Part shown: in pieces, positions 1-64,000 of the stretch | Layout of the letters: every line of letters begins with the position of its first letter | Numbering within the stretch: position 1 is the stretch's first letter | Assembly: GCF_014863605.1 (NCBI RefSeq) | Contig: NZ_CP062252.1 | Span: 310,001-374,000, forward strand | From: Pseudomonas allokribbensis | GTDB taxonomy: Bacteria; Pseudomonadota; Gammaproteobacteria; Pseudomonadales; Pseudomonadaceae | Direction of reading: 5' to 3' | DNA length: 64,000 bases | The notes under the pieces: generated by a model | Databases searched by the model: none | What the model saw: the letters and a program-made list of their open reading frames with translations, nothing else | What the model was told of the DNA's origin: nothing | Made by a program: the position numbers and the translations under genes

Positions 1-477
1 ATTTTGCTGTGGGCCAGTGGTTGTCGTTTGGCGGTGGCCTCCGACACGGGCAACGGGCTGGCGCTGGCCAACCTGGAGCGCAGCGGTTGGCCCGATGCAC
101 TCACCACTCAGGCCAGCATCGACACAGCCTCCCGCGCTGAGGTGCTGATCTTCGGCAAGGCTCTGTTGGCGAGCGAAGCGCTGGACGAAACAGGACTCAA
201 GCAACGACTGGGCGTGCAGCAAATGCAGCTCAAGTCGATCAGGCAAGTGCGCGACGGTCTGTGGGATCGCTTGCTCAACACCTACCGCAACGCCAGCCAG
301 AACTGCGACGAGCAAGCGTTTTGCCCGCGGGTGCGCAGCGTCGCCGACTTGCGTCAGTTGGCGGCGGCATTCACTGGCGGCATCAGCCCGGCCCATGCAC
401 TGTGGGCGAGCAAGAGCCTGGATGTGCATGAGCGGGTACTGGATGAGCAATTGCGGGTAGCCGTATTGCGGCCATAG
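1..477 (+). CDS. Hypothetical protein, 5' end outside window
   Basis: An open frame runs in from the left edge and stops with TAG at 475-477, giving 158 visible residues. A TTG at position 4 could start it, but no ribosome binding site is visible, so it is more likely the C-terminal part of a longer protein. The visible stretch is helical and polar, with three cysteines (near residues 8, 100 and 107) and no motif I recognise. It sits upstream of a tiny convergent lipoprotein gene. Its function is unknown. Confidence 0.55.
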   Translation: MLLWASGCRLAVASDTGNGLALANLERSGWPDALTTQASIDTASRAEVLIFGKALLASEALDETGLKQRLGVQQMQLKSIRQVRDGLWDRLLNTYRNASQNCDEQAFCPRVRSVADLRQLAAAFTGGISPAHALWASKSLDVHERVLDEQLRVAVLRP

Positions 478-494
478 CAGCGCGCTTGCGGCTG

Positions 495-629
495 CTAAGT
501 CGACGAGGCTTCATCCGCTGTCACGGCGATCGCCAAGGGCGGTGGGAAGCCATCGGGAACTGGCGTGCATGCGCCCAGCAACAGGGATGCAAAGACCAGG
601 GCGACAGGCAGTTTCAGGTTGTTTGACAT
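495..629 (-). CDS. Small lipoprotein (44 aa)
   Basis: A 44-residue protein on the minus strand. It has a basic N-terminus, a hydrophobic stretch and a clear lipobox, LLGAC, whose cysteine at position 21 would be lipidated after signal peptidase II cleavage. The mature peptide is only 24 residues and proline-rich at the start. A strong AAGGAGT Shine-Dalgarno lies 5 bases before the ATG (634-640). It is probably exported to an inner- or outer-membrane leaflet. It resembles the short entericidin/LptM-like class only in size and lipobox, and its role is unknown. Confidence 0.6.
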   Translation of the reverse strand: MSNNLKLPVALVFASLLLGACTPVPDGFPPPLAIAVTADEASST

Positions 630-863
630 ATTCACTCCTTGATAAAAATCCATGCGCCTCGGCCGTCCTGGCTCGAGGCGTGACGGACATTACCCTCGGG
701 TCGATTCACGCGGCGATGAACAAAGTGTTTCATTTGTTTGATCCCGTGGCGGAGCTGCCGACGCTGTATCATCCCGTATCGATTTGCCCCCCGACCTTTT
801 CTCGATTCGCTGCGATCGCCCGCTAGGCTGTTGGCATCACAGCGGTCAACGGAGTGACAGCGA

Positions 864-2792
864 ATGCACAACACCCTGGAACAGGTTTTCGGTTATCCAC
901 AATTTCGACCCGGTCAGGAAGCGGCAATCAGCGCCGTGCTGGCCGGGCGCTCGGCGGCGGCGATCTTTCCCACGGGCTCCGGAAAATCCCTTTGCTACCA
1001 GGTGCCGGCTCTCCTGCTGCCGCACCTGACGCTGGTGGTCTCGCCGTTGCTCGCGCTGATGCAGGATCAGTTGGCGTTTCTGCAGCGACATGGCATTTCG
1101 GCAGGCAGCATCGATTCGGCGCAGAGTCGTGAAGACGCCAACGATGTGATGGCCCGTGCCCGTTCCGGCGAACTGAAGATCCTGATGATTTCCGTGGAGC
1201 GCCTGAAGAACGAGCGCTTCCGCAATTTTTTGCAGCAGGTGCCGATCTCGCTGCTGGTGGTGGATGAGGCGCACTGCATCTCCGAATGGGGCCACAACTT
1301 CCGGCCTGATTACCTCAAGCTGCCGGACTACCAGCGTCAGTTCAACATCCCGCAAACCTTGCTGCTGACCGCCACGGCAACACCGAAAGTCATCGCCGAC
1401 ATGCAGGCGAAATTCGCCATCGCTGCCGAAGACGTTGTGACCACGGGTTTCTATCGGCCCAATCTCAATCTGCTGGTGGAGCCGGTGCGCGGTGAGGACA
1501 AGCGGCGACGGCTGGTGCAGTGGATGGCCGAGCGGGCGGGTCAACCGAGCATCGTCTACGTCACCCTGCAGAAAACTGCCGAGCACATCGCCGAGCATTT
1601 GGGGCGCAATGGTATTCAGGCCGAGGCTTACCACGCCGGGCTGCCCCACGAACAACGGGAAGCGATTCAGAAACGCTTCATGGGTGGGCAGTCCAATTGC
1701 ATCGTCGCGACCATCGCGTTCGGCATGGGCATCGACAAGAGTGACATCCGCAATGTGGTGCATTTCGACCTGCCCAAATCCATCGAGAACTACAGCCAGG
1801 AAATCGGCCGCGCCGGTCGTGACGGGCAACCGTCCGACTGTCTGGTGCTGGCCAACCGCGACAGCCTCAATGTGCTGGAAAACTTCGTCTATGGCGACAC
1901 GCCGGAGCGCGACGGCATTCGCCATGTGCTGGACGAGTTGCAGGCCGCTGCGCCTGAAGGTCAGTGGGAGTTTTTGCTCGGGCCGCTGGCGGATCAGAGC
2001 AACATCCGTGCGCTGCCATTGAAGACATTGCTGGTGCAACTGGAGCTGCGAGGGCTGATTGCCCCGCGATACGCGTACTACGCCGAATACCGCTTCAAGT
2101 ACCTGCTGGAACCCGAGGTGTTGCTTGAGCGTTTCGAGGGTGAGCGCAGGGATTTCGTCGCGGCGATCATCCAGACCTCGAATCGCGCGCGGACCTGGGC
2201 CACGGTGAATTTCGAGGCGATGTACACGCAACATTCCGCTGAGCGCAACCGCGTGGTGAAGGCGCTGGATTACTTCCAGGAAAAGGGCTGGGTCGAGCTG
2301 GAAAGCAAACAGATGACCGAGGTCTACAACGTGCTGCACAGCAGCTTCGACAGCCAGGTCTTGAGTGGCGAGCTGCATGATTATTTCTCTCGCCACGAAC
2401 AGACCGAAGTGGCGCGGATTCACGCCATGCTCGAATTGTTCGCCACCGAGCGCTGCCTGGGCTATCGACTGGCGGAGTACTTCGGTGATCACAACGCCCC
2501 CGAGCAGTGCGGGCATTGCTCGGTGTGTCACGGGCAGGTTGCCCGGCTCCCGGCGCCTCCGGAATTGCTGGCGCTTGTGGATAAAAGTTTCCCGGCGTTG
2601 TGCGGCGATTTTATCCACAGGCATGAGCAGCAGACAGGCAGTGCGCCTTCAGCGGAGCGGCTGACGCGCTTTCTGTGCGGGATCAGTGTGCCGCTGTTCA
2701 CCAAGCTCAAGGCACGGACCATTTCCGGGTATGCAGCGCTGGAGGCGTATCCCTACGCGGACGTGCGGGCTTGGGCTCAGGCGCATCTCTGA
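864..2792 (+). CDS. RecQ-family ATP-dependent DNA helicase
   Basis: A 642-residue superfamily 2 3'-5' DNA helicase. Walker A is GSGKS (residues 37-41), the DEAH box is at 133-136, motif III is TATAT (168-172) and the C-terminal helicase lobe ends with the Q-x-x-GRAGRDG arginine-finger motif (311-320). A four-cysteine zinc site (C530, C548, C551, C554) has the spacing of classical RecQ. It lies about 150 residues further along than in E. coli RecQ, and only about 85 residues follow it, so there is no room for a full HRDC domain. It is therefore a RecQ-like paralogue, presumably acting in recombination or fork repair. The ATG at 864 has GGAGTGA upstream at about the right distance. Confidence 0.9.
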   Translation: MHNTLEQVFGYPQFRPGQEAAISAVLAGRSAAAIFPTGSGKSLCYQVPALLLPHLTLVVSPLLALMQDQLAFLQRHGISAGSIDSAQSREDANDVMARARSGELKILMISVERLKNERFRNFLQQVPISLLVVDEAHCISEWGHNFRPDYLKLPDYQRQFNIPQTLLLTATATPKVIADMQAKFAIAAEDVVTTGFYRPNLNLLVEPVRGEDKRRRLVQWMAERAGQPSIVYVTLQKTAEHIAEHLGRNGIQAEAYHAGLPHEQREAIQKRFMGGQSNCIVATIAFGMGIDKSDIRNVVHFDLPKSIENYSQEIGRAGRDGQPSDCLVLANRDSLNVLENFVYGDTPERDGIRHVLDELQAAAPEGQWEFLLGPLADQSNIRALPLKTLLVQLELRGLIAPRYAYYAEYRFKYLLEPEVLLERFEGERRDFVAAIIQTSNRARTWATVNFEAMYTQHSAERNRVVKALDYFQEKGWVELESKQMTEVYNVLHSSFDSQVLSGELHDYFSRHEQTEVARIHAMLELFATERCLGYRLAEYFGDHNAPEQCGHCSVCHGQVARLPAPPELLALVDKSFPALCGDFIHRHEQQTGSAPSAERLTRFLCGISVPLFTKLKARTISGYAALEAYPYADVRAWAQAHL

Positions 2793-2902
2793 AGCAACGA
2801 ATCCATTTGCTGAATGTCGATCATCACAGCAATAAACTTCAAAAATACCCGTTGGCTGACTATGGTGAAGGCTGTCTTTGGATCTCCAACAAGAGAACAA
2901 CA

Positions 2903-4126
2903 ATGAGCCAGACATCCTTCGAAATTCGGCAGGCCGCCGTGATCGGCGCCGGCACCATGGGCCGTGGCATTGTCATGTGCCTGGCCAACGCCGGCGTGTC
3001 AGTGCAATGGGTCGATAACAATCCACAAATGCTTGAGCAGGCGCTGAAGACGGTGGCCGATACCTATGCGCACAACGTGCGTCAGGGGCGGATCGATCAG
3101 GCCGAGGCCGATGCGCGAATCGCCCGGATCAGTGCGGCGGCGGATTATGTGGCGATCCGCAATGTCGACCTGGTGATCGAAGCGGTGTACGAGAATCTCG
3201 AACTCAAGCAGAAGATCTTCCGTGAGCTCGATGGCTTGCTGAAACCCGAAGCCCTGCTGGCAAGCAACACTTCGGCACTGGACATCGATGCGATTGCCGC
3301 CGCGACACGACGGCCGACGCAAGTGCTGGGTCTGCATTTCTTCAGCCCGGCGCACATCATGAAACTGCTGGAAATAGTCCGTGGTGCACAGACCTCGCCA
3401 GCCGTGCTTGAGGCTGCACTCGAGCTGGGCAAGCGTATGGGTAAGGTCAGTGTGGTGTCGGGCAACTGCCACGGATTCATCGGCAATCGCATGCTCCATC
3501 CTTACGTGCTCGAGGCGCGCAAGATGCTGCTTGAGGGGGCCTGGCCGCAGCAGATCGACGCGATATTGCAGGGCTTCGGTTTTGCCATGGGGCCGTTTCG
3601 CATGTACGACGTGGTCGGCATCGATCTTGAGTGGCGTGCTCGTGAGCTGGCCGGCAAGGGCCAGGATGCGCCAGAGGTTCAGGTGGATAACCGCTTGTGC
3701 GAGTTGGGTCGGTTCGGGCAGAAGTCTGGCAATGGTTACTACCACTACGAACCGGGCAGTCGTCAGGCCGAACATGATCCCGAGGTGGATGCACTGGTGT
3801 TGAGTGTCAGTGAAGGTCTGGGGTTTCATCGCCGTGAGATCGGATCTGAGGAGATCCTTGAGCGCTGTCTTCTGGCGTTGGTCAATGAGGGCGCAAAGAT
3901 TCTGCAGGAAGGGATTGCCGAGTCGGCGCATGACATCGATCAGGTGTACCTGAACGGCTATGGCTTCCCGGCGGAGAGAGGCGGGCCGATGGCCTGGGCG
4001 GACGATCAGGGGCTGGCAGACATTCATAAACGACTGCTGGCGCTGGAAACACGACAGGGTGATCAATGGCGGCCGGCGCAACTGATTGGCGAGCTGGCGG
4101 CACGAGGCAAAGGTTTTTACCTTTAG
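2903..4126 (+). CDS. 3-hydroxyacyl-CoA dehydrogenase
   Basis: A 407-residue NAD-dependent dehydrogenase that oxidises 3-hydroxyacyl-CoA to 3-ketoacyl-CoA in fatty acid or related beta-oxidation. An N-terminal Rossmann nucleotide site, GAGTMGRGI, lies at about residues 14-22. The [15 protein letters not shown] stretch carries the catalytic His near residue 146, followed by GFIGNR. A second, C-terminal 3HCDH repeat contains a [10 protein letters not shown] motif. There is no hydratase domain, so it is not a full FadB/FadJ. The ATG at 2903 was chosen because the protein begins just before the Rossmann fold; the frame is open further upstream without a homologous start. The thioesterase gene follows 31 bases downstream, which suggests co-transcription. 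Confidence 0.9.
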
Positions 4127-4157
4127 ACTGGGCCGATCACTCAAGGAATCGACACTG

Positions 4158-4589
4158 ATGTCCAACCCGATGCCGCAACGCGCCGATTACCCACATTTCC
4201 AGCCGATCACCACGCGCTGGCATGACAACGATGCCTACGGCCACGTCAACAACGTCACCTACTACAGCTTTTTCGATACGGCCGTGAACACCTACCTGAT
4301 TCAGGTCGGTGGCCTGGATATCCACGATGGCGAGGTGGTGGGGTTTGTGGTGAGTTCGTCTTGCGATTATTTCGCCTCGATTGCGTTCCCGGACTTGATC
4401 GAAGTTGGTTTGCGGGTCGGCAAACTGGGCAACAGTTCAGTGCAATACGAGCTGGCCGTGTTCAAGGCTGGCGAGCATGAAGCCTGTGCGGCGGGGCGTT
4501 TCGTGCATGTGTTCGTTGATCGTGCATCGAATCAGCCGGTGGCGATCCCTGCGGGGTTACGCGGAGCGCTGGAACGGCTGGCGGTTTGA
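4158..4589 (+). CDS. 4HBT/YbgC-like acyl-CoA thioesterase
   Basis: A 143-residue hot-dog-fold thioesterase hydrolysing acyl-CoA. The signature [12 protein letters not shown], with the catalytic Asp, lies at residues 21-32, and the pattern FVHVFVD near residue 116 is typical of 4-hydroxybenzoyl-CoA thioesterases of the YbgC/FadM group. It is cytosolic. The adjacent 3-hydroxyacyl-CoA dehydrogenase suggests a joint role in CoA-thioester breakdown or release. The start at 4158 lies after a weak AAGGA (4143-4147). A terminator-like hairpin follows the gene. Confidence 0.85.
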
Positions 4590-4593
4590 CAGG

Positions 4594-4625
4594 CAAAAAA
4601 AATCGCAGCTCGGGGGAGCTGCGAT
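4594..4625 (-). terminator. Rho-independent terminator (minus strand)
   Basis: A perfect 10-bp stem (4602-4611 with 4616-4625) encloses a GGGG loop. Read on the minus strand it is followed by a run of T (the A-run at 4595-4602). It ends the glycine-zipper gene and lies between two convergent genes. Confidence 0.85.
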
Positions 4626-4653
4626 CTGGCTGTACCGGCAACGAGGTCAAGCC

Positions 4654-5133
4654 TCAGTCGCGGTAGTAGCGGTGATGCTTGCGATGGCCGTAGGCGTGGC
4701 CACGACCACGGTGGTCGTCGCGGTAGTAGCGACCACGGTCACGGCCGCGATCGTAACTGCGGTCTTCGCGATTACTCTCGTTGCCCATGTAGTTACCCAG
4801 CGCGCCACCGGCGCCGCCACCTGCTGCGGCACCGATCAGGCTGCCGGTGGTGCCGCCCATGCTGCGGCCAACCACGTTACCGCCGGCTGCGCCCAACGCA
4901 CCGCCAATGGCCGCTTCGCCACGGCTGTGTTTGTTGGCGCCTACCGCGCTACCACCCGCGCCGCCCAGGGCCGCGCCAATGGTTGAACCTGTGCTGCCGC
5001 CTAAAGACTGACCGACGACCGAGCCAAGAACCCCGCCCAATGCGCCGCCCACACCTGCTTCGGTGGTGCCTCCGGCAGAAGCGAAGCCACTGACCAGGCC
5101 AAGGGACAACAAGAGAATCTGGGAGAACTTCAT
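4654..5133 (-). CDS. Glycine-zipper secreted/outer-membrane protein
   Basis: A 159-residue protein with a signal peptide (MKFSQILLLSLGLVSGFASA, predicted cut after residue 20). A long run of GxxxG/small-residue glycine-zipper repeats (residues 21-115) follows, then a highly charged tail rich in Arg, Asp, His and Tyr (about 118-159). Glycine-zipper proteins of the YMGG/17-kDa-antigen type insert into or associate with the outer membrane. The His/Tyr/Arg-rich tail may bind metals or nucleic acids (inference). It is a single-gene unit with its own terminator. The RBS GAGG lies upstream of the ATG. Confidence 0.75.
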   Translation of the reverse strand: MKFSQILLLSLGLVSGFASAGGTTEAGVGGALGGVLGSVVGQSLGGSTGSTIGAALGGAGGSAVGANKHSRGEAAIGGALGAAGGNVVGRSMGGTTGSLIGAAAGGGAGGALGNYMGNESNREDRSYDRGRDRGRYYRDDHRGRGHAYGHRKHHRYYRD

Positions 5134-5181
5134 AGAGGAGCCTCAAAGGGATGACGGCGCGATCCTGAGGCTGTGTAACAA

Positions 5182-5321
5182 GGCTGACAATCGAAATCCG
5201 ACGAATAACACGACTTGTATACAATTATGCAAGTTACTGATTTTTGGGTGGAACTTAACCGATTTTCACCGGTCTTTAACTGCTTCGGACAGGCCGCTTT
5301 TATACAAAAGCGGCCTTTTTT
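5182..5321 (+). ncRNA. Candidate small RNA ending in orphan terminator
   Basis: A strong plus-strand intrinsic terminator (see next entry) has no plus-strand gene in front of it. The stretch before it (about 5180-5290) has no open frame with an RBS. It contains promoter-like elements: CTGACA near 5182 followed 16 bases later by TAACAC, and a TTGTATACAAT block near 5215. A short transcript of roughly 80-110 nt is the simplest explanation. It could instead be a long 3' end of the thioesterase transcript. No family was recognised. Confidence 0.3.
5291..5321 (+). terminator. Rho-independent terminator (plus strand)
   Basis: An 11-bp perfect stem, AGGCCGCTTTT / AAAAGCGGCCT, with an ATAC loop, followed by TTTTT on the plus strand. 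The convergent formate dehydrogenase-like gene ends at 5344, so on the minus strand the same hairpin may also act as its terminator, although the T-run is better on the plus strand. Confidence 0.8.
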
Positions 5322-5343
5322 GTGGGCGCTGAAAAGTTTGGTG

Positions 5344-7692
5344 TCAGGCCGACCTGGCCATGATCAGCCCTGTCTCGCTCGCCGCTTCCAACCGGATCGC
5401 GATGAACTTCGACGTCGGCGTATGGCTGCCGTCCCCGGTGCTTTCGAGCGGCACCAGCGGGTTCACCTCAGGGTAATAAGCCGCCGCTTGCCCCGCCGGA
5501 ATATCGAACGCCAGCAGTGTGAAGCCTTTCACGCGACGCTCACGGCCATCGTCCCACAGCGACACGATGTCAGCCTTCTGCCCAGGCTTGAAGCCCAGAC
5601 GGATGATGTCCGCCTCGTTGGCGAACAGCACGTCACGCTGTCCCTTCACCCCGCGATAACGATCGTCTAGACCATAAATCGTGGTGTTGTACTGATCGTG
5701 AGAGCGCATCGATTGCAAGATCAGATCCGGCAGTTGCCCGGTGGCGCGAGTGCGCTCATGGATCAGATCCTTGGGCAGCATGTTCGGCTTGAAGTTGGCC
5801 CGGCCCGACGTGGTGTTCCACTTGCGCGCGCCGGCACTGTTACCGAGGTAGAAACCGCCCGGGTTCTTGACCTTCTCGTTGAAGTCCTTGAAGCCCGGGA
5901 TGGTGTCGGCGATCAGTTCGCGGATGCGCCGGTAGTCGGCCACCAGCCAGTTCCAGTCCACCGGTTTGCTGCCCAGGGTCGCGGCGGCGATGCCGGCAAT
6001 GATCGACGGCTCCGAGCGCATCTGGTTCGACAGCGGCTGCAACTGGCCGTTGGAGGCGTGCACCATGCTGAACGAGTCTTCCACGGTGACGGCCTGCGGG
6101 CCTTCGGTCTGGATGTCGATGTCGGTACGACCCAGGCACGGCAGGATCAATGCGTCTTTGCCGTGGGCCAGGTGGCTGCGATTGAGCTTGGTGCTGATCT
6201 GCACGGTCAGGTCGCAGTTGCGCAGGGCCTGGAAGGTGCGCGGGCTGTCCGGCGTGGCCTGGGCGAAGTTGCCGCCCAGACCGATAAACACTTTGGCGCG
6301 GCCTTCAGCCATCGCGTGAATCGCTTCGACCACGTTGTGCCCGTTATGACGTGGCACCTTGAACTGGAAGCGACGCTCCAGGGAATCGAGAAACGCCACC
6401 GGCGGACGCTCGTTGATGCCCATGGTGCGGTCGCCCTGCACGTTACTGTGACCGCGCACCGGGCACAGACCGGCGCCGGGCTTGCCGATGTTGCCGCGCA
6501 GCAGCATCAGGTTGGCGATTTCCTGGATGGTCGGCACCGAATGGCGGTGCTGGGTGATGCCCATCGCCCAGCACATGATGACGTTCTTGCCTTTGGCGTA
6601 CATGCGCGCCGCTTGCTCGATTTCAACCAGCGTCAGGCCGGACTGCGCAACAATCTGCTCCCACGGCGTGTCATCGACGACACCGAGGTATTCCAGCACG
6701 TTGACGCTGTGTTCATTGAGGAAGTCGTGATCGAACACCGCCGGCGCACCGGCCTTCTGCGCATCGCGTTCCCATTGCAGCAGGAACTTGGCCATGCCGC
6801 GCAGCACCGCCATGTCACCGCCCAGTGCCGGGCGGAAGTACGCGGTGTTGGTCGGCTTGTCGCCGTTGGTGAGCATTTCGATCGGGTGCTGCGGATGCTG
6901 GAAGCGTTCCAGTCCACGCTCTTTCAGCGGATTGATGCACACCACCTGAGCGCCGCGTTTCACCGCTTCACGCAGGGGTTCGAGCATGCGCGGGTGGTTG
7001 GTGCCGGGGTTCTGACCCCAGACGAAAATCGCATCGGCGTGTTCGAAATCGTCGAAGGTTACGGTGCCTTTGCCGACACCGACGCTTTGCGCGAGCGCCA
7101 CGCCGCTGGCTTCGTGGCACATGTTCGAGCAGTCGGGGAAATTGTTGGTGCCGTAGGCGCGCACGAACAGTTGATACAAATAGGCGGCTTCGTTGCTGGC
7201 ACGACCCGAGGTGTAGAACTCGGCCAGGTCCGGACTCGGCAGGGCTTGCAGGTGCTTGCCGATCAGCGCGTAGGCATCGTCCCAACTGATCGGCTTGTAG
7301 CGGTCGGTTTCGGCGTCATAGACCACCGGTTCGGTCAGACGGCCCTGATATTCGAGCCAGTAGTCGCTCTGCTCCAGCAACGAGGTGACGCTGTGTTTGG
7401 CGAAGAACTTGCCGTCCACGCGGCGCTTGGTCGCTTCCCAGTTCACTGCTTTGGCGCCGTTCTCGCAGAACTTGACCATGCCGCTTTCCGGCGAGTCGCC
7501 CCAGGCGCAACCCGGGCAGTCGAAGCCGCCGTTCTGGTTGGTCTTGAGCATCATGCGCAGGTTCTTCAGCGCGTTGTCACTGGTCAACCAGGCCTGGGCC
7601 ACGCTGATCAGTGCGCCCCAGCCGCCGGCTGCGCCCTTGTAGGGCTTGTAGCGCGGGACGGGTTTCTGGTCGGCTTGATGGTGTTGGCTCAC
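5344..7692 (-). CDS. FdhF/YdeP-family molybdopterin oxidoreductase
   Basis: A 782-residue molybdopterin-guanine-dinucleotide enzyme of the formate dehydrogenase H-like YdeP group. The CPGC pair and further Cys near residues 59-77 replace the usual 4Fe-4S motif. The Mo-ligand region reads SNMCHEASG, with a plain Cys instead of selenocysteine. The VWGQNPGTNHPR and MGITQHRHSV segments and the C-terminal MopB-binding domain (YPEVNPLVPL) fit the family. Members are cytoplasmic and linked to formate oxidation or acid/stress tolerance. The gene overlaps fdhD by 4 nt (ATGA), which is consistent because FdhD activates such enzymes by sulfuration. Confidence 0.9.
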   Translation of the reverse strand: MSQHHQADQKPVPRYKPYKGAAGGWGALISVAQAWLTSDNALKNLRMMLKTNQNGGFDCPGCAWGDSPESGMVKFCENGAKAVNWEATKRRVDGKFFAKHSVTSLLEQSDYWLEYQGRLTEPVVYDAETDRYKPISWDDAYALIGKHLQALPSPDLAEFYTSGRASNEAAYLYQLFVRAYGTNNFPDCSNMCHEASGVALAQSVGVGKGTVTFDDFEHADAIFVWGQNPGTNHPRMLEPLREAVKRGAQVVCINPLKERGLERFQHPQHPIEMLTNGDKPTNTAYFRPALGGDMAVLRGMAKFLLQWERDAQKAGAPAVFDHDFLNEHSVNVLEYLGVVDDTPWEQIVAQSGLTLVEIEQAARMYAKGKNVIMCWAMGITQHRHSVPTIQEIANLMLLRGNIGKPGAGLCPVRGHSNVQGDRTMGINERPPVAFLDSLERRFQFKVPRHNGHNVVEAIHAMAEGRAKVFIGLGGNFAQATPDSPRTFQALRNCDLTVQISTKLNRSHLAHGKDALILPCLGRTDIDIQTEGPQAVTVEDSFSMVHASNGQLQPLSNQMRSEPSIIAGIAAATLGSKPVDWNWLVADYRRIRELIADTIPGFKDFNEKVKNPGGFYLGNSAGARKWNTTSGRANFKPNMLPKDLIHERTRATGQLPDLILQSMRSHDQYNTTIYGLDDRYRGVKGQRDVLFANEADIIRLGFKPGQKADIVSLWDDGRERRVKGFTLLAFDIPAGQAAAYYPEVNPLVPLESTGDGSHTPTSKFIAIRLEAASETGLIMARSA

Positions 7693-8528
7693 GAGTGTTT
7701 CTCCATTTCTGGGCTATACACCCGCGGCGCGTTTTTCTGCGGCAGGTGGATGAGATTGAGGTTGTGGCGGCGGGCCCATTGCACGGCGAGGCCGGTGGGC
7801 GAGGACAGACTGACGAGGGTCTGGATCCCGGCGCGCAGGACTTTCTGGATCAATTCGAGGCTGCAACGGCTGGTGACAATCGCCAGGCCGCCGGTTGTGG
7901 ATATCTTTTGCCGGATCAGGCCACCGATCAGTTTGTCGAGGGCGTTGTGTCGGCCGATGTCTTCGCGGCCCAGCAGCAATTCACCGCTGGCGTTCATGAA
8001 CACCGCCGCGTGCACCGCGCCGCAATGCTGGCCCAGCGGCTGGAACGCACCGATGCGCTGGCGCAAACCGTCGAGCCATTCAATCGGCGGCAAAGGGGCG
8101 CCGGGCAAGACCTTGAGATCGGGCAGCGCCTGTTCCACCGCTTCTACGCCGCACAGCCCGCAACCGCTGGTGCCGGCCAGTTGCCGACGCTGCTGCTTGA
8201 GATTCCAGAAGGCGCGGTTGGCGATGGTCACCTGGGCGTATTGCGCCGAGCCTGAACCGATCAGTTGCAGGTCATAGATGTCCGAGGCGTCTTCGATGAT
8301 GCCGCTGCCCAGGCTGAAGCCGACGATGAAGTCTTCGAGGTCGGTGGGCGTCACCAGCATCACGGCCTGGCTGATGCCGTTGTAGGCAATCGCCAGTGCG
8401 ACTTCCTCGGCCAGCGCGGTGCTGGCCGACTCCGCCAGGGGCAGGTCGCTGTAGCTGTAGGTCTGACTGGCGGCGGGCGCGGGCGTTTCGAGTGCAGGCG
8501 CCGCGCAGGCCGGGCGCTTGGCGTTCAT
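7689..8528 (-). CDS. fdhD: Formate dehydrogenase accessory sulfurtransferase FdhD
   Basis: A 279-residue protein with the FdhD signature CGLCG (C123 and C126), the cysteine loop that passes sulfur from the IscS-type desulfurase to the molybdenum cofactor before it enters formate dehydrogenase. Other family blocks are present, including DLEDFIVGF and GREDIGRHNALDKLIG. The first ~30 residues are a variable Ala/Pro-rich extension. Its stop overlaps the start of the YdeP-type oxidoreductase, so the two are translationally coupled. Confidence 0.95.
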   Translation of the reverse strand: MNAKRPACAAPALETPAPAASQTYSYSDLPLAESASTALAEEVALAIAYNGISQAVMLVTPTDLEDFIVGFSLGSGIIEDASDIYDLQLIGSGSAQYAQVTIANRAFWNLKQQRRQLAGTSGCGLCGVEAVEQALPDLKVLPGAPLPPIEWLDGLRQRIGAFQPLGQHCGAVHAAVFMNASGELLLGREDIGRHNALDKLIGGLIRQKISTTGGLAIVTSRCSLELIQKVLRAGIQTLVSLSSPTGLAVQWARRHNLNLIHLPQKNAPRVYSPEMEKHS

Positions 8529-8598
8529 GGCATCACCGACGGATTGATCAACGTTAAGACTAGGCGCGGCAACTTGTCGCGTCTAATCGCTAGTGTCG

Positions 8599-8612
8599 AT
8601 CTATCGATAGAT
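8599..8612. promoter_or_regulatory. 14-bp perfect palindrome, possible LysR operator
   Basis: ATCTATCGATAGAT lies in the 92-bp gap between the LysR gene and fdhD, upstream of fdhD. It fits the T-N11-A dyad style of LysR-type sites. The neighbouring regulator is the obvious candidate to bind it (inference). Confidence 0.35.
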
Positions 8613-8620
8613 GCCGTCGA

Positions 8621-9508
8621 TCAAGCGGCCGCTGGCGATTTCTGATAGAGCGCGAAACAGGCCTCGGCCAGTGCCGAACGCGGGGCGCCGCGGCGCATGA
8701 TCAGGCCCAGCCGGGCGAGAGTCTGGGCGTTTTCGATCGGTTGCAGGCGCAGGTGATCGGTGAGGCGTTCGAGGCCGCCGTCCAGCGGCATGATCGCGCA
8801 GCAGAATCCGCCGTGCACAGCTTGTAACAATTGATGCACGGCGTCGGTCTGCAACAACGGCTGCGGTGTCAGGCCCCGGCTGTGGAAGTTGTGGTCGATG
8901 GACTGGCGAAAGTGCATACCGCTGGTGAGCATGCCCAGCGGCAGTTCGATCAGCGCCTGCCAGCTCAATGGCGCCTCGCCGAAGCTGAAGGAACGCTGAT
9001 CGTAGAGCAGGCCCATGCGGGTTTCGTCGAACGCCAGGGATTCGAAACGCTCGTTGTCGAGACGATCCAGGTAGGACACGCCGATGTCGATCCGATTGTC
9101 TGCCAGTTGTTCGAGGATCTGCTCCGAACTCAGTGCAGACAATTCGAAGCGCAGCTCCGGGTGTGCAGCGTGCAGGCGTTGCATCAGCGGCAGCGGATCA
9201 AAACTCGACAGCGGCACCACCCCCAGGCGCAAGGTGCCGATCAGGTTGCCGCGACAGGCTGCCGCTTCCGCTTGCAAGCCGTCGTAAGCCGCCAGCACCG
9301 TACGCGCCCAGGCCAGCACTCGCTCGCCTGGCGCGGTGAAACCTTCGAAGCGCTGGCCGCGATTGACCAGCGGCAGATCGAGCTCTTCTTCGAGGCTGCG
9401 CAGGCGCATTGATAGAGTCGGCTGGGTGATGTGGCACCGGGCGGCGGCCTGGCCGAAATGGCGGGTTTCGTCGAGGGCGATGAGGAATTTCAGCTGCTTG
9501 ATGTCCAT
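8621..9508 (-). CDS. LysR-family transcriptional regulator
   Basis: A 295-residue LysR-type regulator. An N-terminal winged helix-turn-helix (FGQAAARCHITQPTLSMRL, residues 18-36) is followed by a helix linker and a periplasmic-binding-protein-like effector domain (about 90-290). It lies upstream of fdhD and the YdeP-type oxidoreductase on the same strand, separated by 92 bases containing a 14-bp palindrome, so it probably controls that pair. The effector is unknown. Confidence 0.85.
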   Translation of the reverse strand: MDIKQLKFLIALDETRHFGQAAARCHITQPTLSMRLRSLEEELDLPLVNRGQRFEGFTAPGERVLAWARTVLAAYDGLQAEAAACRGNLIGTLRLGVVPLSSFDPLPLMQRLHAAHPELRFELSALSSEQILEQLADNRIDIGVSYLDRLDNERFESLAFDETRMGLLYDQRSFSFGEAPLSWQALIELPLGMLTSGMHFRQSIDHNFHSRGLTPQPLLQTDAVHQLLQAVHGGFCCAIMPLDGGLERLTDHLRLQPIENAQTLARLGLIMRRGAPRSALAEACFALYQKSPAAA

Positions 9509-9645
9509 CTTCGCTCCGGGGCGCTGACAAGGGTGGGCGATTCTACCGTTTGCGCGGCGACAGGGTCATTGGTCGGTCTGGAACCGGGTTGGTTTGTGGT
9601 GGTCTAGGCTTGGGCGTCTGGAACTTAAATCAAGGAGTGTGCGCT

Positions 9646-10086
9646 ATGAGTCTTTTGAGCTTTGTAAAAGAGGCCGGTGAGAAGCTGATCGACCTGCTGA
9701 CCCCTGGCAACGCCAATGCCAGCGAGCAATTGAAGGAACACATCAGCAAGGTCGGGTTGGGTAACCCGAATGTTCAGGCGACGGTGGATGGCGACAAGGT
9801 GACGGTCACCGGCGAGGTGGCGAGCCAGGAAGAGAAAGAGAAGATTCTGCTGGCGGTGGGCAATATTGAAGGTGTCGGCAGTGTCGATGACCAGATCACG
9901 GTCACTGGGCCGGTGGTGGCTGCCGCACGTTTCGTGGTGGTGAAAAAGGGCGACACCCTCAGTGCGATTTCCCTGGCGGTGTATGGCAATGCCAACCAGT
10001 ACAACAAGATTTTCGAGGCCAACAAGCCGCTGCTCAAGGACGTGAACAAGATCTATCCGGGGCAGACGCTGCGTATTCCTGAGTAA
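9646..10086 (+). CDS. lysM: BON-LysM protein (YgaU/Kbp-like)
   Basis: A 146-residue cytoplasmic or periplasm-associated protein with an N-terminal BON domain (about residues 25-88) and a C-terminal LysM domain (about 95-144, with VKKGDTLSAIS and YPGQTLRIPE). The architecture and length match E. coli YgaU/Kbp, a potassium-binding stress protein. It has no signal peptide. The ATG at 9646 has AAGGAG (9632-9637) in front. It stands alone and is followed by a large hairpin. Confidence 0.88.
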   Translation: MSLLSFVKEAGEKLIDLLTPGNANASEQLKEHISKVGLGNPNVQATVDGDKVTVTGEVASQEEKEKILLAVGNIEGVGSVDDQITVTGPVVAAARFVVVKKGDTLSAISLAVYGNANQYNKIFEANKPLLKDVNKIYPGQTLRIPE

Positions 10087-10094
10087 CAACAGAC

Positions 10095-10125
10095 TTGCAG
10101 GAGCTGCCTCTGGCAGCTCCTGCAA
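10095..10125. terminator. 14-bp perfect stem-loop between convergent genes
   Basis: TTGCAGGAGCTGCC pairs perfectly with GGCAGCTCCTGCAA around a TCT loop. It lies between the convergent lysM and yrfG genes. There is no T-run, so it may be a REP-like palindrome that also acts as a bidirectional terminator. GGAGCTGCC is a common core in Pseudomonas REP-like repeats. Confidence 0.55.
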
Positions 10126-10128
10126 CGT

Positions 10129-10791
10129 TCAGAGTCCTGCTATCAAGTCCCGATAATCTTCGACGGCCACAAACTCCGCCGTGTCCTTCGGTCCCTTGCG
10201 ACTGTCCGGTTCCTTTACGGCCAACAGATGCGCCACACCAAAGTCCCGTGCACTGCGCAGGATCGGCAGGGTGTCGTCGATGAACAGGCTGCGCGCCGGG
10301 TCAAAACCGATATCGGCCTGCAAGGCATCCCAGAACTGCGGGTTCTCCTTGGGAAAACCGTAATCGTGGGAGCTGATCAGCCGCTCGAAGTACGGCGCCA
10401 GTTCAACCCGTTCCAGTTTCAGCGACAGCGAATCGCGGTGCGCGTTGGTGATCATCACTACGCGTTTACCGGCCCGTTTGATCGCGGCCAGAAAAGTGTC
10501 GGCGTCCGGGCGCAGGGCAATCAGGTGTGCGGTTTCCAGCTTCAGCTCGCGCACCGACAGCTTCAATTCCGCGCTCCAGAAGTCCAGGCAATACCACTGC
10601 AATTGACCGGCATGACGTTCGAACAACGGCTGCAATTCCATTTCCGCCATCGCCCGGCTTACGCCATGCAGCTCGGCGTAGCGCTGCGGCAAGTGTTCCA
10701 GCCAGAAATGGTTGTCGAAGTGCAGATCCAGCAACGTGCCGTCCATGTCGAGCAGAACGGTATCGATGTCGGACCACGGTAATGAAGGCAT
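10129..10791 (-). CDS. yrfG: GMP/IMP nucleotidase YrfG (HAD hydrolase)
   Basis: A 220-residue HAD-superfamily phosphatase. Motif I is DMDGTLLDL (Asp nucleophile at residue 15), motif II is MITNA (about 113-117), and the K and DD of motifs III/IV lie in GFPKENPQFW and SLFIDDTLPIL. YrfG hydrolyses purine monophosphates to nucleosides. It is divergent from nudE with a shared promoter region of 88 bases. The yrfG-nudE-cysQ neighbourhood is conserved in gammaproteobacteria and groups nucleotide housekeeping enzymes. Confidence 0.88.
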   Translation of the reverse strand: MPSLPWSDIDTVLLDMDGTLLDLHFDNHFWLEHLPQRYAELHGVSRAMAEMELQPLFERHAGQLQWYCLDFWSAELKLSVRELKLETAHLIALRPDADTFLAAIKRAGKRVVMITNAHRDSLSLKLERVELAPYFERLISSHDYGFPKENPQFWDALQADIGFDPARSLFIDDTLPILRSARDFGVAHLLAVKEPDSRKGPKDTAEFVAVEDYRDLIAGL

Positions 10792-10879
10792 GGCAACGTC
10801 TCGAACGGTAGAAAGATATCCGACGCAAACAATCGGAAAAGCCGCGTTATAGTAGCGCGTTCACGCCAAGGAGCTTTGC

Positions 10880-11446
10880 ATGCGCCAGAAACCAACCGTA
10901 CTTGCCCGCGAAATCGTCGCCACCAGTCGTCTGTTCTGCGTGGAAGAGCTGAAACTGCGCTTTTCCAACGGCGTGGAGCGCACCTACGAGCGGCTGGTGG
11001 GCAAGGGCGCCGGTTACGGCGCGGTGATGATTGTGGCCATGCTCGATGCCGAGCACGCAGTGCTGGTCGAGGAATACTGCGGCGGTACCGACGAGTACGA
11101 GCTGTCCCTGCCCAAGGGCTTGATCGAACCGGGTGAGGATGTGCTGGCGGCGGCCGAGCGTGAGCTCAAGGAAGAGGCGGGCTTTGGTGCCCGGCAATTG
11201 GAACACCTGACCGAGTTGTCGTTGTCCCCCGGCTACATGAGCCAGAAAATCCAGGTGGTGCTTGCCAGCGATCTGTACGAGGAGCGACTGGAAGGCGACG
11301 AGCCGGAGCCGATGCGGGTGGACAAGGTCAACCTGCGGGATCTCTCTTCATTGGCGCAAAATCCGCAGTTTTCCGAAGGTCGTGCCTTGGCGGCGTTGTA
11401 CCTGGCCCGCGATCTGCTGACCCAGCGCGGTTTTTTCCAGTCATGA
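10880..11446 (+). CDS. nudE: ADP compounds hydrolase NudE
   Basis: A 188-residue Nudix hydrolase that cleaves ADP-ribose, Ap3A, NADH and similar ADP compounds. The Nudix box GLIEPGEDVLAAAERELKEE continues with AGF at about residues 80-102 and fits the G-x5-E-x7-REUXEEXGU pattern. The ATG at 10880 has AAGGAG (10868-10873) in front. It overlaps or abuts cysQ downstream, indicating an operon. Confidence 0.93.
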   Translation: MRQKPTVLAREIVATSRLFCVEELKLRFSNGVERTYERLVGKGAGYGAVMIVAMLDAEHAVLVEEYCGGTDEYELSLPKGLIEPGEDVLAAAERELKEEAGFGARQLEHLTELSLSPGYMSQKIQVVLASDLYEERLEGDEPEPMRVDKVNLRDLSSLAQNPQFSEGRALAALYLARDLLTQRGFFQS

Positions 11447-11457
11447 GTGAGATGTCT

Positions 11458-12285
11458 ATGAGTTTTTCCCATCCGTTGATGGCGCCGGTGGTTGAACTGG
11501 CGCTGCGGGCCGGCGAGGCGATTCTGCCGTTCTGGCGCGCCGATGTGGCGGTGACCGCCAAGTCCGATGATTCGCCGGTGACCGCTGCGGATATCGCCGC
11601 GCACCATGTGATCGTTGCGGGCCTGACCGCCCTGGATCCGAGCATCCCGGTGTTGTCCGAAGAGGACGCCAACATCCCGCAAAGCGTGCGTGCCGGCTGG
11701 CAGCGCTGGTGGCTGGTGGATCCGCTGGATGGCACCAAGGAATTCATCAGCGGCAGCGAAGAGTTCACCGTCAACATTGCCCTGATCGAAAATGGCCGGG
11801 TGGTCTTTGGCGTGGTATCGATGCCGACCAATGGGCGTTACTACGTTGGCGGTGCCGGGCTCGGTGCCTGGCGTGGCGACACGGGCGGCACGCCGGTGGC
11901 GATTCAGGTTCGTGACGTGCCGGGGCCTGGCGAAGCCTTCACTGTGGTTGCCAGCCGCCGTCATTCGAGCCCGGAACAGGAACGCTTGCTGGCCGGTTTG
12001 AGCGCAAGCCTTGGCGAGTTGCAATTGGCCAACATTGGCAGTTCGCTGAAGTTCTGTCTGGTGGCCGAAGGTGCGGCGGATTGTTATCCACGACTGGCGC
12101 CGACGTCCCAGTGGGACACAGCGGCGGCTCAGGGCGTGCTGGAAGGTGCCGGTGGCGAGGTGCTGGATTTGAACGGTGATGCGTTCTGTTATCCACCACG
12201 GGAGTCGTTGCGCAACGCATTCTTTCTGGCGCTGCCGGCGAAAGCGGCGTGGCGTTCGAAGTTGCTGGAACTGGCCCGTTCGTAA
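11458..12285 (+). CDS. cysQ: 3'(2'),5'-bisphosphate nucleotidase CysQ
   Basis: A Mg-dependent, lithium-sensitive phosphatase of the inositol monophosphatase fold that removes PAP made during sulfate assimilation. The metal-binding motifs are visible: SEED near residue 65, DPLDGTKEF near 88, and the C-terminal WDTAAAQGVLEGAGG. I chose the ATG at 11458, which has GAGTGAGA upstream. An ATG at 11443, overlapping nudE by 4 nt, would add five residues and is also possible. It follows nudE without a gap. Confidence 0.92.
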   Translation: MSFSHPLMAPVVELALRAGEAILPFWRADVAVTAKSDDSPVTAADIAAHHVIVAGLTALDPSIPVLSEEDANIPQSVRAGWQRWWLVDPLDGTKEFISGSEEFTVNIALIENGRVVFGVVSMPTNGRYYVGGAGLGAWRGDTGGTPVAIQVRDVPGPGEAFTVVASRRHSSPEQERLLAGLSASLGELQLANIGSSLKFCLVAEGAADCYPRLAPTSQWDTAAAQGVLEGAGGEVLDLNGDAFCYPPRESLRNAFFLALPAKAAWRSKLLELARS

Positions 12286-12287
12286 GC

Positions 12288-12309
12288 GCGTTCCCGGACT
12301 CGGGAACGC
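12288..12309. terminator. Hairpin between convergent cysQ and thioesterase genes
   Basis: A 9-bp perfect stem, GCGTTCCCG / CGGGAACGC, with a GACT loop lies immediately after the cysQ stop. There is no U-tract. It is a plausible bidirectional transcription barrier. Confidence 0.55.
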
Positions 12310-12316
12310 TCAGCCT

Positions 12317-12772
12317 TCAGCGGTGCAGAACGTACTGCCCGCTGAAGGTCACCGCATCCTCATCGCTCCCCGCATTGACGACTCGCGTATGCAGCGTCAA
12401 TCGCGCCCGCCCGTAGCGCTGATACATCGTCAGAAATTTCTTCCATACGGCTGCGTTCGGCGCCGCGCAGATGGCGTTGGCATCGCCGGTTACCGGCAGC
12501 GGATAACTGATCTGTCCTTCCTGGATCACGATGTGTCCGTCGGTGATGCCTTCTTCTTTCAAACGCAAGTGCAGCCAGCCCCAGCCGGCCAGCACCGCGC
12601 CGCAATACAGACTGCCGCCGAACATGGTGCTCTTGTGGTTGACGTTGGCTTCCAACGGCAGATGCAGGCGTAGTTGCTGTTCCTGCCAGTCGAGCACCTT
12701 AAGGCCCATGTCCCGGGTCAGCGGAATGTCGTGATGGAGGACGGATTCCAGATAGCGGCTGTCGCGATTCAT
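12317..12772 (-). CDS. YiiD_C/DUF4442-type thioesterase-domain protein
   Basis: A 151-residue single-domain protein of the hot-dog thioesterase fold. The block NHKSTMFGGSLYCGAVLAGWGWL (residues about 45-67) is typical of YiiD C-terminal/DUF4442 proteins. The substrate is unknown. Its start overlaps the dctD stop by 4 nt, so it is translated together with the two-component system, although it has no obvious functional link to it. Confidence 0.8.
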   Translation of the reverse strand: MNRDSRYLESVLHHDIPLTRDMGLKVLDWQEQQLRLHLPLEANVNHKSTMFGGSLYCGAVLAGWGWLHLRLKEEGITDGHIVIQEGQISYPLPVTGDANAICAAPNAAVWKKFLTMYQRYGRARLTLHTRVVNAGSDEDAVTFSGQYVLHR

Positions 12773-14154
12773 TCGGATTCGTCTCCATGGCTGCTGCTGT
12801 CGGCGAAATTCAGACCGTGCTTGCGCAGTTTGTCGTGCAGAGTCTTGCGCGGAATGCCCAAGGCTTCGGCGAGACTGCGTACCGAGCTGTGCGAGCGGGC
12901 CAGCTCGGCGGCGATCAATGACTTCTCGAAATTCTCCACCTGTTCACTGAGGCCACCGCTGGTGACCTCGATGGCGGTGCTGCTGCCGTCAGGCTGAGTG
13001 TTGTCCAGCGCCAGCTCCAGGCCAAGGGCGAAACGCTCTGCCGCGTTCTGCAATTCCCGCACATTTCCCGGCCATGAGTGACGCAGCAGCAATGCCCGTT
13101 GCGCCGGTTGCAGTTCATGAGGCGGCAAACCGTGGCGGGCGCTGGCTTCGTCGGCATAGTGCTGGAACAGCACCAGCGCGTCTTCGCCCCGTTCGCGCAA
13201 TGGCGGGATACGTAGTGGCGCTACATTGAGGCGGTAATACAAGTCGGCCCGGAACCGCCCTTGATCGGCGGCCTGGCGCAGGTCTTCCTTGGTGGCGGCG
13301 ATGACGCGGATGTCCAGCGGGATCAACTGATTGCCGCCCAGCCGTTCGACGACTCGCTCCTGCAGCATGCGCAGCAGTTTGACCTGCACGTCCATGCTCA
13401 TGCTCTCGATTTCATCGAGGAACAGCGTGCCGCCATTGGCGAATTCGAACTTGCCGATCCGGCGCTTTTGCGCACCGGTGAACGCGCCGGGCTCATGGCC
13501 GAACAGCTCGCTTTCGACCACCGACTCGGCCAGTGCCCCGGCGTTGATCGCCACGAACGGGCCGTTGCGCCGGCTCGACAGGTCGTGCAATGCGCGGGCG
13601 ACAACTTCTTTGCCGGCACCGGTTTCGCCGAGGATCAAGACGTCGGCCTTGGTCGCGGCCAGTGCGCCGATCTGCTCGCGCAGGCGCGCCATCGGGGCCG
13701 ACTGGCCGACCAGTCGCGCGCTCAGTTCGTTGCGGTCGCTCAGGGCCATGCGCAGGCTGCGGTTGTCCAGCACCAGACGCCGCAGGGCCAATGCGCGGCG
13801 TACACTGTCGAGCAGGGCGTCACTGGCGAACGGTTTTTCGAGGAAGTCGTAGGCGCCGGCACGCATGGCCTGCACGGCCAGCGGTACGTCGCCGTGGCCG
13901 GTGATCAGCAGCACGGGCAGCTCAGGGTCCTGCGCGTGCAGTTCGCTCAATAACTCAAGACCGTCCATGCCGGGCATGCGGATGTCGCTGACCACCACGC
14001 CCGGCCAGTCACGCTCCAGTTGGGCGGCCAGCCCCTTGGCTTCGGACAGCGGAAGGATTTTAAGGCCGGCCAGATCCAGCGTCTGGCCCAGGGCCTGACG
14101 CAGGTGCGGATCGTCGTCGATCAGCACCACCTGAATGCGGTTGTCGATGGTCAT
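12769..14154 (-). CDS. dctD: C4-dicarboxylate response regulator DctD (NtrC family)
   Basis: A 461-residue sigma-54 activator. The receiver domain has phospho-acceptor D57 in SDIRMPG. A central AAA+ domain follows, with Walker A GETGAGKE and the sigma-54-contact motif (E)PGAFTGA. A C-terminal Fis-type helix-turn-helix ends the protein. It activates uptake of C4-dicarboxylates in response to DctB. The GAFTGA-bearing ATPase proves dependence on RpoN. It overlaps dctB by 4 nt. The same dctB-dctD neighbourhood beside rmlC is familiar from Pseudomonas. Confidence 0.92.
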   Translation of the reverse strand: MTIDNRIQVVLIDDDPHLRQALGQTLDLAGLKILPLSEAKGLAAQLERDWPGVVVSDIRMPGMDGLELLSELHAQDPELPVLLITGHGDVPLAVQAMRAGAYDFLEKPFASDALLDSVRRALALRRLVLDNRSLRMALSDRNELSARLVGQSAPMARLREQIGALAATKADVLILGETGAGKEVVARALHDLSSRRNGPFVAINAGALAESVVESELFGHEPGAFTGAQKRRIGKFEFANGGTLFLDEIESMSMDVQVKLLRMLQERVVERLGGNQLIPLDIRVIAATKEDLRQAADQGRFRADLYYRLNVAPLRIPPLRERGEDALVLFQHYADEASARHGLPPHELQPAQRALLLRHSWPGNVRELQNAAERFALGLELALDNTQPDGSSTAIEVTSGGLSEQVENFEKSLIAAELARSHSSVRSLAEALGIPRKTLHDKLRKHGLNFADSSSHGDESE

Positions 14155-15965
14155 GCACTTCGATCCTCGGACGGTTGCAGGCTGACCCCGGGCGCGCCGG
14201 CGCGCAGCCGCAGGGTGATCAAGGCGCCACCTTGCTTGTGGTTGGCGAACGACAGTTCACCGCCGAAGGCGCGCATCAGGGTTTCGCAGATGGCCAACCC
14301 CAGGCCAAGCCCCTGTGTGCGGGTCTTGGTGGTGTAAAACGGTTCGCTGGCGCGGCCCAGCGCTTCCATGCAGAAACCCGGGCCGTTGTCGCGAATGTAC
14401 AGATTGACGCCCTCGCCGGTGGATTCGGCACTCAGCCACAATTTGCGCGGCGGGCCTTTCTCGGTCAGGGCATCGAGGGCGTTGGCCAGCAGGTTGCCGA
14501 GGACCTGGCGCAGACGGGTTTCCCCGGCTTCAACCCACAAGGTTGCGGCGGGCAGGTCGCGGATCAGCTCGACGTCCATGCTCCGGCGACGTTTGGCCAG
14601 CAGCGCCAATGCATCGTCCAGTGCCGGTTGCAGGGCCACGCTTTCCGGGGCGTGGCGATCGCGGCGGGCGAAGGCGCGCAGGTGAGCGATGATCGACGCC
14701 ATGCGCCCGGTCAGTTCGCTGATCAACTTGAGGTTGCCGCGAGCGTCGTCGGTGCGCTGATGGTCAAGCAGCACCTCGGCGTTTTCCGCGTAACTGCGGA
14801 TCGCCGCCAGCGGCTGGTTGAGTTCGTGGCTGATGCTCGCCGACATCGTCCCGAGCGCTGACAGTTTGCCGGCCTGCACCAGATCGTCCTGGGCCCGGAC
14901 CAGTTCCTGCTGAGCCTGTTCGCGCTCCAGCACTTCCTGTTTCAGGCGCCGGTTGAGTCCTTCCAGATCGCTGGTGCGCTCGGCGACCCGGCCTTCGAGT
15001 TCCCGTCGCGCCTTGGCTTCGAAAGCGATCCGTTCCAGGTAATGGCGGCGGCGCTGCATCATCAGCCCGAGCAACAGCATGACCACCAGCAACGTGGCGC
15101 CGCCGACGGCCACCACGGTGCGCACCGGACGGTCGATCAGGGTGCGCGGTGCAAGAATGCTGACGCTCCAGCCGGTTTCTTCGATGTCCCGGGTCTGGGT
15201 CAGCCAGGCGGTCGGGCTGAGGTTCAATGGCCGCGGCTCGCGAGTCGGATACGGCTGGATCGCGGTGATTGCCGAACGTTCGTCGTTACTCAATGGACGG
15301 GTGGAGCGGAAGCGCCACTCCGGGCGCGAGGTGAGAATGACCACGCCGTTGTGATCGGTCACCAGCAGTTGTTCCGGGGTTTTGCCCCACAGGCTTTCGG
15401 TGTGGTCGAGGTCGACCTTGATCACCAGCACACCGATGATTTTCTCGCCATTGCGCACGGCGGCTGCGAAGAAGTAGCCGCGTTTGGCGGAGGTGGTGCC
15501 AAGGCCGAAGAAGCGGCCCAGGCGTCCGGCCATGGCTTCGCTGAAGTAGGGCCGGAACGAGAAATTGCGCCCGACGAAACTGTCGTGCTTGTCCCAGTTC
15601 GACGCCGCCAGCGTTCGGCCAGTGGTGTCCATCAGGTACATGACTTCGGCGCCGGTCTGGGAAGCGATGTTCTTCAGCAGGCGGTTGGCATTGCCCTGGG
15701 TGACACCGTCGTCCGGCGCGCCGACGACCGCGCGCAGGGCCGGCAGATCGCCGAGGATCTGTGGCAGCACTTCGTAACGATGCAGAGTGCCCAGCAGGTT
15801 GGCGACGTAGAGGTCGAGAGTCTGGCGGTTCTGGCCAGCCAGCTCACTGCGGTAGTAACGCTCGGCGAGATGCTCCAGCGGCCACAGCAGCGGGGCCAGG
15901 CACAGGGCCAGCAGGGCGAGGCTGCGCCAGCGGGGGCGGCGGGGAAGGGTCGGAGTCATGAGCAT
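14151..15965 (-). CDS. dctB: C4-dicarboxylate sensor histidine kinase DctB
   Basis: A 604-residue membrane kinase. One transmembrane helix lies near residues 14-30. A periplasmic double-PDC sensor region follows (about 35-285), then a second helix (about 285-307) and a coiled-coil linker. The HisKA box is SISHELNQPLAA, and the HATPase domain has the N box (GNLLANALDAL), DNGPGF and GLGLAI. It senses succinate, fumarate or malate and phosphorylates DctD. It is encoded directly upstream of dctD with a 4-nt overlap. Confidence 0.92.
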   Translation of the reverse strand: MLMTPTLPRRPRWRSLALLALCLAPLLWPLEHLAERYYRSELAGQNRQTLDLYVANLLGTLHRYEVLPQILGDLPALRAVVGAPDDGVTQGNANRLLKNIASQTGAEVMYLMDTTGRTLAASNWDKHDSFVGRNFSFRPYFSEAMAGRLGRFFGLGTTSAKRGYFFAAAVRNGEKIIGVLVIKVDLDHTESLWGKTPEQLLVTDHNGVVILTSRPEWRFRSTRPLSNDERSAITAIQPYPTREPRPLNLSPTAWLTQTRDIEETGWSVSILAPRTLIDRPVRTVVAVGGATLLVVMLLLGLMMQRRRHYLERIAFEAKARRELEGRVAERTSDLEGLNRRLKQEVLEREQAQQELVRAQDDLVQAGKLSALGTMSASISHELNQPLAAIRSYAENAEVLLDHQRTDDARGNLKLISELTGRMASIIAHLRAFARRDRHAPESVALQPALDDALALLAKRRRSMDVELIRDLPAATLWVEAGETRLRQVLGNLLANALDALTEKGPPRKLWLSAESTGEGVNLYIRDNGPGFCMEALGRASEPFYTTKTRTQGLGLGLAICETLMRAFGGELSFANHKQGGALITLRLRAGAPGVSLQPSEDRSA

Positions 15966-15968
15966 CGA

Positions 15969-15988
15969 GCGCCTGTGGATACAGGCGC
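15969..15988. terminator. Stem-loop in the rmlC-dctB gap
   Basis: GCGCCTGT-GGAT-ACAGGCGC is an 8-bp perfect hairpin 4 bases upstream of the dctB start. A second hairpin, GCACCCG-TTGT-CGGGTGC, lies at 16019-16036, nearer rmlC. One or both may terminate or attenuate rmlC read-through into dctB. Neither has a U-tract. Confidence 0.4.
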
Positions 15989-16065
15989 ATTATGCCTAGG
16001 CTTGCAGTCGCAGTCTGCGCACCCGTTGTCGGGTGCACAGCAGCGCTGAAGTTTCACACAGGCAT

Positions 16066-16611
16066 TCAGGAAAAGACGTCGGCGTCCTTGAGGAGTGCGC
16101 CCGCCTGATCCTTGGCCGACAGTTTCGGTTCTTCGTCCAACTGCCAGTCGATGCCCAGATCCGGGTCGTTCCAGCGAATGCTGCGCTCCGCGGACGGGGT
16201 GTAGTAGTTGGTGGTCTTGTAGAGGAACTCGGCGAATTCGCTCAACACCACGAAACCATGGGCGAAGCCTTCCGGTACCCAGAGTTGGCGGTGGTTTTCG
16301 GCCGACAGCCGTACAGCAACCCATTTGCCGAAGTTCGGCGAGCTGCGGCGGATATCTACCGCCACGTCGAGCACTTCACCAACGGTGACACGGACCAGTT
16401 TGCCCTGAGTGTTTTCCAGTTGGTAATGCAGGCCGCGCAGCACGCCTTTCTGCGAGCGCGAATGGTTGTCCTGGACGAATTGCGTATCCAGACCGGTCGC
16501 TTCCTGAAAAGCCTTGGCATTAAAGCTTTCGTAAAAGAAACCACGCTCGTCACCAAACACCTTGGGTTCGATGATCAGAACGCCGGGCAGATCGGTAGCG
16601 ATTACATTCAT
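16066..16611 (-). CDS. rmlC: dTDP-4-dehydrorhamnose 3,5-epimerase RmlC
   Basis: A 181-residue cupin epimerase for dTDP-L-rhamnose synthesis, feeding LPS core/O-antigen or rhamnolipid. The GVLRGLHYQ motif holds catalytic His62 and Y131 lies in FLYKTTNYY. The WVPEGFAHGF block is also characteristic. Length is normal. The ATG (complement of 16609-16611) was chosen because the conserved protein begins there; the frame is open further upstream. The rmlA partner usually found next to it is absent: the adjacent gene is divergent. Confidence 0.93.
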   Translation of the reverse strand: MNVIATDLPGVLIIEPKVFGDERGFFYESFNAKAFQEATGLDTQFVQDNHSRSQKGVLRGLHYQLENTQGKLVRVTVGEVLDVAVDIRRSSPNFGKWVAVRLSAENHRQLWVPEGFAHGFVVLSEFAEFLYKTTNYYTPSAERSIRWNDPDLGIDWQLDEEPKLSAKDQAGALLKDADVFS

Positions 16612-16786
16612 GAGTTTTTTCCAGTGAGAGGTGTGAATGGTCGACATTCTTGCGCAAAGTGCCGGTGGGCGCGAGTGGTCTGAAACATTTCGCCCGAACT
16701 TGCGATCCCGTCCGACGGAGCAGGGGTTGCGAATCGTCCAAAGCAATGGCGATATAGGCGTCTAATAAAATTTCAGGGGTCGTTCC

Positions 16787-19699
16787 ATGTCGTTCGCCAC
16801 GTTGATTCATCGCGCCAGTCTGCCAGGCCCACAGGTCGCTGCGGAGCAGGCGTTGCAGGTTCTGGCGCAGCATTACGGGCTGAACGGCACGTTGCAGGCA
16901 CTGGGTAGCCAGCAGGACCTCAACTATCGCGTGGACAGCGAGCGCGGGCGATTCGTGCTGAAAATCTGCCGGGGCGACTATTCGCTGGTGGAGTTGCAGG
17001 CCCAGCATGCTGGCCTGAAATATTTGGCCGAACACTGCGATGTCCATGTTCCCCGGGTCATCCCGGCCAATGACGGCCAGGACCTGTTGTCGCTGGAGAT
17101 CGGCGGTGAAGCGGTGCATGTGCGGTTGCTCGATTACATCGAAGGCCAGCCGCTGACGGCGCTCGATCATCTCGGCCACGAAGTCGTCGCCGGATTCGGC
17201 CGGCTCTGCGGTGAAATGGACCTGGCCCTGGCCGGGTTCGACCATCCGGGGCTCGTGCGCACGTTGCAATGGGATGCGCGCCACGCCAGTGCCCTGATCG
17301 AGCATTTGCTGCCGGTGATCGAGGATCAGCGCCAGCGCGCACTGATCGCCGAGGCCGCCGAACAGGCTGGTCGCCGTCTGCAACCGTTGCTGGAAAAGCT
17401 GCCGGTGCAGGCGATCCACATGGACATCACCGACGACAACGTGGTCTGGCAGCGTGATGCCCGGCGACACTGGCAGTTGCAGGGCGTCATCGATTTCGGT
17501 GATCTGGTGCGCACCTGGCGTATCACCGATCTGTCGGTCACCTGTGCGGCGTTGCTGCATCACGCCGGGGGCGATCCGTTCGTGATCCTGCCGGCAGTGC
17601 AGGCCTACCACGCGGTCAATCCGTTGCAACACGAAGAATTGCAGGCGCTGTGGCCGCTGATCGTGGCGCGCGCGGCGGTGCTGGTGCTCAGCGGCGAGCA
17701 ACAGGTCAGCATTGATCCGGGCAATACCTACAGCCGCGACAACCTTACTCATGAGTGGGAAATCTTCCGGGTCGCCACTTCGGTTCCGCTGGCGCTGATG
17801 GAGGCGGCGATTCTCTCTGCAGTCGAGCAGACGTTGCCGGCCATCGACAGTGAAGGCTTCGCGCCGTTGTTGCCCGGTCTGGTCGGGCGCGAGTTCGCGC
17901 TGATTGATCTGGGTGTGTTGAGCGCGCACTTCGAGGCGGGCAATTGGGAGCAATCGGGCATTGATCAACGTCTGTTGAACGAGGCCGCCGCCATCCACGG
18001 TCTGGCCGCCAGTCGATACGGGCAATACCGTCTGTCTCGTACCCGGCCTGACAGTGCCGAGGAGCCAGAAACATTCCCGCTGCACGTTGAGTTGCGCGTA
18101 CCTCAGGGTACGACGGTGGAAGCGCCGTTTGCGGGCGTTCTGCATCTGTCGGCTGACGGCGCGCTGCGACTCGATGGCCCGCAACTGAGCGTGCGCCTGT
18201 GGGGCGTGACGCCGTCGCTGCACAGCGGCGCGGCGCTGGTCAAAGGCCAGGTGCTGGGTTCGGTGGACGGTCCGCTGATTGTGCAACTGGTTCGCGATGC
18301 GCACCTGGAGGCACCGCTGTTCTGCACGCCGACCCGCGCGCTGGCGTGGCAGGCGCTGTCCCCATCGCCAGCGGCGCTGCTGGGCCTGGCCTGCGACGCG
18401 GAGCCGGAGCTGGATGCGAAAACCCTGCTGGCGCGCCGTGATGCCAGTTTCGCCCGCACCCAGAAACATTATTACGTCGACCCGCCGCGCATCGAGCGCG
18501 GCTGGCGCAATCACCTGATCGACATGCAGGGCCGTTCCTACCTCGACATGCTCAATAACGTCGCGGTGCTCGGGCACGGTCATCCGCGCATGGCCGCGGT
18601 TGCGAGCCGGCAGTGGTCGTTGCTCAACACGAACTCGCGGTTCAACTATGCGGCGGTCGCCGAGTTTTCCGAACGCTTGCTGAAACTGGCGCCGGAAGGC
18701 ATGGACCGAGTGTTTTTGGTCAACAGCGGCAGCGAGGCCAATGATCTGGCGATCCGTCTGGCCTGGGCCTACAGCGGCGGGCGCGACATGCTCAGTGTGC
18801 TGGAGGCCTATCACGGCTGGACGGTCGGCGCGGATGCAGTGTCGACCTCGATTGCCGACAACCCGCAGGCACTGAGCAGTCGTCCGGACTGGGTGCACCC
18901 GGTGACTGCGCCGAATATCTATCGTGGCGAATTCCGAGGCCTCGATTCGGCGCCGGACTACGTGCGCAGCGTCGAACACAACCTGGCCAAAATCGACGAG
19001 CAGAAGCGGCAACTGGCCGGGTTCATCTGCGAGCCGGTCTACGGCAATGCGGGCGGGATCTCGCTGCCGCCGGGCTATCTGAAAAAAGTCTATGAATTGG
19101 TGCGCGCCCGGGGCGGCGTGTGCATCGCCGACGAGGTGCAGGTCGGTTACGGGCGCATGGGCCACTTCTTCTGGGGCTTCGAAGAGCAAGGCGTGGTGCC
19201 GGACATCATCACCATGGCCAAGGGCATGGGCAACGGCCAGCCACTGGGCGCCGTGATCACCCGCCGGGAAATCGCCGAAGCGCTGGAAGCCGAGGGTTAC
19301 TTCTTCTCGTCCGCGGGCGGCAGTCCGGTGAGTTGCCAGGTCGGCATGGCCGTGCTCGATGTGATGGAAGAAGAAAAACTCTGGGAAAACGCCCAGGTGG
19401 TCGGCGGGCACTTCAAGCAGCGGCTGGAGGCATTGATCGATAAACATCCGCTGGTCGGTGCGGTGCATGGCTCGGGGTTCTATCTGGGGGTCGAACTGAT
19501 CCGCAATCGGCAGACCCTGGAGCCGGCAACCGAAGAAACCACGTTGCTGTGCGATCGCCTGCGAGAGCTGGGGATCTTCATGCAGCCGACCGGTGATGAC
19601 CTGAATATCCTCAAGATCAAACCGCCGATGGTCACTTCGCGTCAGAGCGTGGATTTCTTTGTCGACATGCTGTCGAAGGTGCTGGAAGAAGGCCTCTGA
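16787..19699 (+). CDS. Three-domain kinase / M23-like / class III aminotransferase
   Basis: A 970-residue fusion. Residues about 1-340 form an APH/choline-kinase-like phosphotransferase with the HxDxxxxN catalytic loop near H211 and an IDFGD metal motif. Residues about 440-530 resemble an M23/biotinyl-lipoyl-like beta domain (VEAPFAGVLHL). Residues about 540-970 are a class III PLP aminotransferase fold, with GSEAND and the PLP lysine near 812 in MAKGMGNG. Related fusions phosphorylate an amino alcohol such as hydroxylysine or ethanolamine and then act as phospho-lyases. The substrate here is not visible. No RBS stronger than GGGGTCG is present before the ATG. Confidence 0.85.
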   Translation: MSFATLIHRASLPGPQVAAEQALQVLAQHYGLNGTLQALGSQQDLNYRVDSERGRFVLKICRGDYSLVELQAQHAGLKYLAEHCDVHVPRVIPANDGQDLLSLEIGGEAVHVRLLDYIEGQPLTALDHLGHEVVAGFGRLCGEMDLALAGFDHPGLVRTLQWDARHASALIEHLLPVIEDQRQRALIAEAAEQAGRRLQPLLEKLPVQAIHMDITDDNVVWQRDARRHWQLQGVIDFGDLVRTWRITDLSVTCAALLHHAGGDPFVILPAVQAYHAVNPLQHEELQALWPLIVARAAVLVLSGEQQVSIDPGNTYSRDNLTHEWEIFRVATSVPLALMEAAILSAVEQTLPAIDSEGFAPLLPGLVGREFALIDLGVLSAHFEAGNWEQSGIDQRLLNEAAAIHGLAASRYGQYRLSRTRPDSAEEPETFPLHVELRVPQGTTVEAPFAGVLHLSADGALRLDGPQLSVRLWGVTPSLHSGAALVKGQVLGSVDGPLIVQLVRDAHLEAPLFCTPTRALAWQALSPSPAALLGLACDAEPELDAKTLLARRDASFARTQKHYYVDPPRIERGWRNHLIDMQGRSYLDMLNNVAVLGHGHPRMAAVASRQWSLLNTNSRFNYAAVAEFSERLLKLAPEGMDRVFLVNSGSEANDLAIRLAWAYSGGRDMLSVLEAYHGWTVGADAVSTSIADNPQALSSRPDWVHPVTAPNIYRGEFRGLDSAPDYVRSVEHNLAKIDEQKRQLAGFICEPVYGNAGGISLPPGYLKKVYELVRARGGVCIADEVQVGYGRMGHFFWGFEEQGVVPDIITMAKGMGNGQPLGAVITRREIAEALEAEGYFFSSAGGSPVSCQVGMAVLDVMEEEKLWENAQVVGGHFKQRLEALIDKHPLVGAVHGSGFYLGVELIRNRQTLEPATEETTLLCDRLRELGIFMQPTGDDLNILKIKPPMVTSRQSVDFFVDMLSKVLEEGL

Positions 19700-19712
19700 G
19701 CCTGTGATAGGT

Positions 19713-19744
19713 CGATTAATGCCGATTTGTATCGGCATTAATCG
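19713..19744. repeat. 14-bp inverted repeat between aminotransferase and aguA
   Basis: CGATTAATGCCGAT and ATCGGCATTAATCG pair perfectly around TTGT. It could terminate the upstream gene, although it has no U-tract, or be an operator for aguA. The following 130 bases are AT-rich and carry CGATATTTATCG, a smaller dyad. Confidence 0.45.
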
Positions 19745-19878
19745 GTAGATTCAAAAGCGATCATTTGTTTTTAGCTTTTAAAGTCGATATTTATCGTTTA
19801 TAAAGTCGCCATAGTCCGTCGTCCAAACCTGTTCGGCGCGTTGAACACCCTCGACCGTTCCCTGGAGTCCTGATCGAC

Positions 19879-20985
19879 ATGACCACCTTGAAAAGTACCC
19901 CACGCGCCGATGGCTTCCACATGCCGGCCGAATGGGCGCCGCAAACCCAGACCTGGATGATCTGGCCCGAGCGTCCGGACAACTGGCGTCTGGGCGGCAA
20001 GCCCGCGCAGGCCGCTCACGCCGCCGTGGCCAAGGCCATCGCGCGTTTCGAACCGGTGACCGTGGCGGTGTCCGCCGGCCAGTACGAAAACGCTCGCGCT
20101 CGCCTCGATGTACCGAATATCCGTGTGGTCGAGATGTCCAGCGATGACGCCTGGGTCCGCGACAGCGGCCCGACCTTCGTGATCAACAACAGCGGCGAAG
20201 TGCGCGGTGTGAACTGGGACTTCAACGCCTGGGGCGGCTTTGACGGCGGCCTGTATTCGCCGTGGAACCGTGATTCTCAGGTTGGCGGCAAGATCCTCGA
20301 GATCGAACGCAGACCACGCTACCGCACTGAAGGTTTCGTGCTTGAAGGCGGCTCGATTCACGTCGACGGCGAAGGCACCCTGATCACCACCGAAGAATGC
20401 CTGCTCAACCGCAATCGCAACCCGCACCTGGGCCGCGACGAAATCGAAGCGGTGCTCAGCGAAAACCTGTCGGTGGACAAGATCATCTGGCTGCCGGATG
20501 GCCTGTTCAACGACGAAACCGACGGCCATGTGGATAACTTCTGCTGCTACGTGCGTCCGGGCGAAGTGCTGCTGGCGTGGACCGACGATCCGCAGGATCC
20601 GAACTACCCGCGCTGCCAGGCTGCGATGAAAGTGCTGGAAAGCAGCACCGACGCCAAGGGCCGCCCGTTCACGGTGCACAAGATGCCGATTCCGGGGCCG
20701 CTGTTTGCCACCGAAGAAGAGTGCGCGGGCGTGGACCCGGTGGACGGCACTCAGGAGCGCAACCCGAGCGTGCGTCTGGCCGGTTCCTACGTGAACTTCC
20801 TGATCGTCAACGGCGGCATCATCGCACCGAGTTTCGACGATCCAATGGACGCCCCGGCCCGCGAAATCCTGCAGAACCTGTTCCCGCAACACGAAGTGGT
20901 GATGGTGCCGGGTCGTGAACTGTTACTGGGTGGCGGCAACATTCACTGCCTTACCCAACAGCAACCCGCGCCGCACAAAGAGTGA
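19879..20985 (+). CDS. aguA: Agmatine deiminase AguA
   Basis: A 368-residue enzyme of the guanidine-group-modifying fold that converts agmatine to N-carbamoylputrescine plus ammonia on the arginine decarboxylase route to putrescine. The catalytic cysteine is C357 in [11 protein letters not shown]. The [10 protein letters not shown] motif and the [13 protein letters not shown] block are present. The usual partner aguB (N-carbamoylputrescine amidase) is not adjacent. It is a single gene followed by a terminator. Confidence 0.95.
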
Positions 20986-21054
20986 GTGCGGATGTAACAG
21001 CTTGAGTTGATTGAAAAATCGACCGGGCAGTCATTTGTTGCCCACGCTTGAAGA

Positions 21055-21090
21055 GAAACCCGCAGCCCGTCAGGACTGCGGGTTTCTTTA
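21055..21090 (+). terminator. Rho-independent terminator of aguA
   Basis: The stem GAAACCCGCAG / CTGCGGGTTTC (11 bp) encloses a 10-base loop and is followed by TTTA, 70 bases after the aguA stop. Confidence 0.8.
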
Positions 21091-21230
21091 TGTCCGCTGG
21101 TCGACAATTTCACTACGTTGGCATAGCTCTTGTATCGCTCATGACGCACTAGGGAGGGGGGAGAACTTCAACAGTTCTGTCATAAACCTTGGATAACGTA
21201 GCCGCTCACGAACGGGGAGAGAGCGCTGAA

Positions 21231-21443
21231 ATGAACGCCGAAGTGAACGTAATCAGCGAGCGGACGTTGCATCCCATGGCTGTAAATAGTGAGTCGCTCC
21301 AGATTGTCGCGCACTGGTTGAAATCCAATGGAACGCGTCAGATCAGGGAACCTGATCCGCGCCGGATGATGATCGAGCGTTACCCCGCTGGCCTGTTCAG
21401 CGAGGCCGAACTGGACGCATTGTGGGATGTGATGGAAGGATAA
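21231..21443 (+). CDS. Small conserved-looking hypothetical protein
   Basis: A 70-residue protein starting at an ATG preceded by GGGGAGAGAG. It is soluble and acidic, with the C-terminal helix FSEAELDALWDVMEG. I do not recognise the family. The frame could also start at TTG 21189, but that has no RBS. It is followed by a strong bidirectional terminator shared with the TonB receptor. Codon use is normal for the chromosome. Confidence 0.6.
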   Translation: MNAEVNVISERTLHPMAVNSESLQIVAHWLKSNGTRQIREPDPRRMMIERYPAGLFSEAELDALWDVMEG

Positions 21444-21463
21444 GAAGAACAAACAAGGATTGT

Positions 21464-21496
21464 AAAAAGCGCTGCCGGGATGGCAGCGCTTTTTTT
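21464..21496. terminator. Bidirectional rho-independent terminator
   Basis: AAAAGCGCTGCC / GGCAGCGCTTTT is a 12-bp stem with a GGGAT loop. A T-run follows on the plus strand and an A-run precedes it. It serves the small plus-strand gene and the minus-strand TonB receptor. Confidence 0.85.
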
Positions 21497-21507
21497 ATGG
21501 GCGTGAA

Positions 21508-23607
21508 TCAGAAGCTGTAGGTGCCGGTCATGACCAGGCTGCGTGGTGCGCCTGGCTGGATCTGGAAGGCGCTGGTGGCCGACGAGTAATACTCGCGGTC
21601 GGTGATGTTGTTCAGCGCTGCGCGCAAGTCCCAGTCCTTGTGGCGGTAGCCGACCAGGGCGTCCCAGCGACCGTAGCCCGGCAACACGGTGGTGTTGGTG
21701 TTGTCGGCGTAACGCTGACCGACCAGGGTCAGACCGGTTTCGCCGTACCAGCCCATCTCCGGTTTCCAGGTCAGGAACAGGCTGCCGTTGTGCTTGGCGA
21801 CGTTGTTGACGCGTTTGCCTTCCAGGCCGTTGTTGTCCTTCTCGATGGTCGCGTCCTGCACACCAACGCCACCGCGCACGTACCAGTTGCCGACGATCTT
21901 GCCAGTACCGGTCAGTTCGATCCCGCGCGAGCGCTGCAAACCGCTCATCACGGTCAGCGTCGGATCGACCGGGTCGGTGGTGCGGCGGTTGTAGAGTTCC
22001 AGCTCGTAGACGGCGAGGGTGGTGCTCAGGCGATCGTCGAGCCAGTCGCTCTTGACGCCGATTTCCTTTTGCTTGGTCAGCTCCGGGCTCAGGTCGTTGG
22101 TGTTGCCGGCCGCGCCGGGGGTGATACCGATCAGACCGCCGCCAACCGGCGAAAACGTCTTGGTCCATGAAGCGTAGAACGAGTGATTCTGCAGCGGCGT
22201 CCAGACCACGCCGAAACGCGGGCTGGTGCTGTGGCTGTCGCGGTCCTCGGAGATGTTGCGCAGTTTGTTGGTCGACTCGATATCGAAAGTGTCGTAGCGC
22301 AGACCGGCCAGCAGTTGCCATTCATCGTTCAGGCGCAGTTGATCCTGAACATAGATCGCGCGGCTTTCGACTTCGGTGTGGCTGCTGCTCGACACCTGCA
22401 TGCGCCCGGTGTGGCGCTGGCTGCGATCCGGGTTGTACAGATCCAGCGACGGCACCGGTTGGGTGCCACGGCCGGTGGCCGCGTTGTACAGGGTCGGGTC
22501 GCGGCGCTGGCTGCCGGTTTCGATTCCGGTCAGCAGTCGATGTTCGAGGCCGAAGGTATCGAAGCCGCCTTCCAGTTCGACGTTGTTGAACACGTTGCGG
22601 GTGGTCAGGTCCTGTTGCCAGTGCTGGCGGGTGACCTTGTTGGTCTTCGCATCGAAGCCGGTGAGGTAGGTGTTGTCGAAATCGCTGTCGAGCTTGAACA
22701 CACCGAGCGTGTGGCGCAGTTGCCAGTTGTCGTTGATTTCATAGCTCAGTTTCGAGCGCAGGGACTGCGTCTTGTCGTCGATGAAATCGTGATCGTTGCC
22801 GTAGGTCGTGTCCCGGCCGACATCCGCCGGACGTCCACCGACCCCGGGAATGCCGCGATCCGGCGTGCGGTTGTAGCGGCTGTATTCGTATTGCACCAGC
22901 CAGTTCAGGTCAGGGGTAAGCTGCCAGCTCATCGACGGCGCGAACAGTTTGCGGTTGCCGCTCACGCCGTCGCGGAAGCTGTTCTCGTCCATGTTGCCCA
23001 TGTTCAGGCGCAGGCTGATGTTTTCGCTCGGGTCGGCGCTGAGGTCGGCGTACAGGCTGCGCAGATCTTCGCTGCCGCCCTGGGCCTCAATGGTCGAGCG
23101 GCGGCCGGCCTCGGGCGCCTTGCTCACCCGGTTGACGATCCCGCCCTGGCTGCCACGGCCGTACAGCACGGCGGCGGGGCCCTTGAGCACTTCGACGCGT
23201 TCGATGTTGTGCAGATCGCGCTTGTACTGGCTGTCGTCGCGGATGCCGTCCAGATAGAAGTCGTTGCTGGCGTCGAAACCACGGATGCGCAGGCTGTCGA
23301 AGCGCGTGTCGCCTCCGCCGCTGACGTTGGGAATCCCGCTCAGGGCATCTTCGATGTCATTGACGCCGTAATCCGCAACGTTGGCGGTCTTGATCGAATC
23401 GATCGCCTGCGGCACGTAACGCACGGGGGTGGACGTGCGGGTTGCGGTGTTGCTGACCTTTACGCGCGGGTCGTCGGCCTGCGCTTCAGCACTGATCGAA
23501 GTGGTGGGAAGTTCGGTCGCGGAGTAAGCGAAACCGGAGGACAAAAAGGCAGAAAGCCCAAGCGTGACGGGCGTGAGACGGAACGGGGCAGGCATTGAAA
23601 AGCGCAT
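21508..23607 (-). CDS. TonB-dependent siderophore receptor (catecholate type)
   Basis: A 699-residue outer-membrane receptor. The signal peptide covers about residues 1-29. The plug domain (about 55-165) contains VPQAIDSI, LRIRGFDASNDFYLDGIRD and RVEVLKGPAAVLYGRG. A 22-strand beta barrel follows, ending in the C-terminal aromatic signature (GTYSF). It imports ferric siderophores with TonB energy. The length and plug sequence resemble the Fiu/catecholate group. A Fur-box match lies just upstream, so iron repression is likely. The second ATG (residue 5) is an equally possible start. Confidence 0.9.
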   Translation of the reverse strand: MRFSMPAPFRLTPVTLGLSAFLSSGFAYSATELPTTSISAEAQADDPRVKVSNTATRTSTPVRYVPQAIDSIKTANVADYGVNDIEDALSGIPNVSGGGDTRFDSLRIRGFDASNDFYLDGIRDDSQYKRDLHNIERVEVLKGPAAVLYGRGSQGGIVNRVSKAPEAGRRSTIEAQGGSEDLRSLYADLSADPSENISLRLNMGNMDENSFRDGVSGNRKLFAPSMSWQLTPDLNWLVQYEYSRYNRTPDRGIPGVGGRPADVGRDTTYGNDHDFIDDKTQSLRSKLSYEINDNWQLRHTLGVFKLDSDFDNTYLTGFDAKTNKVTRQHWQQDLTTRNVFNNVELEGGFDTFGLEHRLLTGIETGSQRRDPTLYNAATGRGTQPVPSLDLYNPDRSQRHTGRMQVSSSSHTEVESRAIYVQDQLRLNDEWQLLAGLRYDTFDIESTNKLRNISEDRDSHSTSPRFGVVWTPLQNHSFYASWTKTFSPVGGGLIGITPGAAGNTNDLSPELTKQKEIGVKSDWLDDRLSTTLAVYELELYNRRTTDPVDPTLTVMSGLQRSRGIELTGTGKIVGNWYVRGGVGVQDATIEKDNNGLEGKRVNNVAKHNGSLFLTWKPEMGWYGETGLTLVGQRYADNTNTTVLPGYGRWDALVGYRHKDWDLRAALNNITDREYYSSATSAFQIQPGAPRSLVMTGTYSF

Positions 23608-23639
23608 CCGGAAGGGTGGAAGAATTCGAGTGCGCGAAT

Positions 23640-23658
23640 GGTAATGCTTTGCATTTGC
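23640..23658 (-). promoter_or_regulatory. Probable Fur box
   Basis: On the minus strand, GCAAATGCAAAGCATTACC matches the 19-bp Fur consensus GATAATGATAATCATTATC at 13 of 19 positions. It sits 33 bases before the TonB receptor start. Confidence 0.6.
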
Positions 23659-23849
23659 TTCCGTTAATTATTCCGGAAAAGTTCCGTGGTTTGATTGTGT
23701 CAATTTGTTTCGTGTCTGTTTCAAGACTGTCACGGGACTCACAACAAGCGCATTCGACCGATTGCCGAAACAGACTGAAAGCCATTCCGGCGTTTTTCTG
23801 CAACGGCCGAGGGACTAACGTGGCCGCCATCGATTTCCGGAGTTTTCAG

Positions 23850-24518
23850 ATGATCCTTCACTACATCTACGACCCTCTGTGCGGCTGGTGCTATGGCGCC
23901 AAACCGTTGGTACAAGCCGCACAACAAGTGCTGCCGGTGATCGCCCACGCGGGCGGTATGATGACCGGTGCCAACCGCCAGAGTGTTTCACCGCAACTGC
24001 GCAATTACGTGATGCCTCACGACCGACGCATCGCCGAATACACCGGACAGCCGTTTGGCGAAGCCTATTTCGAAGGTCTGTTGCGCGATCACACGGCGGT
24101 TTTTGATTCCGCGCCACCGATTGCTGCTGTCATGGCAGCAGAAAGCATCGATGAGCGTGGCCTGGAACTGCTTGGCCGTTTGCAAACCGCACACTATGTA
24201 GAAGGCCGGCGTATTGCCGATGAAGCCGTGCTCGTGGAGTGCGCGGCAGAGATGGGCTACGAGGCGGATACGTTCCTCAAAACCCTCAAAGCGACTGACA
24301 CCGATCAACACATAAAGAACAGCCGCGCATTGTTGGCGAAACTCGGTGGCCAAGGCTTTCCGACCTTTGCGCTGGAACAGGACGGGCAGTTCACCCTGAT
24401 CGATATCGGCCCGTGGCTCGGCAAACCGCAGGCCTTTGCACAGTGGTTGAGCGAGTCGATTCCGTCGGCACCATCGGCGCAAACCTTGCCGGTTTGCGGC
24501 CTCGACGGTTGCGCGTGA
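23850..24518 (+). CDS. DsbA-family thioredoxin-fold protein
   Basis: A 222-residue cytoplasmic (no signal peptide) DsbA-like oxidoreductase/isomerase with the active-site motif CGWC at residues 11-14, directly after a beta strand. The helical insert and the cis-Pro region GGQGFPTFAL (about residue 172) are visible. An extra Cys-x4-Cys pair lies at the very C-terminus (PVCGLDGCA). The RBS is CCGGAG, 7 bases before the ATG. It is divergent from the TonB receptor, with which it shares a promoter region of about 240 bases. Confidence 0.85.
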   Translation: MILHYIYDPLCGWCYGAKPLVQAAQQVLPVIAHAGGMMTGANRQSVSPQLRNYVMPHDRRIAEYTGQPFGEAYFEGLLRDHTAVFDSAPPIAAVMAAESIDERGLELLGRLQTAHYVEGRRIADEAVLVECAAEMGYEADTFLKTLKATDTDQHIKNSRALLAKLGGQGFPTFALEQDGQFTLIDIGPWLGKPQAFAQWLSESIPSAPSAQTLPVCGLDGCA

Positions 24519-24622
24519 GACGGCATCAAAATCCCTGATTACAGGCGTTTCCCTGCACGCAGCCATCGAAAAATTTACTTTTTTTAGACGATTTTTGCCT
24601 ATTTAAAGACGATTCTTGAAAT

Positions 24623-24653
24623 TGACACATTGTTCAGGGCGCGGCTACGATTC
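24623..24653 (+). promoter_or_regulatory. Sigma-70-type promoter upstream of porin leader
   Basis: TTGACA (24623-24628) and a TACGAT-like -10 about 18 bases later. Transcription would start near 24660, about 40 bases before an intrinsic terminator. Confidence 0.5.
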
Positions 24654-24659
24654 GGCCCA

Positions 24660-24736
24660 ACGCCTGTGGCCAACCGCCATGACTCAAAAATAATAAGAAG
24701 GCCCGCCACGACTTTGTCGTGGGCGGGCCTTTTTGT
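24660..24736 (+). ncRNA. Candidate sRNA or attenuated leader before the porin
   Basis: The predicted transcript starts near 24660. It contains a tiny frame, ATG-ACT-CAA-AAA-TAA (24679-24693), then AATAATAAGAA, which fits the A-rich AANAANAA pattern used by Hfq/Crc in Pseudomonas. It ends in a terminator hairpin (24698-24735). It is either a short independent RNA or a transcription attenuator for the porin, which begins 80 bases further on. Confidence 0.4.
24698..24735 (+). terminator. Rho-independent terminator in porin leader
   Basis: AAGGCCCGCCACGAC pairs with GTCGTGGGCGGGCCTT (one bulged G) around TTT and is followed by TTTTT. It lies upstream of, not behind, the porin gene. The preceding DsbA-like gene ends 180 bases before. 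Confidence 0.8.
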
Positions 24737-24816
24737 TTCGGGGTGAAAAAAGAGTGCATTAGCGCCGTTTCAGCCGTTCGACACAGCGCGTTTCAACCCG
24801 TAATAAGGAAAACAAA

Positions 24817-26103
24817 ATGTTGAACAAGCGGATCAGTCTGATCGCATTGGGGATGTTGAGCGCCACTCAGGCCATGGCTAACGACCAGGCAGAGTCCAAG
24901 GGTTTTGTTGAAGACAGCAGCCTCAAAGTGCTGCTGCGCAATGCCTATATCAATCGTGACTATAAAGACGGCAACAAGGACAAATCCGAGTGGGGCCAGG
25001 CGGCCATCGGTACGTTCTCGTCCGGTTTCACCCAGGGCACCGTCGGTGTCGGTGTGGACGCATTCGGTCTGTACGCCCTGAACCTGGAGCGCAGCGAAGA
25101 TCGCAGCGGCGCCCAAGGTATCGACTTCTTCAAGAAGGGCGATAGCGGCCACCCGGCCAATGACCTGTCCAAGGGCGGCGCAGCGGTGAAATTCCGCCTG
25201 TCCAACACCACCCTGACTTACGGTGACCAGATGCCGGCCCTGCCGGTGCTGAACTACGACAACTCGCGTCTGCTGCCGGAAAGCTACACCGGTACCTTGA
25301 TCACTTCCAAAGAGATCAAAGGTCTGCAACTGGATGCCGGTCGTTTCACTGCCGAATCGCGCAAAAGCGCTGAAGGCCGTGACAGCGGTGGTCTGAAGTC
25401 GATCAACGTGTTGGGCGGTAGCTACCAGTTCACTGAACAGTTCAAGGCTGCGCTGTACGCTTCCGACGTCGAAGACGTGCTGAAGAAGCAATACGTGAAC
25501 GCCAACTACGTGTTCCCGATCGACAAGGATCAGTCCCTGACCCTGGACTTCAACGGTTACCGCACCAAGCTGGACAACTCCTATGTCCGCGAAAACGGTG
25601 TGACCGGCGACGACAACAAGATCTGGAGCCTGGCAGCGACCTTCGCTACCGGCCCGCACTCGTTCACCGTGGCGCACCAGCGTTCCACCGGCGACAGCAA
25701 CCTGGGTTACGCCTATGGCGGCTACCAGAAAGGTCAGGGTCGCGTGGGTGACGGTGGCAACACCATCTACCTGGCCAACTCCTACTGGTCGGACTTCAAC
25801 GCTGAAGACGAGCGCAGCTGGCAGTTGGGCTACGGCCTGGACTTCGGCGCATTCGGCGTACCGGGTCTGAGCTACAACTTCGCTTATGTGCGTGGCGACA
25901 ACATCACCACGTCCACCAGCGAAGGCGGCACCGAGCGCGAAATCTTCAACCAGTTCAAGTACGTCGTGCAAAGTGGCCCGGCCAAAGACCTGAGCGTGAA
26001 ACTGCGCAGCTCGATCCTGCGTGTTTCGCAGAAATCCAGCGAATACAACGTCAGCGGCAACGAGCTGCGTGTGTTCGTGGATTACCCGATCAACATCTTC
26101 TGA
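24817..26103 (+). CDS. OprD-family outer-membrane porin
   Basis: A 428-residue porin of the OprD/OpdP superfamily. The signal peptide is cut after AMA (residue 21). The mature start DQAESKGFVEDSSLKVLLRN and the block SEWGQAAIGTFSSGFTQGTVGVGVDAFGLYALNL are typical, and the barrel ends in a C-terminal Phe (PINIF). Members take up amino acids, peptides or organic acids. The substrate cannot be told here. The RBS is AAGGAA before the ATG. An attenuator-like terminator lies in the leader and a strong terminator follows. Confidence 0.93.
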   Translation: MLNKRISLIALGMLSATQAMANDQAESKGFVEDSSLKVLLRNAYINRDYKDGNKDKSEWGQAAIGTFSSGFTQGTVGVGVDAFGLYALNLERSEDRSGAQGIDFFKKGDSGHPANDLSKGGAAVKFRLSNTTLTYGDQMPALPVLNYDNSRLLPESYTGTLITSKEIKGLQLDAGRFTAESRKSAEGRDSGGLKSINVLGGSYQFTEQFKAALYASDVEDVLKKQYVNANYVFPIDKDQSLTLDFNGYRTKLDNSYVRENGVTGDDNKIWSLAATFATGPHSFTVAHQRSTGDSNLGYAYGGYQKGQGRVGDGGNTIYLANSYWSDFNAEDERSWQLGYGLDFGAFGVPGLSYNFAYVRGDNITTSTSEGGTEREIFNQFKYVVQSGPAKDLSVKLRSSILRVSQKSSEYNVSGNELRVFVDYPINIF

Positions 26104-26130
26104 TGATCGGTTAAGGCTGCGAAACGCCAT

Positions 26131-26164
26131 AAAAAACCCCGACTGGTTCGGGGTTTTTTTTTGA
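26131..26164 (+). terminator. Rho-independent terminator of the porin gene
   Basis: AAAAAACCCCGA / TCGGGGTTTTTT forms a 12-bp stem around CTGGT with a long T-run. The preceding A-run also lets it work on the minus strand. Confidence 0.88.
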
Positions 26165-26205
26165 CGTTTTTTGAAAAAAAAGCATAAAAACCCGTGTTTT
26201 TGTCA

Positions 26206-26246
26206 TTTGAAACGCACTTTGAAGGCGTTTCAAATCGCGTTTCAAA
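26206..26246. repeat. Cluster of GCGTTTCAAA half-sites (possible operator)
   Basis: TTTGAAACGC at 26206-26215 is followed by two direct copies of its complement, GCGTTTCAAA, at 26225-26234 and 26237-26246 (12-bp step). The cluster is 90 bases upstream of the hydroxylase gene. It looks like a regulator-binding array. The LysR protein at the far end of the locus is one candidate. Confidence 0.45.
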
Positions 26247-26283
26247 CAGGGCTTTAAATGCCTGAAATTCTTTCTCATGGACG

Positions 26284-26332
26284 CAAATTCTCCACCTAAT
26301 AGATTAGGCCGCTCAATGCAGCGGAGAATTTG
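26284..26332 (+). promoter_or_regulatory. Stem-loop that would hide the hydroxylase RBS
   Basis: CAAATTCTCC (26284-26293) pairs perfectly with GGAGAATTTG (26323-26332), which contains the GGAG Shine-Dalgarno of the next gene. Inside the loop a second perfect dyad, CCTAATAGATTAGG, lies at 26295-26308. The ATG is 3 bases after the stem. In RNA this would block translation until opened. As DNA it could be a nested operator. Confidence 0.45.
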
Positions 26333-26335
26333 GTA

Positions 26336-27082
26336 ATGATCGTTTTAACCAGAGAAGTGGGCGAATCGCTACGGCGTGACAAGTACGCCAATGTGCAGGG
26401 TGCTGACTTCAATCTCTACGGTCATTTCGCCGACTTCGTCAGACTGACCAAAAGTTGGGAAAACATGGAGCCTGACAGTTACTACGGTCAGGCCGAAGCC
26501 GGCATGCGTTACCGTCGTTACAGCGACTTTGAGTACAACCCCAAGACACGCGAACTGAAGCAACTGGAACATCGCGCGTACGTGCAGTCCAAGGAAAACA
26601 ATGCTTACGTGGGCGGCGTTGTACGGCACTTCCAGGACTTCTCTGATGAAGTCATCAGTTCGCCGGTGATGCGCAGCCTGATCGACACCGATTTCGAAGT
26701 GTACAAAAGCGTGTTGCCGGAAGAGCTGCACGATGAAATCTGGCAATGCCAGATCCATCAGATCCGCATCGAGATCAAACCCGGCAAACAACTGGAAATC
26801 ACGCCGGAAGGCATTCATTGCGACGGTTACCCGTTCAGCGGTGTGCACTTCTGGGGCCGCAACAATGTCGAGGGCGCCGAAAGCCGTCTGTACGACATTC
26901 ACGAGCAGCAACTGGCGTCGACCACTTACCTGGAAATCCTCGACACCACTTACTTCCTCGACCGCGACATGCGCCACTACGTGACACCGGCACGCAATAC
27001 CCACTCCCATGCCATGGCGTACCGGCAGATTCTGGCGATTTCCTTCTCGCGGCCCGGGACCGCTTTCGACATTGTTCGCTAA
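26336..27082 (+). CDS. 2OG-Fe(II) dioxygenase (PF10014; amino acid hydroxylase type)
   Basis: A 248-residue non-heme iron, 2-oxoglutarate-dependent oxygenase of the 2OG-Fe_Oxy_2 family that includes L-isoleucine 4-hydroxylase and BsmA. The iron ligands are recognisable as H161-x-D163 in EGIHCDGYPF and distal H214 in RDMRHYVTP. The C-terminal YRQILAISFSRP supplies the 2OG-binding Arg. It is soluble and probably hydroxylates a free aliphatic amino acid (inference from family and from the AzlCD exporter downstream). The start at 26336 has GGAG 9 bases upstream, inside a hairpin. It is the first gene of a four-gene run. Confidence 0.85.
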   Translation: MIVLTREVGESLRRDKYANVQGADFNLYGHFADFVRLTKSWENMEPDSYYGQAEAGMRYRRYSDFEYNPKTRELKQLEHRAYVQSKENNAYVGGVVRHFQDFSDEVISSPVMRSLIDTDFEVYKSVLPEELHDEIWQCQIHQIRIEIKPGKQLEITPEGIHCDGYPFSGVHFWGRNNVEGAESRLYDIHEQQLASTTYLEILDTTYFLDRDMRHYVTPARNTHSHAMAYRQILAISFSRPGTAFDIVR

Positions 27083-27539
27083 TCAGATCACTCAAATTGA
27101 CGGCGTCGAATGCTCGACGCCGGTGGTGCTGCGGCGCGCGACGGCCAAGGATGCGCAGCGCATGGAGCGCTTCTTCCGCCAGTTCGACGAAGTGTCGTTC
27201 TGCGAATGGCAGGACGCCAAATGCCTGCGCGGCGTGCTGATCCAGAAGACCACCACGGCGTATCTGGCCTTCGATGTCGAAGGCGAGATCGTCGGCGCGG
27301 TGCTGGGCGGCATGCTGGGCAGTCGCGGCACGATCAACCATCTGGCGGTCAGCGCGCGCTATCGCAGCCAGGGCGTCGGCCAGCGGCTGGTGGAAGCGGC
27401 GTCGGCCGACATGAAACGAGTCGGTGTGCTGCGGATGTTCCTGTTCGTCGATGATGCTAACCTCGCGGGCAAGCGTTTCTGGACTGCCCAGGGTTTTTGC
27501 GAACCACACGGCGAGCGGACATTTGAGAGGGATCTATGA
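27072..27539 (+). CDS. GNAT-family N-acetyltransferase
   Basis: An acetyl-CoA-dependent N-acetyltransferase. The domain spans VVLRRATAKDAQRM to the end, with the acetyl-CoA pyrophosphate loop YRSQGVGQRLVEA and the C-terminal NLAGKRFWTAQGF. There is no ATG at the expected place. The most likely start is TTG at 27072, overlapping the hydroxylase end by 11 bases, or a GTG near 27121. Its position between an amino acid hydroxylase and an amino acid exporter suggests that it N-acetylates the same or a related amino acid (inference). It overlaps azlC by 4 nt. Confidence 0.8.
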   Translation: MFANQITQIDGVECSTPVVLRRATAKDAQRMERFFRQFDEVSFCEWQDAKCLRGVLIQKTTTAYLAFDVEGEIVGAVLGGMLGSRGTINHLAVSARYRSQGVGQRLVEAASADMKRVGVLRMFLFVDDANLAGKRFWTAQGFCEPHGERTFERDL

Positions 27540-28252
27540 ATGAAACATCCGGCAGTGCGCCGCTGATGGTCGACCGTCAGCCGTCGCGCACTTTTGCCGA
27601 AGCCAGCCCGGTGGTGGCCGGTTATTTCACCGTGTCGTTCGTGTTCGGGCTGATGGCGGTCAACGCCGGGCTGCCGCTGTGGCTGCCGGTGGCCATGTGT
27701 CTGTTCGTGTATGCCGGGGCTTCGCAATTCGCGGCGCTGGCGCTGATCAGCAGCGGGGCGTCACTGACCACCATCGTGCTGACCACGTTTCTGATCAATG
27801 CGCGGCACATGCTGATGTCGGTGTACATGGCGAAGGCCCTGCGGGCGCTGGGCCTGAGCCGCATGGAGCGTTGGTGCTACGCCGGTGGCCTGACCGATGA
27901 ATCGTTCGCCTTCCACAGCGTCAAGCTCGGCACCGGGGTGCCGGTGAACATCCGTTATCTGATCGGCTTCAACCTGTTCTGCCACACCTCCTGGGTGATC
28001 GGCGGATTGCTCGGCGCCCTGTGCGCGCAGTACGCGTCGCATCTGATCAAATACCAGCTCGACTATGCGCTGACCGCGATGATGCTCTACGTGCTGGTCT
28101 CGCTGTGCAACACCCGCAACAAACTCATCGCCGCACTGGCCGCTGTGGTCTGCATGGGCGCACTGAGCCTGGTCGGCAGCTCGCCATTCAACGTTTTCAT
28201 CGCCACGTTTGTGGGCTGCGGAGTGGGTGTATGCCTGACCAAACGTTCCTGA
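27536..28252 (+). CDS. azlC: AzlC-family branched-chain amino acid exporter subunit
   Basis: A 238-residue inner-membrane protein with about 7 hydrophobic helices. The AzlC hallmarks are FVYAGASQFAALAL, FLINARHMLMSVY and GGLTDESFAF. With AzlD it forms a two-component exporter for branched-chain and related amino acids. Its start overlaps the GNAT stop (ATGA) and its end overlaps azlD by 22 bases, so the three are translated as a unit. Confidence 0.9.
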   Translation: MNETSGSAPLMVDRQPSRTFAEASPVVAGYFTVSFVFGLMAVNAGLPLWLPVAMCLFVYAGASQFAALALISSGASLTTIVLTTFLINARHMLMSVYMAKALRALGLSRMERWCYAGGLTDESFAFHSVKLGTGVPVNIRYLIGFNLFCHTSWVIGGLLGALCAQYASHLIKYQLDYALTAMMLYVLVSLCNTRNKLIAALAAVVCMGALSLVGSSPFNVFIATFVGCGVGVCLTKRS

Positions 28253-28548
28253 TTCTGGTGGTCGCGCTGATGATGGCCGTGACCTTCCTGCCGCGTGCCT
28301 TGCCGTTGCAGGTCAACACCGAGCACTGGCCGCCCTTCATCGCCCGGGCGCTGGAATACCTGCCGGTGGCGATCGTCGCTGCGATCAGCCTGACTCCCTT
28401 GTTGATCAAGGATCAGCACATACAGCTCGATCGCCCGGAATTCTATGCAGCGATTCCGACGCTGTTATGTGCGTATTTCAGCAAAAACCTCTTTCTCAGT
28501 GTGGCGGTTGGGACGGCTGCGTACATTGCGCTCGGCTCGTTCATGTAG
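28231..28548 (+). CDS. azlD: AzlD-family exporter subunit
   Basis: A 105-residue membrane protein with four hydrophobic segments and the AzlD motifs TFLPRALPL and PAEFYAAIPTLL-like (RPEFYAAIPTLL). It is the small partner of AzlC. The ATG lies inside the end of azlC. Its own 3' end overlaps the convergent LysR gene by 84 bases, an unusually deep tail-to-tail overlap. Confidence 0.9.
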   Translation: MPDQTFLILVVALMMAVTFLPRALPLQVNTEHWPPFIARALEYLPVAIVAAISLTPLLIKDQHIQLDRPEFYAAIPTLLCAYFSKNLFLSVAVGTAAYIALGSFM

Positions 28549-29391
28549 CGGCAAATCGACCACATCGTTCAACGCCTGGCCGGACAGATCCGGGTTGTTC
28601 ACCGCCAGGCGCACTTCGAGGAAATCCTCGAACCCGGGGAAAATCGTCAGACCGTTCTTCTGTGCGGCCTCGCGGGAGACCATGCCGACCGCGTCCATCT
28701 GCGTGATGAGCGACAGGGTCAGCGTTTCGCTACAGGAATAAATCGTCCGCTGACTGTTCTCGTGATTACCCAGCCCGGCGTCGAGAAAACGCAAAAAGCT
28801 GTGGGAATACGGACAATCCTCTGCCGGACGCACCTGAAACTTGTTGCCGAGCAACGTCAGCGGATCGTTTTCCTGACCGCAATGCGCGCCGACCACTTGC
28901 ACCTGCACTTCAGGCAGGACAATGCTCGGCAAACCCGGACGCTGCGGGCCGATCAACACCGCGAGGTCGAAGTCCTCGTTCTTCAGCTTGCTGAGGTTTT
29001 CCATCGACTCGGCGTAGCTGAATTCCATCTGGTAGTCGGGAAACACGTCGATCAGGCGTCCGATCAATCGTCGGTTGAAGTCCGGGTCCAGCGTGGTGTT
29101 CAACGCCACTTTCAACGTGCGCTGTCCCGGCACCTTCAATGCTTCGACTTTCTCTTCCATCTGCCGCGTGGCAATCAGCACTCTGTCCATATAGGGCGTC
29201 AGCTCCGTGCCTTGCGGCGTCAGCGTCAGCCCTTTGTTGGAACGGCGAAACAAGCGGAAACCGAACTGTTCTTCGACCTTGTTCAACTGTGCGGCCAGGG
29301 CCTGCACAGTCAGGCACGAATGCTCGGCTGCGGCCGACAACGAGCCGGTCTGCACGATGCGCATGAGGTTGCGTAAGGTTCTGCTATCCAT
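28465..29391 (-). CDS. LysR-family transcriptional regulator
   Basis: A 308-residue LysR regulator. The N-terminal helix-turn-helix (SLSAAAEHSCLTVQALAAQLNKVEEQ region, residues 17-42) is Nac/Cbl-like, and the effector domain covers about 95-290. The last ~28 residues are unusually charged (RAERNVRSRPNRHTEKE) and are encoded opposite azlD. It is likely to regulate the hydroxylase-GNAT-azlCD operon, although it is convergent with it rather than divergent. Confidence 0.85.
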   Translation of the reverse strand: MDSRTLRNLMRIVQTGSLSAAAEHSCLTVQALAAQLNKVEEQFGFRLFRRSNKGLTLTPQGTELTPYMDRVLIATRQMEEKVEALKVPGQRTLKVALNTTLDPDFNRRLIGRLIDVFPDYQMEFSYAESMENLSKLKNEDFDLAVLIGPQRPGLPSIVLPEVQVQVVGAHCGQENDPLTLLGNKFQVRPAEDCPYSHSFLRFLDAGLGNHENSQRTIYSCSETLTLSLITQMDAVGMVSREAAQKNGLTIFPGFEDFLEVRLAVNNPDLSGQALNDVVDLPLHERAERNVRSRPNRHTEKEVFAEIRT

Positions 29392-29870
29392 GGGTAATGC
29401 CCTCTGAAGTGGGCTGGGTATTGTTGTGTACGTGACGGCCTGAACGGCTCCATTTGCCGGCTATATTCCTGCACCTGAGCATAGTTGTCGCGCAATTAGT
29501 AGCGAATTGATGTCCCTGCCGATGGCTGGAGGCTGACACAGGATCGGGGTTTTTGGTGACGCTGGGGTGATTGGGGTCAAAAAAAGTGCACGGTTTGGGT
29601 GCGTTTCCGGGGTTTTTCAAAGGGAAACGACTGACACGAATGGGGGCTTTCGCCCGCAAATTTTACGGATAGGTCTCAGAGATCACTGCGAATGAGCTGA
29701 TATCGGACGCGGTCTTTTGCTCAAATTCAGGCCTGGTTGTGACAAGTTATTCATTACACCACCTCACAAATGAAGTACCCCACCCCTACTTTTTCCCCTC
29801 CCGGCACACGCCTAAATTGAGCTCCAACACCTGACCATCATCCCGAGGCCAGGTCACTGGAGTAATCGTC
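29392..29870. other. Intergenic stretch without a gene
   Basis: No open frame with an RBS is visible on either strand. It should hold the promoters of the LysR gene (minus) and the tautomerase operon (plus). No clear hairpin or repeat was seen. Confidence 0.6.
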
Positions 29871-30089
29871 ATGCCATTTGTCAGCGTACGCATCACCCGC
29901 GACGGTGTTACCCGTGAGCAGAAAGCTCAGGTGATCGCCGAAATCACGGAAACCCTGGAACGCGTCCTCAACAAACGCCCGGACCTGACCCACATCGTGA
30001 TCGAAGAAGTCGACACCGATAACTGGGGCTACGCCGGTATCACCACCACCGAATACCGCCGACAACTGGCGGAACGGGGCCAGTCATGA
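29871..30089 (+). CDS. 4-oxalocrotonate tautomerase-family protein
   Basis: A 72-residue tautomerase-superfamily protein. After Met removal the N-terminus is Pro-1 (PFVSVRITRDGVT), the catalytic base of 4-OT enzymes. The length is standard. It overlaps the following DsbA-family gene by 4 nt and forms the first cistron of a three-gene operon ending in an SDR. Confidence 0.85.
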   Translation: MPFVSVRITRDGVTREQKAQVIAEITETLERVLNKRPDLTHIVIEEVDTDNWGYAGITTTEYRRQLAERGQS

Positions 30090-30730
30090 CCCCGACTGTG
30101 ACCATCGATTTCATCTCCGACGTGGTGTGCCCCTGGTGCGCGCTCGGGGCGACAGCGCTGGAGCAGGCGATCGGCAATCTGGCCGGCGAGGTTTCGGTGG
30201 AGCTGACCTACAAACCCTTCGAACTGAACCCGGACATGCCCGCTGAAGGCGAACCGGCGGTGCAGCACTTGATGCGCAAATACGGCCGCACCGCCGAAGA
30301 CGTTGCTGCCGGCAAGAAGATGCAGATCGAACGCGGCAAGGCCATCGGTTTCAAGTTCGACTTGGAGAAACGTACGCACTTCCACAACACCTTCGATGCC
30401 CATCGATTGCTGATGTGGGCGGCGCAGGAAGGGCGGCAGATTGCGCTGAAGAAGATCCTGCTGCGGGCTTATTTCCGCGACGGCGACAACCCGAACGACC
30501 ACCCGACACTAATACGTCTGGCGAGCGAAGCAGGACTGGATGCAGCGAGGGCCCGCAAGGTGCTGACCAACGACGAATTCGCCAGCGAAGTGCGGCAACT
30601 GCAGGCGTTCTACCGGCAGCACGGGATCAATTCGGTGCCCGCGCTGATCCTGAACGGCAAGCACCTGGTGTCTGGTTCGCAATCGGTCGAGTACTACGAA
30701 CAAATGCTGAAACAACTGGCTGCGGCCTGA
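30086..30730 (+). CDS. FrnE-like DsbA family oxidoreductase
   Basis: A 214-residue cytosolic thioredoxin-fold protein with CPWC at residues 15-18 (SDVVCPWCALG), the hallmark of the FrnE/2-hydroxychromene isomerase-like group. THFHNTFDAHRLLMWA and the cis-Pro segment NSVPALILNG fit the family. Its partners are a 4-OT-like tautomerase and an SDR, suggesting quinone or aromatic detoxification (inference). Confidence 0.88.
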   Translation: MTPTVTIDFISDVVCPWCALGATALEQAIGNLAGEVSVELTYKPFELNPDMPAEGEPAVQHLMRKYGRTAEDVAAGKKMQIERGKAIGFKFDLEKRTHFHNTFDAHRLLMWAAQEGRQIALKKILLRAYFRDGDNPNDHPTLIRLASEAGLDAARARKVLTNDEFASEVRQLQAFYRQHGINSVPALILNGKHLVSGSQSVEYYEQMLKQLAAA

Positions 30731-30763
30731 TTCAACACTTACTTATTGATTGAGGATTTCATC

Positions 30764-31474
30764 ATGAGCCATTCGAAAAAAACCGTCGTCATCACTGGCG
30801 CCTCCCAAGGTCTGGGCGAAGGCATGGTCAAGGCCTTCCGTGAACTGGGCTACAACATCGTCGCCACCTCGCGCTCGATCAAACCGTCGAACGACCCGCA
30901 GATCCTGACCATCGCCGGCGATATCGGCGACCCGGTCACCGCTCAACGCGTGATCAGCGAAGGCGTGGCACGCTTTGGCTGCATCGACACCCTGGTCAAC
31001 AACGCCGGCATCTTCGTCGCCAAACCGTTCACCGCCTACACCCCGGAAGACTACGCCGCAGTGCTGTCGGTCAACCTAAACGGCTTCTTCTACATCACCC
31101 AACTGGCCATTGCCGAAATGGAAAAACAGGGCAAGGGCCACGTGGTCAACATCACCACCAGCCTGACCGACCACGCGGTCGACGGCGTGCCCTCGGTTCT
31201 CGCCTCACTGACCAAGGGCGGCCTAAACGCCGCCACCAAATCCCTGGCCATCGAATACGCCAAACGCGGGATCCGGGTGAACGCGGTGTCGCCTGGCATC
31301 ATCAAGACGCCGATGCATGGCGAGGAAACCCACGCGGCACTGGGGGCTCTGCACCCGGTTGGGCACATGGGCGAGGTCGACGATATCGCGCAGGCCGTGG
31401 TGTATCTGGATAACGCGGCGTTTGTGACCGGTGAGATTCTGCATGTGGATGGCGGGCAGAGCGCCGGGCACTGA
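30764..31474 (+). CDS. SDR-family oxidoreductase
   Basis: A 236-residue short-chain dehydrogenase/reductase with a NAD(P)-binding TGASQGLG (residues 11-18), NNAG (79-82), S133, and the C-terminal GEILHVDGGQ. The catalytic lysine is K151, but the tyrosine of the Y-x-x-x-K motif is Ala at 147 (VLASLTKGG). The enzyme therefore lacks the classical proton donor and may use another residue or be non-catalytic. The RBS is TGAGGA before ATG 30764. It is the last gene of the operon with the tautomerase. Confidence 0.88.
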   Translation: MSHSKKTVVITGASQGLGEGMVKAFRELGYNIVATSRSIKPSNDPQILTIAGDIGDPVTAQRVISEGVARFGCIDTLVNNAGIFVAKPFTAYTPEDYAAVLSVNLNGFFYITQLAIAEMEKQGKGHVVNITTSLTDHAVDGVPSVLASLTKGGLNAATKSLAIEYAKRGIRVNAVSPGIIKTPMHGEETHAALGALHPVGHMGEVDDIAQAVVYLDNAAFVTGEILHVDGGQSAGH

Positions 31475-31662
31475 CCGTTGGTGTGTCGATCGGGCGCAGT
31501 TGATTGACCTGATGCGGCTGGCCGAGGCTTCGGTCAGCTGCATCCATACAAAATTGTGAACGATAGGTTCAAGCCGCAAAGGGGCTTGTTTTGCTTTTAG
31601 CCTGTCAATGAAACCAGGATTGCAGAATCAATCTGATACCGAATGGATCGTTGAAATTCGGC

Positions 31663-32487
31663 TCAATCATTTTGATCTTTTTTGTTGATCAGCTTCGTTC
31701 CTCGTCCCACTCGCAGCGCTTTCGAGACCACATTACGAAGGCTGTTGTCCACAATACCCAGCAGGCGACGACCCGTTTCTTCCGGGCGGCCACTGAACGA
31801 CGTTACGTGAAAGTATTCGTGATCATCCGGCGAAGTTGCCGAGAAGTAATAGTTGGAAACACAGCACCGAGGCATTTCGGCGCGAACACCGCTCACGGAG
31901 TGCCAGGAGTATTTGTTGGTTTCCATCACCACCAGGCGATTGCACTTGGACACGATCGTTTTCTGCTGCTTGACCTTCGGATCCCACAGCTCAAAGTTGC
32001 CGCCATTTTCAAGCACCCAGTCGGGCGACACGTAATAGAGCAGATTCAGGCGGCGGTACAGGTTGCGCGTGCCATCGTGGCTGTTGTCGATGTGAGGGTT
32101 CAGAAAGTCGCCTTGGAACATCATCGACAGACCGCCGGCGTACAGGCTTGGGTCCGGCACGACATCGTCCATCCCGACCAGTTGTGCAACCTTGGCCACA
32201 ACAGATTCGTGCTGCATTGCGTAGGTCACGGCGCTCAGGATCTGCGGATAGTCGGAGAGATTGGTCAGCGTCTTTTTCTTCTCCCGGAACGACTGGCGGT
32301 CAAAGAACCCATCAGCATTACGCGGGAACGCCTCATAAATCGCCTCGGCCATTTCGTCCGTGAGCAGGTCGTCAACGAAGAAGTGGCGAGTGTGGGTGCC
32401 CTCGGGATTGTTCCACTGTCTCTGAATGTCAGTGCCCATTTCGTCAAGCCGATTGACGATAAGCGCAGCGATTTGTGTGACTTCCAT
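31663..32487 (-). CDS. 2OG-Fe(II) oxygenase family protein
   Basis: A 274-residue prolyl-4-hydroxylase-like oxygenase. The iron triad is H132-x-D134 (NPHIDNSHDG) and H196 (YSWHSVSG), with R207 as the probable 2-oxoglutarate anchor. Related proteins sit near surface-sugar or flagellar loci and their substrates are unknown. The ATG at 32485-32487 was chosen because AAGGA lies 6 bases upstream (32494-32498). The frame is open 13 codons further. Confidence 0.8.
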   Translation of the reverse strand: MEVTQIAALIVNRLDEMGTDIQRQWNNPEGTHTRHFFVDDLLTDEMAEAIYEAFPRNADGFFDRQSFREKKKTLTNLSDYPQILSAVTYAMQHESVVAKVAQLVGMDDVVPDPSLYAGGLSMMFQGDFLNPHIDNSHDGTRNLYRRLNLLYYVSPDWVLENGGNFELWDPKVKQQKTIVSKCNRLVVMETNKYSWHSVSGVRAEMPRCCVSNYYFSATSPDDHEYFHVTSFSGRPEETGRRLLGIVDNSLRNVVSKALRVGRGTKLINKKDQND

Positions 32488-32571
32488 TTGAGATCCTTGG
32501 CCTGGTGGCATTTGAGCGACCAACATTCTCCCCGAAACGGATCGTCGTATTCAAACGGAAGCAGTTATTTT

Positions 32572-32670
32572 GGGAATGGTGACAGATCTATTTTTAGCAC
32601 GCTCATCTGATACGGAGGGGTAATGTTGAGCGTGGGAGGGAAGCTCACTGGAAATAAATCTGTCCCCATT
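32572..32670. repeat. Small dispersed repeat with imperfect terminal inverted repeats (copy A)
   Basis: AATGGTGACAGATCTATTTTT at the left is answered by AAATAAATCTGTCCCCATTT at the right, about 95 bp in all. The left 70 bases recur at 40172-40245. The ends resemble those seen around Pseudomonas REP-associated repeat elements (a recollection, not a search). It is non-coding. Confidence 0.5.
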
Positions 32671-32690
32671 TTTCAATGAGAGGAAGCGTG

Positions 32691-33116
32691 ATGTTCGAAT
32701 ATGCGTTGGAAATCCACGAAGAGCCGGGCAGTGCCTGGTTGTCCTGCGCAGAAATTCCAGAGATGCACGCCGCTGGCGACACCCTAGAGGAAGTGCTCGA
32801 TGGCGCCATTGAGGTTATGGAAACAGCCTTCTCAATCTACGTTGATGATCGGCGGTTGATTCCGACAGGTGATGCGGAGGAACAGGACGGTGACGCTGTT
32901 TTGCGTCTGCCTGCGTTGACTGCCGCGAAGGTTGCGCTGTGGAATACGCTTCTGGAGTCTGGAATGAGCAAAGCGGAGTTGGCACGCCGTTTGGGTGTGC
33001 AACGGCCTCAGGTAGATCGGTTAGTCGATTTCCTTCATCACTCCAAGATCGAGAGTGTCGAGCGTGCGTTGCAGCAGCTTGGGCGGTGGATTTTGCTTTC
33101 CGTTGAGGCCGCGTAG
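32691..33116 (+). CDS. Solitary HicB-family antitoxin-like protein
   Basis: A 141-residue HicB-like protein. The N-terminal partial RNase-H-like fold (FEYALEIHEEPGSAWLSCAEIPEMHAAGDTLEEVLDGA region, residues 2-39) is followed by a C-terminal helix-turn-helix (MSKAELARRLGVQRPQVDRLVDF). The usual small HicA toxin gene is not found on either side, so it is an orphan antitoxin or repressor. The RBS GAGAGGAAG precedes ATG 32691. A terminator follows. It lies just outside the tRNA-linked island. Confidence 0.85.
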   Translation: MFEYALEIHEEPGSAWLSCAEIPEMHAAGDTLEEVLDGAIEVMETAFSIYVDDRRLIPTGDAEEQDGDAVLRLPALTAAKVALWNTLLESGMSKAELARRLGVQRPQVDRLVDFLHHSKIESVERALQQLGRWILLSVEAA

Positions 33117-33139
33117 GTTCAACAACCGAATGATGGAGA

Positions 33140-33176
33140 AAAGCCCCCGACAGCGAAAACTGTCGGGGGCTTTTTC
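33140..33176. terminator. Rho-independent terminator of hicB
   Basis: The 15-bp stem AAAAGCCCCCGACAG / CTGTCGGGGGCTTTT has a CGAAAA loop and T/A runs on both sides, so it is bidirectional. Confidence 0.88.
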
Positions 33177-33198
33177 ATTTGGGGCGGAAAACCAAACC

Positions 33199-33260
33199 CC
33201 AGAAACAACGAAGCCCCTGCATTTCTGCAGGGGCTTCGTTTTGTATGGTGCCGGCACCAG
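33199..33260. repeat. Outer attachment site: displaced tRNA-Thr 3' end plus terminator
   Basis: This 62-bp stretch matches 41103-41164 at 59 positions. It contains a terminator hairpin (33207-33240, AACGAAGCCCCTGCA / TGCAGGGGCTTCGTT) and, at 33246-33260, TGGTGCCGGCACCAG, the 3' end of tRNA-Thr(TGT) as it occurs at 58205. After 33260 the similarity to the tRNA stops. It marks the left boundary of the island. Confidence 0.7.
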
Positions 33261-33686
33261 ACGAACGGTATGTTTCGGGGAGGCTAGGTTTTCCGGGCGC
33301 ATGGATTTTGGTGGAAAACTCGGCGTACCCCAACCAGTAACTATAAATACATCAGCTAGTTGTGGCCTTAAGTGGAATCGAATCCGGATTCAGCAGCTAT
33401 CGGGACACTTGTACAATTTGTACGCAATTCGTTCAACGTCGGCTATGTGAGTCAAGTTTTCCAACTGCTATGGCGTCTGAGGCTTCACCGGCTTCCCATG
33501 AGGGGGGGGCTTCTGCCCCGAGAGGGCCAAATCTCTGGGTGACCGCCTTCCTCGCTAATGAAGGACGTGTCGCTACACTTGTTCGAGTGCCGAACGTCAC
33601 TTGGAGTAGTGGTGGCCTTATGCCTTTCATGACTAACACTCAGTATTTTCATACGTTATGCCGTCAAAAAAAGGCACGGCGGGCAT
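33261..33686. other. Left end of island unit 1, no gene recognised
   Basis: There is no frame with a credible RBS. A few short frames on both strands look spurious. The segment may hold att-site arms or decayed DNA. GC content falls visibly compared with the chromosome to the left. Confidence 0.5.
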
Positions 33687-34209
33687 ATGACGGAGGCTCA
33701 GATCAAGGAAGCGATCTCGAAGGAATTTCTTCGAATCCTCGCTAACGGGCACGGATATAAGGTTACGGAGCCCTCGCTTGACCATGGAGTGGACATGGTT
33801 GTCTGCCCTGTTCAGTGCGACACACTCCCCAAGGAGGGATGCGTTACCTTGACTCCCCTACAAGCCAGATTTTCAGCTCAAGGCAACCACATCTGCTGGA
33901 GTCACGGACGATGGCGATCAGATCAGGTTTGATCTCGAATCCAAGACCTATAATGATCTCGTCGCCAGACGTCCTCAGTTTTTAACCATGCACCTAATTC
34001 TTGTAGTGTTCGATTCAGCCCCACCGGACTGTATAGCCATAGACGAGTTCCAATTGTCAGTTGCTGGAAGTGCATACTGGTACCTACCAGATGAGGGGGT
34101 TAATGAGACCGAGAACGCGCACCAAATTAGGATTTCGATTCCGAAGGCCAATCGTCTTGGGCTCGGTTTCGTCCGATCTTGCTACGAGCAGCTGGGGATA
34201 GAGGTATGA
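33687..34209 (+). pseudogene. DUF4365-like gene broken by two frameshifts
   Basis: The N-terminal part is in one frame (MTEAQIKEAISKEFLRILAN, then GYKVTEPSLDHGVDMVV). From about 33815 the sense continues in a second frame (RHTPQGGMRYLDSP). From about 33860 it continues in a third (DFQLKATTSAGVTDDGDQIR through to YEQLGIEV at 34209). Joined, these give a protein of about 170 residues resembling DUF4365 proteins, which have a GVD...FQLKAT nuclease-like core and occur in defence loci. It ends in an ATGA overlap with the next gene. Confidence 0.65.
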
Positions 34210-34811
34210 GTCATAGATCTGAAGACCTGTCTATCCTCGCCGAAAAGCTCCAGACTTTTCTCACCGCCTCAGGATGGGTAGAAGGGCGTCAAACCAAGGG
34301 ACTTCGTTTTTTTTATCCGCCGGCTGCCCTTGGGATCGAGGGGAAGTACTCCATCGCGCTACCCGATGACTCATTCAAGCCTGGTGTAGATAGTCTTTTG
34401 CAGGCCGCTGCTGACTCTCTATTGGATTTGTATGGTTACAGTCGCTTCGGCGAAATGGTTGAGAGCGCCGTTTCAAATGCAGATTCAAGTCCTGCTCGTA
34501 TCTCATCACGATTCGTGGATTCGTCTACTCGCTGGGGTGCGATGCCGCTTTTGGCGTTTGGGGAATTTTTGACTCATATGGGAGCAGGGTTATATGAAAG
34601 CGTCAAATTTAAGCTGGGTGGGGATCATAACTATAATCGAGTAACAGCCAGTACTTTCGCAAACGAATGCCTTTTACTTCAAACAAAAGTCGGTAGTTTC
34701 ATTGCTAACATCGAGGTGCCAAGAACAACGCTCCGGCAAGCCGATTTGTTCGGGTATGAGGTGATTGACTCGAATAAAGTTTGTTCGTCATTATTTTCGG
34801 CTATTGAATGA
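34206..34811 (+). CDS. Hypothetical protein, probably the N-terminal part of a frameshifted gene
   Basis: 201 residues from an ATG overlapping the preceding stop. The middle (MGAGLYESVKFKLGGDHNYNRV, about residues 122-143) and the overall composition look like a soluble enzyme or structural domain, but I do not recognise it. The frame stops at 34811. The following frame continues without its own good start: changing ATTGAATGA to ATTAATGA near 34807 would join them into about 398 residues. Probably one gene with a 1-nt insertion. Confidence 0.55.
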   Translation: MSHRSEDLSILAEKLQTFLTASGWVEGRQTKGLRFFYPPAALGIEGKYSIALPDDSFKPGVDSLLQAAADSLLDLYGYSRFGEMVESAVSNADSSPARISSRFVDSSTRWGAMPLLAFGEFLTHMGAGLYESVKFKLGGDHNYNRVTASTFANECLLLQTKVGSFIANIEVPRTTLRQADLFGYEVIDSNKVCSSLFSAIE

Positions 34812-35397
34812 TCGAGTACTCAGCGATACACAGTCTTTATACACCGAAGAGTCAATGGCGGACGCCATTTCACTGCTTGATGTGGAACTGTTGGAAGACT
34901 TGCCGAAGATGATTTTAGGGCCTGGTATGGATACCATTGAGTTTTCTCTAGAAACAGGAGCCTCTATACGGACCTCTGCTGCCGGTTGGATTGCCGAAGA
35001 TAAGATTACACGATTAAGGGACTATGTCGCCTTTATTAAGGAGTACTTCCGTGGGGAACATAATATAACGGTGACTGGCTCCATAGTCGAGCTCCGCTCG
35101 TGCGACCCTGAAGGTAATAGGAACTATATCCGAGTAGTCGCAGACTTCCAGAGGGAACGAACTTTTATGGCTGCGATATTGACTAATGTACAGTATCAAC
35201 GTGCTGTAGATGCCTACCGTACCAAGCGATCGGTGACCATTCGCGGTAACGGAATGCGATTGACAACTCAGATTCCTATTGCAAACGTAGCTTATTTTAC
35301 TGCATGGCGCTGTTTCGCTGAGGCAGTCAATAAAAAGACTGCTTGTGCTGACTTCAAAAAATTAGCCACAAACCGTCAGGCGTTATGCCTCTGGTAA
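34765..35397 (+). CDS. Hypothetical protein, probable C-terminal part of the frameshifted gene
   Basis: Up to 210 residues. The first usable start is TTG at 34765 without an RBS, or ATG at 34855 also without one, which supports its being the continuation of the previous frame. The C-terminal half (residues about 100-180) has a beta-rich pattern with YQRAVDAYRTKRSVTIRGNG. No family was recognised. It is co-directional with the DUF4365-like remnant. Confidence 0.5.
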   Translation: MTRIKFVRHYFRLLNDRVLSDTQSLYTEESMADAISLLDVELLEDLPKMILGPGMDTIEFSLETGASIRTSAAGWIAEDKITRLRDYVAFIKEYFRGEHNITVTGSIVELRSCDPEGNRNYIRVVADFQRERTFMAAILTNVQYQRAVDAYRTKRSVTIRGNGMRLTTQIPIANVAYFTAWRCFAEAVNKKTACADFKKLATNRQALCLW

Positions 35398-35447
35398 TCT
35401 ATTCATAGTTAGTCATTAAATATAAAATGTTTTATTTGGTGAAATAA

Positions 35448-36260
35448 ATGCCTATACCAGTGAATACGCAATTGGCGGCGCTGCCGGCGATGCTTCCAGC
35501 GATGATCGCGGCGTACAACATACCAAACTCACGTACTGCTAATTACAATATTACATATGAAAGCTTTATTGTTGGCAGAACACAAGGGATTGCTACCCAT
35601 GGAAGCCTCGCAAACTGGATTAAAAATGGGAACGCCGCTGCGGAAATTCATAATCTATTGACCGCCTTTGGTATGAGCGCACAACGCTCGGTTCTCGTCG
35701 CTCTTCCGGTGCTACATGGGGTTCTAAATGGACTTCCTGCTGGAATCCTAAACTGGATACAAAATTTCTCACTTCCATTGCCAACATCGCCTTGCACCAT
35801 TATCAACTCCTCGACGCATTCTAATTTATCACTGGAGTTGCAAGAGCTCTTTAACGTTTTGGCCGCACCGGGCTCAGTGACCTTGAGCGGCGGTTTTGTT
35901 GCTGCAAGCAAGACATTACATTGCTTGTTTCCAGATTTGGCCCCGATGATTGATGGGAGACACTCTGGGCTCTCGTATTTTCACATATCCCGATCTACAT
36001 ATTTACCTCCACTCGGTTTGCGCACGTGGGATCAATGGAATGGCACTTTGCCTCGTGGCATACCAAATCCAAGTCCGCGGGGAGCCGGACGCACAAATTG
36101 GGACTCTGCAAGATTCGTTGCGGCTATAGGTATAAATCAGCATATTTATGAGATTTGGCTAAGTAACAACCATAATCAAAATCTGTGGGATTTTTTGGCA
36201 CTAGACTCTACGCGTGGGACGACCGGAATACCACGTATCGTGGACAAATTACTGTGGTAA
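35448..36260 (+). CDS. Hypothetical protein of unit 1
   Basis: A 270-residue protein, ATG 35448, with GGTG upstream as a weak RBS. A segment SKTLHCLFPDLAPMIDGRHSG (about residues 158-178, with the Lys, Pro and Asp spaced as in proteins that read K.L..L.P.L.P..D) resembles a motif in small uncharacterised DNA-glycosylase-like or DUF6308-like proteins (weak). There are no membrane segments. Base composition is AT-rich. It follows the DUF4365-like remnant and may belong to the same lost system. Confidence 0.55.
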   Translation: MPIPVNTQLAALPAMLPAMIAAYNIPNSRTANYNITYESFIVGRTQGIATHGSLANWIKNGNAAAEIHNLLTAFGMSAQRSVLVALPVLHGVLNGLPAGILNWIQNFSLPLPTSPCTIINSSTHSNLSLELQELFNVLAAPGSVTLSGGFVAASKTLHCLFPDLAPMIDGRHSGLSYFHISRSTYLPPLGLRTWDQWNGTLPRGIPNPSPRGAGRTNWDSARFVAAIGINQHIYEIWLSNNHNQNLWDFLALDSTRGTTGIPRIVDKLLW

Positions 36261-36431
36261 CGGGCTAACTATTTATTGCAGATGAGTTCTACGTAGAATC
36301 GGTGGTAAAGCTTGTTGCCGGTCATTAGCGAAAGACTTTTTTGGGAGGTCTGATTCGTTTCGCGCAGGCCGCAGCGGTTCGACCGTTCGCCAGCGGTAAA
36401 ATTAATCTCACAGGGTTGGCCAACTAAATAA

Positions 36432-36469
36432 CAAAAGCAACAAGGCGGGATTATCTTGGCCTTGTTGCT
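36432..36469 (-). terminator. Rho-independent terminator of the TIR/caspase operon
   Basis: The 11-bp stem AGCAACAAGGC / GCCTTGTTGCT (36436-36446 with 36459-36469) is followed by TTTTGTTA when read on the minus strand, 20 bases after the TIR gene stop. Confidence 0.7.
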
Positions 36470-36489
36470 ACTAAAATAGTCGCTTTTTT

Positions 36490-36981
36490 TTAATACCCTC
36501 GACGAATCTTCGTCTTGAGTTCCGAGTGAAATTTATCAGCGTTGCTCTTGTTTATTTTGTGGAGTGATTCGCTGCCCACGATCGATTCAAGGCTTATCGA
36601 GCGTTCGGAGATGAGTTCGCTTTTATAGGATTCGATGAATAAGTCGATATCTGTGGCCTTGGTCATTTTTGGCCACTTTTCAAGGTACTCGGGAAGCTCA
36701 GTTCCTCCAGTTTTGAAGGAGCAGATTCGTCGATTGCTGATTGTAGCCTCACCAATTTCAAATGGCACCCACCACGACAGTGCGGTTCTCTCCGAAACGA
36801 CGGCGAGCAAATGTGTGCATTGGGTGATGTTACGGGTAATAACAGCTGTGATGTCTTCGGTGGATTGAGATTCAGCATCCAATACGTCTAAGTAGGTATT
36901 GATGTTTGCTTTTTTCAGTCGACTGTTTATTTCTATGGCTTGGTCACGGTCGGTGTGGCGGTAACTGATAAATACAGGCAT
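36490..36981 (-). CDS. TIR-domain protein (putative immune signal generator)
   Basis: A 163-residue protein whose first ~130 residues are a TIR domain: strand A VFISYRHTDRD (3-13), DVLDAE (32-37), and SWWVPFEIGEA (69-79) with the probable catalytic glutamate E75. Bacterial TIR domains of this short type cleave NAD+ or make cyclic ADP-ribose signals. No other domain is present. It is last in an operon. Its ATG shares one base with the stop of the 320-aa caspase gene (TGATG), so the two are tightly coupled. Confidence 0.85.
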   Translation of the reverse strand: MPVFISYRHTDRDQAIEINSRLKKANINTYLDVLDAESQSTEDITAVITRNITQCTHLLAVVSERTALSWWVPFEIGEATISNRRICSFKTGGTELPEYLEKWPKMTKATDIDLFIESYKSELISERSISLESIVGSESLHKINKSNADKFHSELKTKIRRGY

Positions 36982-37943
36982 CAGAAATGTCCTTTGATTG
37001 CAAGTTCTCGGTAATAGGCTCCTAGGGCAGTGAGACGACAGCCGGTGGAGTTGATTGCGGCGTAATACATGTGGTCAGCGTTCACTGGCTCTATCAAGCT
37101 GTGGCGATTACATTTTTGCAACTGAGCGAAGACGTCGCCTTTGTCGGAGTTGAACACTGCGGTTTCAGTAGGTTCGTAACTAGGGTCTAAGGGGAACTCA
37201 AAGCTTGCATCGGGAAACCAGTCGGGTAGTTTGCGCAGTATTTCCTCGGAAATTAGAGGTGCGACTTCTCGCAACGCAATAAATTGCGATACGTTGGTTT
37301 TGAAGACGGGCCGCTGTTCCCATGCTCCAAGTGCATTGTCGACAAACGAGTAGACGCTGCCAGGCGTGACCTTGCCGAGAACGTTAGCAGCTCCCCCGTG
37401 TAAAGCCTGCAGAAGTAGGCCGGTGAATACGCCATGGCTGTTTTTCTCCAGCGCAGGCTCTGTTTTTTTGCAGGCTGTGAGGATAGTCACTCCTTCGCTC
37501 AACATGCTAGCTCCGCCCCTTAGAGCGCGACTATCTCCTGCACCACCGGCCTCGCAACAGTCCAGTATGATTATTTTGTTTTCAATCTGCGTGGCATCAT
37601 GTGCCCATTTCAAAATGTCGCTGACTCGTAGGCCGTCACCTCCCATTTTGTAGTCCTGCGGTATAAGCATCCCCTCATCAATATCCGTATCAAACTGACC
37701 ATGCCCGGCGAAATACAATAACGCGACATCGCATTTTCCAGAAAATAGACTACGAATATTGTCTTTGAGTAACGTCAGACTCACGTCCTCTTCAGCCGAG
37801 GTCAAAATTTTATTGCTGAAATTTGGTCGCCCACTGGAATGACGCTCCAGTACAGAAGCCATCGCCATAGCATCGTTGTTACAGCCACTGAGTTTGGAAA
37901 CATGGCTGTAGTTGTTTATTCCGACAAACAAGCCTTTGCGCAT
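36981..37943 (-). CDS. Caspase-family protease A
   Basis: A 320-residue peptidase C14-like protein. Residues about 1-225 form the caspase fold, with catalytic H81 (LLYFAGHGQ) and catalytic C130 (IILDCCEAGG). Residues about 226-320 form a separate C-terminal domain with HSLIEPVNADHMYYAAINS, which could be a ligand or target sensor. There is no signal peptide. The RBS is very strong (GGAGGGTGAG). It is directly upstream of the TIR gene, so it is probably the effector switched on by the TIR product (inference from reported TIR-caspase pairs). Confidence 0.88.
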   Translation of the reverse strand: MRKGLFVGINNYSHVSKLSGCNNDAMAMASVLERHSSGRPNFSNKILTSAEEDVSLTLLKDNIRSLFSGKCDVALLYFAGHGQFDTDIDEGMLIPQDYKMGGDGLRVSDILKWAHDATQIENKIIILDCCEAGGAGDSRALRGGASMLSEGVTILTACKKTEPALEKNSHGVFTGLLLQALHGGAANVLGKVTPGSVYSFVDNALGAWEQRPVFKTNVSQFIALREVAPLISEEILRKLPDWFPDASFEFPLDPSYEPTETAVFNSDKGDVFAQLQKCNRHSLIEPVNADHMYYAAINSTGCRLTALGAYYRELAIKGHF

Positions 37944-38051
37944 AGCTCACCCTCCTTGTGCGTACAAATTGAATCTAAAGTAACCTAAGCTATCGACAGC
38001 TTGTTAAAGGTCGCTTTACAAACCTAGAAACAGCTTCTCTTAGAAGAAGGT

Positions 38052-39494
38052 TTATTTTGCGAGATTAGTGCCAAATGGTATTAAGATGTTGGATGCTTCA
38101 TCAAAGTCGCTAGTAATGGTTAGCTGTGACTTTGGGATCATCATCTGCGTGGTAATCATTTTTACTAGGCTGTCGTATCTGATTGGGTGAGCGGTAATAT
38201 CTTCGTAGCTTTTGTTGAAAGTGAGATTAATGATATTGGTCCCTTCGAAAAAAATCCCAGTGATCAGTTGCTCGCCTGAGTCGAGCTGCTTCGATTTAAT
38301 GTCGATGCTGATCTGTCTGGGCTTTCCAGGTATGACATAAAATCGATTTTGGTACGTAATTAGCACATCTGATATAAGCTCAAAGCTAGAGGCAAGGGAC
38401 TCAATTTTTCGCAACTCAAAAAGCTGATCGAACTTTGATGTCTTAAATGTTTCTCTGATCTCACCTTTTGAATTGAAAAACACTTCAAATAGCATGCCGT
38501 CCAATATGGATTTTCTGTTTTTCTGGGAAAGCTCCGAAGTTTTGTTATTGAAATCAATTATGTAATTGATTGCGTCGTTCGCCGAGCCACATGCGGCTTG
38601 ATAGATATTTCTGCCCAAAACGAACAGCGTGTTTATATCCGATGATTCAAGCCTTTCCTTCGTGAGCTTAGCAATGGCAGGATTTTGAGTATACCAATTC
38701 CTGGATTTTAAGTCGCGAATACATTCAGCAATTAGTGTTCCAGCCTGAGGAGTGAACGTTGAGTCCGCGATAGCTGCTGCGCTATAGATTGTAAGTCGTC
38801 GCCCAGCGCTAATGTTAAAGAAAAAATCACCAGAAAGAGAAGTGTGCTCCCATGATGTCTGTTTGTTGGTCGTGGTGACGCTTAGCGTATTTCGAACTCG
38901 TTTGAAAAGATCTTCAACGGAAATGTCTAGGGTGTTGATGTGCTTAAGGAGCGCCTCGGTGTAACTTCCATTACGATTTGGACCGTCTGCGGCCACTTCG
39001 CCTGGCGACGTGGCAAATGCGATCAGCGTTCCTTTCGGAGTATATACCGAGGCCAGCCCAGACAATTCAGGCCCACGATTCCAAGCTCGCACAAAAGGGT
39101 TGTTGCGACATGCATCCAAAATTATCAAATTTGTTGGATTTGAACAGTCATCCATAACTTCGATAAGCCGATTCAAAGCAAACGATGTGTGTTTTACTGA
39201 AATTTCATCCGAAAAATTTGTATCGGTAGTAATTAGGTAGTTTTCGCCTTTTATTTGAATGCCGTGACCTGCAAAATAAAATAGCCCTACATCATTACTA
39301 TTAAGATTGTCCTTGAAATTTTGTATAGATCTATCTATATCTTCAGCTGTGCAATCAGTCTTTAATATTACTGAAAAATCCAGAGTTTCAAGTGCTGAGG
39401 CCATATCGATGGCGTCATGCGTAGCGTTAGCTAAAGCTCCACCGTTAGGGTAGTTTGAAATTCCAATTACAAGTGCCGTCAAACGCCGTTTCAT
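38052..39494 (-). CDS. Caspase-family protease B with long C-terminal domain
   Basis: A 480-residue protein. The caspase domain covers residues 1-235, with H77 (FYFAGHGIQ) and C129 (IILDACRNNPF), the DACRNNP form typical of bacterial orthocaspases. A helical linker follows, then an unknown, beta-rich C-terminal region of about 200 residues. It is AT-rich compared with the chromosome. It is the first gene of the three-gene run, 108 bases before caspase A. The RBS AAGGAAG precedes the ATG. Whether the two proteases act in series is unknown. Confidence 0.88.
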   Translation of the reverse strand: MKRRLTALVIGISNYPNGGALANATHDAIDMASALETLDFSVILKTDCTAEDIDRSIQNFKDNLNSNDVGLFYFAGHGIQIKGENYLITTDTNFSDEISVKHTSFALNRLIEVMDDCSNPTNLIILDACRNNPFVRAWNRGPELSGLASVYTPKGTLIAFATSPGEVAADGPNRNGSYTEALLKHINTLDISVEDLFKRVRNTLSVTTTNKQTSWEHTSLSGDFFFNISAGRRLTIYSAAAIADSTFTPQAGTLIAECIRDLKSRNWYTQNPAIAKLTKERLESSDINTLFVLGRNIYQAACGSANDAINYIIDFNNKTSELSQKNRKSILDGMLFEVFFNSKGEIRETFKTSKFDQLFELRKIESLASSFELISDVLITYQNRFYVIPGKPRQISIDIKSKQLDSGEQLITGIFFEGTNIINLTFNKSYEDITAHPIRYDSLVKMITTQMMIPKSQLTITSDFDEASNILIPFGTNLAK

Positions 39495-39552
39495 CCAGAT
39501 TCTTCCTTGATTGGGTGGAGCCGTTCTGCGAGATGCTACTATTTTGATATCA

Positions 39553-40008
39553 TTATGTGCAATGAATTGATAGGCTCATCCGCTTCACGTGTTCGCGGTC
39601 TTGGCCCTGCGGCACCGAGCAACGAACGCCCGTGCGCCGCGTTCCCAGCACCTTGCTCGGACTCAGTACTTTCACATGCTGATCACCACGAAGCGTGGCC
39701 ATGGTTCGGTCCACACTGGACAACCGGTTTTGAGCGGTGGCAATGGTGAGCTCACCTTGTTCAACTTGCTGGCGTAGATGTCCGGCGTAATCCAGCAAAG
39801 TCTGCCGATCAATCTGCCGCGCATCGTTAAACCCCGGCCCATCTTCCGAGTGACACCAGCGTACAAATGCCTGCCAGCGATCACTGTGCGCTTTGACTGT
39901 GCCGTAATGCCTTCCGCCAAATAGATCTCGCAATGCCTGTGGCCCGGCATAACTCAACTGCCGGCCATAGCCAAAATTTCGCCCGTCTCGTCTACCGACC
40001 AATGCCAT
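39553..40008 (-). pseudogene. Truncated integrase (N-terminal SAM-like part only)
   Basis: From ATG 40006-40008, with AGGAG 8 bases upstream, about 140 residues match the core-binding half of a Pseudomonas integrase-domain protein (MALVGRRDGRNFGYGRQL, later LLDYAGHLRQQVEQGE). After the VKR segment the frame runs into ten unrelated residues and stops. The whole catalytic domain (R-H-R-Y) is missing. It marks an old junction at about 39,590, next to the caspase operon. Confidence 0.75.
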
Positions 40009-40171
40009 GATCGAACTCCTCTCGAAGCAAACTCTTAAAACTTTCCCCACGTCATCCCGCCAAGAATGTTGAGTGTTATCAGGGATCAAGGCCCCTGCGA
40101 CCTGTGAGGGTTGTCCACTAACACCGGACTGGCGGCTCCTTACGACCGGGAGCTTGGGCATAATTCGCGGG

Positions 40172-40245
40172 CAATGGTGACAGATCTATTTTTTAGACAC
40201 GGTCATCTGATACAGAGAGGCATGTTGAGCGTGAGTGGGAAGCTG
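40172..40245. repeat. Dispersed repeat, partial copy B
   Basis: AATGGTGACAGATCTATTTT followed by similar sequence to GAGCGTGAGTGGGAAGCT matches 32574-32645. The right terminal inverted repeat seen in copy A is missing. It lies just beyond the truncated integrase. Confidence 0.5.
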
Positions 40246-40403
40246 TAAGCGCGACCTGTTGCCGAGAAAACCTTGCACCTTGATTATGTGTTGAGTGCCG
40301 GTTATGGGCAGGCGCTGAAAATGATCCTTCCCAGGCCAAGAAGGGCTGAAGCTACAGTTTGTGTTTATCGATCTGCATCAGACAAACGTGCATTACTCAC
40401 TTG

Positions 40404-40418
40404 TACGGCAGGGCCGTA
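40404..40418. promoter_or_regulatory. Inverted repeat over the TA promoter
   Basis: TACGGC-AGG-GCCGTA lies 12 bases before the start of the toxin remnant and overlaps a GTATAG -10-like element. It is a likely operator for the NadS-type repressor encoded downstream. Confidence 0.5.
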
Positions 40419-40429
40419 TAGTGCCGCCC

Positions 40430-40746
40430 ATGTATACCATTATCGAAACCGAAATTTTCTAGCGCTATGTTGACGGTATCTGGGCCGATGGTGAGCGGCA
40501 TGAATTCATAAACTGGCTTGCTGCAAAGCGCTGGCCGGTGACGTCGTGCCGGGTAGCGGAGGCCTGCGCAAGGTTCGCTGGTCTCGTAGCGGCATGGGCA
40601 AGCGAGGTGGTACACGTGTCATTTATTACAACACGCTTTCCGAAGGCTCAATCTGGTTGCTGATTGCCTACACCAAGGCCAAATTCGACAACCTGCCTGC
40701 AGCCTTTCTTAAGCAACTGAAGGAGGAAATCAGCGATGGTCAATGA
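40430..40746 (+). pseudogene. RelE/HigB-like toxin gene, inactivated
   Basis: Starting at ATG 40430 the frame reads MYTIIETEIF and then hits TAG where a CAG (Gln) would fit. It resumes as RYVDGIWADGERHEFINWLA and then shifts frame near 40525. The remainder, GSGGLRKVRWSRSGMGKRGG then IYYNTLSEGSIWLLIAYTKA, runs to 40746. Together these form a RelE-superfamily mRNA interferase of about 105 residues with one nonsense and one frameshift mutation. The antitoxin gene downstream overlaps by 11 bases. Confidence 0.75.
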
Positions 40747-41020
40747 ACTGGAGCAATTCCAGCAGGACTTGCTGGACTCTGTCCGCCAAATGAAGGCGGG
40801 AAAAGCCGCTCGTGTGACAGAGGTGCCACTCTCGGCGGCTGCTGAAGCGCGGGCCAAGATGGGCGTTTCGCAGAGTGCGTTCGCCAAATTGATCGGTGTA
40901 AGTTTGCGGACGTTACAGGATTGGGAGCAAGGTCGCAGGCAGCCAACAGGTGCGGCACAGACACTATTGCGTGTTGCGAGCCAGCATCCGGAAGCGTTGC
41001 GGGATTTGCAGCCAGCCTGA
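40736..41020 (+). CDS. NadS/HigA-type antitoxin (XRE helix-turn-helix)
   Basis: A 94-residue protein with a C-terminal XRE helix-turn-helix (MGVSQSAFAKLIGVSLRTLQDWEQGRRQP, about residues 42-70) and an N-terminal toxin-neutralising stretch. It is the intact antitoxin of a pair whose toxin is broken, so it can survive without addiction pressure and probably still represses its promoter. GGAGG is placed before ATG 40736. Confidence 0.85.
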   Translation: MVNELEQFQQDLLDSVRQMKAGKAARVTEVPLSAAAEARAKMGVSQSAFAKLIGVSLRTLQDWEQGRRQPTGAAQTLLRVASQHPEALRDLQPA

Positions 41021-41102
41021 GGTGCGATCGTCCATGGAATCTTCCGATTAGAATCGGCTCGCGGTTGCCGATAATCGGAGATGTGGACGAAATGTGGACA
41101 TT

Positions 41103-41205
41103 CCAGAAACAACAAAGCCCCTGCATTTCTGCAGAGGCTTTGTTTTGTATGGTGCCGGCACCAGGAATCGAACCCGGGAGCTACTGATTACAAGCCGTTT
41201 GCTCT
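41103..41205. repeat. Middle attachment site: displaced tRNA-Thr 3' half plus terminator
   Basis: 41150-41205 matches tRNA-Thr positions 58205-58260 at 52 of 56 bases, from the CCA end to the anticodon stem. 41103-41164 matches the outer site 33199-33260 at 59 of 62 bases, including a terminator hairpin (AACAAAGCCCCTGCA / TGCAGAGGCTTTGTT). It is the left end of unit 2 and the right end of unit 1. Confidence 0.75.
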
Positions 41206-41320
41206 GAGGCTTCGTCCCGCTTCATCGAATCTCACAAGTTTTGCTCTGTCTAGTGTTTACATGGTCTGTAGCCAGTTTTGTGTCTTTCTATGTTTCACCT
41301 GTTAGCGTACCTTTGCATGA

Positions 41321-41344
41321 GAAACGGGGAACGGATGGGGAAAA
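41321..41344. repeat. Left copy of a 24-bp terminal repeat (integrase arm-site candidate)
   Basis: GAAACGGGGA-ACGGATGGGGAAAA lies just upstream of the integrase start. A copy, GAAACGGGGA-GCGAACGGGGAAAA, is at 58114-58137 near the other end of unit 2, in the same orientation (21 of 24 identical). Confidence 0.5.
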
Positions 41345-41354
41345 CGGGGAAAGA

Positions 41355-42797
41355 ATGGCTAAGCGTACGCGAATGACCGAGATGGAAGCCTATGCGGTAA
41401 AGACTCGTCAGTCGGAGCCGGTCGGCTCTCGCGGAAAGGGGACTTTGCTGCTCGAGCGTAAAGCTTCCGGAGCGATTCAGGCCTACTACCGGGAACGCAC
41501 CTCGGATAGCGACAAGCGGCTGCCTCTCGGGACGCTGGCGAAGAAGCCGCGTGTGGGTACAGACGAGCAAAGCTTGGATGGCATTCGCGCGCAGGCGATG
41601 CGCATTTCAGTTGAGGTCGCAGTTGCGGGCGGTATAGCGAAGTACTTGGAGAGCATATCTGAACAGCAGGCCGCGGCCGCGGCTAGTCGAGAAGCTGCGG
41701 CTGCAATTGAGGAAGCGGACCGGCTCGAGCGTCTACGCTTGGCGGAAATTGAGGCCTCCCGCGGAAGCTTTCACGATCTGTTTCAAGACTACATTGAATC
41801 CCGTCGGATCAAGGCAACACCAGGCGTCGTGAAGGAGTTAGAGCGTCTTCTCAAGACCAACATGCAGGAGCCTCACCCGGAGGTGATGAGGATGAAGGCT
41901 CGGGATATTAGGGCTGATCATATCCTCACCATCCTCAATCCGATTTGGGAGCGTGGCTCCAAAGTGCAGGCGGATCGTATGCGTTCGTTCTTGGTTGCGG
42001 CATTCAATCATGGGCTCACGGCGGAGAGCGTGGTCGGCCGCTCCAATGCGAAAATTTATAGTCTCGAAATCAACCCGGCAGCAATGGTAAAGGTCGATAA
42101 AGTCTCGGCTCCTGTCGAACGTTCATTATCTGACGCTGAGTTGAAGCGATTCTGGGATACGGTTGAGAGTACGGCCGGTATCGGTCCGGTTATGGGGCTG
42201 CTATTTAAATTTGTCATTTCGACTGGCGGCCAGCGTATCAAGAATCTGATCGAAACCACTTGGGCTGACTATGATCTGGACGCCGGTACGGTGCTATTAA
42301 TCCACCGCAAGGGAAGAGGAGGTCAGACCATGAGTCGGCCGCACCTCGTCCCGCTATCTGGCCGGGCCATTACCATCATGCGCCAAGTGCGGGAAATCAA
42401 TGGTGACCATTCCTGGCCCTGGACGACACATGGTAAACAGCCCTTCGTAATTAGCAGTCCTACTCATGCAGTAGCAGACTGGCTTGATTCCAAGCATTCC
42501 CTAATCGATGGTGTGAAGATCCCTGCATTCTCTCCAAGGGACCTGCGCCGGACCTGCACACAGCTTATGCAAAAGCACGGTGTTGACGATCGGTTGTCGG
42601 ATCTCCTTCAGGCTCATGGCCAGACAGGTGTTGTATCTCGGCACTACCGAAACAATCCTGAAGCGGCGCTGCCAGAGAAGCGTCGAGCAATCGAGCTATT
42701 CGACCAAGCATTGGCTAAAACGTTAGGAGAATCCAAAGGCGTCGGGAATGTACTTTCGATCTCGCGTCGGAAAAAGAAATCTAACTCAATGTCCTGA
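41355..42797 (+). CDS. Tyrosine-type site-specific integrase
   Basis: A 480-residue P4-like phage integrase. The N-terminal arm-binding/DUF4102-like region (RTRMTEMEAY, then GKGTLLLERKASGAIQAYYRE) and the core-binding domain lead to the catalytic domain. There, Arg I lies in TGGQRIKNL, Lys in the beta hairpin HRKGRGG, the R-x-x-R box in SPRDLRRTC (the usual His is Arg), His/Arg in QAHGQTG, and the nucleophilic Tyr in SRHYRNN. The ATG at 41355 has GGGGAAAG upstream. It lies 150 bases inside the middle att site, as expected for tRNA-targeted elements. Confidence 0.93.
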   Translation: MAKRTRMTEMEAYAVKTRQSEPVGSRGKGTLLLERKASGAIQAYYRERTSDSDKRLPLGTLAKKPRVGTDEQSLDGIRAQAMRISVEVAVAGGIAKYLESISEQQAAAAASREAAAAIEEADRLERLRLAEIEASRGSFHDLFQDYIESRRIKATPGVVKELERLLKTNMQEPHPEVMRMKARDIRADHILTILNPIWERGSKVQADRMRSFLVAAFNHGLTAESVVGRSNAKIYSLEINPAAMVKVDKVSAPVERSLSDAELKRFWDTVESTAGIGPVMGLLFKFVISTGGQRIKNLIETTWADYDLDAGTVLLIHRKGRGGQTMSRPHLVPLSGRAITIMRQVREINGDHSWPWTTHGKQPFVISSPTHAVADWLDSKHSLIDGVKIPAFSPRDLRRTCTQLMQKHGVDDRLSDLLQAHGQTGVVSRHYRNNPEAALPEKRRAIELFDQALAKTLGESKGVGNVLSISRRKKKSNSMS

Positions 42798-43055
42798 TGG
42801 CCCTACGACTGAAAGCCTTTTAGGCGGGATCAGCAGCCTGAGCCATCGTCAAAAGCGGCAGCTCAACGTCCAAATCGCTGCCAGTGAAGCTATAGGACAC
42901 CACCGTCAGTCCTCCGCCCATTCCCCAGAATACGCGGGGTGCAGCGATTTTCCGTTCCATAACTCTGGCTTAAAAGGCGCAGAAACTACGTATAAGTGGG
43001 AATAACAGCAAATAAGCGCAAATAAACAGGAAAACTGTTCATAACAGAGCTGAGC

Positions 43056-43112
43056 ACACTTTAAGTGTAAGTTTCCACTTTGAGTGGAAGTCCAGTCCGC
43101 ACACTTCAGTGT
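43056..43112. repeat. Three consecutive short palindromes (operator candidates)
   Basis: ACACTT-T-AAGTGT (43056-43068), TTCCACT-TTG-AGTGGAA (43073-43089) and ACACT-TC-AGTGT (43101-43112) share a (A/C)CACTT half-site. The spacing of about 19-25 bases suits cooperative dimer binding, for example by AlpA or a phage repressor. Confidence 0.5.
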
Positions 43113-43128
43113 CACCCTCTATCAAGGT

Positions 43129-43164
43129 CGCGACACGTTTTCGTAATTCTCAAAACGTGTCGCG
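43129..43164 (-). repeat. 36-bp palindromic element, copy 1
   Basis: The perfect arms CGCGACACGTTTT and AAAACGTGTCGCG enclose a 10-base spacer. A near-identical copy in the opposite orientation is at 50596-50631. Confidence 0.65.
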
Positions 43165-43579
43165 GCTGGTTAAACATTAGCGAAACTATGTATAAAAATT
43201 CTCAGCTACGAAAGGCGCATGATTTGTGCTAGGGACTATTGAGGGCCTCATCAGTCCCCATGAAGCCCCCGTGATTAGGGCATTTCGCCCTAATCCGACG
43301 AACGGTGCCTTCTTGCTTTTTGCCTTCTCATGAGTGCTCATGGGGGCTTATGAGTGCTGGTGGGACGCAGCGGTACAGTAAGTTTCGGCCAGAAAATGTC
43401 CGGGGATAAGAAGTTATGCAAAGTATGCAAAGGAGATTCAAAAAAAACAGGTTCTTTTTTTTGAAAAGCGCCGCTACCATGCGAACACGCCTACAGCGTT
43501 CTGTCGATGTATGAGACACCTTGAAAGTTGATTGTCTGGTGTTTGCTGACAGGATCGCTGACAGTTGGAATTGCAGACA

Positions 43580-43660
43580 AAGAAAAGCCCCTGGTCTTCG
43601 ACCTCCAGGGGCTGCTCGAGAAAGGACGTTGTAGCGTCCTCTGCATACCAGCTAGGCCAG
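43580..43660 (-). ncRNA. Candidate structured RNA with terminator (minus strand)
   Basis: Read on the minus strand, a small hairpin, AGGACG-CTACAA-CGTCCT, is followed by the strong stem AGCCCCTGG / CCAGGGGCT (43586-43613) and then TTTTCTTT. No convincing protein gene ends there. It could be a small RNA such as a counter-transcript regulator, or the terminator of a leftward leader. Confidence 0.35.
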
Positions 43661-43894
43661 CACACAACCCCGAGGGGAGAAGCGTTTGAGACGGCTTCAA
43701 TGGCTCTACCAGTTTACGGTTTACCGTAAAAGGTAAAGCTCGGGCGGACTGTAGTACCGGAGGGAATAATACGCTACTGGTTTCTTAACCAGTGGTACTG
43801 TTTCCGATGACTTGCCATCTTTTGACCTGTTCGCAGGTACTGGTGGTCTACAGATCGATCCTCTCGGTTTTTCCAGTCTTTGGAGATACCGCAA

Positions 43895-44113
43895 ATGGCA
43901 CAAACCGCCACCCGCATTACCGATGTTCCTAACCTCCCGATCCCCGGAGCACGTGCTACCGCAGCGCAGCTTTGCGCCAAGTACCAGGTCAGCCGCGCTA
44001 CTTGGTGGCGCTGGTCCAAGACTCCCGGTTTTCCCGCCCCGATTCGCTTCGGTCGCTCCGTCCGTTGGGAGCCTGAGTCTGTGGAATCCTTCCTGCTTAA
44101 CCAGGAGGCTTAA
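43895..44113 (+). CDS. AlpA-family transcriptional regulator / excisionase
   Basis: A 72-residue MerR-like winged helix protein of the AlpA family (TAAQLCAKYQVSRATWWRWS, then PIRFGRSVRWEPESVESFL). In P4-like satellites and cryptic prophages AlpA switches on the integrase/excision genes. The RBS TGGAG is 9 bases before ATG 43895. It begins the tightly packed early operon of unit 2. Confidence 0.85.
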   Translation: MAQTATRITDVPNLPIPGARATAAQLCAKYQVSRATWWRWSKTPGFPAPIRFGRSVRWEPESVESFLLNQEA

Positions 44114-44116
44114 TCC

Positions 44117-44284
44117 ATGATGACCAATCAACTCTGCGCTGGCGCGGGGACAGGTTCGCTTTGCCTGGAAAAAGCAGCTGTATCCCTTTCTGTACCCTTA
44201 AACGCATTGGTGCCCAATCGTTTTCTCGTTTGCCGCTCTCAACTCGTCGTTGCCGAAGTTAACGCTGACGATGGGGTGGCCTGA
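44117..44284 (+). CDS. Small hypothetical phage protein (55 aa)
   Basis: A 55-residue frame from ATG 44117, with AGGAGG 8 bases before it, ending one base before the next gene. Three cysteines lie in the first 40 residues (TNQLCAGAG, SLCLEK, LVCRSQ). No family was recognised. The excellent RBS and fit between neighbours support it as real. Confidence 0.6.
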   Translation: MMTNQLCAGAGTGSLCLEKAAVSLSVPLNALVPNRFLVCRSQLVVAEVNADDGVA

Positions 44285-44285
44285 C

Positions 44286-44585
44286 ATGGAAAAGATCCTT
44301 CCTTCCGAGATGAGTTGCTCAGCGCAAACCAATAACGACACCAGTGGGAGCGCCCAGCGCATGCGCCTCTTGGCGTATCTGAGCCAGCATGGCTCGATTA
44401 ATACCTTCCAAGCCATCGCGCTACTGAACATTTTGCGCCCGGGGGCGCGCATAGCTGAGTTGCGTGCGCAGGGGCATGGCATCGTTACCCACCTGAGTAC
44501 GCTGAAGGATGACCACGGTCGCGATCATCAGAAGGTTGCAACCTACTACCTGAGTGCTGGCCCTGTGCAGAAGGTGGCGTCATGA
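44286..44585 (+). CDS. Helix-turn-helix domain protein
   Basis: A 99-residue protein with a winged-helix core (RMRLLAYLSQHGSINTFQA, then RIAELRAQGHGIVTHL), the pattern of small phage helix-turn-helix proteins found near replication genes. It overlaps the Rha-like gene by 4 nt. It is probably a regulatory or replication-accessory DNA-binding protein. Confidence 0.75.
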   Translation: MEKILPSEMSCSAQTNNDTSGSAQRMRLLAYLSQHGSINTFQAIALLNILRPGARIAELRAQGHGIVTHLSTLKDDHGRDHQKVATYYLSAGPVQKVAS

Positions 44586-45100
44586 CGGCGAAGACCATCA
44601 AAACGACTGTTGAGAGTGATACGGGAAATCCCCGCATTATCCTCGCCGAGTATCAGGGCGAACCTCGCGTGGACAGCCGATTGCTTGCCGAGCAGTTGAA
44701 CAACAAACACAAGAACTCCATCGCGCTGATCGAGCGCTACCTGTTCAAGTTCAAAGAGTTCGGCTTGCTGGCGTTTCAAACGGAGGCAAGACCGGTGGGC
44801 CGGCATGGCGGTGGTGATGTTCGGTTTGCCCTGCTCAATGAGGATCAAGCATTCTTCCTGCTGTCGCTGTCACGCAACACGAACCGCGTCGTGGAACTGA
44901 AAGCGAGCCTCATCATGGCGTTTCGCGAAGCCCGCTATGGGCACGCCTCACAGACGCTGTTAGCCCGCAGGAACGAAGCCAGCATCAGTGGTCGCCGCCT
45001 GGCGCACTGGCGCTATGACAAACCAGGCGTGTACGCCCACGTCGCCCATCTGAGAGAACAACTGAAGCTGCCGATCGACGTGGAGGACTTGCGCCCATGA
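44582..45100 (+). CDS. Rha-family phage regulatory protein
   Basis: A 172-residue protein with the Rha/pRha N-terminal domain (RVDSRLLAEQLNNKHKNSIA through RHGGGDVRFALLNEDQAFFL and LKASLIMAFREAR). It lacks a clear antirepressor C-terminal domain. Rha proteins act in phage regulation. It overlaps neighbours on both sides (ATGA at each junction). Confidence 0.8.
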   Translation: MTAKTIKTTVESDTGNPRIILAEYQGEPRVDSRLLAEQLNNKHKNSIALIERYLFKFKEFGLLAFQTEARPVGRHGGGDVRFALLNEDQAFFLLSLSRNTNRVVELKASLIMAFREARYGHASQTLLARRNEASISGRRLAHWRYDKPGVYAHVAHLREQLKLPIDVEDLRP

Positions 45101-45582
45101 ACGCCTTGCTCATTATCGGGGATGAACAGTCGATAACTTTTCTTGCCAGCAGTCGCACCCGTCGGTATGGTTTGTCTGTCGCTGCAAATTCAGCGACCGA
45201 CCTTGGCGGGTCGAACAGTAAACGGCGCAACAGCGCCCCCATTACGATTGCAGGCGCTTTTTTTGCGCCCGCATTCTCGTGTTATGGCGGGTTGCGCAGG
45301 AGCACTCTCGGGTGCGCCGGGTTCCGTTTACCCCGGTCCGCCAATCCTGTGCAACTCGCCACCCTTCTCTGCTTGGCGGCAGTTAGGAGTGGCTCCAATG
45401 AAGTAAACGGAGCTACATCAATGAAATACGCCCTCATTCCGTCCGCAATTCGCGCCCTTGCTCACCGCCGAATGGCCTTGAGCGCTCTCCGCGCAAACTC
45501 GTCCCTTTCTGTTCGACTCGCCCGCTACAACACTCACATGACCATCGTCCGCACATTGGAAACCTCAGGGGGCGTTCAATGA
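45097..45582 (+). CDS. Ash-family protein with embedded structured RNA
   Basis: A 161-residue protein of the Ash family found in P4-type satellites. The middle (residues about 50-95: GAFFAPAFSCYGGLRRSTLG then FRLPRSANPVQ) is the conserved stretch, and it is read from DNA that also folds as a C4-like antisense RNA. It overlaps the previous and next genes by 4 nt. It could equally be mainly a carrier of the RNA. In P1/P4 this locus works in immunity and control of host cell division. Confidence 0.75.
   Translation: MNALLIIGDEQSITFLASSRTRRYGLSVAANSATDLGGSNSKRRNSAPITIAGAFFAPAFSCYGGLRRSTLGCAGFRLPRSANPVQLATLLCLAAVRSGSNEVNGATSMKYALIPSAIRALAHRRMALSALRANSSLSVRLARYNTHMTIVRTLETSGGVQ
45285..45361 (+). 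ncRNA. C4-type antisense RNA (P4/P1 immunity RNA)
   Basis: A long closing stem, GGCGGGTTGCGCAGGA (45286-45301) with TCCTGTGCAACTCGCC (45345-45360), encloses two hairpins, GCAC-TCTCGG-GTGC and CCGGG-TTCCGTTTAC-CCCGG. This three-way junction and the sequence style match the C4 RNA of phages P1/P7 and the CI RNA of P4, which shut down the early operon by antisense pairing. It lies inside the ash gene. Confidence 0.65.
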
Positions 45583-45824
45583 GCCAGCCAATCGCTCGCC
45601 TCGCCGACGAAGCCCTTGAGCTGCTGCGCGCCACACACGAACGCATCAGCAATATGCGGGTGTTGTTCAACGCGATCACAAAGGACCTGAAGCACGGCAA
45701 GTCGCACGATATCGAAGAGCTGGCCAGCCTTGGCAGCTTCCTCGGGTACGACTGGGCGAACTATGTCGACAGCGAAGTCGAACAGATGCAGAAGGCGCTG
45801 GATGCCGCGGAGGTGGCCAAATGA
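45579..45824 (+). CDS. Hypothetical phage/satellite protein
   Basis: An 81-residue, mostly helical, acidic protein. LADEALELLRATHERISNMR suggests a coiled-coil N-terminus. It overlaps ash and the next gene by 4 nt on each side, so it belongs to the early operon. Family not recognised. Confidence 0.65.
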   Translation: MSQPIARLADEALELLRATHERISNMRVLFNAITKDLKHGKSHDIEELASLGSFLGYDWANYVDSEVEQMQKALDAAEVAK

Positions 45825-46153
45825 GCGCCTCTATCCGATCACGGGAGCACCTGAGCTTCACGAAGCGCGATCCTGAAGGGCGACTGATCAACTGGCCTCG
45901 GAACAATCCCGGTGTAGCGGCTGACTGGCAGAAGGGTATCGAGTTCTTTGAAGGCGAAGTATTCGAGTTAGCCACCCACGATGAAACCGAAGCGTTCAAC
46001 GCTATTCAATTTGCCATTGCCGGAATGGGCGGGCGCACCACCAATCTTGAAATCGGATTTATAGAACGCGTGGCACGTGCTGCGGTGCTTGGTTTGCGCG
46101 TGATTCGCGGCGGCGCAGCACGGTTCGAACCCAAAGACTTCGAAGAGATTTAA
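45821..46153 (+). CDS. Hypothetical phage/satellite protein
   Basis: A 110-residue soluble protein with RDPEGRLINWPRNNPGVAAD at about 17-36 and a C-terminal half predicted as helices plus a strand. There are no known motifs. It is translationally coupled to its upstream neighbour and three bases from the next start. Confidence 0.65.
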   Translation: MSASIRSREHLSFTKRDPEGRLINWPRNNPGVAADWQKGIEFFEGEVFELATHDETEAFNAIQFAIAGMGGRTTNLEIGFIERVARAAVLGLRVIRGGAARFEPKDFEEI

Positions 46154-46156
46154 AAC

Positions 46157-46444
46157 ATGAAAATTCAAAACGGCGCATTTGCGTCGACGGGATCGGCTTG
46201 CCCAAAGAAAGCCTGCGAATTGTTTTACGTCACGCATCCAAAGGTGCCCAAGGCATTGTTGGGACCGTTCTTGACCGAGGCCGACGCTGAGTGCGGGCGC
46301 TTTGTTATGCGCAGTGCTGACGCTCAGGTAACGGCCCGCCTGGTTGACTCAATCGACGACATCACCCACTGGCACGGCGTGAACAACGGCCAGGTTTGCC
46401 GGGCCTTTGCTGGCGCTGATCGACAGGAGGTCAGCCATGGGTGA
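46157..46444 (+). CDS. Hypothetical phage/satellite protein
   Basis: A 95-residue protein with three cysteines and one histidine-rich patch (DITHWHGVNNGQVC). It overlaps the next gene by 8 bases. Family not recognised. It is part of the same operon. Confidence 0.6.
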   Translation: MKIQNGAFASTGSACPKKACELFYVTHPKVPKALLGPFLTEADAECGRFVMRSADAQVTARLVDSIDDITHWHGVNNGQVCRAFAGADRQEVSHG

Positions 46445-46664
46445 CGTGACCCCAATCAATCGCAAGAGCAGTGGCGGCCCACCCGCTGCTGGCGCTCATA
46501 TCGACAGCGCCAGCTATGTGCTGCTGGTGGAAACGCTGGTCGGCTTTCTGGAACTGCGAATCTCGGAAGGCGACCAAGGCCGTCACTGCGATGAGCTTGA
46601 GCGCCTGACTCAGAAACTGGAGAGTTTGGCCAAGCGGTTTACCCCGCCGAAGGGGGCCGCATGA
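46437..46664 (+). CDS. Hypothetical small phage protein
   Basis: 75 residues from ATG 46437 with a perfect AGGAGG RBS. It is helical and acidic (VLLVETLVGFLELRISEGDQ). It overlaps the primase start by 4 nt and could be a primase accessory factor by position only. Confidence 0.6.
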   Translation: MGDVTPINRKSSGGPPAAGAHIDSASYVLLVETLVGFLELRISEGDQGRHCDELERLTQKLESLAKRFTPPKGAA

Positions 46665-47542
46665 CTGACGCAACCATCCAGTTCCGTGATGCCCTTCAGG
46701 CCGTCTACGGTTTGCTCGATTGGATGCCAGAACCTGATGGCCACATTCACCGGTTCCACGTGCCTGAGGATAAGCCCGGCTCCCTCAACGGCTGGTATGT
46801 GCTGTACCTGGACGGCATTGCATCCGGCGCATTCGGCAGTTGGAAGGCGGGCAGCGCCAGCACTTGGTGTAGTCGTGAACCGGTGGACGCCCGCGAAGCA
46901 ACCCAGATCCGCGAGCGGGTTGAGCAGGCCCGGCGCCAGCGCGAAGCCGAGCAACACCGGCGCCAGCAGCAGGCCGCCGAGAAGGCCAATCACTGGTGGC
47001 GCAATGCGCGCCGCGCCTCACCCGACCATCCGTATCTGGTGGCGAAGGGCGTTCGCTCCTACGGCTTGCGCCAGCGTGGGGCTGAACTGCTCGTTCCGCT
47101 GTACCTGGACGGTCAGTTGATCAACCTGCAACGCATTGCACCGGACGGCGGCAAGCGCTTCCTGTTCGGCGGCCGGATCAAAGGCACCTATTCGCCGCTG
47201 GGCATCATCGAGCCAGGTTCTGTGCTTTGCATCTGCGAAGGGTGGGCGACCGCCGCCAGCCTTCACCAGCACGGTGGCTATGTCGTGGCGGCAGCCATGA
47301 ACGCCGGCAACTTGATCCCGGCGGCGATGGCCCTTCGCGCTCGCTACCCGGGCCAGCCAATCGTCATCGCCGGCGACGACGACCGGCTCACCGATGGCAA
47401 CCCGGGGCGCGCAGCGGCAAACGCAGCGGCGGCGGCCGTGGGTGGCCAAGTGGCTTTCCCTGAGTGGCCGGAAGGCGCCCCCGATGACCTCACTGATTTC
47501 AACGACCTCGCCAACTGGAAGCTCGCCCATGTCCAAGCCTGA
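46661..47542 (+). CDS. Toprim-domain primase
   Basis: A 293-residue DNA primase-like protein. An N-terminal zinc-ribbon-like region (about 1-75) and a charged helix (80-115) precede PYLVAKGVRSYGLRQRG, the P4 alpha/DnaG-type core. The Toprim domain has E193 (ICEGWATAAS) and D239-D240-D241 (VIAGDDDR). It makes primers for the element's replication together with the DUF927 helicase-like protein encoded next, which it overlaps by 14 bases. Confidence 0.85.
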   Translation: MTDATIQFRDALQAVYGLLDWMPEPDGHIHRFHVPEDKPGSLNGWYVLYLDGIASGAFGSWKAGSASTWCSREPVDAREATQIRERVEQARRQREAEQHRRQQQAAEKANHWWRNARRASPDHPYLVAKGVRSYGLRQRGAELLVPLYLDGQLINLQRIAPDGGKRFLFGGRIKGTYSPLGIIEPGSVLCICEGWATAASLHQHGGYVVAAAMNAGNLIPAAMALRARYPGQPIVIAGDDDRLTDGNPGRAAANAAAAAVGGQVAFPEWPEGAPDDLTDFNDLANWKLAHVQA

Positions 47543-49331
47543 CACCAACGTGATCAACCTTCGGCCGGACGCCGCGACCATTGCGCCAGATCGCCCCTGC
47601 TGGGCGGTGTATGAGCATTGGGTAATCAACGAGAAGGGCCGCAAGCTTCGTCCCGGCGTTTACTGGCATAGCTTCAAGCGCGCTGCCGCTGACCAGGACG
47701 ACGCCGAGAGCGATACCGGCGACCGGCCTATCACCGATGAGTGGATCTCCAGCCCCGTTACAGTCGTGGCCCGCACCACCAATAGCGACGACGGCAGCGA
47801 GGGTCGGTTGCTGCGCCTGGTCACAGATGGCGGCATCAAGGAATGGATCATCGCCATGGAAGTGTTCGGCGGCAGCGGCGAGGACGCACGGCGCGCCTTG
47901 TTCGGGATGGGCGTCATCATTGCCCTGAAGAAGCGCGGCACGTTCATGGAGTACCTGCTCGACCAGCATCCTGCAGAAGTGTTCGCCACCACCAACCGGC
48001 CGGGTTGGCATGAATCGGGCGCGTTCGTGCTGCCCGGGAGGACGATCGGCAGCGACAAAGTGCGATACCAGGCCAGCAACAAGGCGCAGGTTCTTTTCAG
48101 CCGCCGCGGTGAGCTGGCGCTGTGGCAATCGGAGGTGGCTGCCAAGTGCGCAGGCAATCCGGTGCTGACGCTGGCGATCGGCTGCTCGCTGGCCGGCCCG
48201 CTGCTAAGTCTGGTCGGCGTGCTGGGTGGAGGCGTTCACCTGGTGGGCGACAGCTCGAGCGGCAAGTCCTTGGCGCAGTTGATCGGCTCGTCGGTGTGGG
48301 GTGACCCGGGCGTCTTCGCCGCCAGTTGGGACATGACCAAGGGCGGCCTTGAGATCGAGGCGTCGAGCCGAAACGACACCATCCTGCCGCTAGATGAGAT
48401 TAAGCGCGCCGACCCGAAGCGGGTACAGGAAATGGCCTATTCCCTCGCCAACGGCCAAGGCAAAGGCACCATGACCCGCGAGCGTGAAGGCCGCGCCAAA
48501 TTGAGCTGGCGCCTGCTGACCCTTTCCAGCGGCGAGCGCTCGCTCTCCGAGCACGCCGCCATTTCCGGCAATGCCGCCCACGCTGGCGCCGAGCTGCGCA
48601 TGGTCGACGTGAATGCCGGCACCCGCACGCATCGAGCCTTTGACGAGTTGCATGGGCTGGAGGGCGCGGACTTTCACCGGCAGCTCACCGTCGCGGTGGG
48701 TGCCCACCATGGCCACCTAGGACCGGCCTTTGTCGAGCGATTGGTCGCGACCGACGACAAGCCGGGCTTGCTCAGTGACTTCGACGGCATCCGCGCTCAG
48801 TTCGTCGAGGACAACGCCCAGGCCGGCCGTGTGGCTGACCGGTTCGCCGTGATCGCGCTGGCCGGCGAGATGGCCATCGCCTACGGACTGCTCCCGTGGG
48901 AGCCGGGTACCGCCCTCGCCGACTGCCGCCTTCTATACGGCGAATGGCTCTCCCGTGTCGGCGGAGGGAATGCCGAAGACCGCCAGATCCTGGCCGGCAT
49001 CATCGACTTTATCGACAAGCACGGCAGCAGCCGTTTCTCGGACGTGGACGCACCTGAGGCGGACACCAAGGTTTTCAACCGCGCCGGGTACTGGGAGGTG
49101 ATCGCCAACAAGCGACTGTTCTTGTTCAACAAGTCCGCGCTCATCGAAGCCGCTCACGGGTTCGGCCTCACTCGCGTAATCAAGGCATTGGAGGTTGGCG
49201 GAGCGCTGGCTAAGCGCGACACCGATCGAGATAGCCGAAAGACCAAAAAGTACCGCATCCCCGCCGGCGGATCTGCTCGGATGTACGTCATCGACCCGGA
49301 AGCTCTGGACGGCGAAGGCGGTGCCTCATGA
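47529..49331 (+). CDS. DUF927-domain replication helicase-like ATPase
   Basis: A 600-residue protein of the DUF927 family. Residues 1-130 are an accessory domain. The ATPase core has Walker A GDSSSGKS (240-247) and Walker B-like ILPLDEI (285-291), with conserved GERSLSEHA further on. A winged-helix C-terminus (about 510-600) ends the protein. DUF927 proteins pair with Toprim primases in integrative elements and act as the replicative helicase (inference from context). The ATG at 47529 lies inside the primase end. Confidence 0.85.
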   Translation: MSKPDTNVINLRPDAATIAPDRPCWAVYEHWVINEKGRKLRPGVYWHSFKRAAADQDDAESDTGDRPITDEWISSPVTVVARTTNSDDGSEGRLLRLVTDGGIKEWIIAMEVFGGSGEDARRALFGMGVIIALKKRGTFMEYLLDQHPAEVFATTNRPGWHESGAFVLPGRTIGSDKVRYQASNKAQVLFSRRGELALWQSEVAAKCAGNPVLTLAIGCSLAGPLLSLVGVLGGGVHLVGDSSSGKSLAQLIGSSVWGDPGVFAASWDMTKGGLEIEASSRNDTILPLDEIKRADPKRVQEMAYSLANGQGKGTMTREREGRAKLSWRLLTLSSGERSLSEHAAISGNAAHAGAELRMVDVNAGTRTHRAFDELHGLEGADFHRQLTVAVGAHHGHLGPAFVERLVATDDKPGLLSDFDGIRAQFVEDNAQAGRVADRFAVIALAGEMAIAYGLLPWEPGTALADCRLLYGEWLSRVGGGNAEDRQILAGIIDFIDKHGSSRFSDVDAPEADTKVFNRAGYWEVIANKRLFLFNKSALIEAAHGFGLTRVIKALEVGGALAKRDTDRDSRKTKKYRIPAGGSARMYVIDPEALDGEGGAS

Positions 49332-49377
49332 CCCCCTCCACCAGAGACGAGTGCCCGACTTCACAGGAACCTACAAA

Positions 49378-49612
49378 CGTGGGGAACAGGGGGAACGGGG
49401 GAACGGCCAGCAAATACGCGGCCTGTAGCCATTCCCCTTTATTGAGTGTTTGGGGAACAGGGGGAACACAAACATGCTTTTGAATATAAGCGAATGCCGC
49501 TCCCCTGCCGTTTGGTTATCACTGTTCCCCACAAAAAAGCGTGGGGTACGGAATCCCCCTCTGAAAGGCCCGGAATCACTAGGTGTTCCCACTGTTCCCC
49601 CGTTCCCCCGTT
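49378..49612. repeat. Inverted clusters of GGGGAAC repeats, origin candidate
   Basis: Direct copies of G4-5AAC occur at 49381, 49389, 49397, 49452 and 49460. Inverted copies (GTTCCC to GTTCCCCC) occur at 49524, 49585, 49594 and 49602. The 16-base string at 49389-49404 is a perfect reverse complement of 49594-49609. The cluster directly follows the primase/helicase genes and has no gene inside. Confidence 0.6.
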
Positions 49613-49664
49613 TTTTTTCTACAGACACATATGGGCAATGGAGCAAATCGAGGGAGGCGACGAC

Positions 49665-49979
49665 ATGAGCCTCCTTTCCTGCCTGCTCGATCACATGCCG
49701 CCAGCTATCACCGGTACCGACTCCGCAATTTTGCGGAGTCGCCCTGAACCTCGTTCGCGCCTAGCTCTGGTCAGCCCCGTCGAGCGCGCTCCCCTGCTCA
49801 TCACAAGCCCAAACGCTAGCGCCGCCACTGCCACGCCTGAATGGCGACAGGCTCGCGACCAGTACCTCAACCACATCATGGTTTGTCGGAGTTGCTACGC
49901 GCCCACCGGCCGCCATTGCAAGGCTGGCGCCGACCTGCGCGCCAGCTATGACAACACGCCCATGGAGGCGCACCAATGA
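49665..49979 (+). CDS. Hypothetical phage protein with Cys cluster
   Basis: A 104-residue protein starting at ATG 49665 (GGGAGG 6 bases upstream). The C-terminus carries a possible metal site, CRSCYAPTGRHCKAG (about residues 78-92). The N-terminal half is low-complexity. It overlaps the next gene by 4 nt. Family not recognised. Confidence 0.6.
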   Translation: MSLLSCLLDHMPPAITGTDSAILRSRPEPRSRLALVSPVERAPLLITSPNASAATATPEWRQARDQYLNHIMVCRSCYAPTGRHCKAGADLRASYDNTPMEAHQ

Positions 49980-50584
49980 CGCCCAGCCTTATCACCCGCT
50001 TGTGCAACATCGCTTTGAAACCCGGCATCAGCGCCAGCACACAGCTCATCACAACCCGGCGGATCTGCCGCGCCATTGCTGACCAGCTCGACGCTATCCG
50101 CGGTGAGCGTCGAGCCATTCGCCGCGAAGCCGGAAAGTTGAAAGCGTTTCTGCCATTCACGCGGCTAGCGATCGAGGAGCTGGAGGAAAGAGCTCGGGAA
50201 CATCAGGAGGTTATCCGCACCGGAGCACAGGATGCGCTCGCCGGGTTCGGCCAATCACTGATGTTCGACCGGGAAGGGCTGGCACAGGCGTTGGGATTCC
50301 ACCGGATGTGCGACCTGCTGAGCGTCAACCCGGTACATCGCCAGCAAGCCAGAACAGATGGAGACACCAGCCTTCGCGAGTTGGCCTACCTCTCCCAACT
50401 GGAGGACAGCGCCGACCACAAGAGTGAGGAATGGGGTGCCGGAGGCCCTCTGTATCGCGCCTGCCATGCCGCGATGATCCGGTTCATCAGGGAATGCCCG
50501 GAAGAACAACTGCCCGATCCCTTCTCGCCTGGTGCTCCGTTCGGTCCGAGGCTCCCGCCCACTCTGAGCATCGTCGGCAAGTAG
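49976..50584 (+). CDS. Hypothetical phage protein
   Basis: A 202-residue soluble protein. Basic helices at residues 30-85 (AIADQLDAIRGERRAIRREA) suggest a coiled coil. There are no known motifs. It is the last gene of the primase-containing run, followed by the second 36-bp palindromic element. Confidence 0.6.
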   Translation: MTPSLITRLCNIALKPGISASTQLITTRRICRAIADQLDAIRGERRAIRREAGKLKAFLPFTRLAIEELEERAREHQEVIRTGAQDALAGFGQSLMFDREGLAQALGFHRMCDLLSVNPVHRQQARTDGDTSLRELAYLSQLEDSADHKSEEWGAGGPLYRACHAAMIRFIRECPEEQLPDPFSPGAPFGPRLPPTLSIVGK

Positions 50585-50595
50585 AAACCCAATTA

Positions 50596-50631
50596 CGCGA
50601 CACGTGTTGCGAATCACGAAAACGTGTCGCG
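50596..50631 (+). repeat. 36-bp palindromic element, copy 2
   Basis: The arms CGCGACACGTGTT and AAAACGTGTCGCG (12 of 13 paired) enclose a 10-base spacer. As a whole it matches the reverse complement of 43129-43164 at about 33 of 36 positions. Confidence 0.65.
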
Positions 50632-50695
50632 ACACGGAGCAACACAACCGGGCATCAGCCCATCAATGGCGCCAAGGCGCCGAAGGAGGCAACAC

Positions 50696-51046
50696 ATGTC
50701 ACACCACATACGCTTCGCCGAAGCGTGTAAGGACACAGATTTCACCACTGACCCCGGCACGATCGGCGGGTACATCGTCTGGACGGTAGAGCATGTGCGC
50801 GACGGCCAGCGGGTTGAGATTGAGGGGCCTTTCTTCACTGAGGAAGAGGCCAGGATCTCCGCCGAACTGATGCGCATCGAATACCGGGGAGCCCGGGCGT
50901 ACAAATCGACTCACTGTTCGGCCTGGAATCCAGACGTGAAACGCGAAATCGCGATTCGAAACGATGCAAGGGCCGCCCGCATGATCCTTGCCGGCCAGCT
51001 CGGCATGGAAATCCCCAAACATAGCGCACATGGCGCCCAGGAGTAA
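50696..51046 (+). CDS. Hypothetical phage protein
   Basis: A 116-residue soluble protein from ATG 50696 with AAGGAGG in front. GGYIVWTVEHVRDGQRVEIE suggests a small beta sheet. Family not recognised. It lies between the palindromic element and the tail assembly gene, with a 3-base gap to the latter. Confidence 0.6.
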   Translation: MSHHIRFAEACKDTDFTTDPGTIGGYIVWTVEHVRDGQRVEIEGPFFTEEEARISAELMRIEYRGARAYKSTHCSAWNPDVKREIAIRNDARAARMILAGQLGMEIPKHSAHGAQE

Positions 51047-51049
51047 GAA

Positions 51050-51649
51050 ATGGCAATGGCAACTAATTTTGGCGATAAGACGCTGATCCTACTTGGAGGT
51101 AGCGCTGGGAAATTATTTGGTCGGGAACACCTGTACGAGCTCTCCACGGGCGACGTTCGCGAAGCGGTGAAGGCCGTCGACGTAAATCACCCTGGTTTTG
51201 TGAAGTACCTGGCTAACGCCAAGAGCAAAGGCTTGGAGTTCGCTGTTTTCCGTAATCGGAGAAACATTGGCGAGCGCGACTTGAAGCTGGGTGGGGCGCA
51301 GGAGATTCGAATTGTTCCTGTAATAGCTGGTAGCAAGCGCGCCGGCGTTCTGCAGACAGTGATCGGAGTTGCGCTCATCGTCATAGCGTCGTTCATGACC
51401 GCTGGCGCTGCGGCGACTGCGGTCATGGGTGCGGGGATTGGCACAGCCGCCGGTGGCGTTATCCAGATGCTCAGCCCGCAGGCTGGTGGTCTGAAGCAAA
51501 GCGCCGGGCCTGAGAACTCTCCGTCCTACGCTTTCGGCAGCGCCAAGAACACCACGGCCAGCGGTAACCCGGTCCCGATCTGCATCGGACATCGTCGGTG
51601 GGGTGGAATGATCATCTCGGCCTCGATCTACGCCGAAGACAAGGCGTAA
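51050..51649 (+). CDS. Lambda gpI-like tail assembly protein
   Basis: A 199-residue protein of the lambda tail assembly protein I family. The N-terminal ubiquitin-like part (LILLGGSAGKLFGREHLYEL, then REAVKAVDVNHPGFVKYLA) and a hydrophobic Gly/Ala-rich middle (VGVALIVIASFMTAGAAATA-like) are diagnostic. In siphophages it sits between gpK and gpJ in tail-tip assembly. Here it stands alone with no other tail or capsid genes, so it may alter the tail of a helper phage or be a relic. Confidence 0.82.
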   Translation: MAMATNFGDKTLILLGGSAGKLFGREHLYELSTGDVREAVKAVDVNHPGFVKYLANAKSKGLEFAVFRNRRNIGERDLKLGGAQEIRIVPVIAGSKRAGVLQTVIGVALIVIASFMTAGAAATAVMGAGIGTAAGGVIQMLSPQAGGLKQSAGPENSPSYAFGSAKNTTASGNPVPICIGHRRWGGMIISASIYAEDKA

Positions 51650-51717
51650 AGCGGTTATTGGGCTTTCAGCGAGCGCATGCTAGCGTCACGGCTTTATCAG
51701 TTACGGATGACGCCACC

Positions 51718-52071
51718 ATGCGCTTTCTTGAAGCCGCCGCTCTCGCCACCTCGACCCTTATTTTGGCTGGGTGCTATTCACCAAGCGCCCTTGTTGAAAA
51801 AGTGCCAGCGCTTTCAGCATCCTCCACCAAGACACCTAAAATCTACGCTCTATGTGTCCTCCCTCAATGGCAGGAGTATCGACCGGACGCCACCATGTCC
51901 GAAACAGAAACAGGCTATCGGATCATCAGCGGCAACGACATGAACACCAATGAGATCCTGAGCATTAGCAAAACCGCCTCGGGCAGCTCGGTGAAATTTT
52001 ACCAACGCGCGTACCTCGACTTTGGTTCAGGCAAAGAAAACGCCCTGCGGTCCACAAAAGCCTGTCTTTGA
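51718..52071 (+). CDS. Lipoprotein next to tail gene (possible superinfection exclusion)
   Basis: A 117-residue protein with a signal peptide and lipobox LAGC (Cys19), so it is membrane-anchored. The mature part is polar with two further Cys (ALCVLPQWQ and the C-terminal KACL). Lipoproteins encoded beside phage tail-tip genes often block receptor use by related phages, as in Cor/Llp. That role here is inference from position. Confidence 0.6.
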   Translation: MRFLEAAALATSTLILAGCYSPSALVEKVPALSASSTKTPKIYALCVLPQWQEYRPDATMSETETGYRIISGNDMNTNEILSISKTASGSSVKFYQRAYLDFGSGKENALRSTKACL

Positions 52072-52214
52072 TAAATAACCTGAATGCGGAGGTAGATCAT
52101 CTGATCCCACCACGCCCATTTGGTCTATATCAAGCAGAAATCAGTTTGAGACCGCCTAAATAGTTCACTACTTTTTGTCAACACTCATTGCCCTCAGCCC
52201 ATCAACGTGAACAG

Positions 52215-53072
52215 ATGGATTCTTCTACCAACATTCAAGTCAAGTCCATGACACCAACTAGAAGATGTAACCTATGTCTCAAGCGTTCCCTAATGACCGA
52301 GGATCACCTATTCCCACAGGGATTGGCCAAGCCAGGTCAGCGCAAAGTAACCAAAATCCTACATAAAGTTGATCCGAATTATCGAGGACACCAGGGCACC
52401 TTCTTGGCACAAAACGGGATAAAAAAAGCCACACTTTGCGCCGACTGCAACAATCGTGTTTTGGGAACAGATCTCGACCCGTGGTTAATCGAGCTCTATC
52501 GAGCTGCGTCTGAGGCGCTGAGGAGGGGGCGCTTCCCTGTAATAGAGCCGTTAGAGCTTAGGGGTATCAATATTAATAGAGTTGCTCGTGCTGTAGCCGG
52601 TCATTTATTAGCACTGGACGATGTTGCCCAGCCCCGGCACAGGATGGCTCGCCAATTGCGAAGGTTCGTACTCCGGGACGTTACAAAGCTACATCCATCT
52701 CTGCGCTTTCAAATGTGGCTGTATCCATTTAATAGGCAGGGCATTTTGAAAGACCTCAACCACGCGGAATTCGGTACTACTCAACAATATGATCCTCTTT
52801 GGATTTCCGCATTTAAAACCTATCCACTGGCATTTGCTTTTAGCACCGAGATCCAAAATCCAAATTACCGACTCAATGGAGTTCTCGATTTGACGCCTTG
52901 GGTAACTACGGACATAAACGGTCTTTTTGGAATTAACATCCCAACAAAACCGATCGTCGATGTGAACTGGCCATTCGCTCCCCATCGCAATGGCGCAATC
53001 CTGACAGGTGATAACGGCAGCGTAACAACAGCGCCCTATCGAAATCAGAAACGCAACCGAGCGGAAAGTTGA
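52215..53072 (+). CDS. HNH endonuclease-like protein (cargo)
   Basis: A 285-residue protein with a zinc-ribbon/HNH-type N-terminus (CNLCLKRSLMTEDHLFPQGL, then LCADCNNR), which pairs two Cys-x2-Cys knuckles with the HH/N motif. The rest (about 110-285) is unrecognised. AT-rich codon use sets it apart from the replication operon, suggesting independent acquisition. It is probably a defence or restriction-like nuclease. Start ATG 52215 has no strong RBS; ATG 52248 is an alternative. Confidence 0.65.
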   Translation: MDSSTNIQVKSMTPTRRCNLCLKRSLMTEDHLFPQGLAKPGQRKVTKILHKVDPNYRGHQGTFLAQNGIKKATLCADCNNRVLGTDLDPWLIELYRAASEALRRGRFPVIEPLELRGININRVARAVAGHLLALDDVAQPRHRMARQLRRFVLRDVTKLHPSLRFQMWLYPFNRQGILKDLNHAEFGTTQQYDPLWISAFKTYPLAFAFSTEIQNPNYRLNGVLDLTPWVTTDINGLFGINIPTKPIVDVNWPFAPHRNGAILTGDNGSVTTAPYRNQKRNRAES

Positions 53073-53636
53073 AATCACATGGGTAATATGGGTATCCACG
53101 GCTTGGGTAGTGATCAGAGCGGTGACCACCTCCAGTGACCACTCCCCGCTGGTCACTGACGTATCAAATTCCCTTTGCCGAAATGCGGCTTGGAAGACCG
53201 GCGCCAGATTCCGGCCGGCGTGTCTCGCGCAGTTCGTCGCACACGTCCGTAACGCACTGGGTCGATTCGCGAAGCCATCTCCCGGCAAGTTTTCACGCAC
53301 CCTTCACGCAGTGTCTTCACGCACGGGGTGCGGGTAACCCCTGTGGGAGCGAGCTGTTTGGCGTTGGTACGCAGTCAGGTGCGCACGCAGTCGCCGATGC
53401 GTACCGGTAGGAAGTTCGCACCCGAGGTTCGCACTTCTGGTTCGCACCCTCTTACGCGAAGCTGGTGCGAACCCGGCCAGTGGTTATCACGGATAATTTA
53501 CCAGTACGATCGGTTGTTTCCACTGCATATATCAGCGTTTTGCAGTGGCTTCCACTGACAACCTGAGCTAAAGATTAGATTACACGCGGTGGCTCTGCAC
53601 TGAACTAGCGTTCGCATGAGAATCGAACAGCTAATG
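53073..53636. other. Non-coding, iteron-like repeat region
   Basis: No gene. It carries three TTCACGCA words (53292, 53303, 53316), two ACGCAGTC words near 53374 and 53388, three GTTCGCAC words at an exact 13-bp step (53414, 53427, 53440) and an inverted copy, GTGCGAAC (53465). It resembles a plasmid or satellite origin or a multi-site operator. Confidence 0.55.
53414..53472. repeat. 13-bp iterons GTTCGCAC-N5
   Basis: Three direct copies lie at 53414-53421, 53427-53434 and 53440-53447, with one inverted copy at 53465-53472. The near one-and-a-quarter-turn spacing suits a protein array. Confidence 0.55.
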
Positions 53637-54191
53637 TCACTGGCAAAAATCGGGGTAATGCGTTTTGGTTCCTTTGCACCGGGGAAAACGCTTGCAGCCC
53701 CAGAATTTCCCGCCTGCATTCTTGCCTACCCTGGCGGTTCTTACTGACATACCTCCACCACAGATTGGGCATTTAACTTTGGACGAGCTCTTGGAGTGAG
53801 CTGCCTTTGGGGGTGGCACTGAGATGTTCGCTGGCGGCGGGATAACCTTCGTATCGATATTAGGCATTTCGATTTCGGTGGCGGTAGCGGTAGTTGGAAT
53901 CTCGCTATTTGCTCGAAGCTTCGCTAGCCACTTTTCCCTCCCTGCGCTGTATGCGACCACTGCCCAGACAGTCGCTCCAATGCTAAGCAAGAATTTTATA
54001 ACGCCAGCCGTTCGATCAATTCCGCCATGGGAGGAACATGCCCCACGCCGACCAATCGACGCAGAAGCCCAACCGTCACTACAAACAGCTCCGCCAAAAA
54101 GAATCGACAACAAGATCATCGCCCCCAGAAAGACGACTATTCCAACAAGCCAAGTCCGGTCCTTGGAATACAAAATTAGGCCTCTCATCAC
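53637..54191 (-). CDS. Membrane protein with topoisomerase-type C4 zinc finger
   Basis: A 184-residue protein with two transmembrane helices (about 15-34 and 64-84). A Pro/Thr-rich linker follows, then a C-terminal four-Cys zinc finger of the topoisomerase I type (CPICGGGMSVR, then WGCKRFPRCKGT, residues about 139-175) that would face the cytoplasm and could bind single-stranded DNA. It is a cargo gene, and the topology suggests sensing nucleic acid at the membrane. Confidence 0.75.
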   Translation of the reverse strand: MMRGLILYSKDRTWLVGIVVFLGAMILLSILFGGAVCSDGWASASIGRRGACSSHGGIDRTAGVIKFLLSIGATVWAVVAYSAGREKWLAKLRANSEIPTTATATEIEMPNIDTKVIPPPANISVPPPKAAHSKSSSKVKCPICGGGMSVRTARVGKNAGGKFWGCKRFPRCKGTKTHYPDFCQ

Positions 54192-55525
54192 ACATTATCG
54201 GGATCGGGCGTATGACCCGAACAAGCTTGGCACGTTGATATCACATCGGATTTGAATGGTCATCAACAGCTGTTTGGCCGTGCCGGTCTTGAGTGATGAA
54301 ACCAACACAGTGGCGCCACTACCTACTTTGACCACGCTTTGACGGAATGTGAGACAGGCATGACACGGAATCCATGCCCGGCGGGCGTCCGAGGCTTTTT
54401 CCACGCGGCGAGCCGTCAAAGAACCGGGCTTTGACGTCTCATACACCTCACAGACCCCAGACGGATTCTGGACAGGCTCTGGACAGATGTAGAGGCCCTA
54501 TATCATCCAAGTCTGCCCATAAGCCAAATACAGTGCTGGCTGGTGGCAGATCGGGCATGCGGCCGGATAGCTATCTCGTCCAGAAATAGGCAGGGGCGCG
54601 GCGGGCGCTTACGGGGCAGGGTTGCACGGTCCCCTCCCTAAAATACTCCGCCATTATCCTTGACCAGCCTTGACGGATTTTTTGACAGGCCTTGACGGTT
54701 TTCTCCGGCGCCAATATCAGTTGGACCGCTGAAAGCCAAGCCGAGCAAGGCTTTTCGGACATTCGCGCATCTTGGCCAGCACCAGCCCCGTCAAGAAATC
54801 AATAGGTGGCCGTCAAGGTAATTGCTCGGCCAATATCCAGACCCACCCTGGCGGGATGGGGGGGTGAAATACTGGGCCATAAAAATGCTTAGCGCGCCAG
54901 GCAATACTAGACTGGCCCTAGACGGATTTTCGCCGTAAGACCACTGGCAAACTGTCCGCAACCCAAGCAGCACGCCGCCGCCAACGTTAAAGGTGGCCTA
55001 CTGGTGCTTGATGCCCGTCAAGTATTTTCCGGATCTTCCAGCGACCTGACAGCAGGTAGGAGCAGGAGCTCGGTCAGCTTTCGAAGGACGCCCGGCGCGC
55101 TCTTTCGCAGAGAGCCAAGGCGTGCAATCAGGGAAATGCGCTTTTAGGCGGAAAAGGGAATTACCGGGATCTCGGTAGTTTATCCAGTACCTGCCATACC
55201 AAAATGGGAGCCCAGGCTAACTAGGAAAAATCCCGGACAACATCCTTTCGCGAAACACTATGCGAACGATCACTACCCTGATCCGGGGTGGTGCTGGCGC
55301 GAACGCCTGCGATGGTGGGGTTGCCGAGTAGTGGCATGGCCTTCGGTCTTTGGATCACCTACACTCCCCCCACAGAGCAACGCGACCTAGTGGTGAATTC
55401 GCTTCCTGTTGGGGTGTCTGTTAATCGACACGATTGGCGTGCTGCTCTAGAATCGCGCGCCCACAGCATTAATGCCGGAAGGGCCGAGCGTAATCCCTTT
55501 TCTTTGAGAAGGAGCTCAGAATCGA
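54192..55525. other. 1.3-kb stretch without a gene, rich in CCGTCAAGG words
   Basis: No open frame here has a credible start or known motif. Copies of CCTTGACGG or its complement occur at 54668, 54690 and 54810, with shorter forms at 54413, 54658, 54788 and 55015. It may be decayed coding DNA or a cis-acting region. Confidence 0.5.
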
Positions 55526-56305
55526 ATGGGAGGAGTAAGTCAGGTGGGGCAAGAGATGGCTGGGGCAGCTATGCCAATCAAGCTGGGCAAAGAGCCGCTG
55601 ATAGACGCAGTGTTCGAGATGCGTTTTGAAAGCGATGTGCCAGTCGCATCTATTTGGCCTGGGATGCTCTACAGCCAACTGCCGGGCGAAAAGTTTTTGG
55701 AAAACTTACCTCTGACCTCTCTGCCAAAGGAAATCCGTGACCAAGACCCAAATTTGATCCACTCTCCAATCTGCCGCATCAGTTGGGGAGACTTCTGGAT
55801 TTTGCTGGGCGACCACATTTTTTGCGTTGCAGCAAAGCTTCCATACCAAGGTTGGGCCAATTTTTCAGAAGCGATTCACACCGCATTTAGCGCGGTTTTG
55901 CGGACGCAGATGATAACTGCTGTGAATAGATGCTCTATTAAATATGTTGATATTCTTGACAGTTCACCTCTGGAGGCGAGCGACTGTTTCAATTTTGAGC
56001 TTTCGTTAGGCCGGCGCTCTCCAACCGGCAATAATTTCCATGTCAGAATGGAATCACGAGAAGGGGAGCTGCTTCATAGTATTCAGGTCGGCTCGGCGGC
56101 GCACTACGTCCTAGCGAACGGCACAACGCGAACGGGCCCAGTCCTTGATATTGATTCTGTGCTAGACCTACAAGCGGAAAACCCTCAGGTTTTCTTGGAA
56201 AAATTAGCTGAACGTACCGAACGGTTGCACACTGCCAACAAACGAGTAGTGTTCGATTGTATTTCTGCGGCCGCACTGGAGTTTTTGGAGCCTGTCTATG
56301 AGTAA
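55526..56305 (+). CDS. TIGR04255 family protein
   Basis: A 259-residue protein matching the sporadic TIGR04255 family. It has the typical opening PLIDAVFEMRFES, the middle VNRCSIKYVDIL, and the end FDCISAAALEFLE. Function is unknown, and family members are scattered on mobile islands. AGAAGGAG lies upstream of ATG 55526, and ATG 55571 (MPIKLGKEPL) may be the true start. It overlaps the next gene by 8 bases. Confidence 0.75.
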   Translation: MGGVSQVGQEMAGAAMPIKLGKEPLIDAVFEMRFESDVPVASIWPGMLYSQLPGEKFLENLPLTSLPKEIRDQDPNLIHSPICRISWGDFWILLGDHIFCVAAKLPYQGWANFSEAIHTAFSAVLRTQMITAVNRCSIKYVDILDSSPLEASDCFNFELSLGRRSPTGNNFHVRMESREGELLHSIQVGSAAHYVLANGTTRTGPVLDIDSVLDLQAENPQVFLEKLAERTERLHTANKRVVFDCISAAALEFLEPVYE

Positions 56306-56636
56306 CTACACTCTTCAGTTCTCCCCTGCAACCTACAGTGCCACTGCCTCCGCACTCGTACTCGCGGCTGTGATGGCCGCCCATTCCCAGGTAGAAGCTA
56401 TGGATAGCATTACTGGAAGAAACGTTTCAACCATGGTTGTCGGTAATTATCGAGAATCCGGCACAAGCCCAACCATCAGGGTTAACGTAGGTGAAACCGT
56501 TGAACTTGATATCCATCGATATCTGGACAACGCCTCCCAATCGTTTGTCACGCAGCTGTCAGGAGGCATGCAGCCCTTGGGGGCTGACTTTGCTGAGGTT
56601 CTTGAAGATAACTTCTGGGATCTAGTGCTAGGGTAA
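56298..56636 (+). CDS. Hypothetical partner of TIGR04255 protein
   Basis: A 112-residue protein. A mildly hydrophobic N-terminal third (residues 10-28) is followed by a beta-rich domain. Its start overlaps the TIGR04255 gene end by 8 bases and its stop is 9 bases before the third gene, so the three form one transcription unit. No family was recognised. Confidence 0.6.
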   Translation: MSNYTLQFSPATYSATASALVLAAVMAAHSQVEAMDSITGRNVSTMVVGNYRESGTSPTIRVNVGETVELDIHRYLDNASQSFVTQLSGGMQPLGADFAEVLEDNFWDLVLG

Positions 56637-56645
56637 TATTCTTGG

Positions 56646-57167
56646 ATGAACATTGATCGGTTTGATTACAAGGATTTTTTACCCTACTACCTCACAGCAG
56701 AGCAGAAGCTCGGATTGGCGGGAGCTCTTAGGGATTTCTCTGAAAAGACTAATCTTTATACTGCTGATTTTGCAGATGAAACCTTGCAAGGCGATCTTTG
56801 GGGGCAGACTCCGTTTATGGATTTTCCTTCAGGAAAAATTAGGTCTGTTCGAGTTCTGGTAATATCTAATAGTTGTGACGTATCTCCGGATAACAAACGA
56901 GAGCTGCCCATCTATATCACCTACGCTCCAGTAATAGGGCTGGCGGGCTACGCTAGCGTCTTGGAAAAAAGCGGAATTGATACGGACGCCATAAGATCCA
57001 AGATCCAGTCAATCCGCGAGCAAAAAATCACCAGCATGCTTTTTTTGCCTGTGGGATATGGAATGGATGAGGAGGGTGTAGCGCTCCTGGACAGAGTGAC
57101 CTCGATCCCTTACAAGTCGTTTGACAATCACGCCGAAAAAACAAAAAACAAAGCTGACTTCGCTTAG
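56646..57167 (+). CDS. Hypothetical third protein of the TIGR04255 operon
   Basis: A 173-residue soluble protein. RVLVISNSCDVSP (about residues 69-81) resembles a conserved SNSCD motif seen in small uncharacterised proteins, and the Cys/Asp there could be functional. The weak RBS and the close spacing tie it to the operon. Base composition is AT-rich. Confidence 0.6.
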   Translation: MNIDRFDYKDFLPYYLTAEQKLGLAGALRDFSEKTNLYTADFADETLQGDLWGQTPFMDFPSGKIRSVRVLVISNSCDVSPDNKRELPIYITYAPVIGLAGYASVLEKSGIDTDAIRSKIQSIREQKITSMLFLPVGYGMDEEGVALLDRVTSIPYKSFDNHAEKTKNKADFA

Positions 57168-57369
57168 CCAGATGGGCCATTACCTGCTTTCCTTTAAGTT
57201 GGCGATCCATTTTTGTAGGATGCATGAAGCGATCGCGCGCGGATGAGCTATCCAATAGATTATGGCGTTGTGGCGTCGCGTCTGGCGCTCTTCAGAGCGC
57301 GCGGCTTTAGCGAGCTTCCTGCGGGCTCCAATGTCCGCTGTGCCGCAATGGAACGACCGTCTTGAGGCG

Positions 57370-57942
57370 TCAATTGACGGGTATGGCCATCACGATATTG
57401 AACATCGATAACATTTTGCCAGCCTGAAGGTAAGCAAGAAGTATCAGCACGTAAGACGCCAAGACTAGCGAAACAGCAGACCACTGGCATACATCCCCAG
57501 CTCTCTCATGCCACTTCAAACGCTCAGCAAAAAAATACTGCGCCAGATAAGTAACGGCAGTTGCTATCCCTGTGCTGAAAAGCGCCCATCCGAGCAATGC
57601 CATGGTCGTTGCAAGAGCCTCAAGCCCCTCTGGCTTCAATGCTGACCAAGCAGACCCACCGAATGCTAGAAGCGCCGCAGCGGAGCCCCCTGATACCAAG
57701 AAGCATGTTTTTAGGGCACTAGTGCCAGCTTCCCAGCCGGACCTAACCATTTCAATATCCCATTGATGCGAATGCTCGGCGTCCTGAAGCTCTGTCTCGG
57801 GGGTGCCGGCGTTTTGCATTGCATGTTCTTTAAGTTGATCGAGATATTGATTTAAAGCATCGACGTTGACAGTCGTAAGACCTTTTTCCTTGTTGGTCTT
57901 CAGATCGTTCTGAAGAACCTCAATCGCTTGTTTCGCATCCAT
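57370..57942 (-). CDS. Hypothetical membrane protein (three TM segments)
   Basis: A 190-residue protein. Residues 1-70 are a charged helical domain (coiled-coil-like DALNQYLDQLKEHAM). Three hydrophobic segments follow at about 78-96, 106-130 and 152-176. Such helical-plus-TM proteins are common effectors in defence cargo. No family was recognised. It lies at the right end of unit 2, convergent with the TIGR04255 operon. Confidence 0.6.
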   Translation of the reverse strand: MDAKQAIEVLQNDLKTNKEKGLTTVNVDALNQYLDQLKEHAMQNAGTPETELQDAEHSHQWDIEMVRSGWEAGTSALKTCFLVSGGSAAALLAFGGSAWSALKPEGLEALATTMALLGWALFSTGIATAVTYLAQYFFAERLKWHERAGDVCQWSAVSLVLASYVLILLAYLQAGKMLSMFNIVMAIPVN

Positions 57943-58113
57943 TCCAGCTAACCCCTTGGATTTTGATTGGCGCTGATGATATCAGCCGTCAATTTTAAAG
58001 ACGTCGGGCCAAAAGGGGCCGCTGCTCAATCTGGGATGGATTGCTTCTGATGGGAAGGTTTGTGTGAGATAGGCCGTAGTGCGTATAACTGGTGAAAAGC
58101 CATCAGCTACTAA

Positions 58114-58137
58114 GAAACGGGGAGCGAACGGGGAAAA
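58114..58137. repeat. Right copy of 24-bp terminal repeat (integrase arm-site candidate)
   Basis: GAAACGGGGA-GCGAACGGGGAAAA has the same orientation as 41321-41344. It is 68 bases from the tRNA 3' end. Confidence 0.5.
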
Positions 58138-58162
58138 TTTCTGTTCACGGAAGCTGAAAACG

Positions 58163-58188
58163 AAAAAGGCCCACCGTAAGGTGAGCCT
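58163..58188 (-). terminator. Terminator of tRNA-Thr supplied by the island
   Basis: Read on the minus strand, AGGCTCACC-TTAC-GGTGGGCCT is followed by TTTTTC. It differs from the hairpins behind the displaced tRNA ends at 33.2 and 41.1 kb, so each unit seems to have brought its own terminator. Confidence 0.8.
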
Positions 58189-58204
58189 AAGTCGTTGTTC
58201 TATA

Positions 58205-58280
<76 letters not shown>

Positions 58281-58292
58281 GTGTGGGCGACG

Positions 58293-58320
58293 ATTATAGC
58301 GACTCGGTTGCTTCTGTAAA
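58293..58320 (-). promoter_or_regulatory. tRNA-Thr promoter
   Basis: On the minus strand TTTACA (58315-58320) is followed after 16 bases by a perfect TATAAT (58293-58298). A GC-rich discriminator before the tRNA is typical of stringently controlled stable RNA promoters. Confidence 0.8.
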
Positions 58321-58355
58321 CCCCTGAATTCAGACTATTTTTGCGCGGGCTCCGA

Positions 58356-59192
58356 TCAAGCCCGACGCAGGACGTTGCGCAGTTTCTGGATCGTTCGCCA
58401 GGCGCGGTTGTTCTGGATGGCGCGCAGTTGGGCTTCGGCGTGTTCGGCGCGTTGCAGAGCGGCGCTGATTTGTTGCAGGGCGTCGGCTTCGCCGGGGCTG
58501 ACGGGGTGGGCGAAGGGGTGGCCGAGGCATAGCTGGAAGTTGTCGAGTTGGCAGGGCGCCATGTCGAAGGCCGGTTTCAGATTCAGGTGTTCGTCGGCCA
58601 GGAAATAGCTGTTGAGGCCGTCGAAGCAAACGTTGGTGTAGCCGGCGTCGGTGACCAGGTGTTCCCAGGTGTGGTCGCGTTCGAACGGAGTTTCGATGAG
58701 GATGATCCATGGACGGAAGCGGCTGAAGTCCATGCCGCGCAGCACGGTCTCTTCGTGGCCCTCGACGTCGATTTTCAGGAAATGGATTTCGCGGCCGCTG
58801 GCGTGTTCTTCGCAAATCGAGGTCAGGGTCCGGGCCTGGACAGTGAGGCTGCGCACATCGAGGCCGAGATCGCGGCGCTCCTGGGCGGTGACGGGGTCGG
58901 CGGTGGACAGGCCGGTCCCGGGAATGCCGTAGAAGGTCACTTCACCGGGCTTATCACTGGCAATACATTGCAAGGTCGTGTCGCGCGGGCGTTGTTCGCA
59001 CAGGGCGTCGTGGAAGTTCTGCATCGGCTCGACGTTGATGCCGCTCCAGCCGCGATCGTAGAACGCCTTGGTGACCGAGTCGTGGGTCGGATCGTTGGCA
59101 CCGACATCGATGTAGAACCCGTTTTCAAAGAACTTGAGGGCGCGCCACAGGCGGATGTCTTCGAAATTCTGTGCGTAAGAGATGAACGTCAC
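58356..59192 (-). CDS. FkbM-family methyltransferase
   Basis: A 278-residue SAM-dependent methyltransferase. FYIDVGANDPTHDSVTKAFY (about residues 27-46) is the SAM-binding motif I, and HFLKIDVEGHEETVLRGMDF (about 137-156) is the hallmark of FkbM. The C-terminal ~45 residues form a coiled coil (ALQQISAALQRAEHAEAQLR). Such enzymes O-methylate sugars in surface polysaccharides or glycans. It lies just beyond the island and is chromosomal. Confidence 0.9.
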   Translation of the reverse strand: MTFISYAQNFEDIRLWRALKFFENGFYIDVGANDPTHDSVTKAFYDRGWSGINVEPMQNFHDALCEQRPRDTTLQCIASDKPGEVTFYGIPGTGLSTADPVTAQERRDLGLDVRSLTVQARTLTSICEEHASGREIHFLKIDVEGHEETVLRGMDFSRFRPWIILIETPFERDHTWEHLVTDAGYTNVCFDGLNSYFLADEHLNLKPAFDMAPCQLDNFQLCLGHPFAHPVSPGEADALQQISAALQRAEHAEAQLRAIQNNRAWRTIQKLRNVLRRA

Positions 59193-59536
59193 GGTCGCTC
59201 CCTGTCAGTCAGGTTCTTCTTGTTCGTGCGTGCGCTGCCGGCACAGTGTGAGCCTGTATAGCAAGGGTGGTGGGCAGTCGCAATTTTCCGTTGCCGGCGT
59301 CCGTGATTCGGCGGTTATGTCCTTTTGCTTGGGGGCTTATGCACAACAGGCGTTTAATTCGACAGGGTCAGGCGGGATTTTGTGGACGGGTTCTCATTTG
59401 AATCGCAAATCCCTGTTTTACCGGTTTTTTATTCATATGAACAAAAAATGACCAGGGCTGTTAATGGCTTGAAACAGCCGTGGATATTGGATCCACGATA
59501 AATCCATCAACAGAGTTATCCACAGGCTGCAAGGAA
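59193..59536. other. Intergenic region
   Basis: No gene. It should contain the FkbM-gene promoter. There is a CGTGGAT-ATTGG-ATCCACG dyad (59479-59497) and a TTATCCACA DnaA-box-like word near 59516 ahead of the next gene's stop. Confidence 0.55.
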
Positions 59537-60772
59537 TTAAGCGCGTTCGGCCAGCAGCAGGAAATTGCGGGGTGTGAGCGGCGCCTCGCAGAAGGTACCG
59601 AGACGTACGATGTATCCCTGTTCAGTGAGGAAAAGTGCCCGATCAAGATTCAGCCAAAGCTCCAACGGTCGTCGGAAGAGTCCGCGCATTAATTCCAGGT
59701 TGCGAACTTCGGCCAACCGCTGCCAACCCGCTGCTTCCAGTGCCGGCCAATCGTGCTCGCCGATTGTGGATAACTCTTTCAACGCCGCCAGGTCGCGACA
59801 GAAGTCGTCGAACGGCTTGTCCAGCCAGGCGCTGGGAAGGGATGGCGTCGGGAGGTACTCGTCGATACCCCGCACTTGCCGTTGCAGCAGATCGAAGGCC
59901 AACCGACGGGCCATGGAGGTATCACGTTGACGTCGGACGCGGGCCCCGGCAGTGACGGTTTCGCTCATCGGTAGGGACAGATCTTCCAGCGACAGCTGGA
60001 GGTCTGATCGCGAACCAGCGGAGGACAATGCCTGATATTCAGTACGACTGATCCGGTTGTAGCAGCACGGTGCGATCGCCAATTGTCGGCAGCCAGCGTC
60101 GGAAGCCAGTTGCATCAGCCGCACATGCAGATCGCCGCAAGCGTGCAGGGCGACGGGTGTGTGCTCGGCGTTCAGTAATAAAGCGGTGTTCGCCGCGAGC
60201 ACATCCTGTTCGACATGCAGCGCACGCAGGCGATGACGCTGACTCAGCGCCTGACCGCTGGCAACCAGCGCCGGGTCATATTCAAGGCATGTGAGTTGCT
60301 GGTCAGCCCCAAGCAGACGCCGGCCCAAGTGACCTTTTCCCGAACACCAATCCAGCCAGTGCTTCGGTTGCGAGGCAAACGACAAACGGCTGGCGAAGGC
60401 CTCGATCTGCTGCCATTTTCGCCCCGGCACATCGACATTCAGTCGATGGCTGGGAGCTTCCATCTCGTGTGCAGGTAATTCACCCACCGAGCTCAGCTCA
60501 AGCGATAACGCCGCCAATGAAGCAAAGGGTTCGGGCGCACCCAAAAGCTCGGCAGGTTGGTTATGGGCGCTTTCCGCATCCTCCAGCGACCGGCCACGTA
60601 GCCACGAAGACAGTTCTGGGTAGGACGATTCCCAGGGCAGTTGCAGATGAGTGAAGGGGCGGGGTTTCCACAGCGCCTGATGCGCCGTGAGAAATGTATC
60701 CAGTGCCGTGAAGCGGGCGAGTAGATCCTCGCCCGTCAGCACGTAAGAAGCTTCAGCGCCCCTGGCACGCAT
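59537..60772 (-). CDS. SAM-dependent methyltransferase (Methyltransf_32-like)
   Basis: A 411-residue protein with the Rossmann SAM motif HWLDWCSGKGHLGRRLL (about residues 137-153). The acidic position is CLEYD, and the catalytic/recognition segment VALHACGDLHVRLM is followed by APCCYNRIS. This is the pattern of Methyltransf_32 proteins, some of which act on tRNA or RNA. It has a long N-terminal extension (1-120) and C-terminal region. It ends 20 bases before the ABC permease gene's end in the shared direction and overlaps its 3' end slightly. Confidence 0.82.
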   Translation of the reverse strand: MRARGAEASYVLTGEDLLARFTALDTFLTAHQALWKPRPFTHLQLPWESSYPELSSWLRGRSLEDAESAHNQPAELLGAPEPFASLAALSLELSSVGELPAHEMEAPSHRLNVDVPGRKWQQIEAFASRLSFASQPKHWLDWCSGKGHLGRRLLGADQQLTCLEYDPALVASGQALSQRHRLRALHVEQDVLAANTALLLNAEHTPVALHACGDLHVRLMQLASDAGCRQLAIAPCCYNRISRTEYQALSSAGSRSDLQLSLEDLSLPMSETVTAGARVRRQRDTSMARRLAFDLLQRQVRGIDEYLPTPSLPSAWLDKPFDDFCRDLAALKELSTIGEHDWPALEAAGWQRLAEVRNLELMRGLFRRPLELWLNLDRALFLTEQGYIVRLGTFCEAPLTPRNFLLLAERA

Positions 60773-61442
60773 CGACGCGCAGCCAGCGTTCCAGCAACTT
60801 GAAGCCGCGAACCAGCACGTAGGCCATTACCAGATAGAACACACCGGCCGCGAAGAAGATCTCCACCGGCAAGTAAGTGCGGGCAATGATCGTACGGGCC
60901 ATGCCGGTCAGTTCCAGCAAAGTCACCGTACTGGCCAGGGCACTGGCCTTGAGCATCAGGATCACTTCGTTGCTGTAGGCAGGCAAACCAATGCGCGCAG
61001 CACGCGGCAGGATGATGTAGAACAGCGCTTTCGGCCGGGACATGCCCAGCGCCCGCGCCGCTTCGATTTCACCCGGGGGAATCGCCTGGATCGCGCCGCG
61101 CAGGATCTCGGCGATGTACGCCGCGGTGTGCAGGGTCATGGTCGCGGTAGCGCACCAGAACGGATCGCGCAGGTACGGCCACATCGAGCTGTTACGCACC
61201 GCGTCGAACTGCGCCAGGCCGTAATAGACCAGGAACAACTGAACCAGCAACGGCGTGCCACGGAAAAAGAAGATGTAGGCGTAGGGCAATGCGCGCACGT
61301 ACCACAGCTTCGAAGAACGGGCGATGCCCAGCGGGATTGCCAGCAGCAATCCGGCGATCACGGCGATGGCCACCAGTTCCAGGGTCAGGGTCGCGCCCTG
61401 AGCCAGTTTCGGCAGCCACTTGATGATGACTTCCCAGTTCAT
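60753..61442 (-). CDS. Amino acid ABC transporter permease (HisM/ArtM type)
   Basis: A 229-residue inner-membrane permease with five predicted helices and the EAA loop GEIEAARALGMSRPKALFYIILPRA that contacts the ATPase. The ATG (complement of 61440-61442) overlaps the stop of the preceding permease (ATGA). It forms a heterodimer with the second permease for lysine/arginine/ornithine/histidine-type uptake. Its last 20 bases overlap the downstream methyltransferase gene start. Confidence 0.93.
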   Translation of the reverse strand: MNWEVIIKWLPKLAQGATLTLELVAIAVIAGLLLAIPLGIARSSKLWYVRALPYAYIFFFRGTPLLVQLFLVYYGLAQFDAVRNSSMWPYLRDPFWCATATMTLHTAAYIAEILRGAIQAIPPGEIEAARALGMSRPKALFYIILPRAARIGLPAYSNEVILMLKASALASTVTLLELTGMARTIIARTYLPVEIFFAAGVFYLVMAYVLVRGFKLLERWLRVDACQGR

Positions 61443-62134
61443 TGAGCGCTCCTCGCGAAGCCGCGTGCGGCGCGTTTTTCCAGGAAGTGCATGCCGGTCA
61501 TGGCCAGTACGGTCAGGCCCAGGTACATGAAGGCGGCGACCATATAAAAGGTGAACGGCTGTTTGGATACGGTCACGCCGATCTGCGCGTGTCGCATGAT
61601 TTCTTCCAGACCGATCACCGACACCAGTGCGGTGTCCTTCATCAGGATCATGAACAGGTTGCCCAGACCGGGCAGGGCGATGCGCCACATCTGCGGCATG
61701 ATCAGCCGGGTGAAGATCCGCCATTTCGACAGGCCCAGGGCCACGCCGGCCTCACGGTGGCCTTTGGGAATGGCGAGGATCGCGCCGCGGAACACTTCCG
61801 TGGCGTAGGCGCCGAAGCACAGGCCCAGCGCAATGACGCCGGCGGCGAAGGCGCTGAGTTCCAGATCGGGATTGCCGAAGAACTCACCGAGGGCGCGCAT
61901 GGCGTTGACCGTACCGAAGTAGATCAACAGCACCCAGAGCAATTCCGGGACGCCGCGCACCAGGGTCGAATAAGTGCCGCCAAGCCATTGCAGCGGCTTG
62001 TACGGGGAAGTCTTGGCCAAGGCACCGAGCAGACCGAGCACCAGCCCGAGGCACAGGGCCGAGAGTGCCAGTTTGACGGTCATCAGCGCGCCGGCGGCGA
62101 GCGCCGGGCCGAATCCGTAGAGGTCGATAATCAT
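61439..62134 (-). CDS. Amino acid ABC transporter permease (HisQ/ArtQ type)
   Basis: A 231-residue permease. The EAA motif is GHREAGVALGLSKWRIFTRL, and the RGVPELL and ILMKDTALVSVIGLEEIM segments are typical of the polar amino acid family. It is the second cistron after the binding protein, 78 bases away, and overlaps the next permease by 4 nt. Confidence 0.93.
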   Translation of the reverse strand: MIIDLYGFGPALAAGALMTVKLALSALCLGLVLGLLGALAKTSPYKPLQWLGGTYSTLVRGVPELLWVLLIYFGTVNAMRALGEFFGNPDLELSAFAAGVIALGLCFGAYATEVFRGAILAIPKGHREAGVALGLSKWRIFTRLIMPQMWRIALPGLGNLFMILMKDTALVSVIGLEEIMRHAQIGVTVSKQPFTFYMVAAFMYLGLTVLAMTGMHFLEKRAARGFARSAQ

Positions 62135-62212
62135 GGATTTCTTTTCAAATCGCGGCAGGCAAGGCCGGGGATCGGCGCCGCTGTGTAGCGGCGTCGATCC
62201 GGCAGGTCAGGA

Positions 62213-62962
62213 TCAGTAGATGCTGAACGGGAAGTACTTGTCGTTGATCTTCTTGTAGGTGCCGTCGGCAACGATTTCCTTCAGCGCGACGTTCAGCTTC
62301 TCGCGGATGGCGTCGCCTTTACGTACAGCGATACCGATCTTGTCGCTTTCTTCCACCGGGTCGCCCTTGAATTCGTAGGCTTTGCCGGCGTCGCTTTTCA
62401 GCCACTCGTAGTTGACGTATTTGTCGGCGAGGATGCCGTCCAGGCGACCGGAAGTCAGGTCGAGGTAGGCGTTTTCCTGGGTGTCGTAGAGCTTGACGGT
62501 GATGTCGTCACCGAAGTGATCTTCCAGGAAGGTGCCGGCCAGGGTCGCGCGCTGGGCCCCGATCACTTTGCCCTTCAGCGCAGCCTTGTCGGTTTTGAAG
62601 TCGACGTTTTTCGGCGCGATGAATTGCAGCTTGTTGGAGTAGTACGGGTCGGTGAAGTCCACCGCTTGCTTGCGCTCGTCGGTGATCGACATCGAAGAGA
62701 TCAGGAAGTCGAACTTCTTGGCATTCAGGGCCGGGATGATGCCGTCCCAGTCGGAGGTGACCACGGAGCACTCGACTTTCATCTTGGCGCACAGGGCGTC
62801 GCCGATGTCTTTGTCGAAGCCGACGACGTTACCGCTGGCATCTTTGTTGTTGAACGGCGGGTAAGCCGCTTCGATGCCCATCTTCAGGGTCTCGGCCATG
62901 GCGCCGGCGCTGAACGCCAGGGAGACGGCGGCGGCCAGGAAGACCTTTTTGTAGTTCTGCAT
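62213..62962 (-). CDS. Periplasmic Lys/Arg/Orn/His-type binding protein
   Basis: A 249-residue substrate-binding protein. The signal peptide is cut after AMA (residue 22). The mature start ETLKMGIEAAYPPFNNKDAS is the bacterial extracellular solute-binding protein family 3 signature. Asp/Arg residues near DITVKLYDTQENAYLDLTSG form the ligand site. The ATG (complement of 62960-62962) has GGAGC upstream. It is the most highly expressed member of such operons. Confidence 0.93.
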   Translation of the reverse strand: MQNYKKVFLAAAVSLAFSAGAMAETLKMGIEAAYPPFNNKDASGNVVGFDKDIGDALCAKMKVECSVVTSDWDGIIPALNAKKFDFLISSMSITDERKQAVDFTDPYYSNKLQFIAPKNVDFKTDKAALKGKVIGAQRATLAGTFLEDHFGDDITVKLYDTQENAYLDLTSGRLDGILADKYVNYEWLKSDAGKAYEFKGDPVEESDKIGIAVRKGDAIREKLNVALKEIVADGTYKKINDKYFPFSIY

Positions 62963-62975
62963 GCGGGTAGCTCCG

Positions 62976-63749
62976 TTAGCGGTTGCTGGACATGAATTGT
63001 TTGCAGCGCGCCGAAAGCGGGTTTTCAAACACCTGCTGTGGCGATCCTTGCTCTTCGACCAGGCCCTGGTGGAGGAACACCACTTCACTGGAAACCTGAC
63101 GGGCGAACCCCATTTCGTGGGTCACGAGCAGCATGGTGCGGCCTTCTTCGGCCAATGCGCGGATGACATTAAGTACTTCCTGGACCATTTCCGGGTCAAG
63201 GGCGGAGGTGGGCTCGTCGAACAGGATCACCTTGGGCTGCATCGCCAGCGTGCGGGCAATCGCCGCGCGTTGTTGCTGACCACCGGACAGTTGCGCCGGG
63301 TAGGCGTGGCGCTTGTCGGCGATGCCGACCTTGGCCAGCAGGGCTTCGGCGACTTCGATGGCTTCGGCCTTGCTCTGGCCGAGCACGCGGCGCGGGGCTT
63401 CGATGATGTTGTCGAGCACGCTCATGTGCGGCCACAGATTAAAGTTTTGAAACACAAAACCAATCTCGGAGCGCAGGCGATTGATCTGCTTGCCGTCGGC
63501 GGCAACCAGCTCGCCATTCTTGGCGGCCTTGAGCTTGAGTTCTTCCCCGGCCACCAGGATCTGGCCCTGATGCGGGTTTTCCAACAGGTTGATGCAACGC
63601 AGGAACGTGGACTTGCCGGAACCGGAGGAACCCAGGATCGAGATCACATCGCCGTCGCGGGCGGTCAGCGAGATGCCTTTGAGCACCTCAAGCTGTCCGT
63701 AGCGTTTGTGCAAGTTGCGGATTTCAAGCGCGGGCGTGGCCTCAGCCAT
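62976..63749 (-). CDS. Amino acid ABC transporter ATP-binding protein (HisP/ArtP type)
   Basis: A 257-residue ATPase. Walker A is GSSGSGKST (40-48), the signature is LSGGQQQR, Walker B is VILFDEPTSALD, and the switch His lies in VTHEMGFA. Its family is the polar amino acid ABC group. It is the first gene of the four-gene transporter operon (ATPase, binding protein, permease, permease) and lies 13 bases before the binding protein gene. Confidence 0.95.
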   Translation of the reverse strand: MAEATPALEIRNLHKRYGQLEVLKGISLTARDGDVISILGSSGSGKSTFLRCINLLENPHQGQILVAGEELKLKAAKNGELVAADGKQINRLRSEIGFVFQNFNLWPHMSVLDNIIEAPRRVLGQSKAEAIEVAEALLAKVGIADKRHAYPAQLSGGQQQRAAIARTLAMQPKVILFDEPTSALDPEMVQEVLNVIRALAEEGRTMLLVTHEMGFARQVSSEVVFLHQGLVEEQGSPQQVFENPLSARCKQFMSSNR

Positions 63750-64000
63750 GTGCGTTCCTCATATATGTTGCGCTCCTGCTGTTGGTTGGCCTTCCTGGCG
63801 AGGCGGCCAAGCTAGCATAGCGTTTCAATGGCAGCCAACAGCGCTACGGGCGGTAAACGGATGGCGTGTGGCAGGTTGTCGCATCGGCGCAGCAGACTGT
63901 CGCCCCATCAACAACCGAACGGGTGTTTGAACGTTGATTCCCGTGGGTGCCGCGTAAAAAAAGGCGCGATGTTGCCACCTTTGGCGGGGTGTTGGAAGCG

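Follow-up and report, generated by a model that had tools for sequence, protein, structure and literature searches.

Three co-oriented genes of Pseudomonas allokribbensis, here called A, B and T2, are best read as two neighbouring anti-phage units on a single mobile island, a reading to which we assign a probability of about 0.6. One unit would be A alone, a MALT1-like caspase-family protein with an unnamed C-terminal module, and the other would be B-T2, a Thoeris operon that lacks its upstream TIR gene, T1. We favour two units because none of the 19 other A loci, which lie in varied mobile settings, has a separate B, T1 or T2 in its available flanks, and because A is absent from all 43 other Pseudomonas B-T2 loci examined. 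With both sets of loci separate, A as a regular third Thoeris component was set aside as the leading view. Judging from sequence, what appears to be new here is a variant TIR-caspase locus, T1-less and with A upstream, together with an undescribed domain in A; for A or B-T2, a role in anti-phage defence is what we infer.

Three genes on the minus strand

The genes lie in a 64,000-nucleotide stretch of DNA, referred to as the window, within a single-contig genome of 6.57 Mb. An earlier note on this DNA had proposed three minus-strand genes of 480, 320 and 163 aa with defined catalytic residues, a strong ribosome-binding site ahead of the second gene and a one-base overlap of the last two, all of which was borne out (Table 1). 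The Shine-Dalgarno sequence ahead of B, AAGGAGGG, was read at 37957-37950, and base 36981 is common to the stop of B and the start of T2. In the lists of 120 homologues each for A and B, drawn from the best 8000 candidates scored, H77 of A is kept in 118 (the other two being gaps) and C129 in 120, while H81 of B is found in 119, C130 in 118 and the neighbouring C129 in 120. E75 of T2 is present in 120/120 homologues listed. Peptidase_C14 of Pfam matches A at E=4e-36 and B at 6e-15, the two being distantly alike (33% over the caspase part), and T2 matches TIR_2 at 6e-12 and ThsB_TIR at 9e-6. A consensus scan of the A-B gap lists neither a promoter nor a terminator, the region's site count being no higher than in shuffles, so that one transcript may span all three genes.

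Table 1. Features of the A-B-T2 locus and of the surrounding tRNA-Thr island
Feature	Position in window	Strand	Basis or remark
Gene A, MALT1-like caspase-family protein with unnamed C-terminal module, 480 aa	38052-39494	-	
Caspase domain of A, residues 6-225, H77/C129	38820..39479	-	
C-terminal module of A, residues 240-480 (W-x-x-QN ... GRNxxQA..G), common to PIN_8 proteins	38055..38777	-	hhalign, alignment
A-B gap, 108 nt	37944..38051	-	contains strong Shine-Dalgarno
Gene B, caspase-like protease of the TIR-caspase (type IV Thoeris) kind, H81/C130, 320 aa	36981-37943	-	
Gene T2, TIR protein, E75, 163 aa	36490-36981	-	
tRNA-Thr(TGT), integration site	58205-58280	-	ARAGORN
56-nt copy (93%) of tRNA-Thr 3' end, proposed border of two tandem elements	41150-41205	+	
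15-nt exact copy of tRNA-Thr 3' end, proposed distal end of the A-B-T2 element	33246-33260	+	
Tyrosine integrase of neighbouring element (41.2-58.2 kb)	41241..42797	+	PF00589
Probable Integrase_1-type integrase remnant, just upstream of A	39553..40161	-	

Gene A in other genomes

Full-length A is rare, being present in 3 of 398 Pseudomonas genomes, namely those of the window, Pseudomonas baetica (G105) and G412 (47%); the other matches among the 398 cover one half of the protein only. A class scan yielded matches at E<=1e-20 in 16 of 369 genomes, full length in the window's own and in G640 (60%) and limited to the caspase half in the rest. The co-occurrence of the two caspases, which the earlier note had named as a condition for refutation, did not support a single system: B adjoins A in two of the three Pseudomonas genomes with full-length A, the window's and G105, but the two are apart in the remaining 19 A loci and 43 B-T2 loci. 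In those 19, a B query matched just A's own caspase part. Note that the flanks are short on one side in some of them (e.g., L022, L119 and L120), that L060 is broken and that L118 and L227 carry the same gene (99.4%).

In four of these loci, A directly follows an integrase. Three are close relatives: two related viral contigs (L118 and L119) and a prophage-like element of E. coli, located at tRNA-Arg (L227), where A sits directly 3' of the integrase and is followed by opposite-strand genes, none of them annotated as a nuclease. The fourth is an Agrobacterium plasmid (L058), which also has qatA and, on the opposite strand beside A, a further caspase-family gene (L058:7474-9594). Another caspase-family gene stands near a PIN-type gene in L151 (8480-10378); neighbouring caspases are thus not unique to the window. 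In G412 (L145), one flank of A has the Gabija genes GajA and GajB and a PDC-S64 gene nearby, and the other flank a Cap4-nuclease gene; in viral contig L226, as judged from N-terminal sequences, A probably lies directly before Gabija-like genes.

The C-terminal module of A

The predicted structure of A supports a caspase fold with a His-Cys dyad in its MALT1-like first half, and that of T2 a TIR fold with the catalytic glutamate kept. Structure-search matches for the A model fall within residues 1-231; beyond them, residues 229-384 are helical, with pLDDT blocks mostly at 80-96, and strands occur in 395-473. For the roughly 240 C-terminal residues, Pfam and PADLOC models gave no match at E<=1. 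The same module ends a set of nuclease-like proteins of Pseudomonas and Bacteroidales (L030-L034, L025, L026 and L138) that belong to PIN_8 (PF18476), whose C-termini align with it at an hhalign probability of 100 (E=2e-44). These proteins differ from A in their N-terminal half, a PIN-like nuclease domain where A has a protease, and fusion of the module to a PIN-type nuclease domain is therefore present in other bacteria. In addition, a ~530-aa protein of G949 (L144/L153), which is without a Pfam match, has a partial copy of the module after a different N-terminal part.

In viral contigs, the module was found at seven loci, with a caspase N-terminus in 7/7. Searches of phage records returned nothing matching the C-terminal part of A or the E. 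coli/viral-contig form of A. The module was detected in 2 of 299 genomes of a phylum scan, one of them the window's own, and in 1 of 322 genomes of an order scan, again the window's own, with room in both scans for divergent forms. Among literature titles and abstract openings, on which most papers were judged, none dealt with a module common to caspases and PIN proteins. By sequence profiles, the module would thus count as an undescribed domain, the fold of which may be a known one. As PIN_8 proteins have it too, the module may be a portable trigger that can be coupled to interchangeable killers. In the A unit, the module would act as a sensor or oligomerization switch: a phage-made signal would meet it and turn on the caspase half, which would then cleave host proteins and stop the infected cell.

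B and T2 without T1

The relatives of B and T2 usually have a different upstream partner. T2 matches of at least 60% identity occur at 46 places, spread over 45 of the 398 Pseudomonas genomes; counting every match at E<=1e-3, 84 of 398 are hit. The regions of 43 places were examined, the other three being the window, contig C141 of P. baetica (L146) and a contig end (G307). In 43/43, B lies immediately before T2 and the two share one base. Just upstream of B lies T1, a gene of ~135 aa that matches ThsB_TIR (PF08937) at E=6e-15; it is full length in 38 of the 43, partial in one and without a match in four, and in the 39 loci that have it, B starts 9-10 nt past T1 residue 134. This upstream position is occupied by A in the window. 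The usual operon therefore has a further TIR gene, missing in the window, of which the earlier note was unaware.

At these loci (L154-L156 and L159-L198), T1-B-T2 places two different TIR genes on either side of one caspase, at apparently one chromosomal place, the neighbours of which look, from their N-terminal sequences, like rsgA and motB. Other species have T2-like TIR genes without B beside the same kind of neighbours. Among literature titles and abstract openings, none concerned a two-TIR caspase operon, a layout that the primary type IV Thoeris paper may already describe.

A T1 query gave no match at E<=1 in the window's genome, while the same query matches the other loci. A T1 remnant within the A-B gap was ruled out by blastn against the collected loci, which returned the window's own copies and P. 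baetica and elsewhere just 13-17 nt hits. The B tree joins the window's protein to a metagenome protein, P0003 (100/98). Both belong to a nine-row set (100/98), otherwise made up of database proteins without gene context, and this set lies, together with all 43 loci, in a Pseudomonas group of 55 rows (100/99). The four other loci without T1 sit in two places of the tree. As the window's B is nested among the T1-B-T2 loci of Pseudomonas, the absence of T1 is most simply explained as a loss.

More distant relatives of B were found in 68 plasmid records, of which we viewed 11, at 43-48% identity. A small gene directly precedes the caspase in 11/11, annotated as TIR in 10 and as hypothetical in one (H41), and a downstream TIR is annotated in two. 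The Pseudomonas T1 query (tblastn) hits one of them, L139, at 46%, the sameness of the upstream gene and T1 in the remaining loci resting on place, size and annotation. Subject to this reservation, the core appears to be T1-B, and T2 an addition. Two enterobacterial TIR-caspase loci (L063:5985-6167 and L230:2582-2794) carry an extra caspase C-terminal piece right after B, at 48% and 54% identity. The PDB holds no sequence relative of B at E<=0.01. In the B-T2 unit, a derived type IV Thoeris operon without the usual upstream T1, the NAD-derived signal that activates B would be supplied by T2 alone.

The tRNA-Thr island and its relatives

The earlier note placed the genes in a tRNA-linked island, and we can refine this to two tandem elements at tRNA-Thr. 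With copies of the tRNA-Thr 3' end at the two positions given in Table 1, we read the island as an element of 41.2-58.2 kb with its own integrase, followed by a distal element of 33.2-41.2 kb with A-B-T2. The second of the two integrase-like genes, just upstream of A, has no Pfam match of its own, but its P. baetica counterpart (385 aa; 86% identity over 195 aa) matches PF12835 at E=5e-6, and we take the gene upstream of A for a probable integrase remnant. A itself probably arrived with an integrase-bearing element. Judging from sequence, the neighbouring element (41241-58205) also has primase/helicase-like ORFs. No support was found for the DUF4365 gene that the earlier note had placed in the island, the 81-aa ORF at 33687-33932 returning nothing from Pfam at E<=0.01.

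Homologues keeping the gene order, a search for which the earlier note had suggested, do exist, although the usual operon is T1-B-T2 without A. P. baetica has A, B and T2 together, and its sequence aligns with the window at 92.9% over 33284-40149 and at 83.5% over 58205-61966, from the tRNA outward. Its A and T2 are open and 98.5% and 98% identical in protein to those of the window, and its B is in two reading-frame pieces. A is under purifying selection (dN/dS 0.07 between the two, with 28 synonymous and 7 non-synonymous changes); dN/dS is 0.03 and 0.16 for the pieces of B, and 0.28 for T2 on only 4+4 changes. Two further TIR/ThsB-type genes adjoin A-B-T2 in P. baetica (L146:7631-8155 and L146:10316-11281), whose element may be a small defence island.

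The third case comes from metagenomes. Clusters of A (P0243, 90%), B (P0003, 88%) and T2 (P0124, 80%) each comprise 10 contigs, with the same longest length of 7318 bases and the same source, from which we infer contigs carrying all three genes. A-B-T2 is thus an arrangement of a single lineage, observed in two cases and inferred in a third, and its linkage has apparently outlived 10-20% protein divergence, if the metagenome case is as it seems.

Comparison with known systems

Type IV Thoeris was reportedly described by Rousset et al. in 2025 as a TIR protein plus a caspase-like protease, with N7-cADPR as the signal. B-T2 is of this kind as judged by gene content: a TIR gene and a caspase-like protease gene adjoin in one operon, with the caspase dyad and the TIR catalytic glutamate present, and the plasmid relatives of B directly follow an annotated TIR gene in 10 of the 11 loci viewed. 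The window differs in having no match to the upstream ThsB-type TIR, so that just the downstream T2 is left, and in having a second, distantly related caspase upstream. That T1 lies directly upstream of B is an observation among the Pseudomonas relatives, a layout that the window lacks and that is not known to us as part of the published definition of type IV Thoeris. The mechanism of type IV Thoeris is covered in the available text of PMC12847820, and the system also figures in that of PMC13373217; other background is found in the available parts of PMC8195603 and PMC7159879.

In the available text of PMC12799240, the Canu system is one in which CanA, a caspase with an Ig-like domain, activates the pro-nuclease CanC. 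A resembles CanA as a MALT1-like caspase in a defence setting, but its residues 229-384 are predicted to be helical rather than Ig-like, and the genes that follow it are B and T2 rather than a partner pro-nuclease, on which grounds A was ruled out as Canu. The caspase domain of the EACC1-associated caspases (NCBIfam NF047832) aligns with both A and B, which score 65.5 and 90.8 bits against a cut-off of 140.

Alternative readings of the locus

The earlier note's description of a Thoeris-type TIR-caspase locus with an extra caspase, the C-terminal part of which was unknown, stands; its view of both caspases as parts of one system fared less well. Such a three-gene system, with A replacing T1 as the input, seems to us rather doubtful. 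In one variant, A senses infection through its module and in turn acts on either B or T2; in another, a single signal made by T2 would drive A and B as alternative effectors. The two-unit reading is weakened, and the single system gains, because A, B and T2 have been kept together in the window, P. baetica and, apparently, the metagenome cluster, and because A and B are co-oriented with no terminator pattern between them; A moreover stands upstream of B where other loci have T1, B of the window and P0003 are sisters in the tree, and A and the B pieces are under purifying selection. Since the linkage outlived such divergence, a joint protease pathway of A and B is possible. What speaks against one system is the absence of B and TIR genes from the 19 other A loci, the 108-nt A-B gap as compared with the T1-B spacing in the 39 loci with T1, the differing GC contents (A, 41.6%; B, 49.5%; T2, 45.3%) and a broken B beside an open A in P. 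baetica. A bolder version, which we regard as improbable, takes the module to be an undescribed infection sensor mounted on different killers (a MALT1-like caspase, a PIN-type nuclease and possibly a third architecture), and its caspase form, in this Pseudomonas clade, to have taken the place of the signalling TIR in a type IV Thoeris operon, so that the two caspases would form an initiator-executioner pathway amplified by a TIR.

The opposite view, that B-T2 is a decaying relic minus its signalling TIR and that just A still works, would explain the lack of a T1 match in the window's genome, the broken B frame of P. baetica next to a second T1-B-T2 locus with full-length matches elsewhere in that genome (L184), and, in the window, the two ORFs that correspond to a 378-aa P. 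baetica ORF and the shortened integrase. We hold it to be quite improbable, as neither B nor T2 of the window is truncated or has lost a catalytic residue, B-T2 without a T1 match is maintained in 4 of the 43 other loci, and the dN/dS values of the B pieces are low (that of T2 resting on few changes). Least probable by far is a T2 that serves B as a regulator or phage sensor and makes no signal, which another TIR of the genome would provide instead. Two observations are consistent with such a role: 9 of the 11 plasmid loci have an annotated TIR-caspase pair but no annotated TIR after it, and 18 of 20 lower-identity loci have T2-like genes but neither B nor T1. The invariant E75 of the listed T2 homologues argues against it, as does, within the search for T1, the lack of a T1 relative in the window's genome.

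Implications

If the module of A is a sensor, it would offer a handle on how bacterial paracaspases get switched on, and swapping domains between its caspase and PIN versions would cleanly test sensor versus killer. As for Thoeris, the Pseudomonas TIR-caspase operon often has two TIR genes, and one natural lineage has the downstream TIR only, so that experiments can directly address how the two TIRs share the work.
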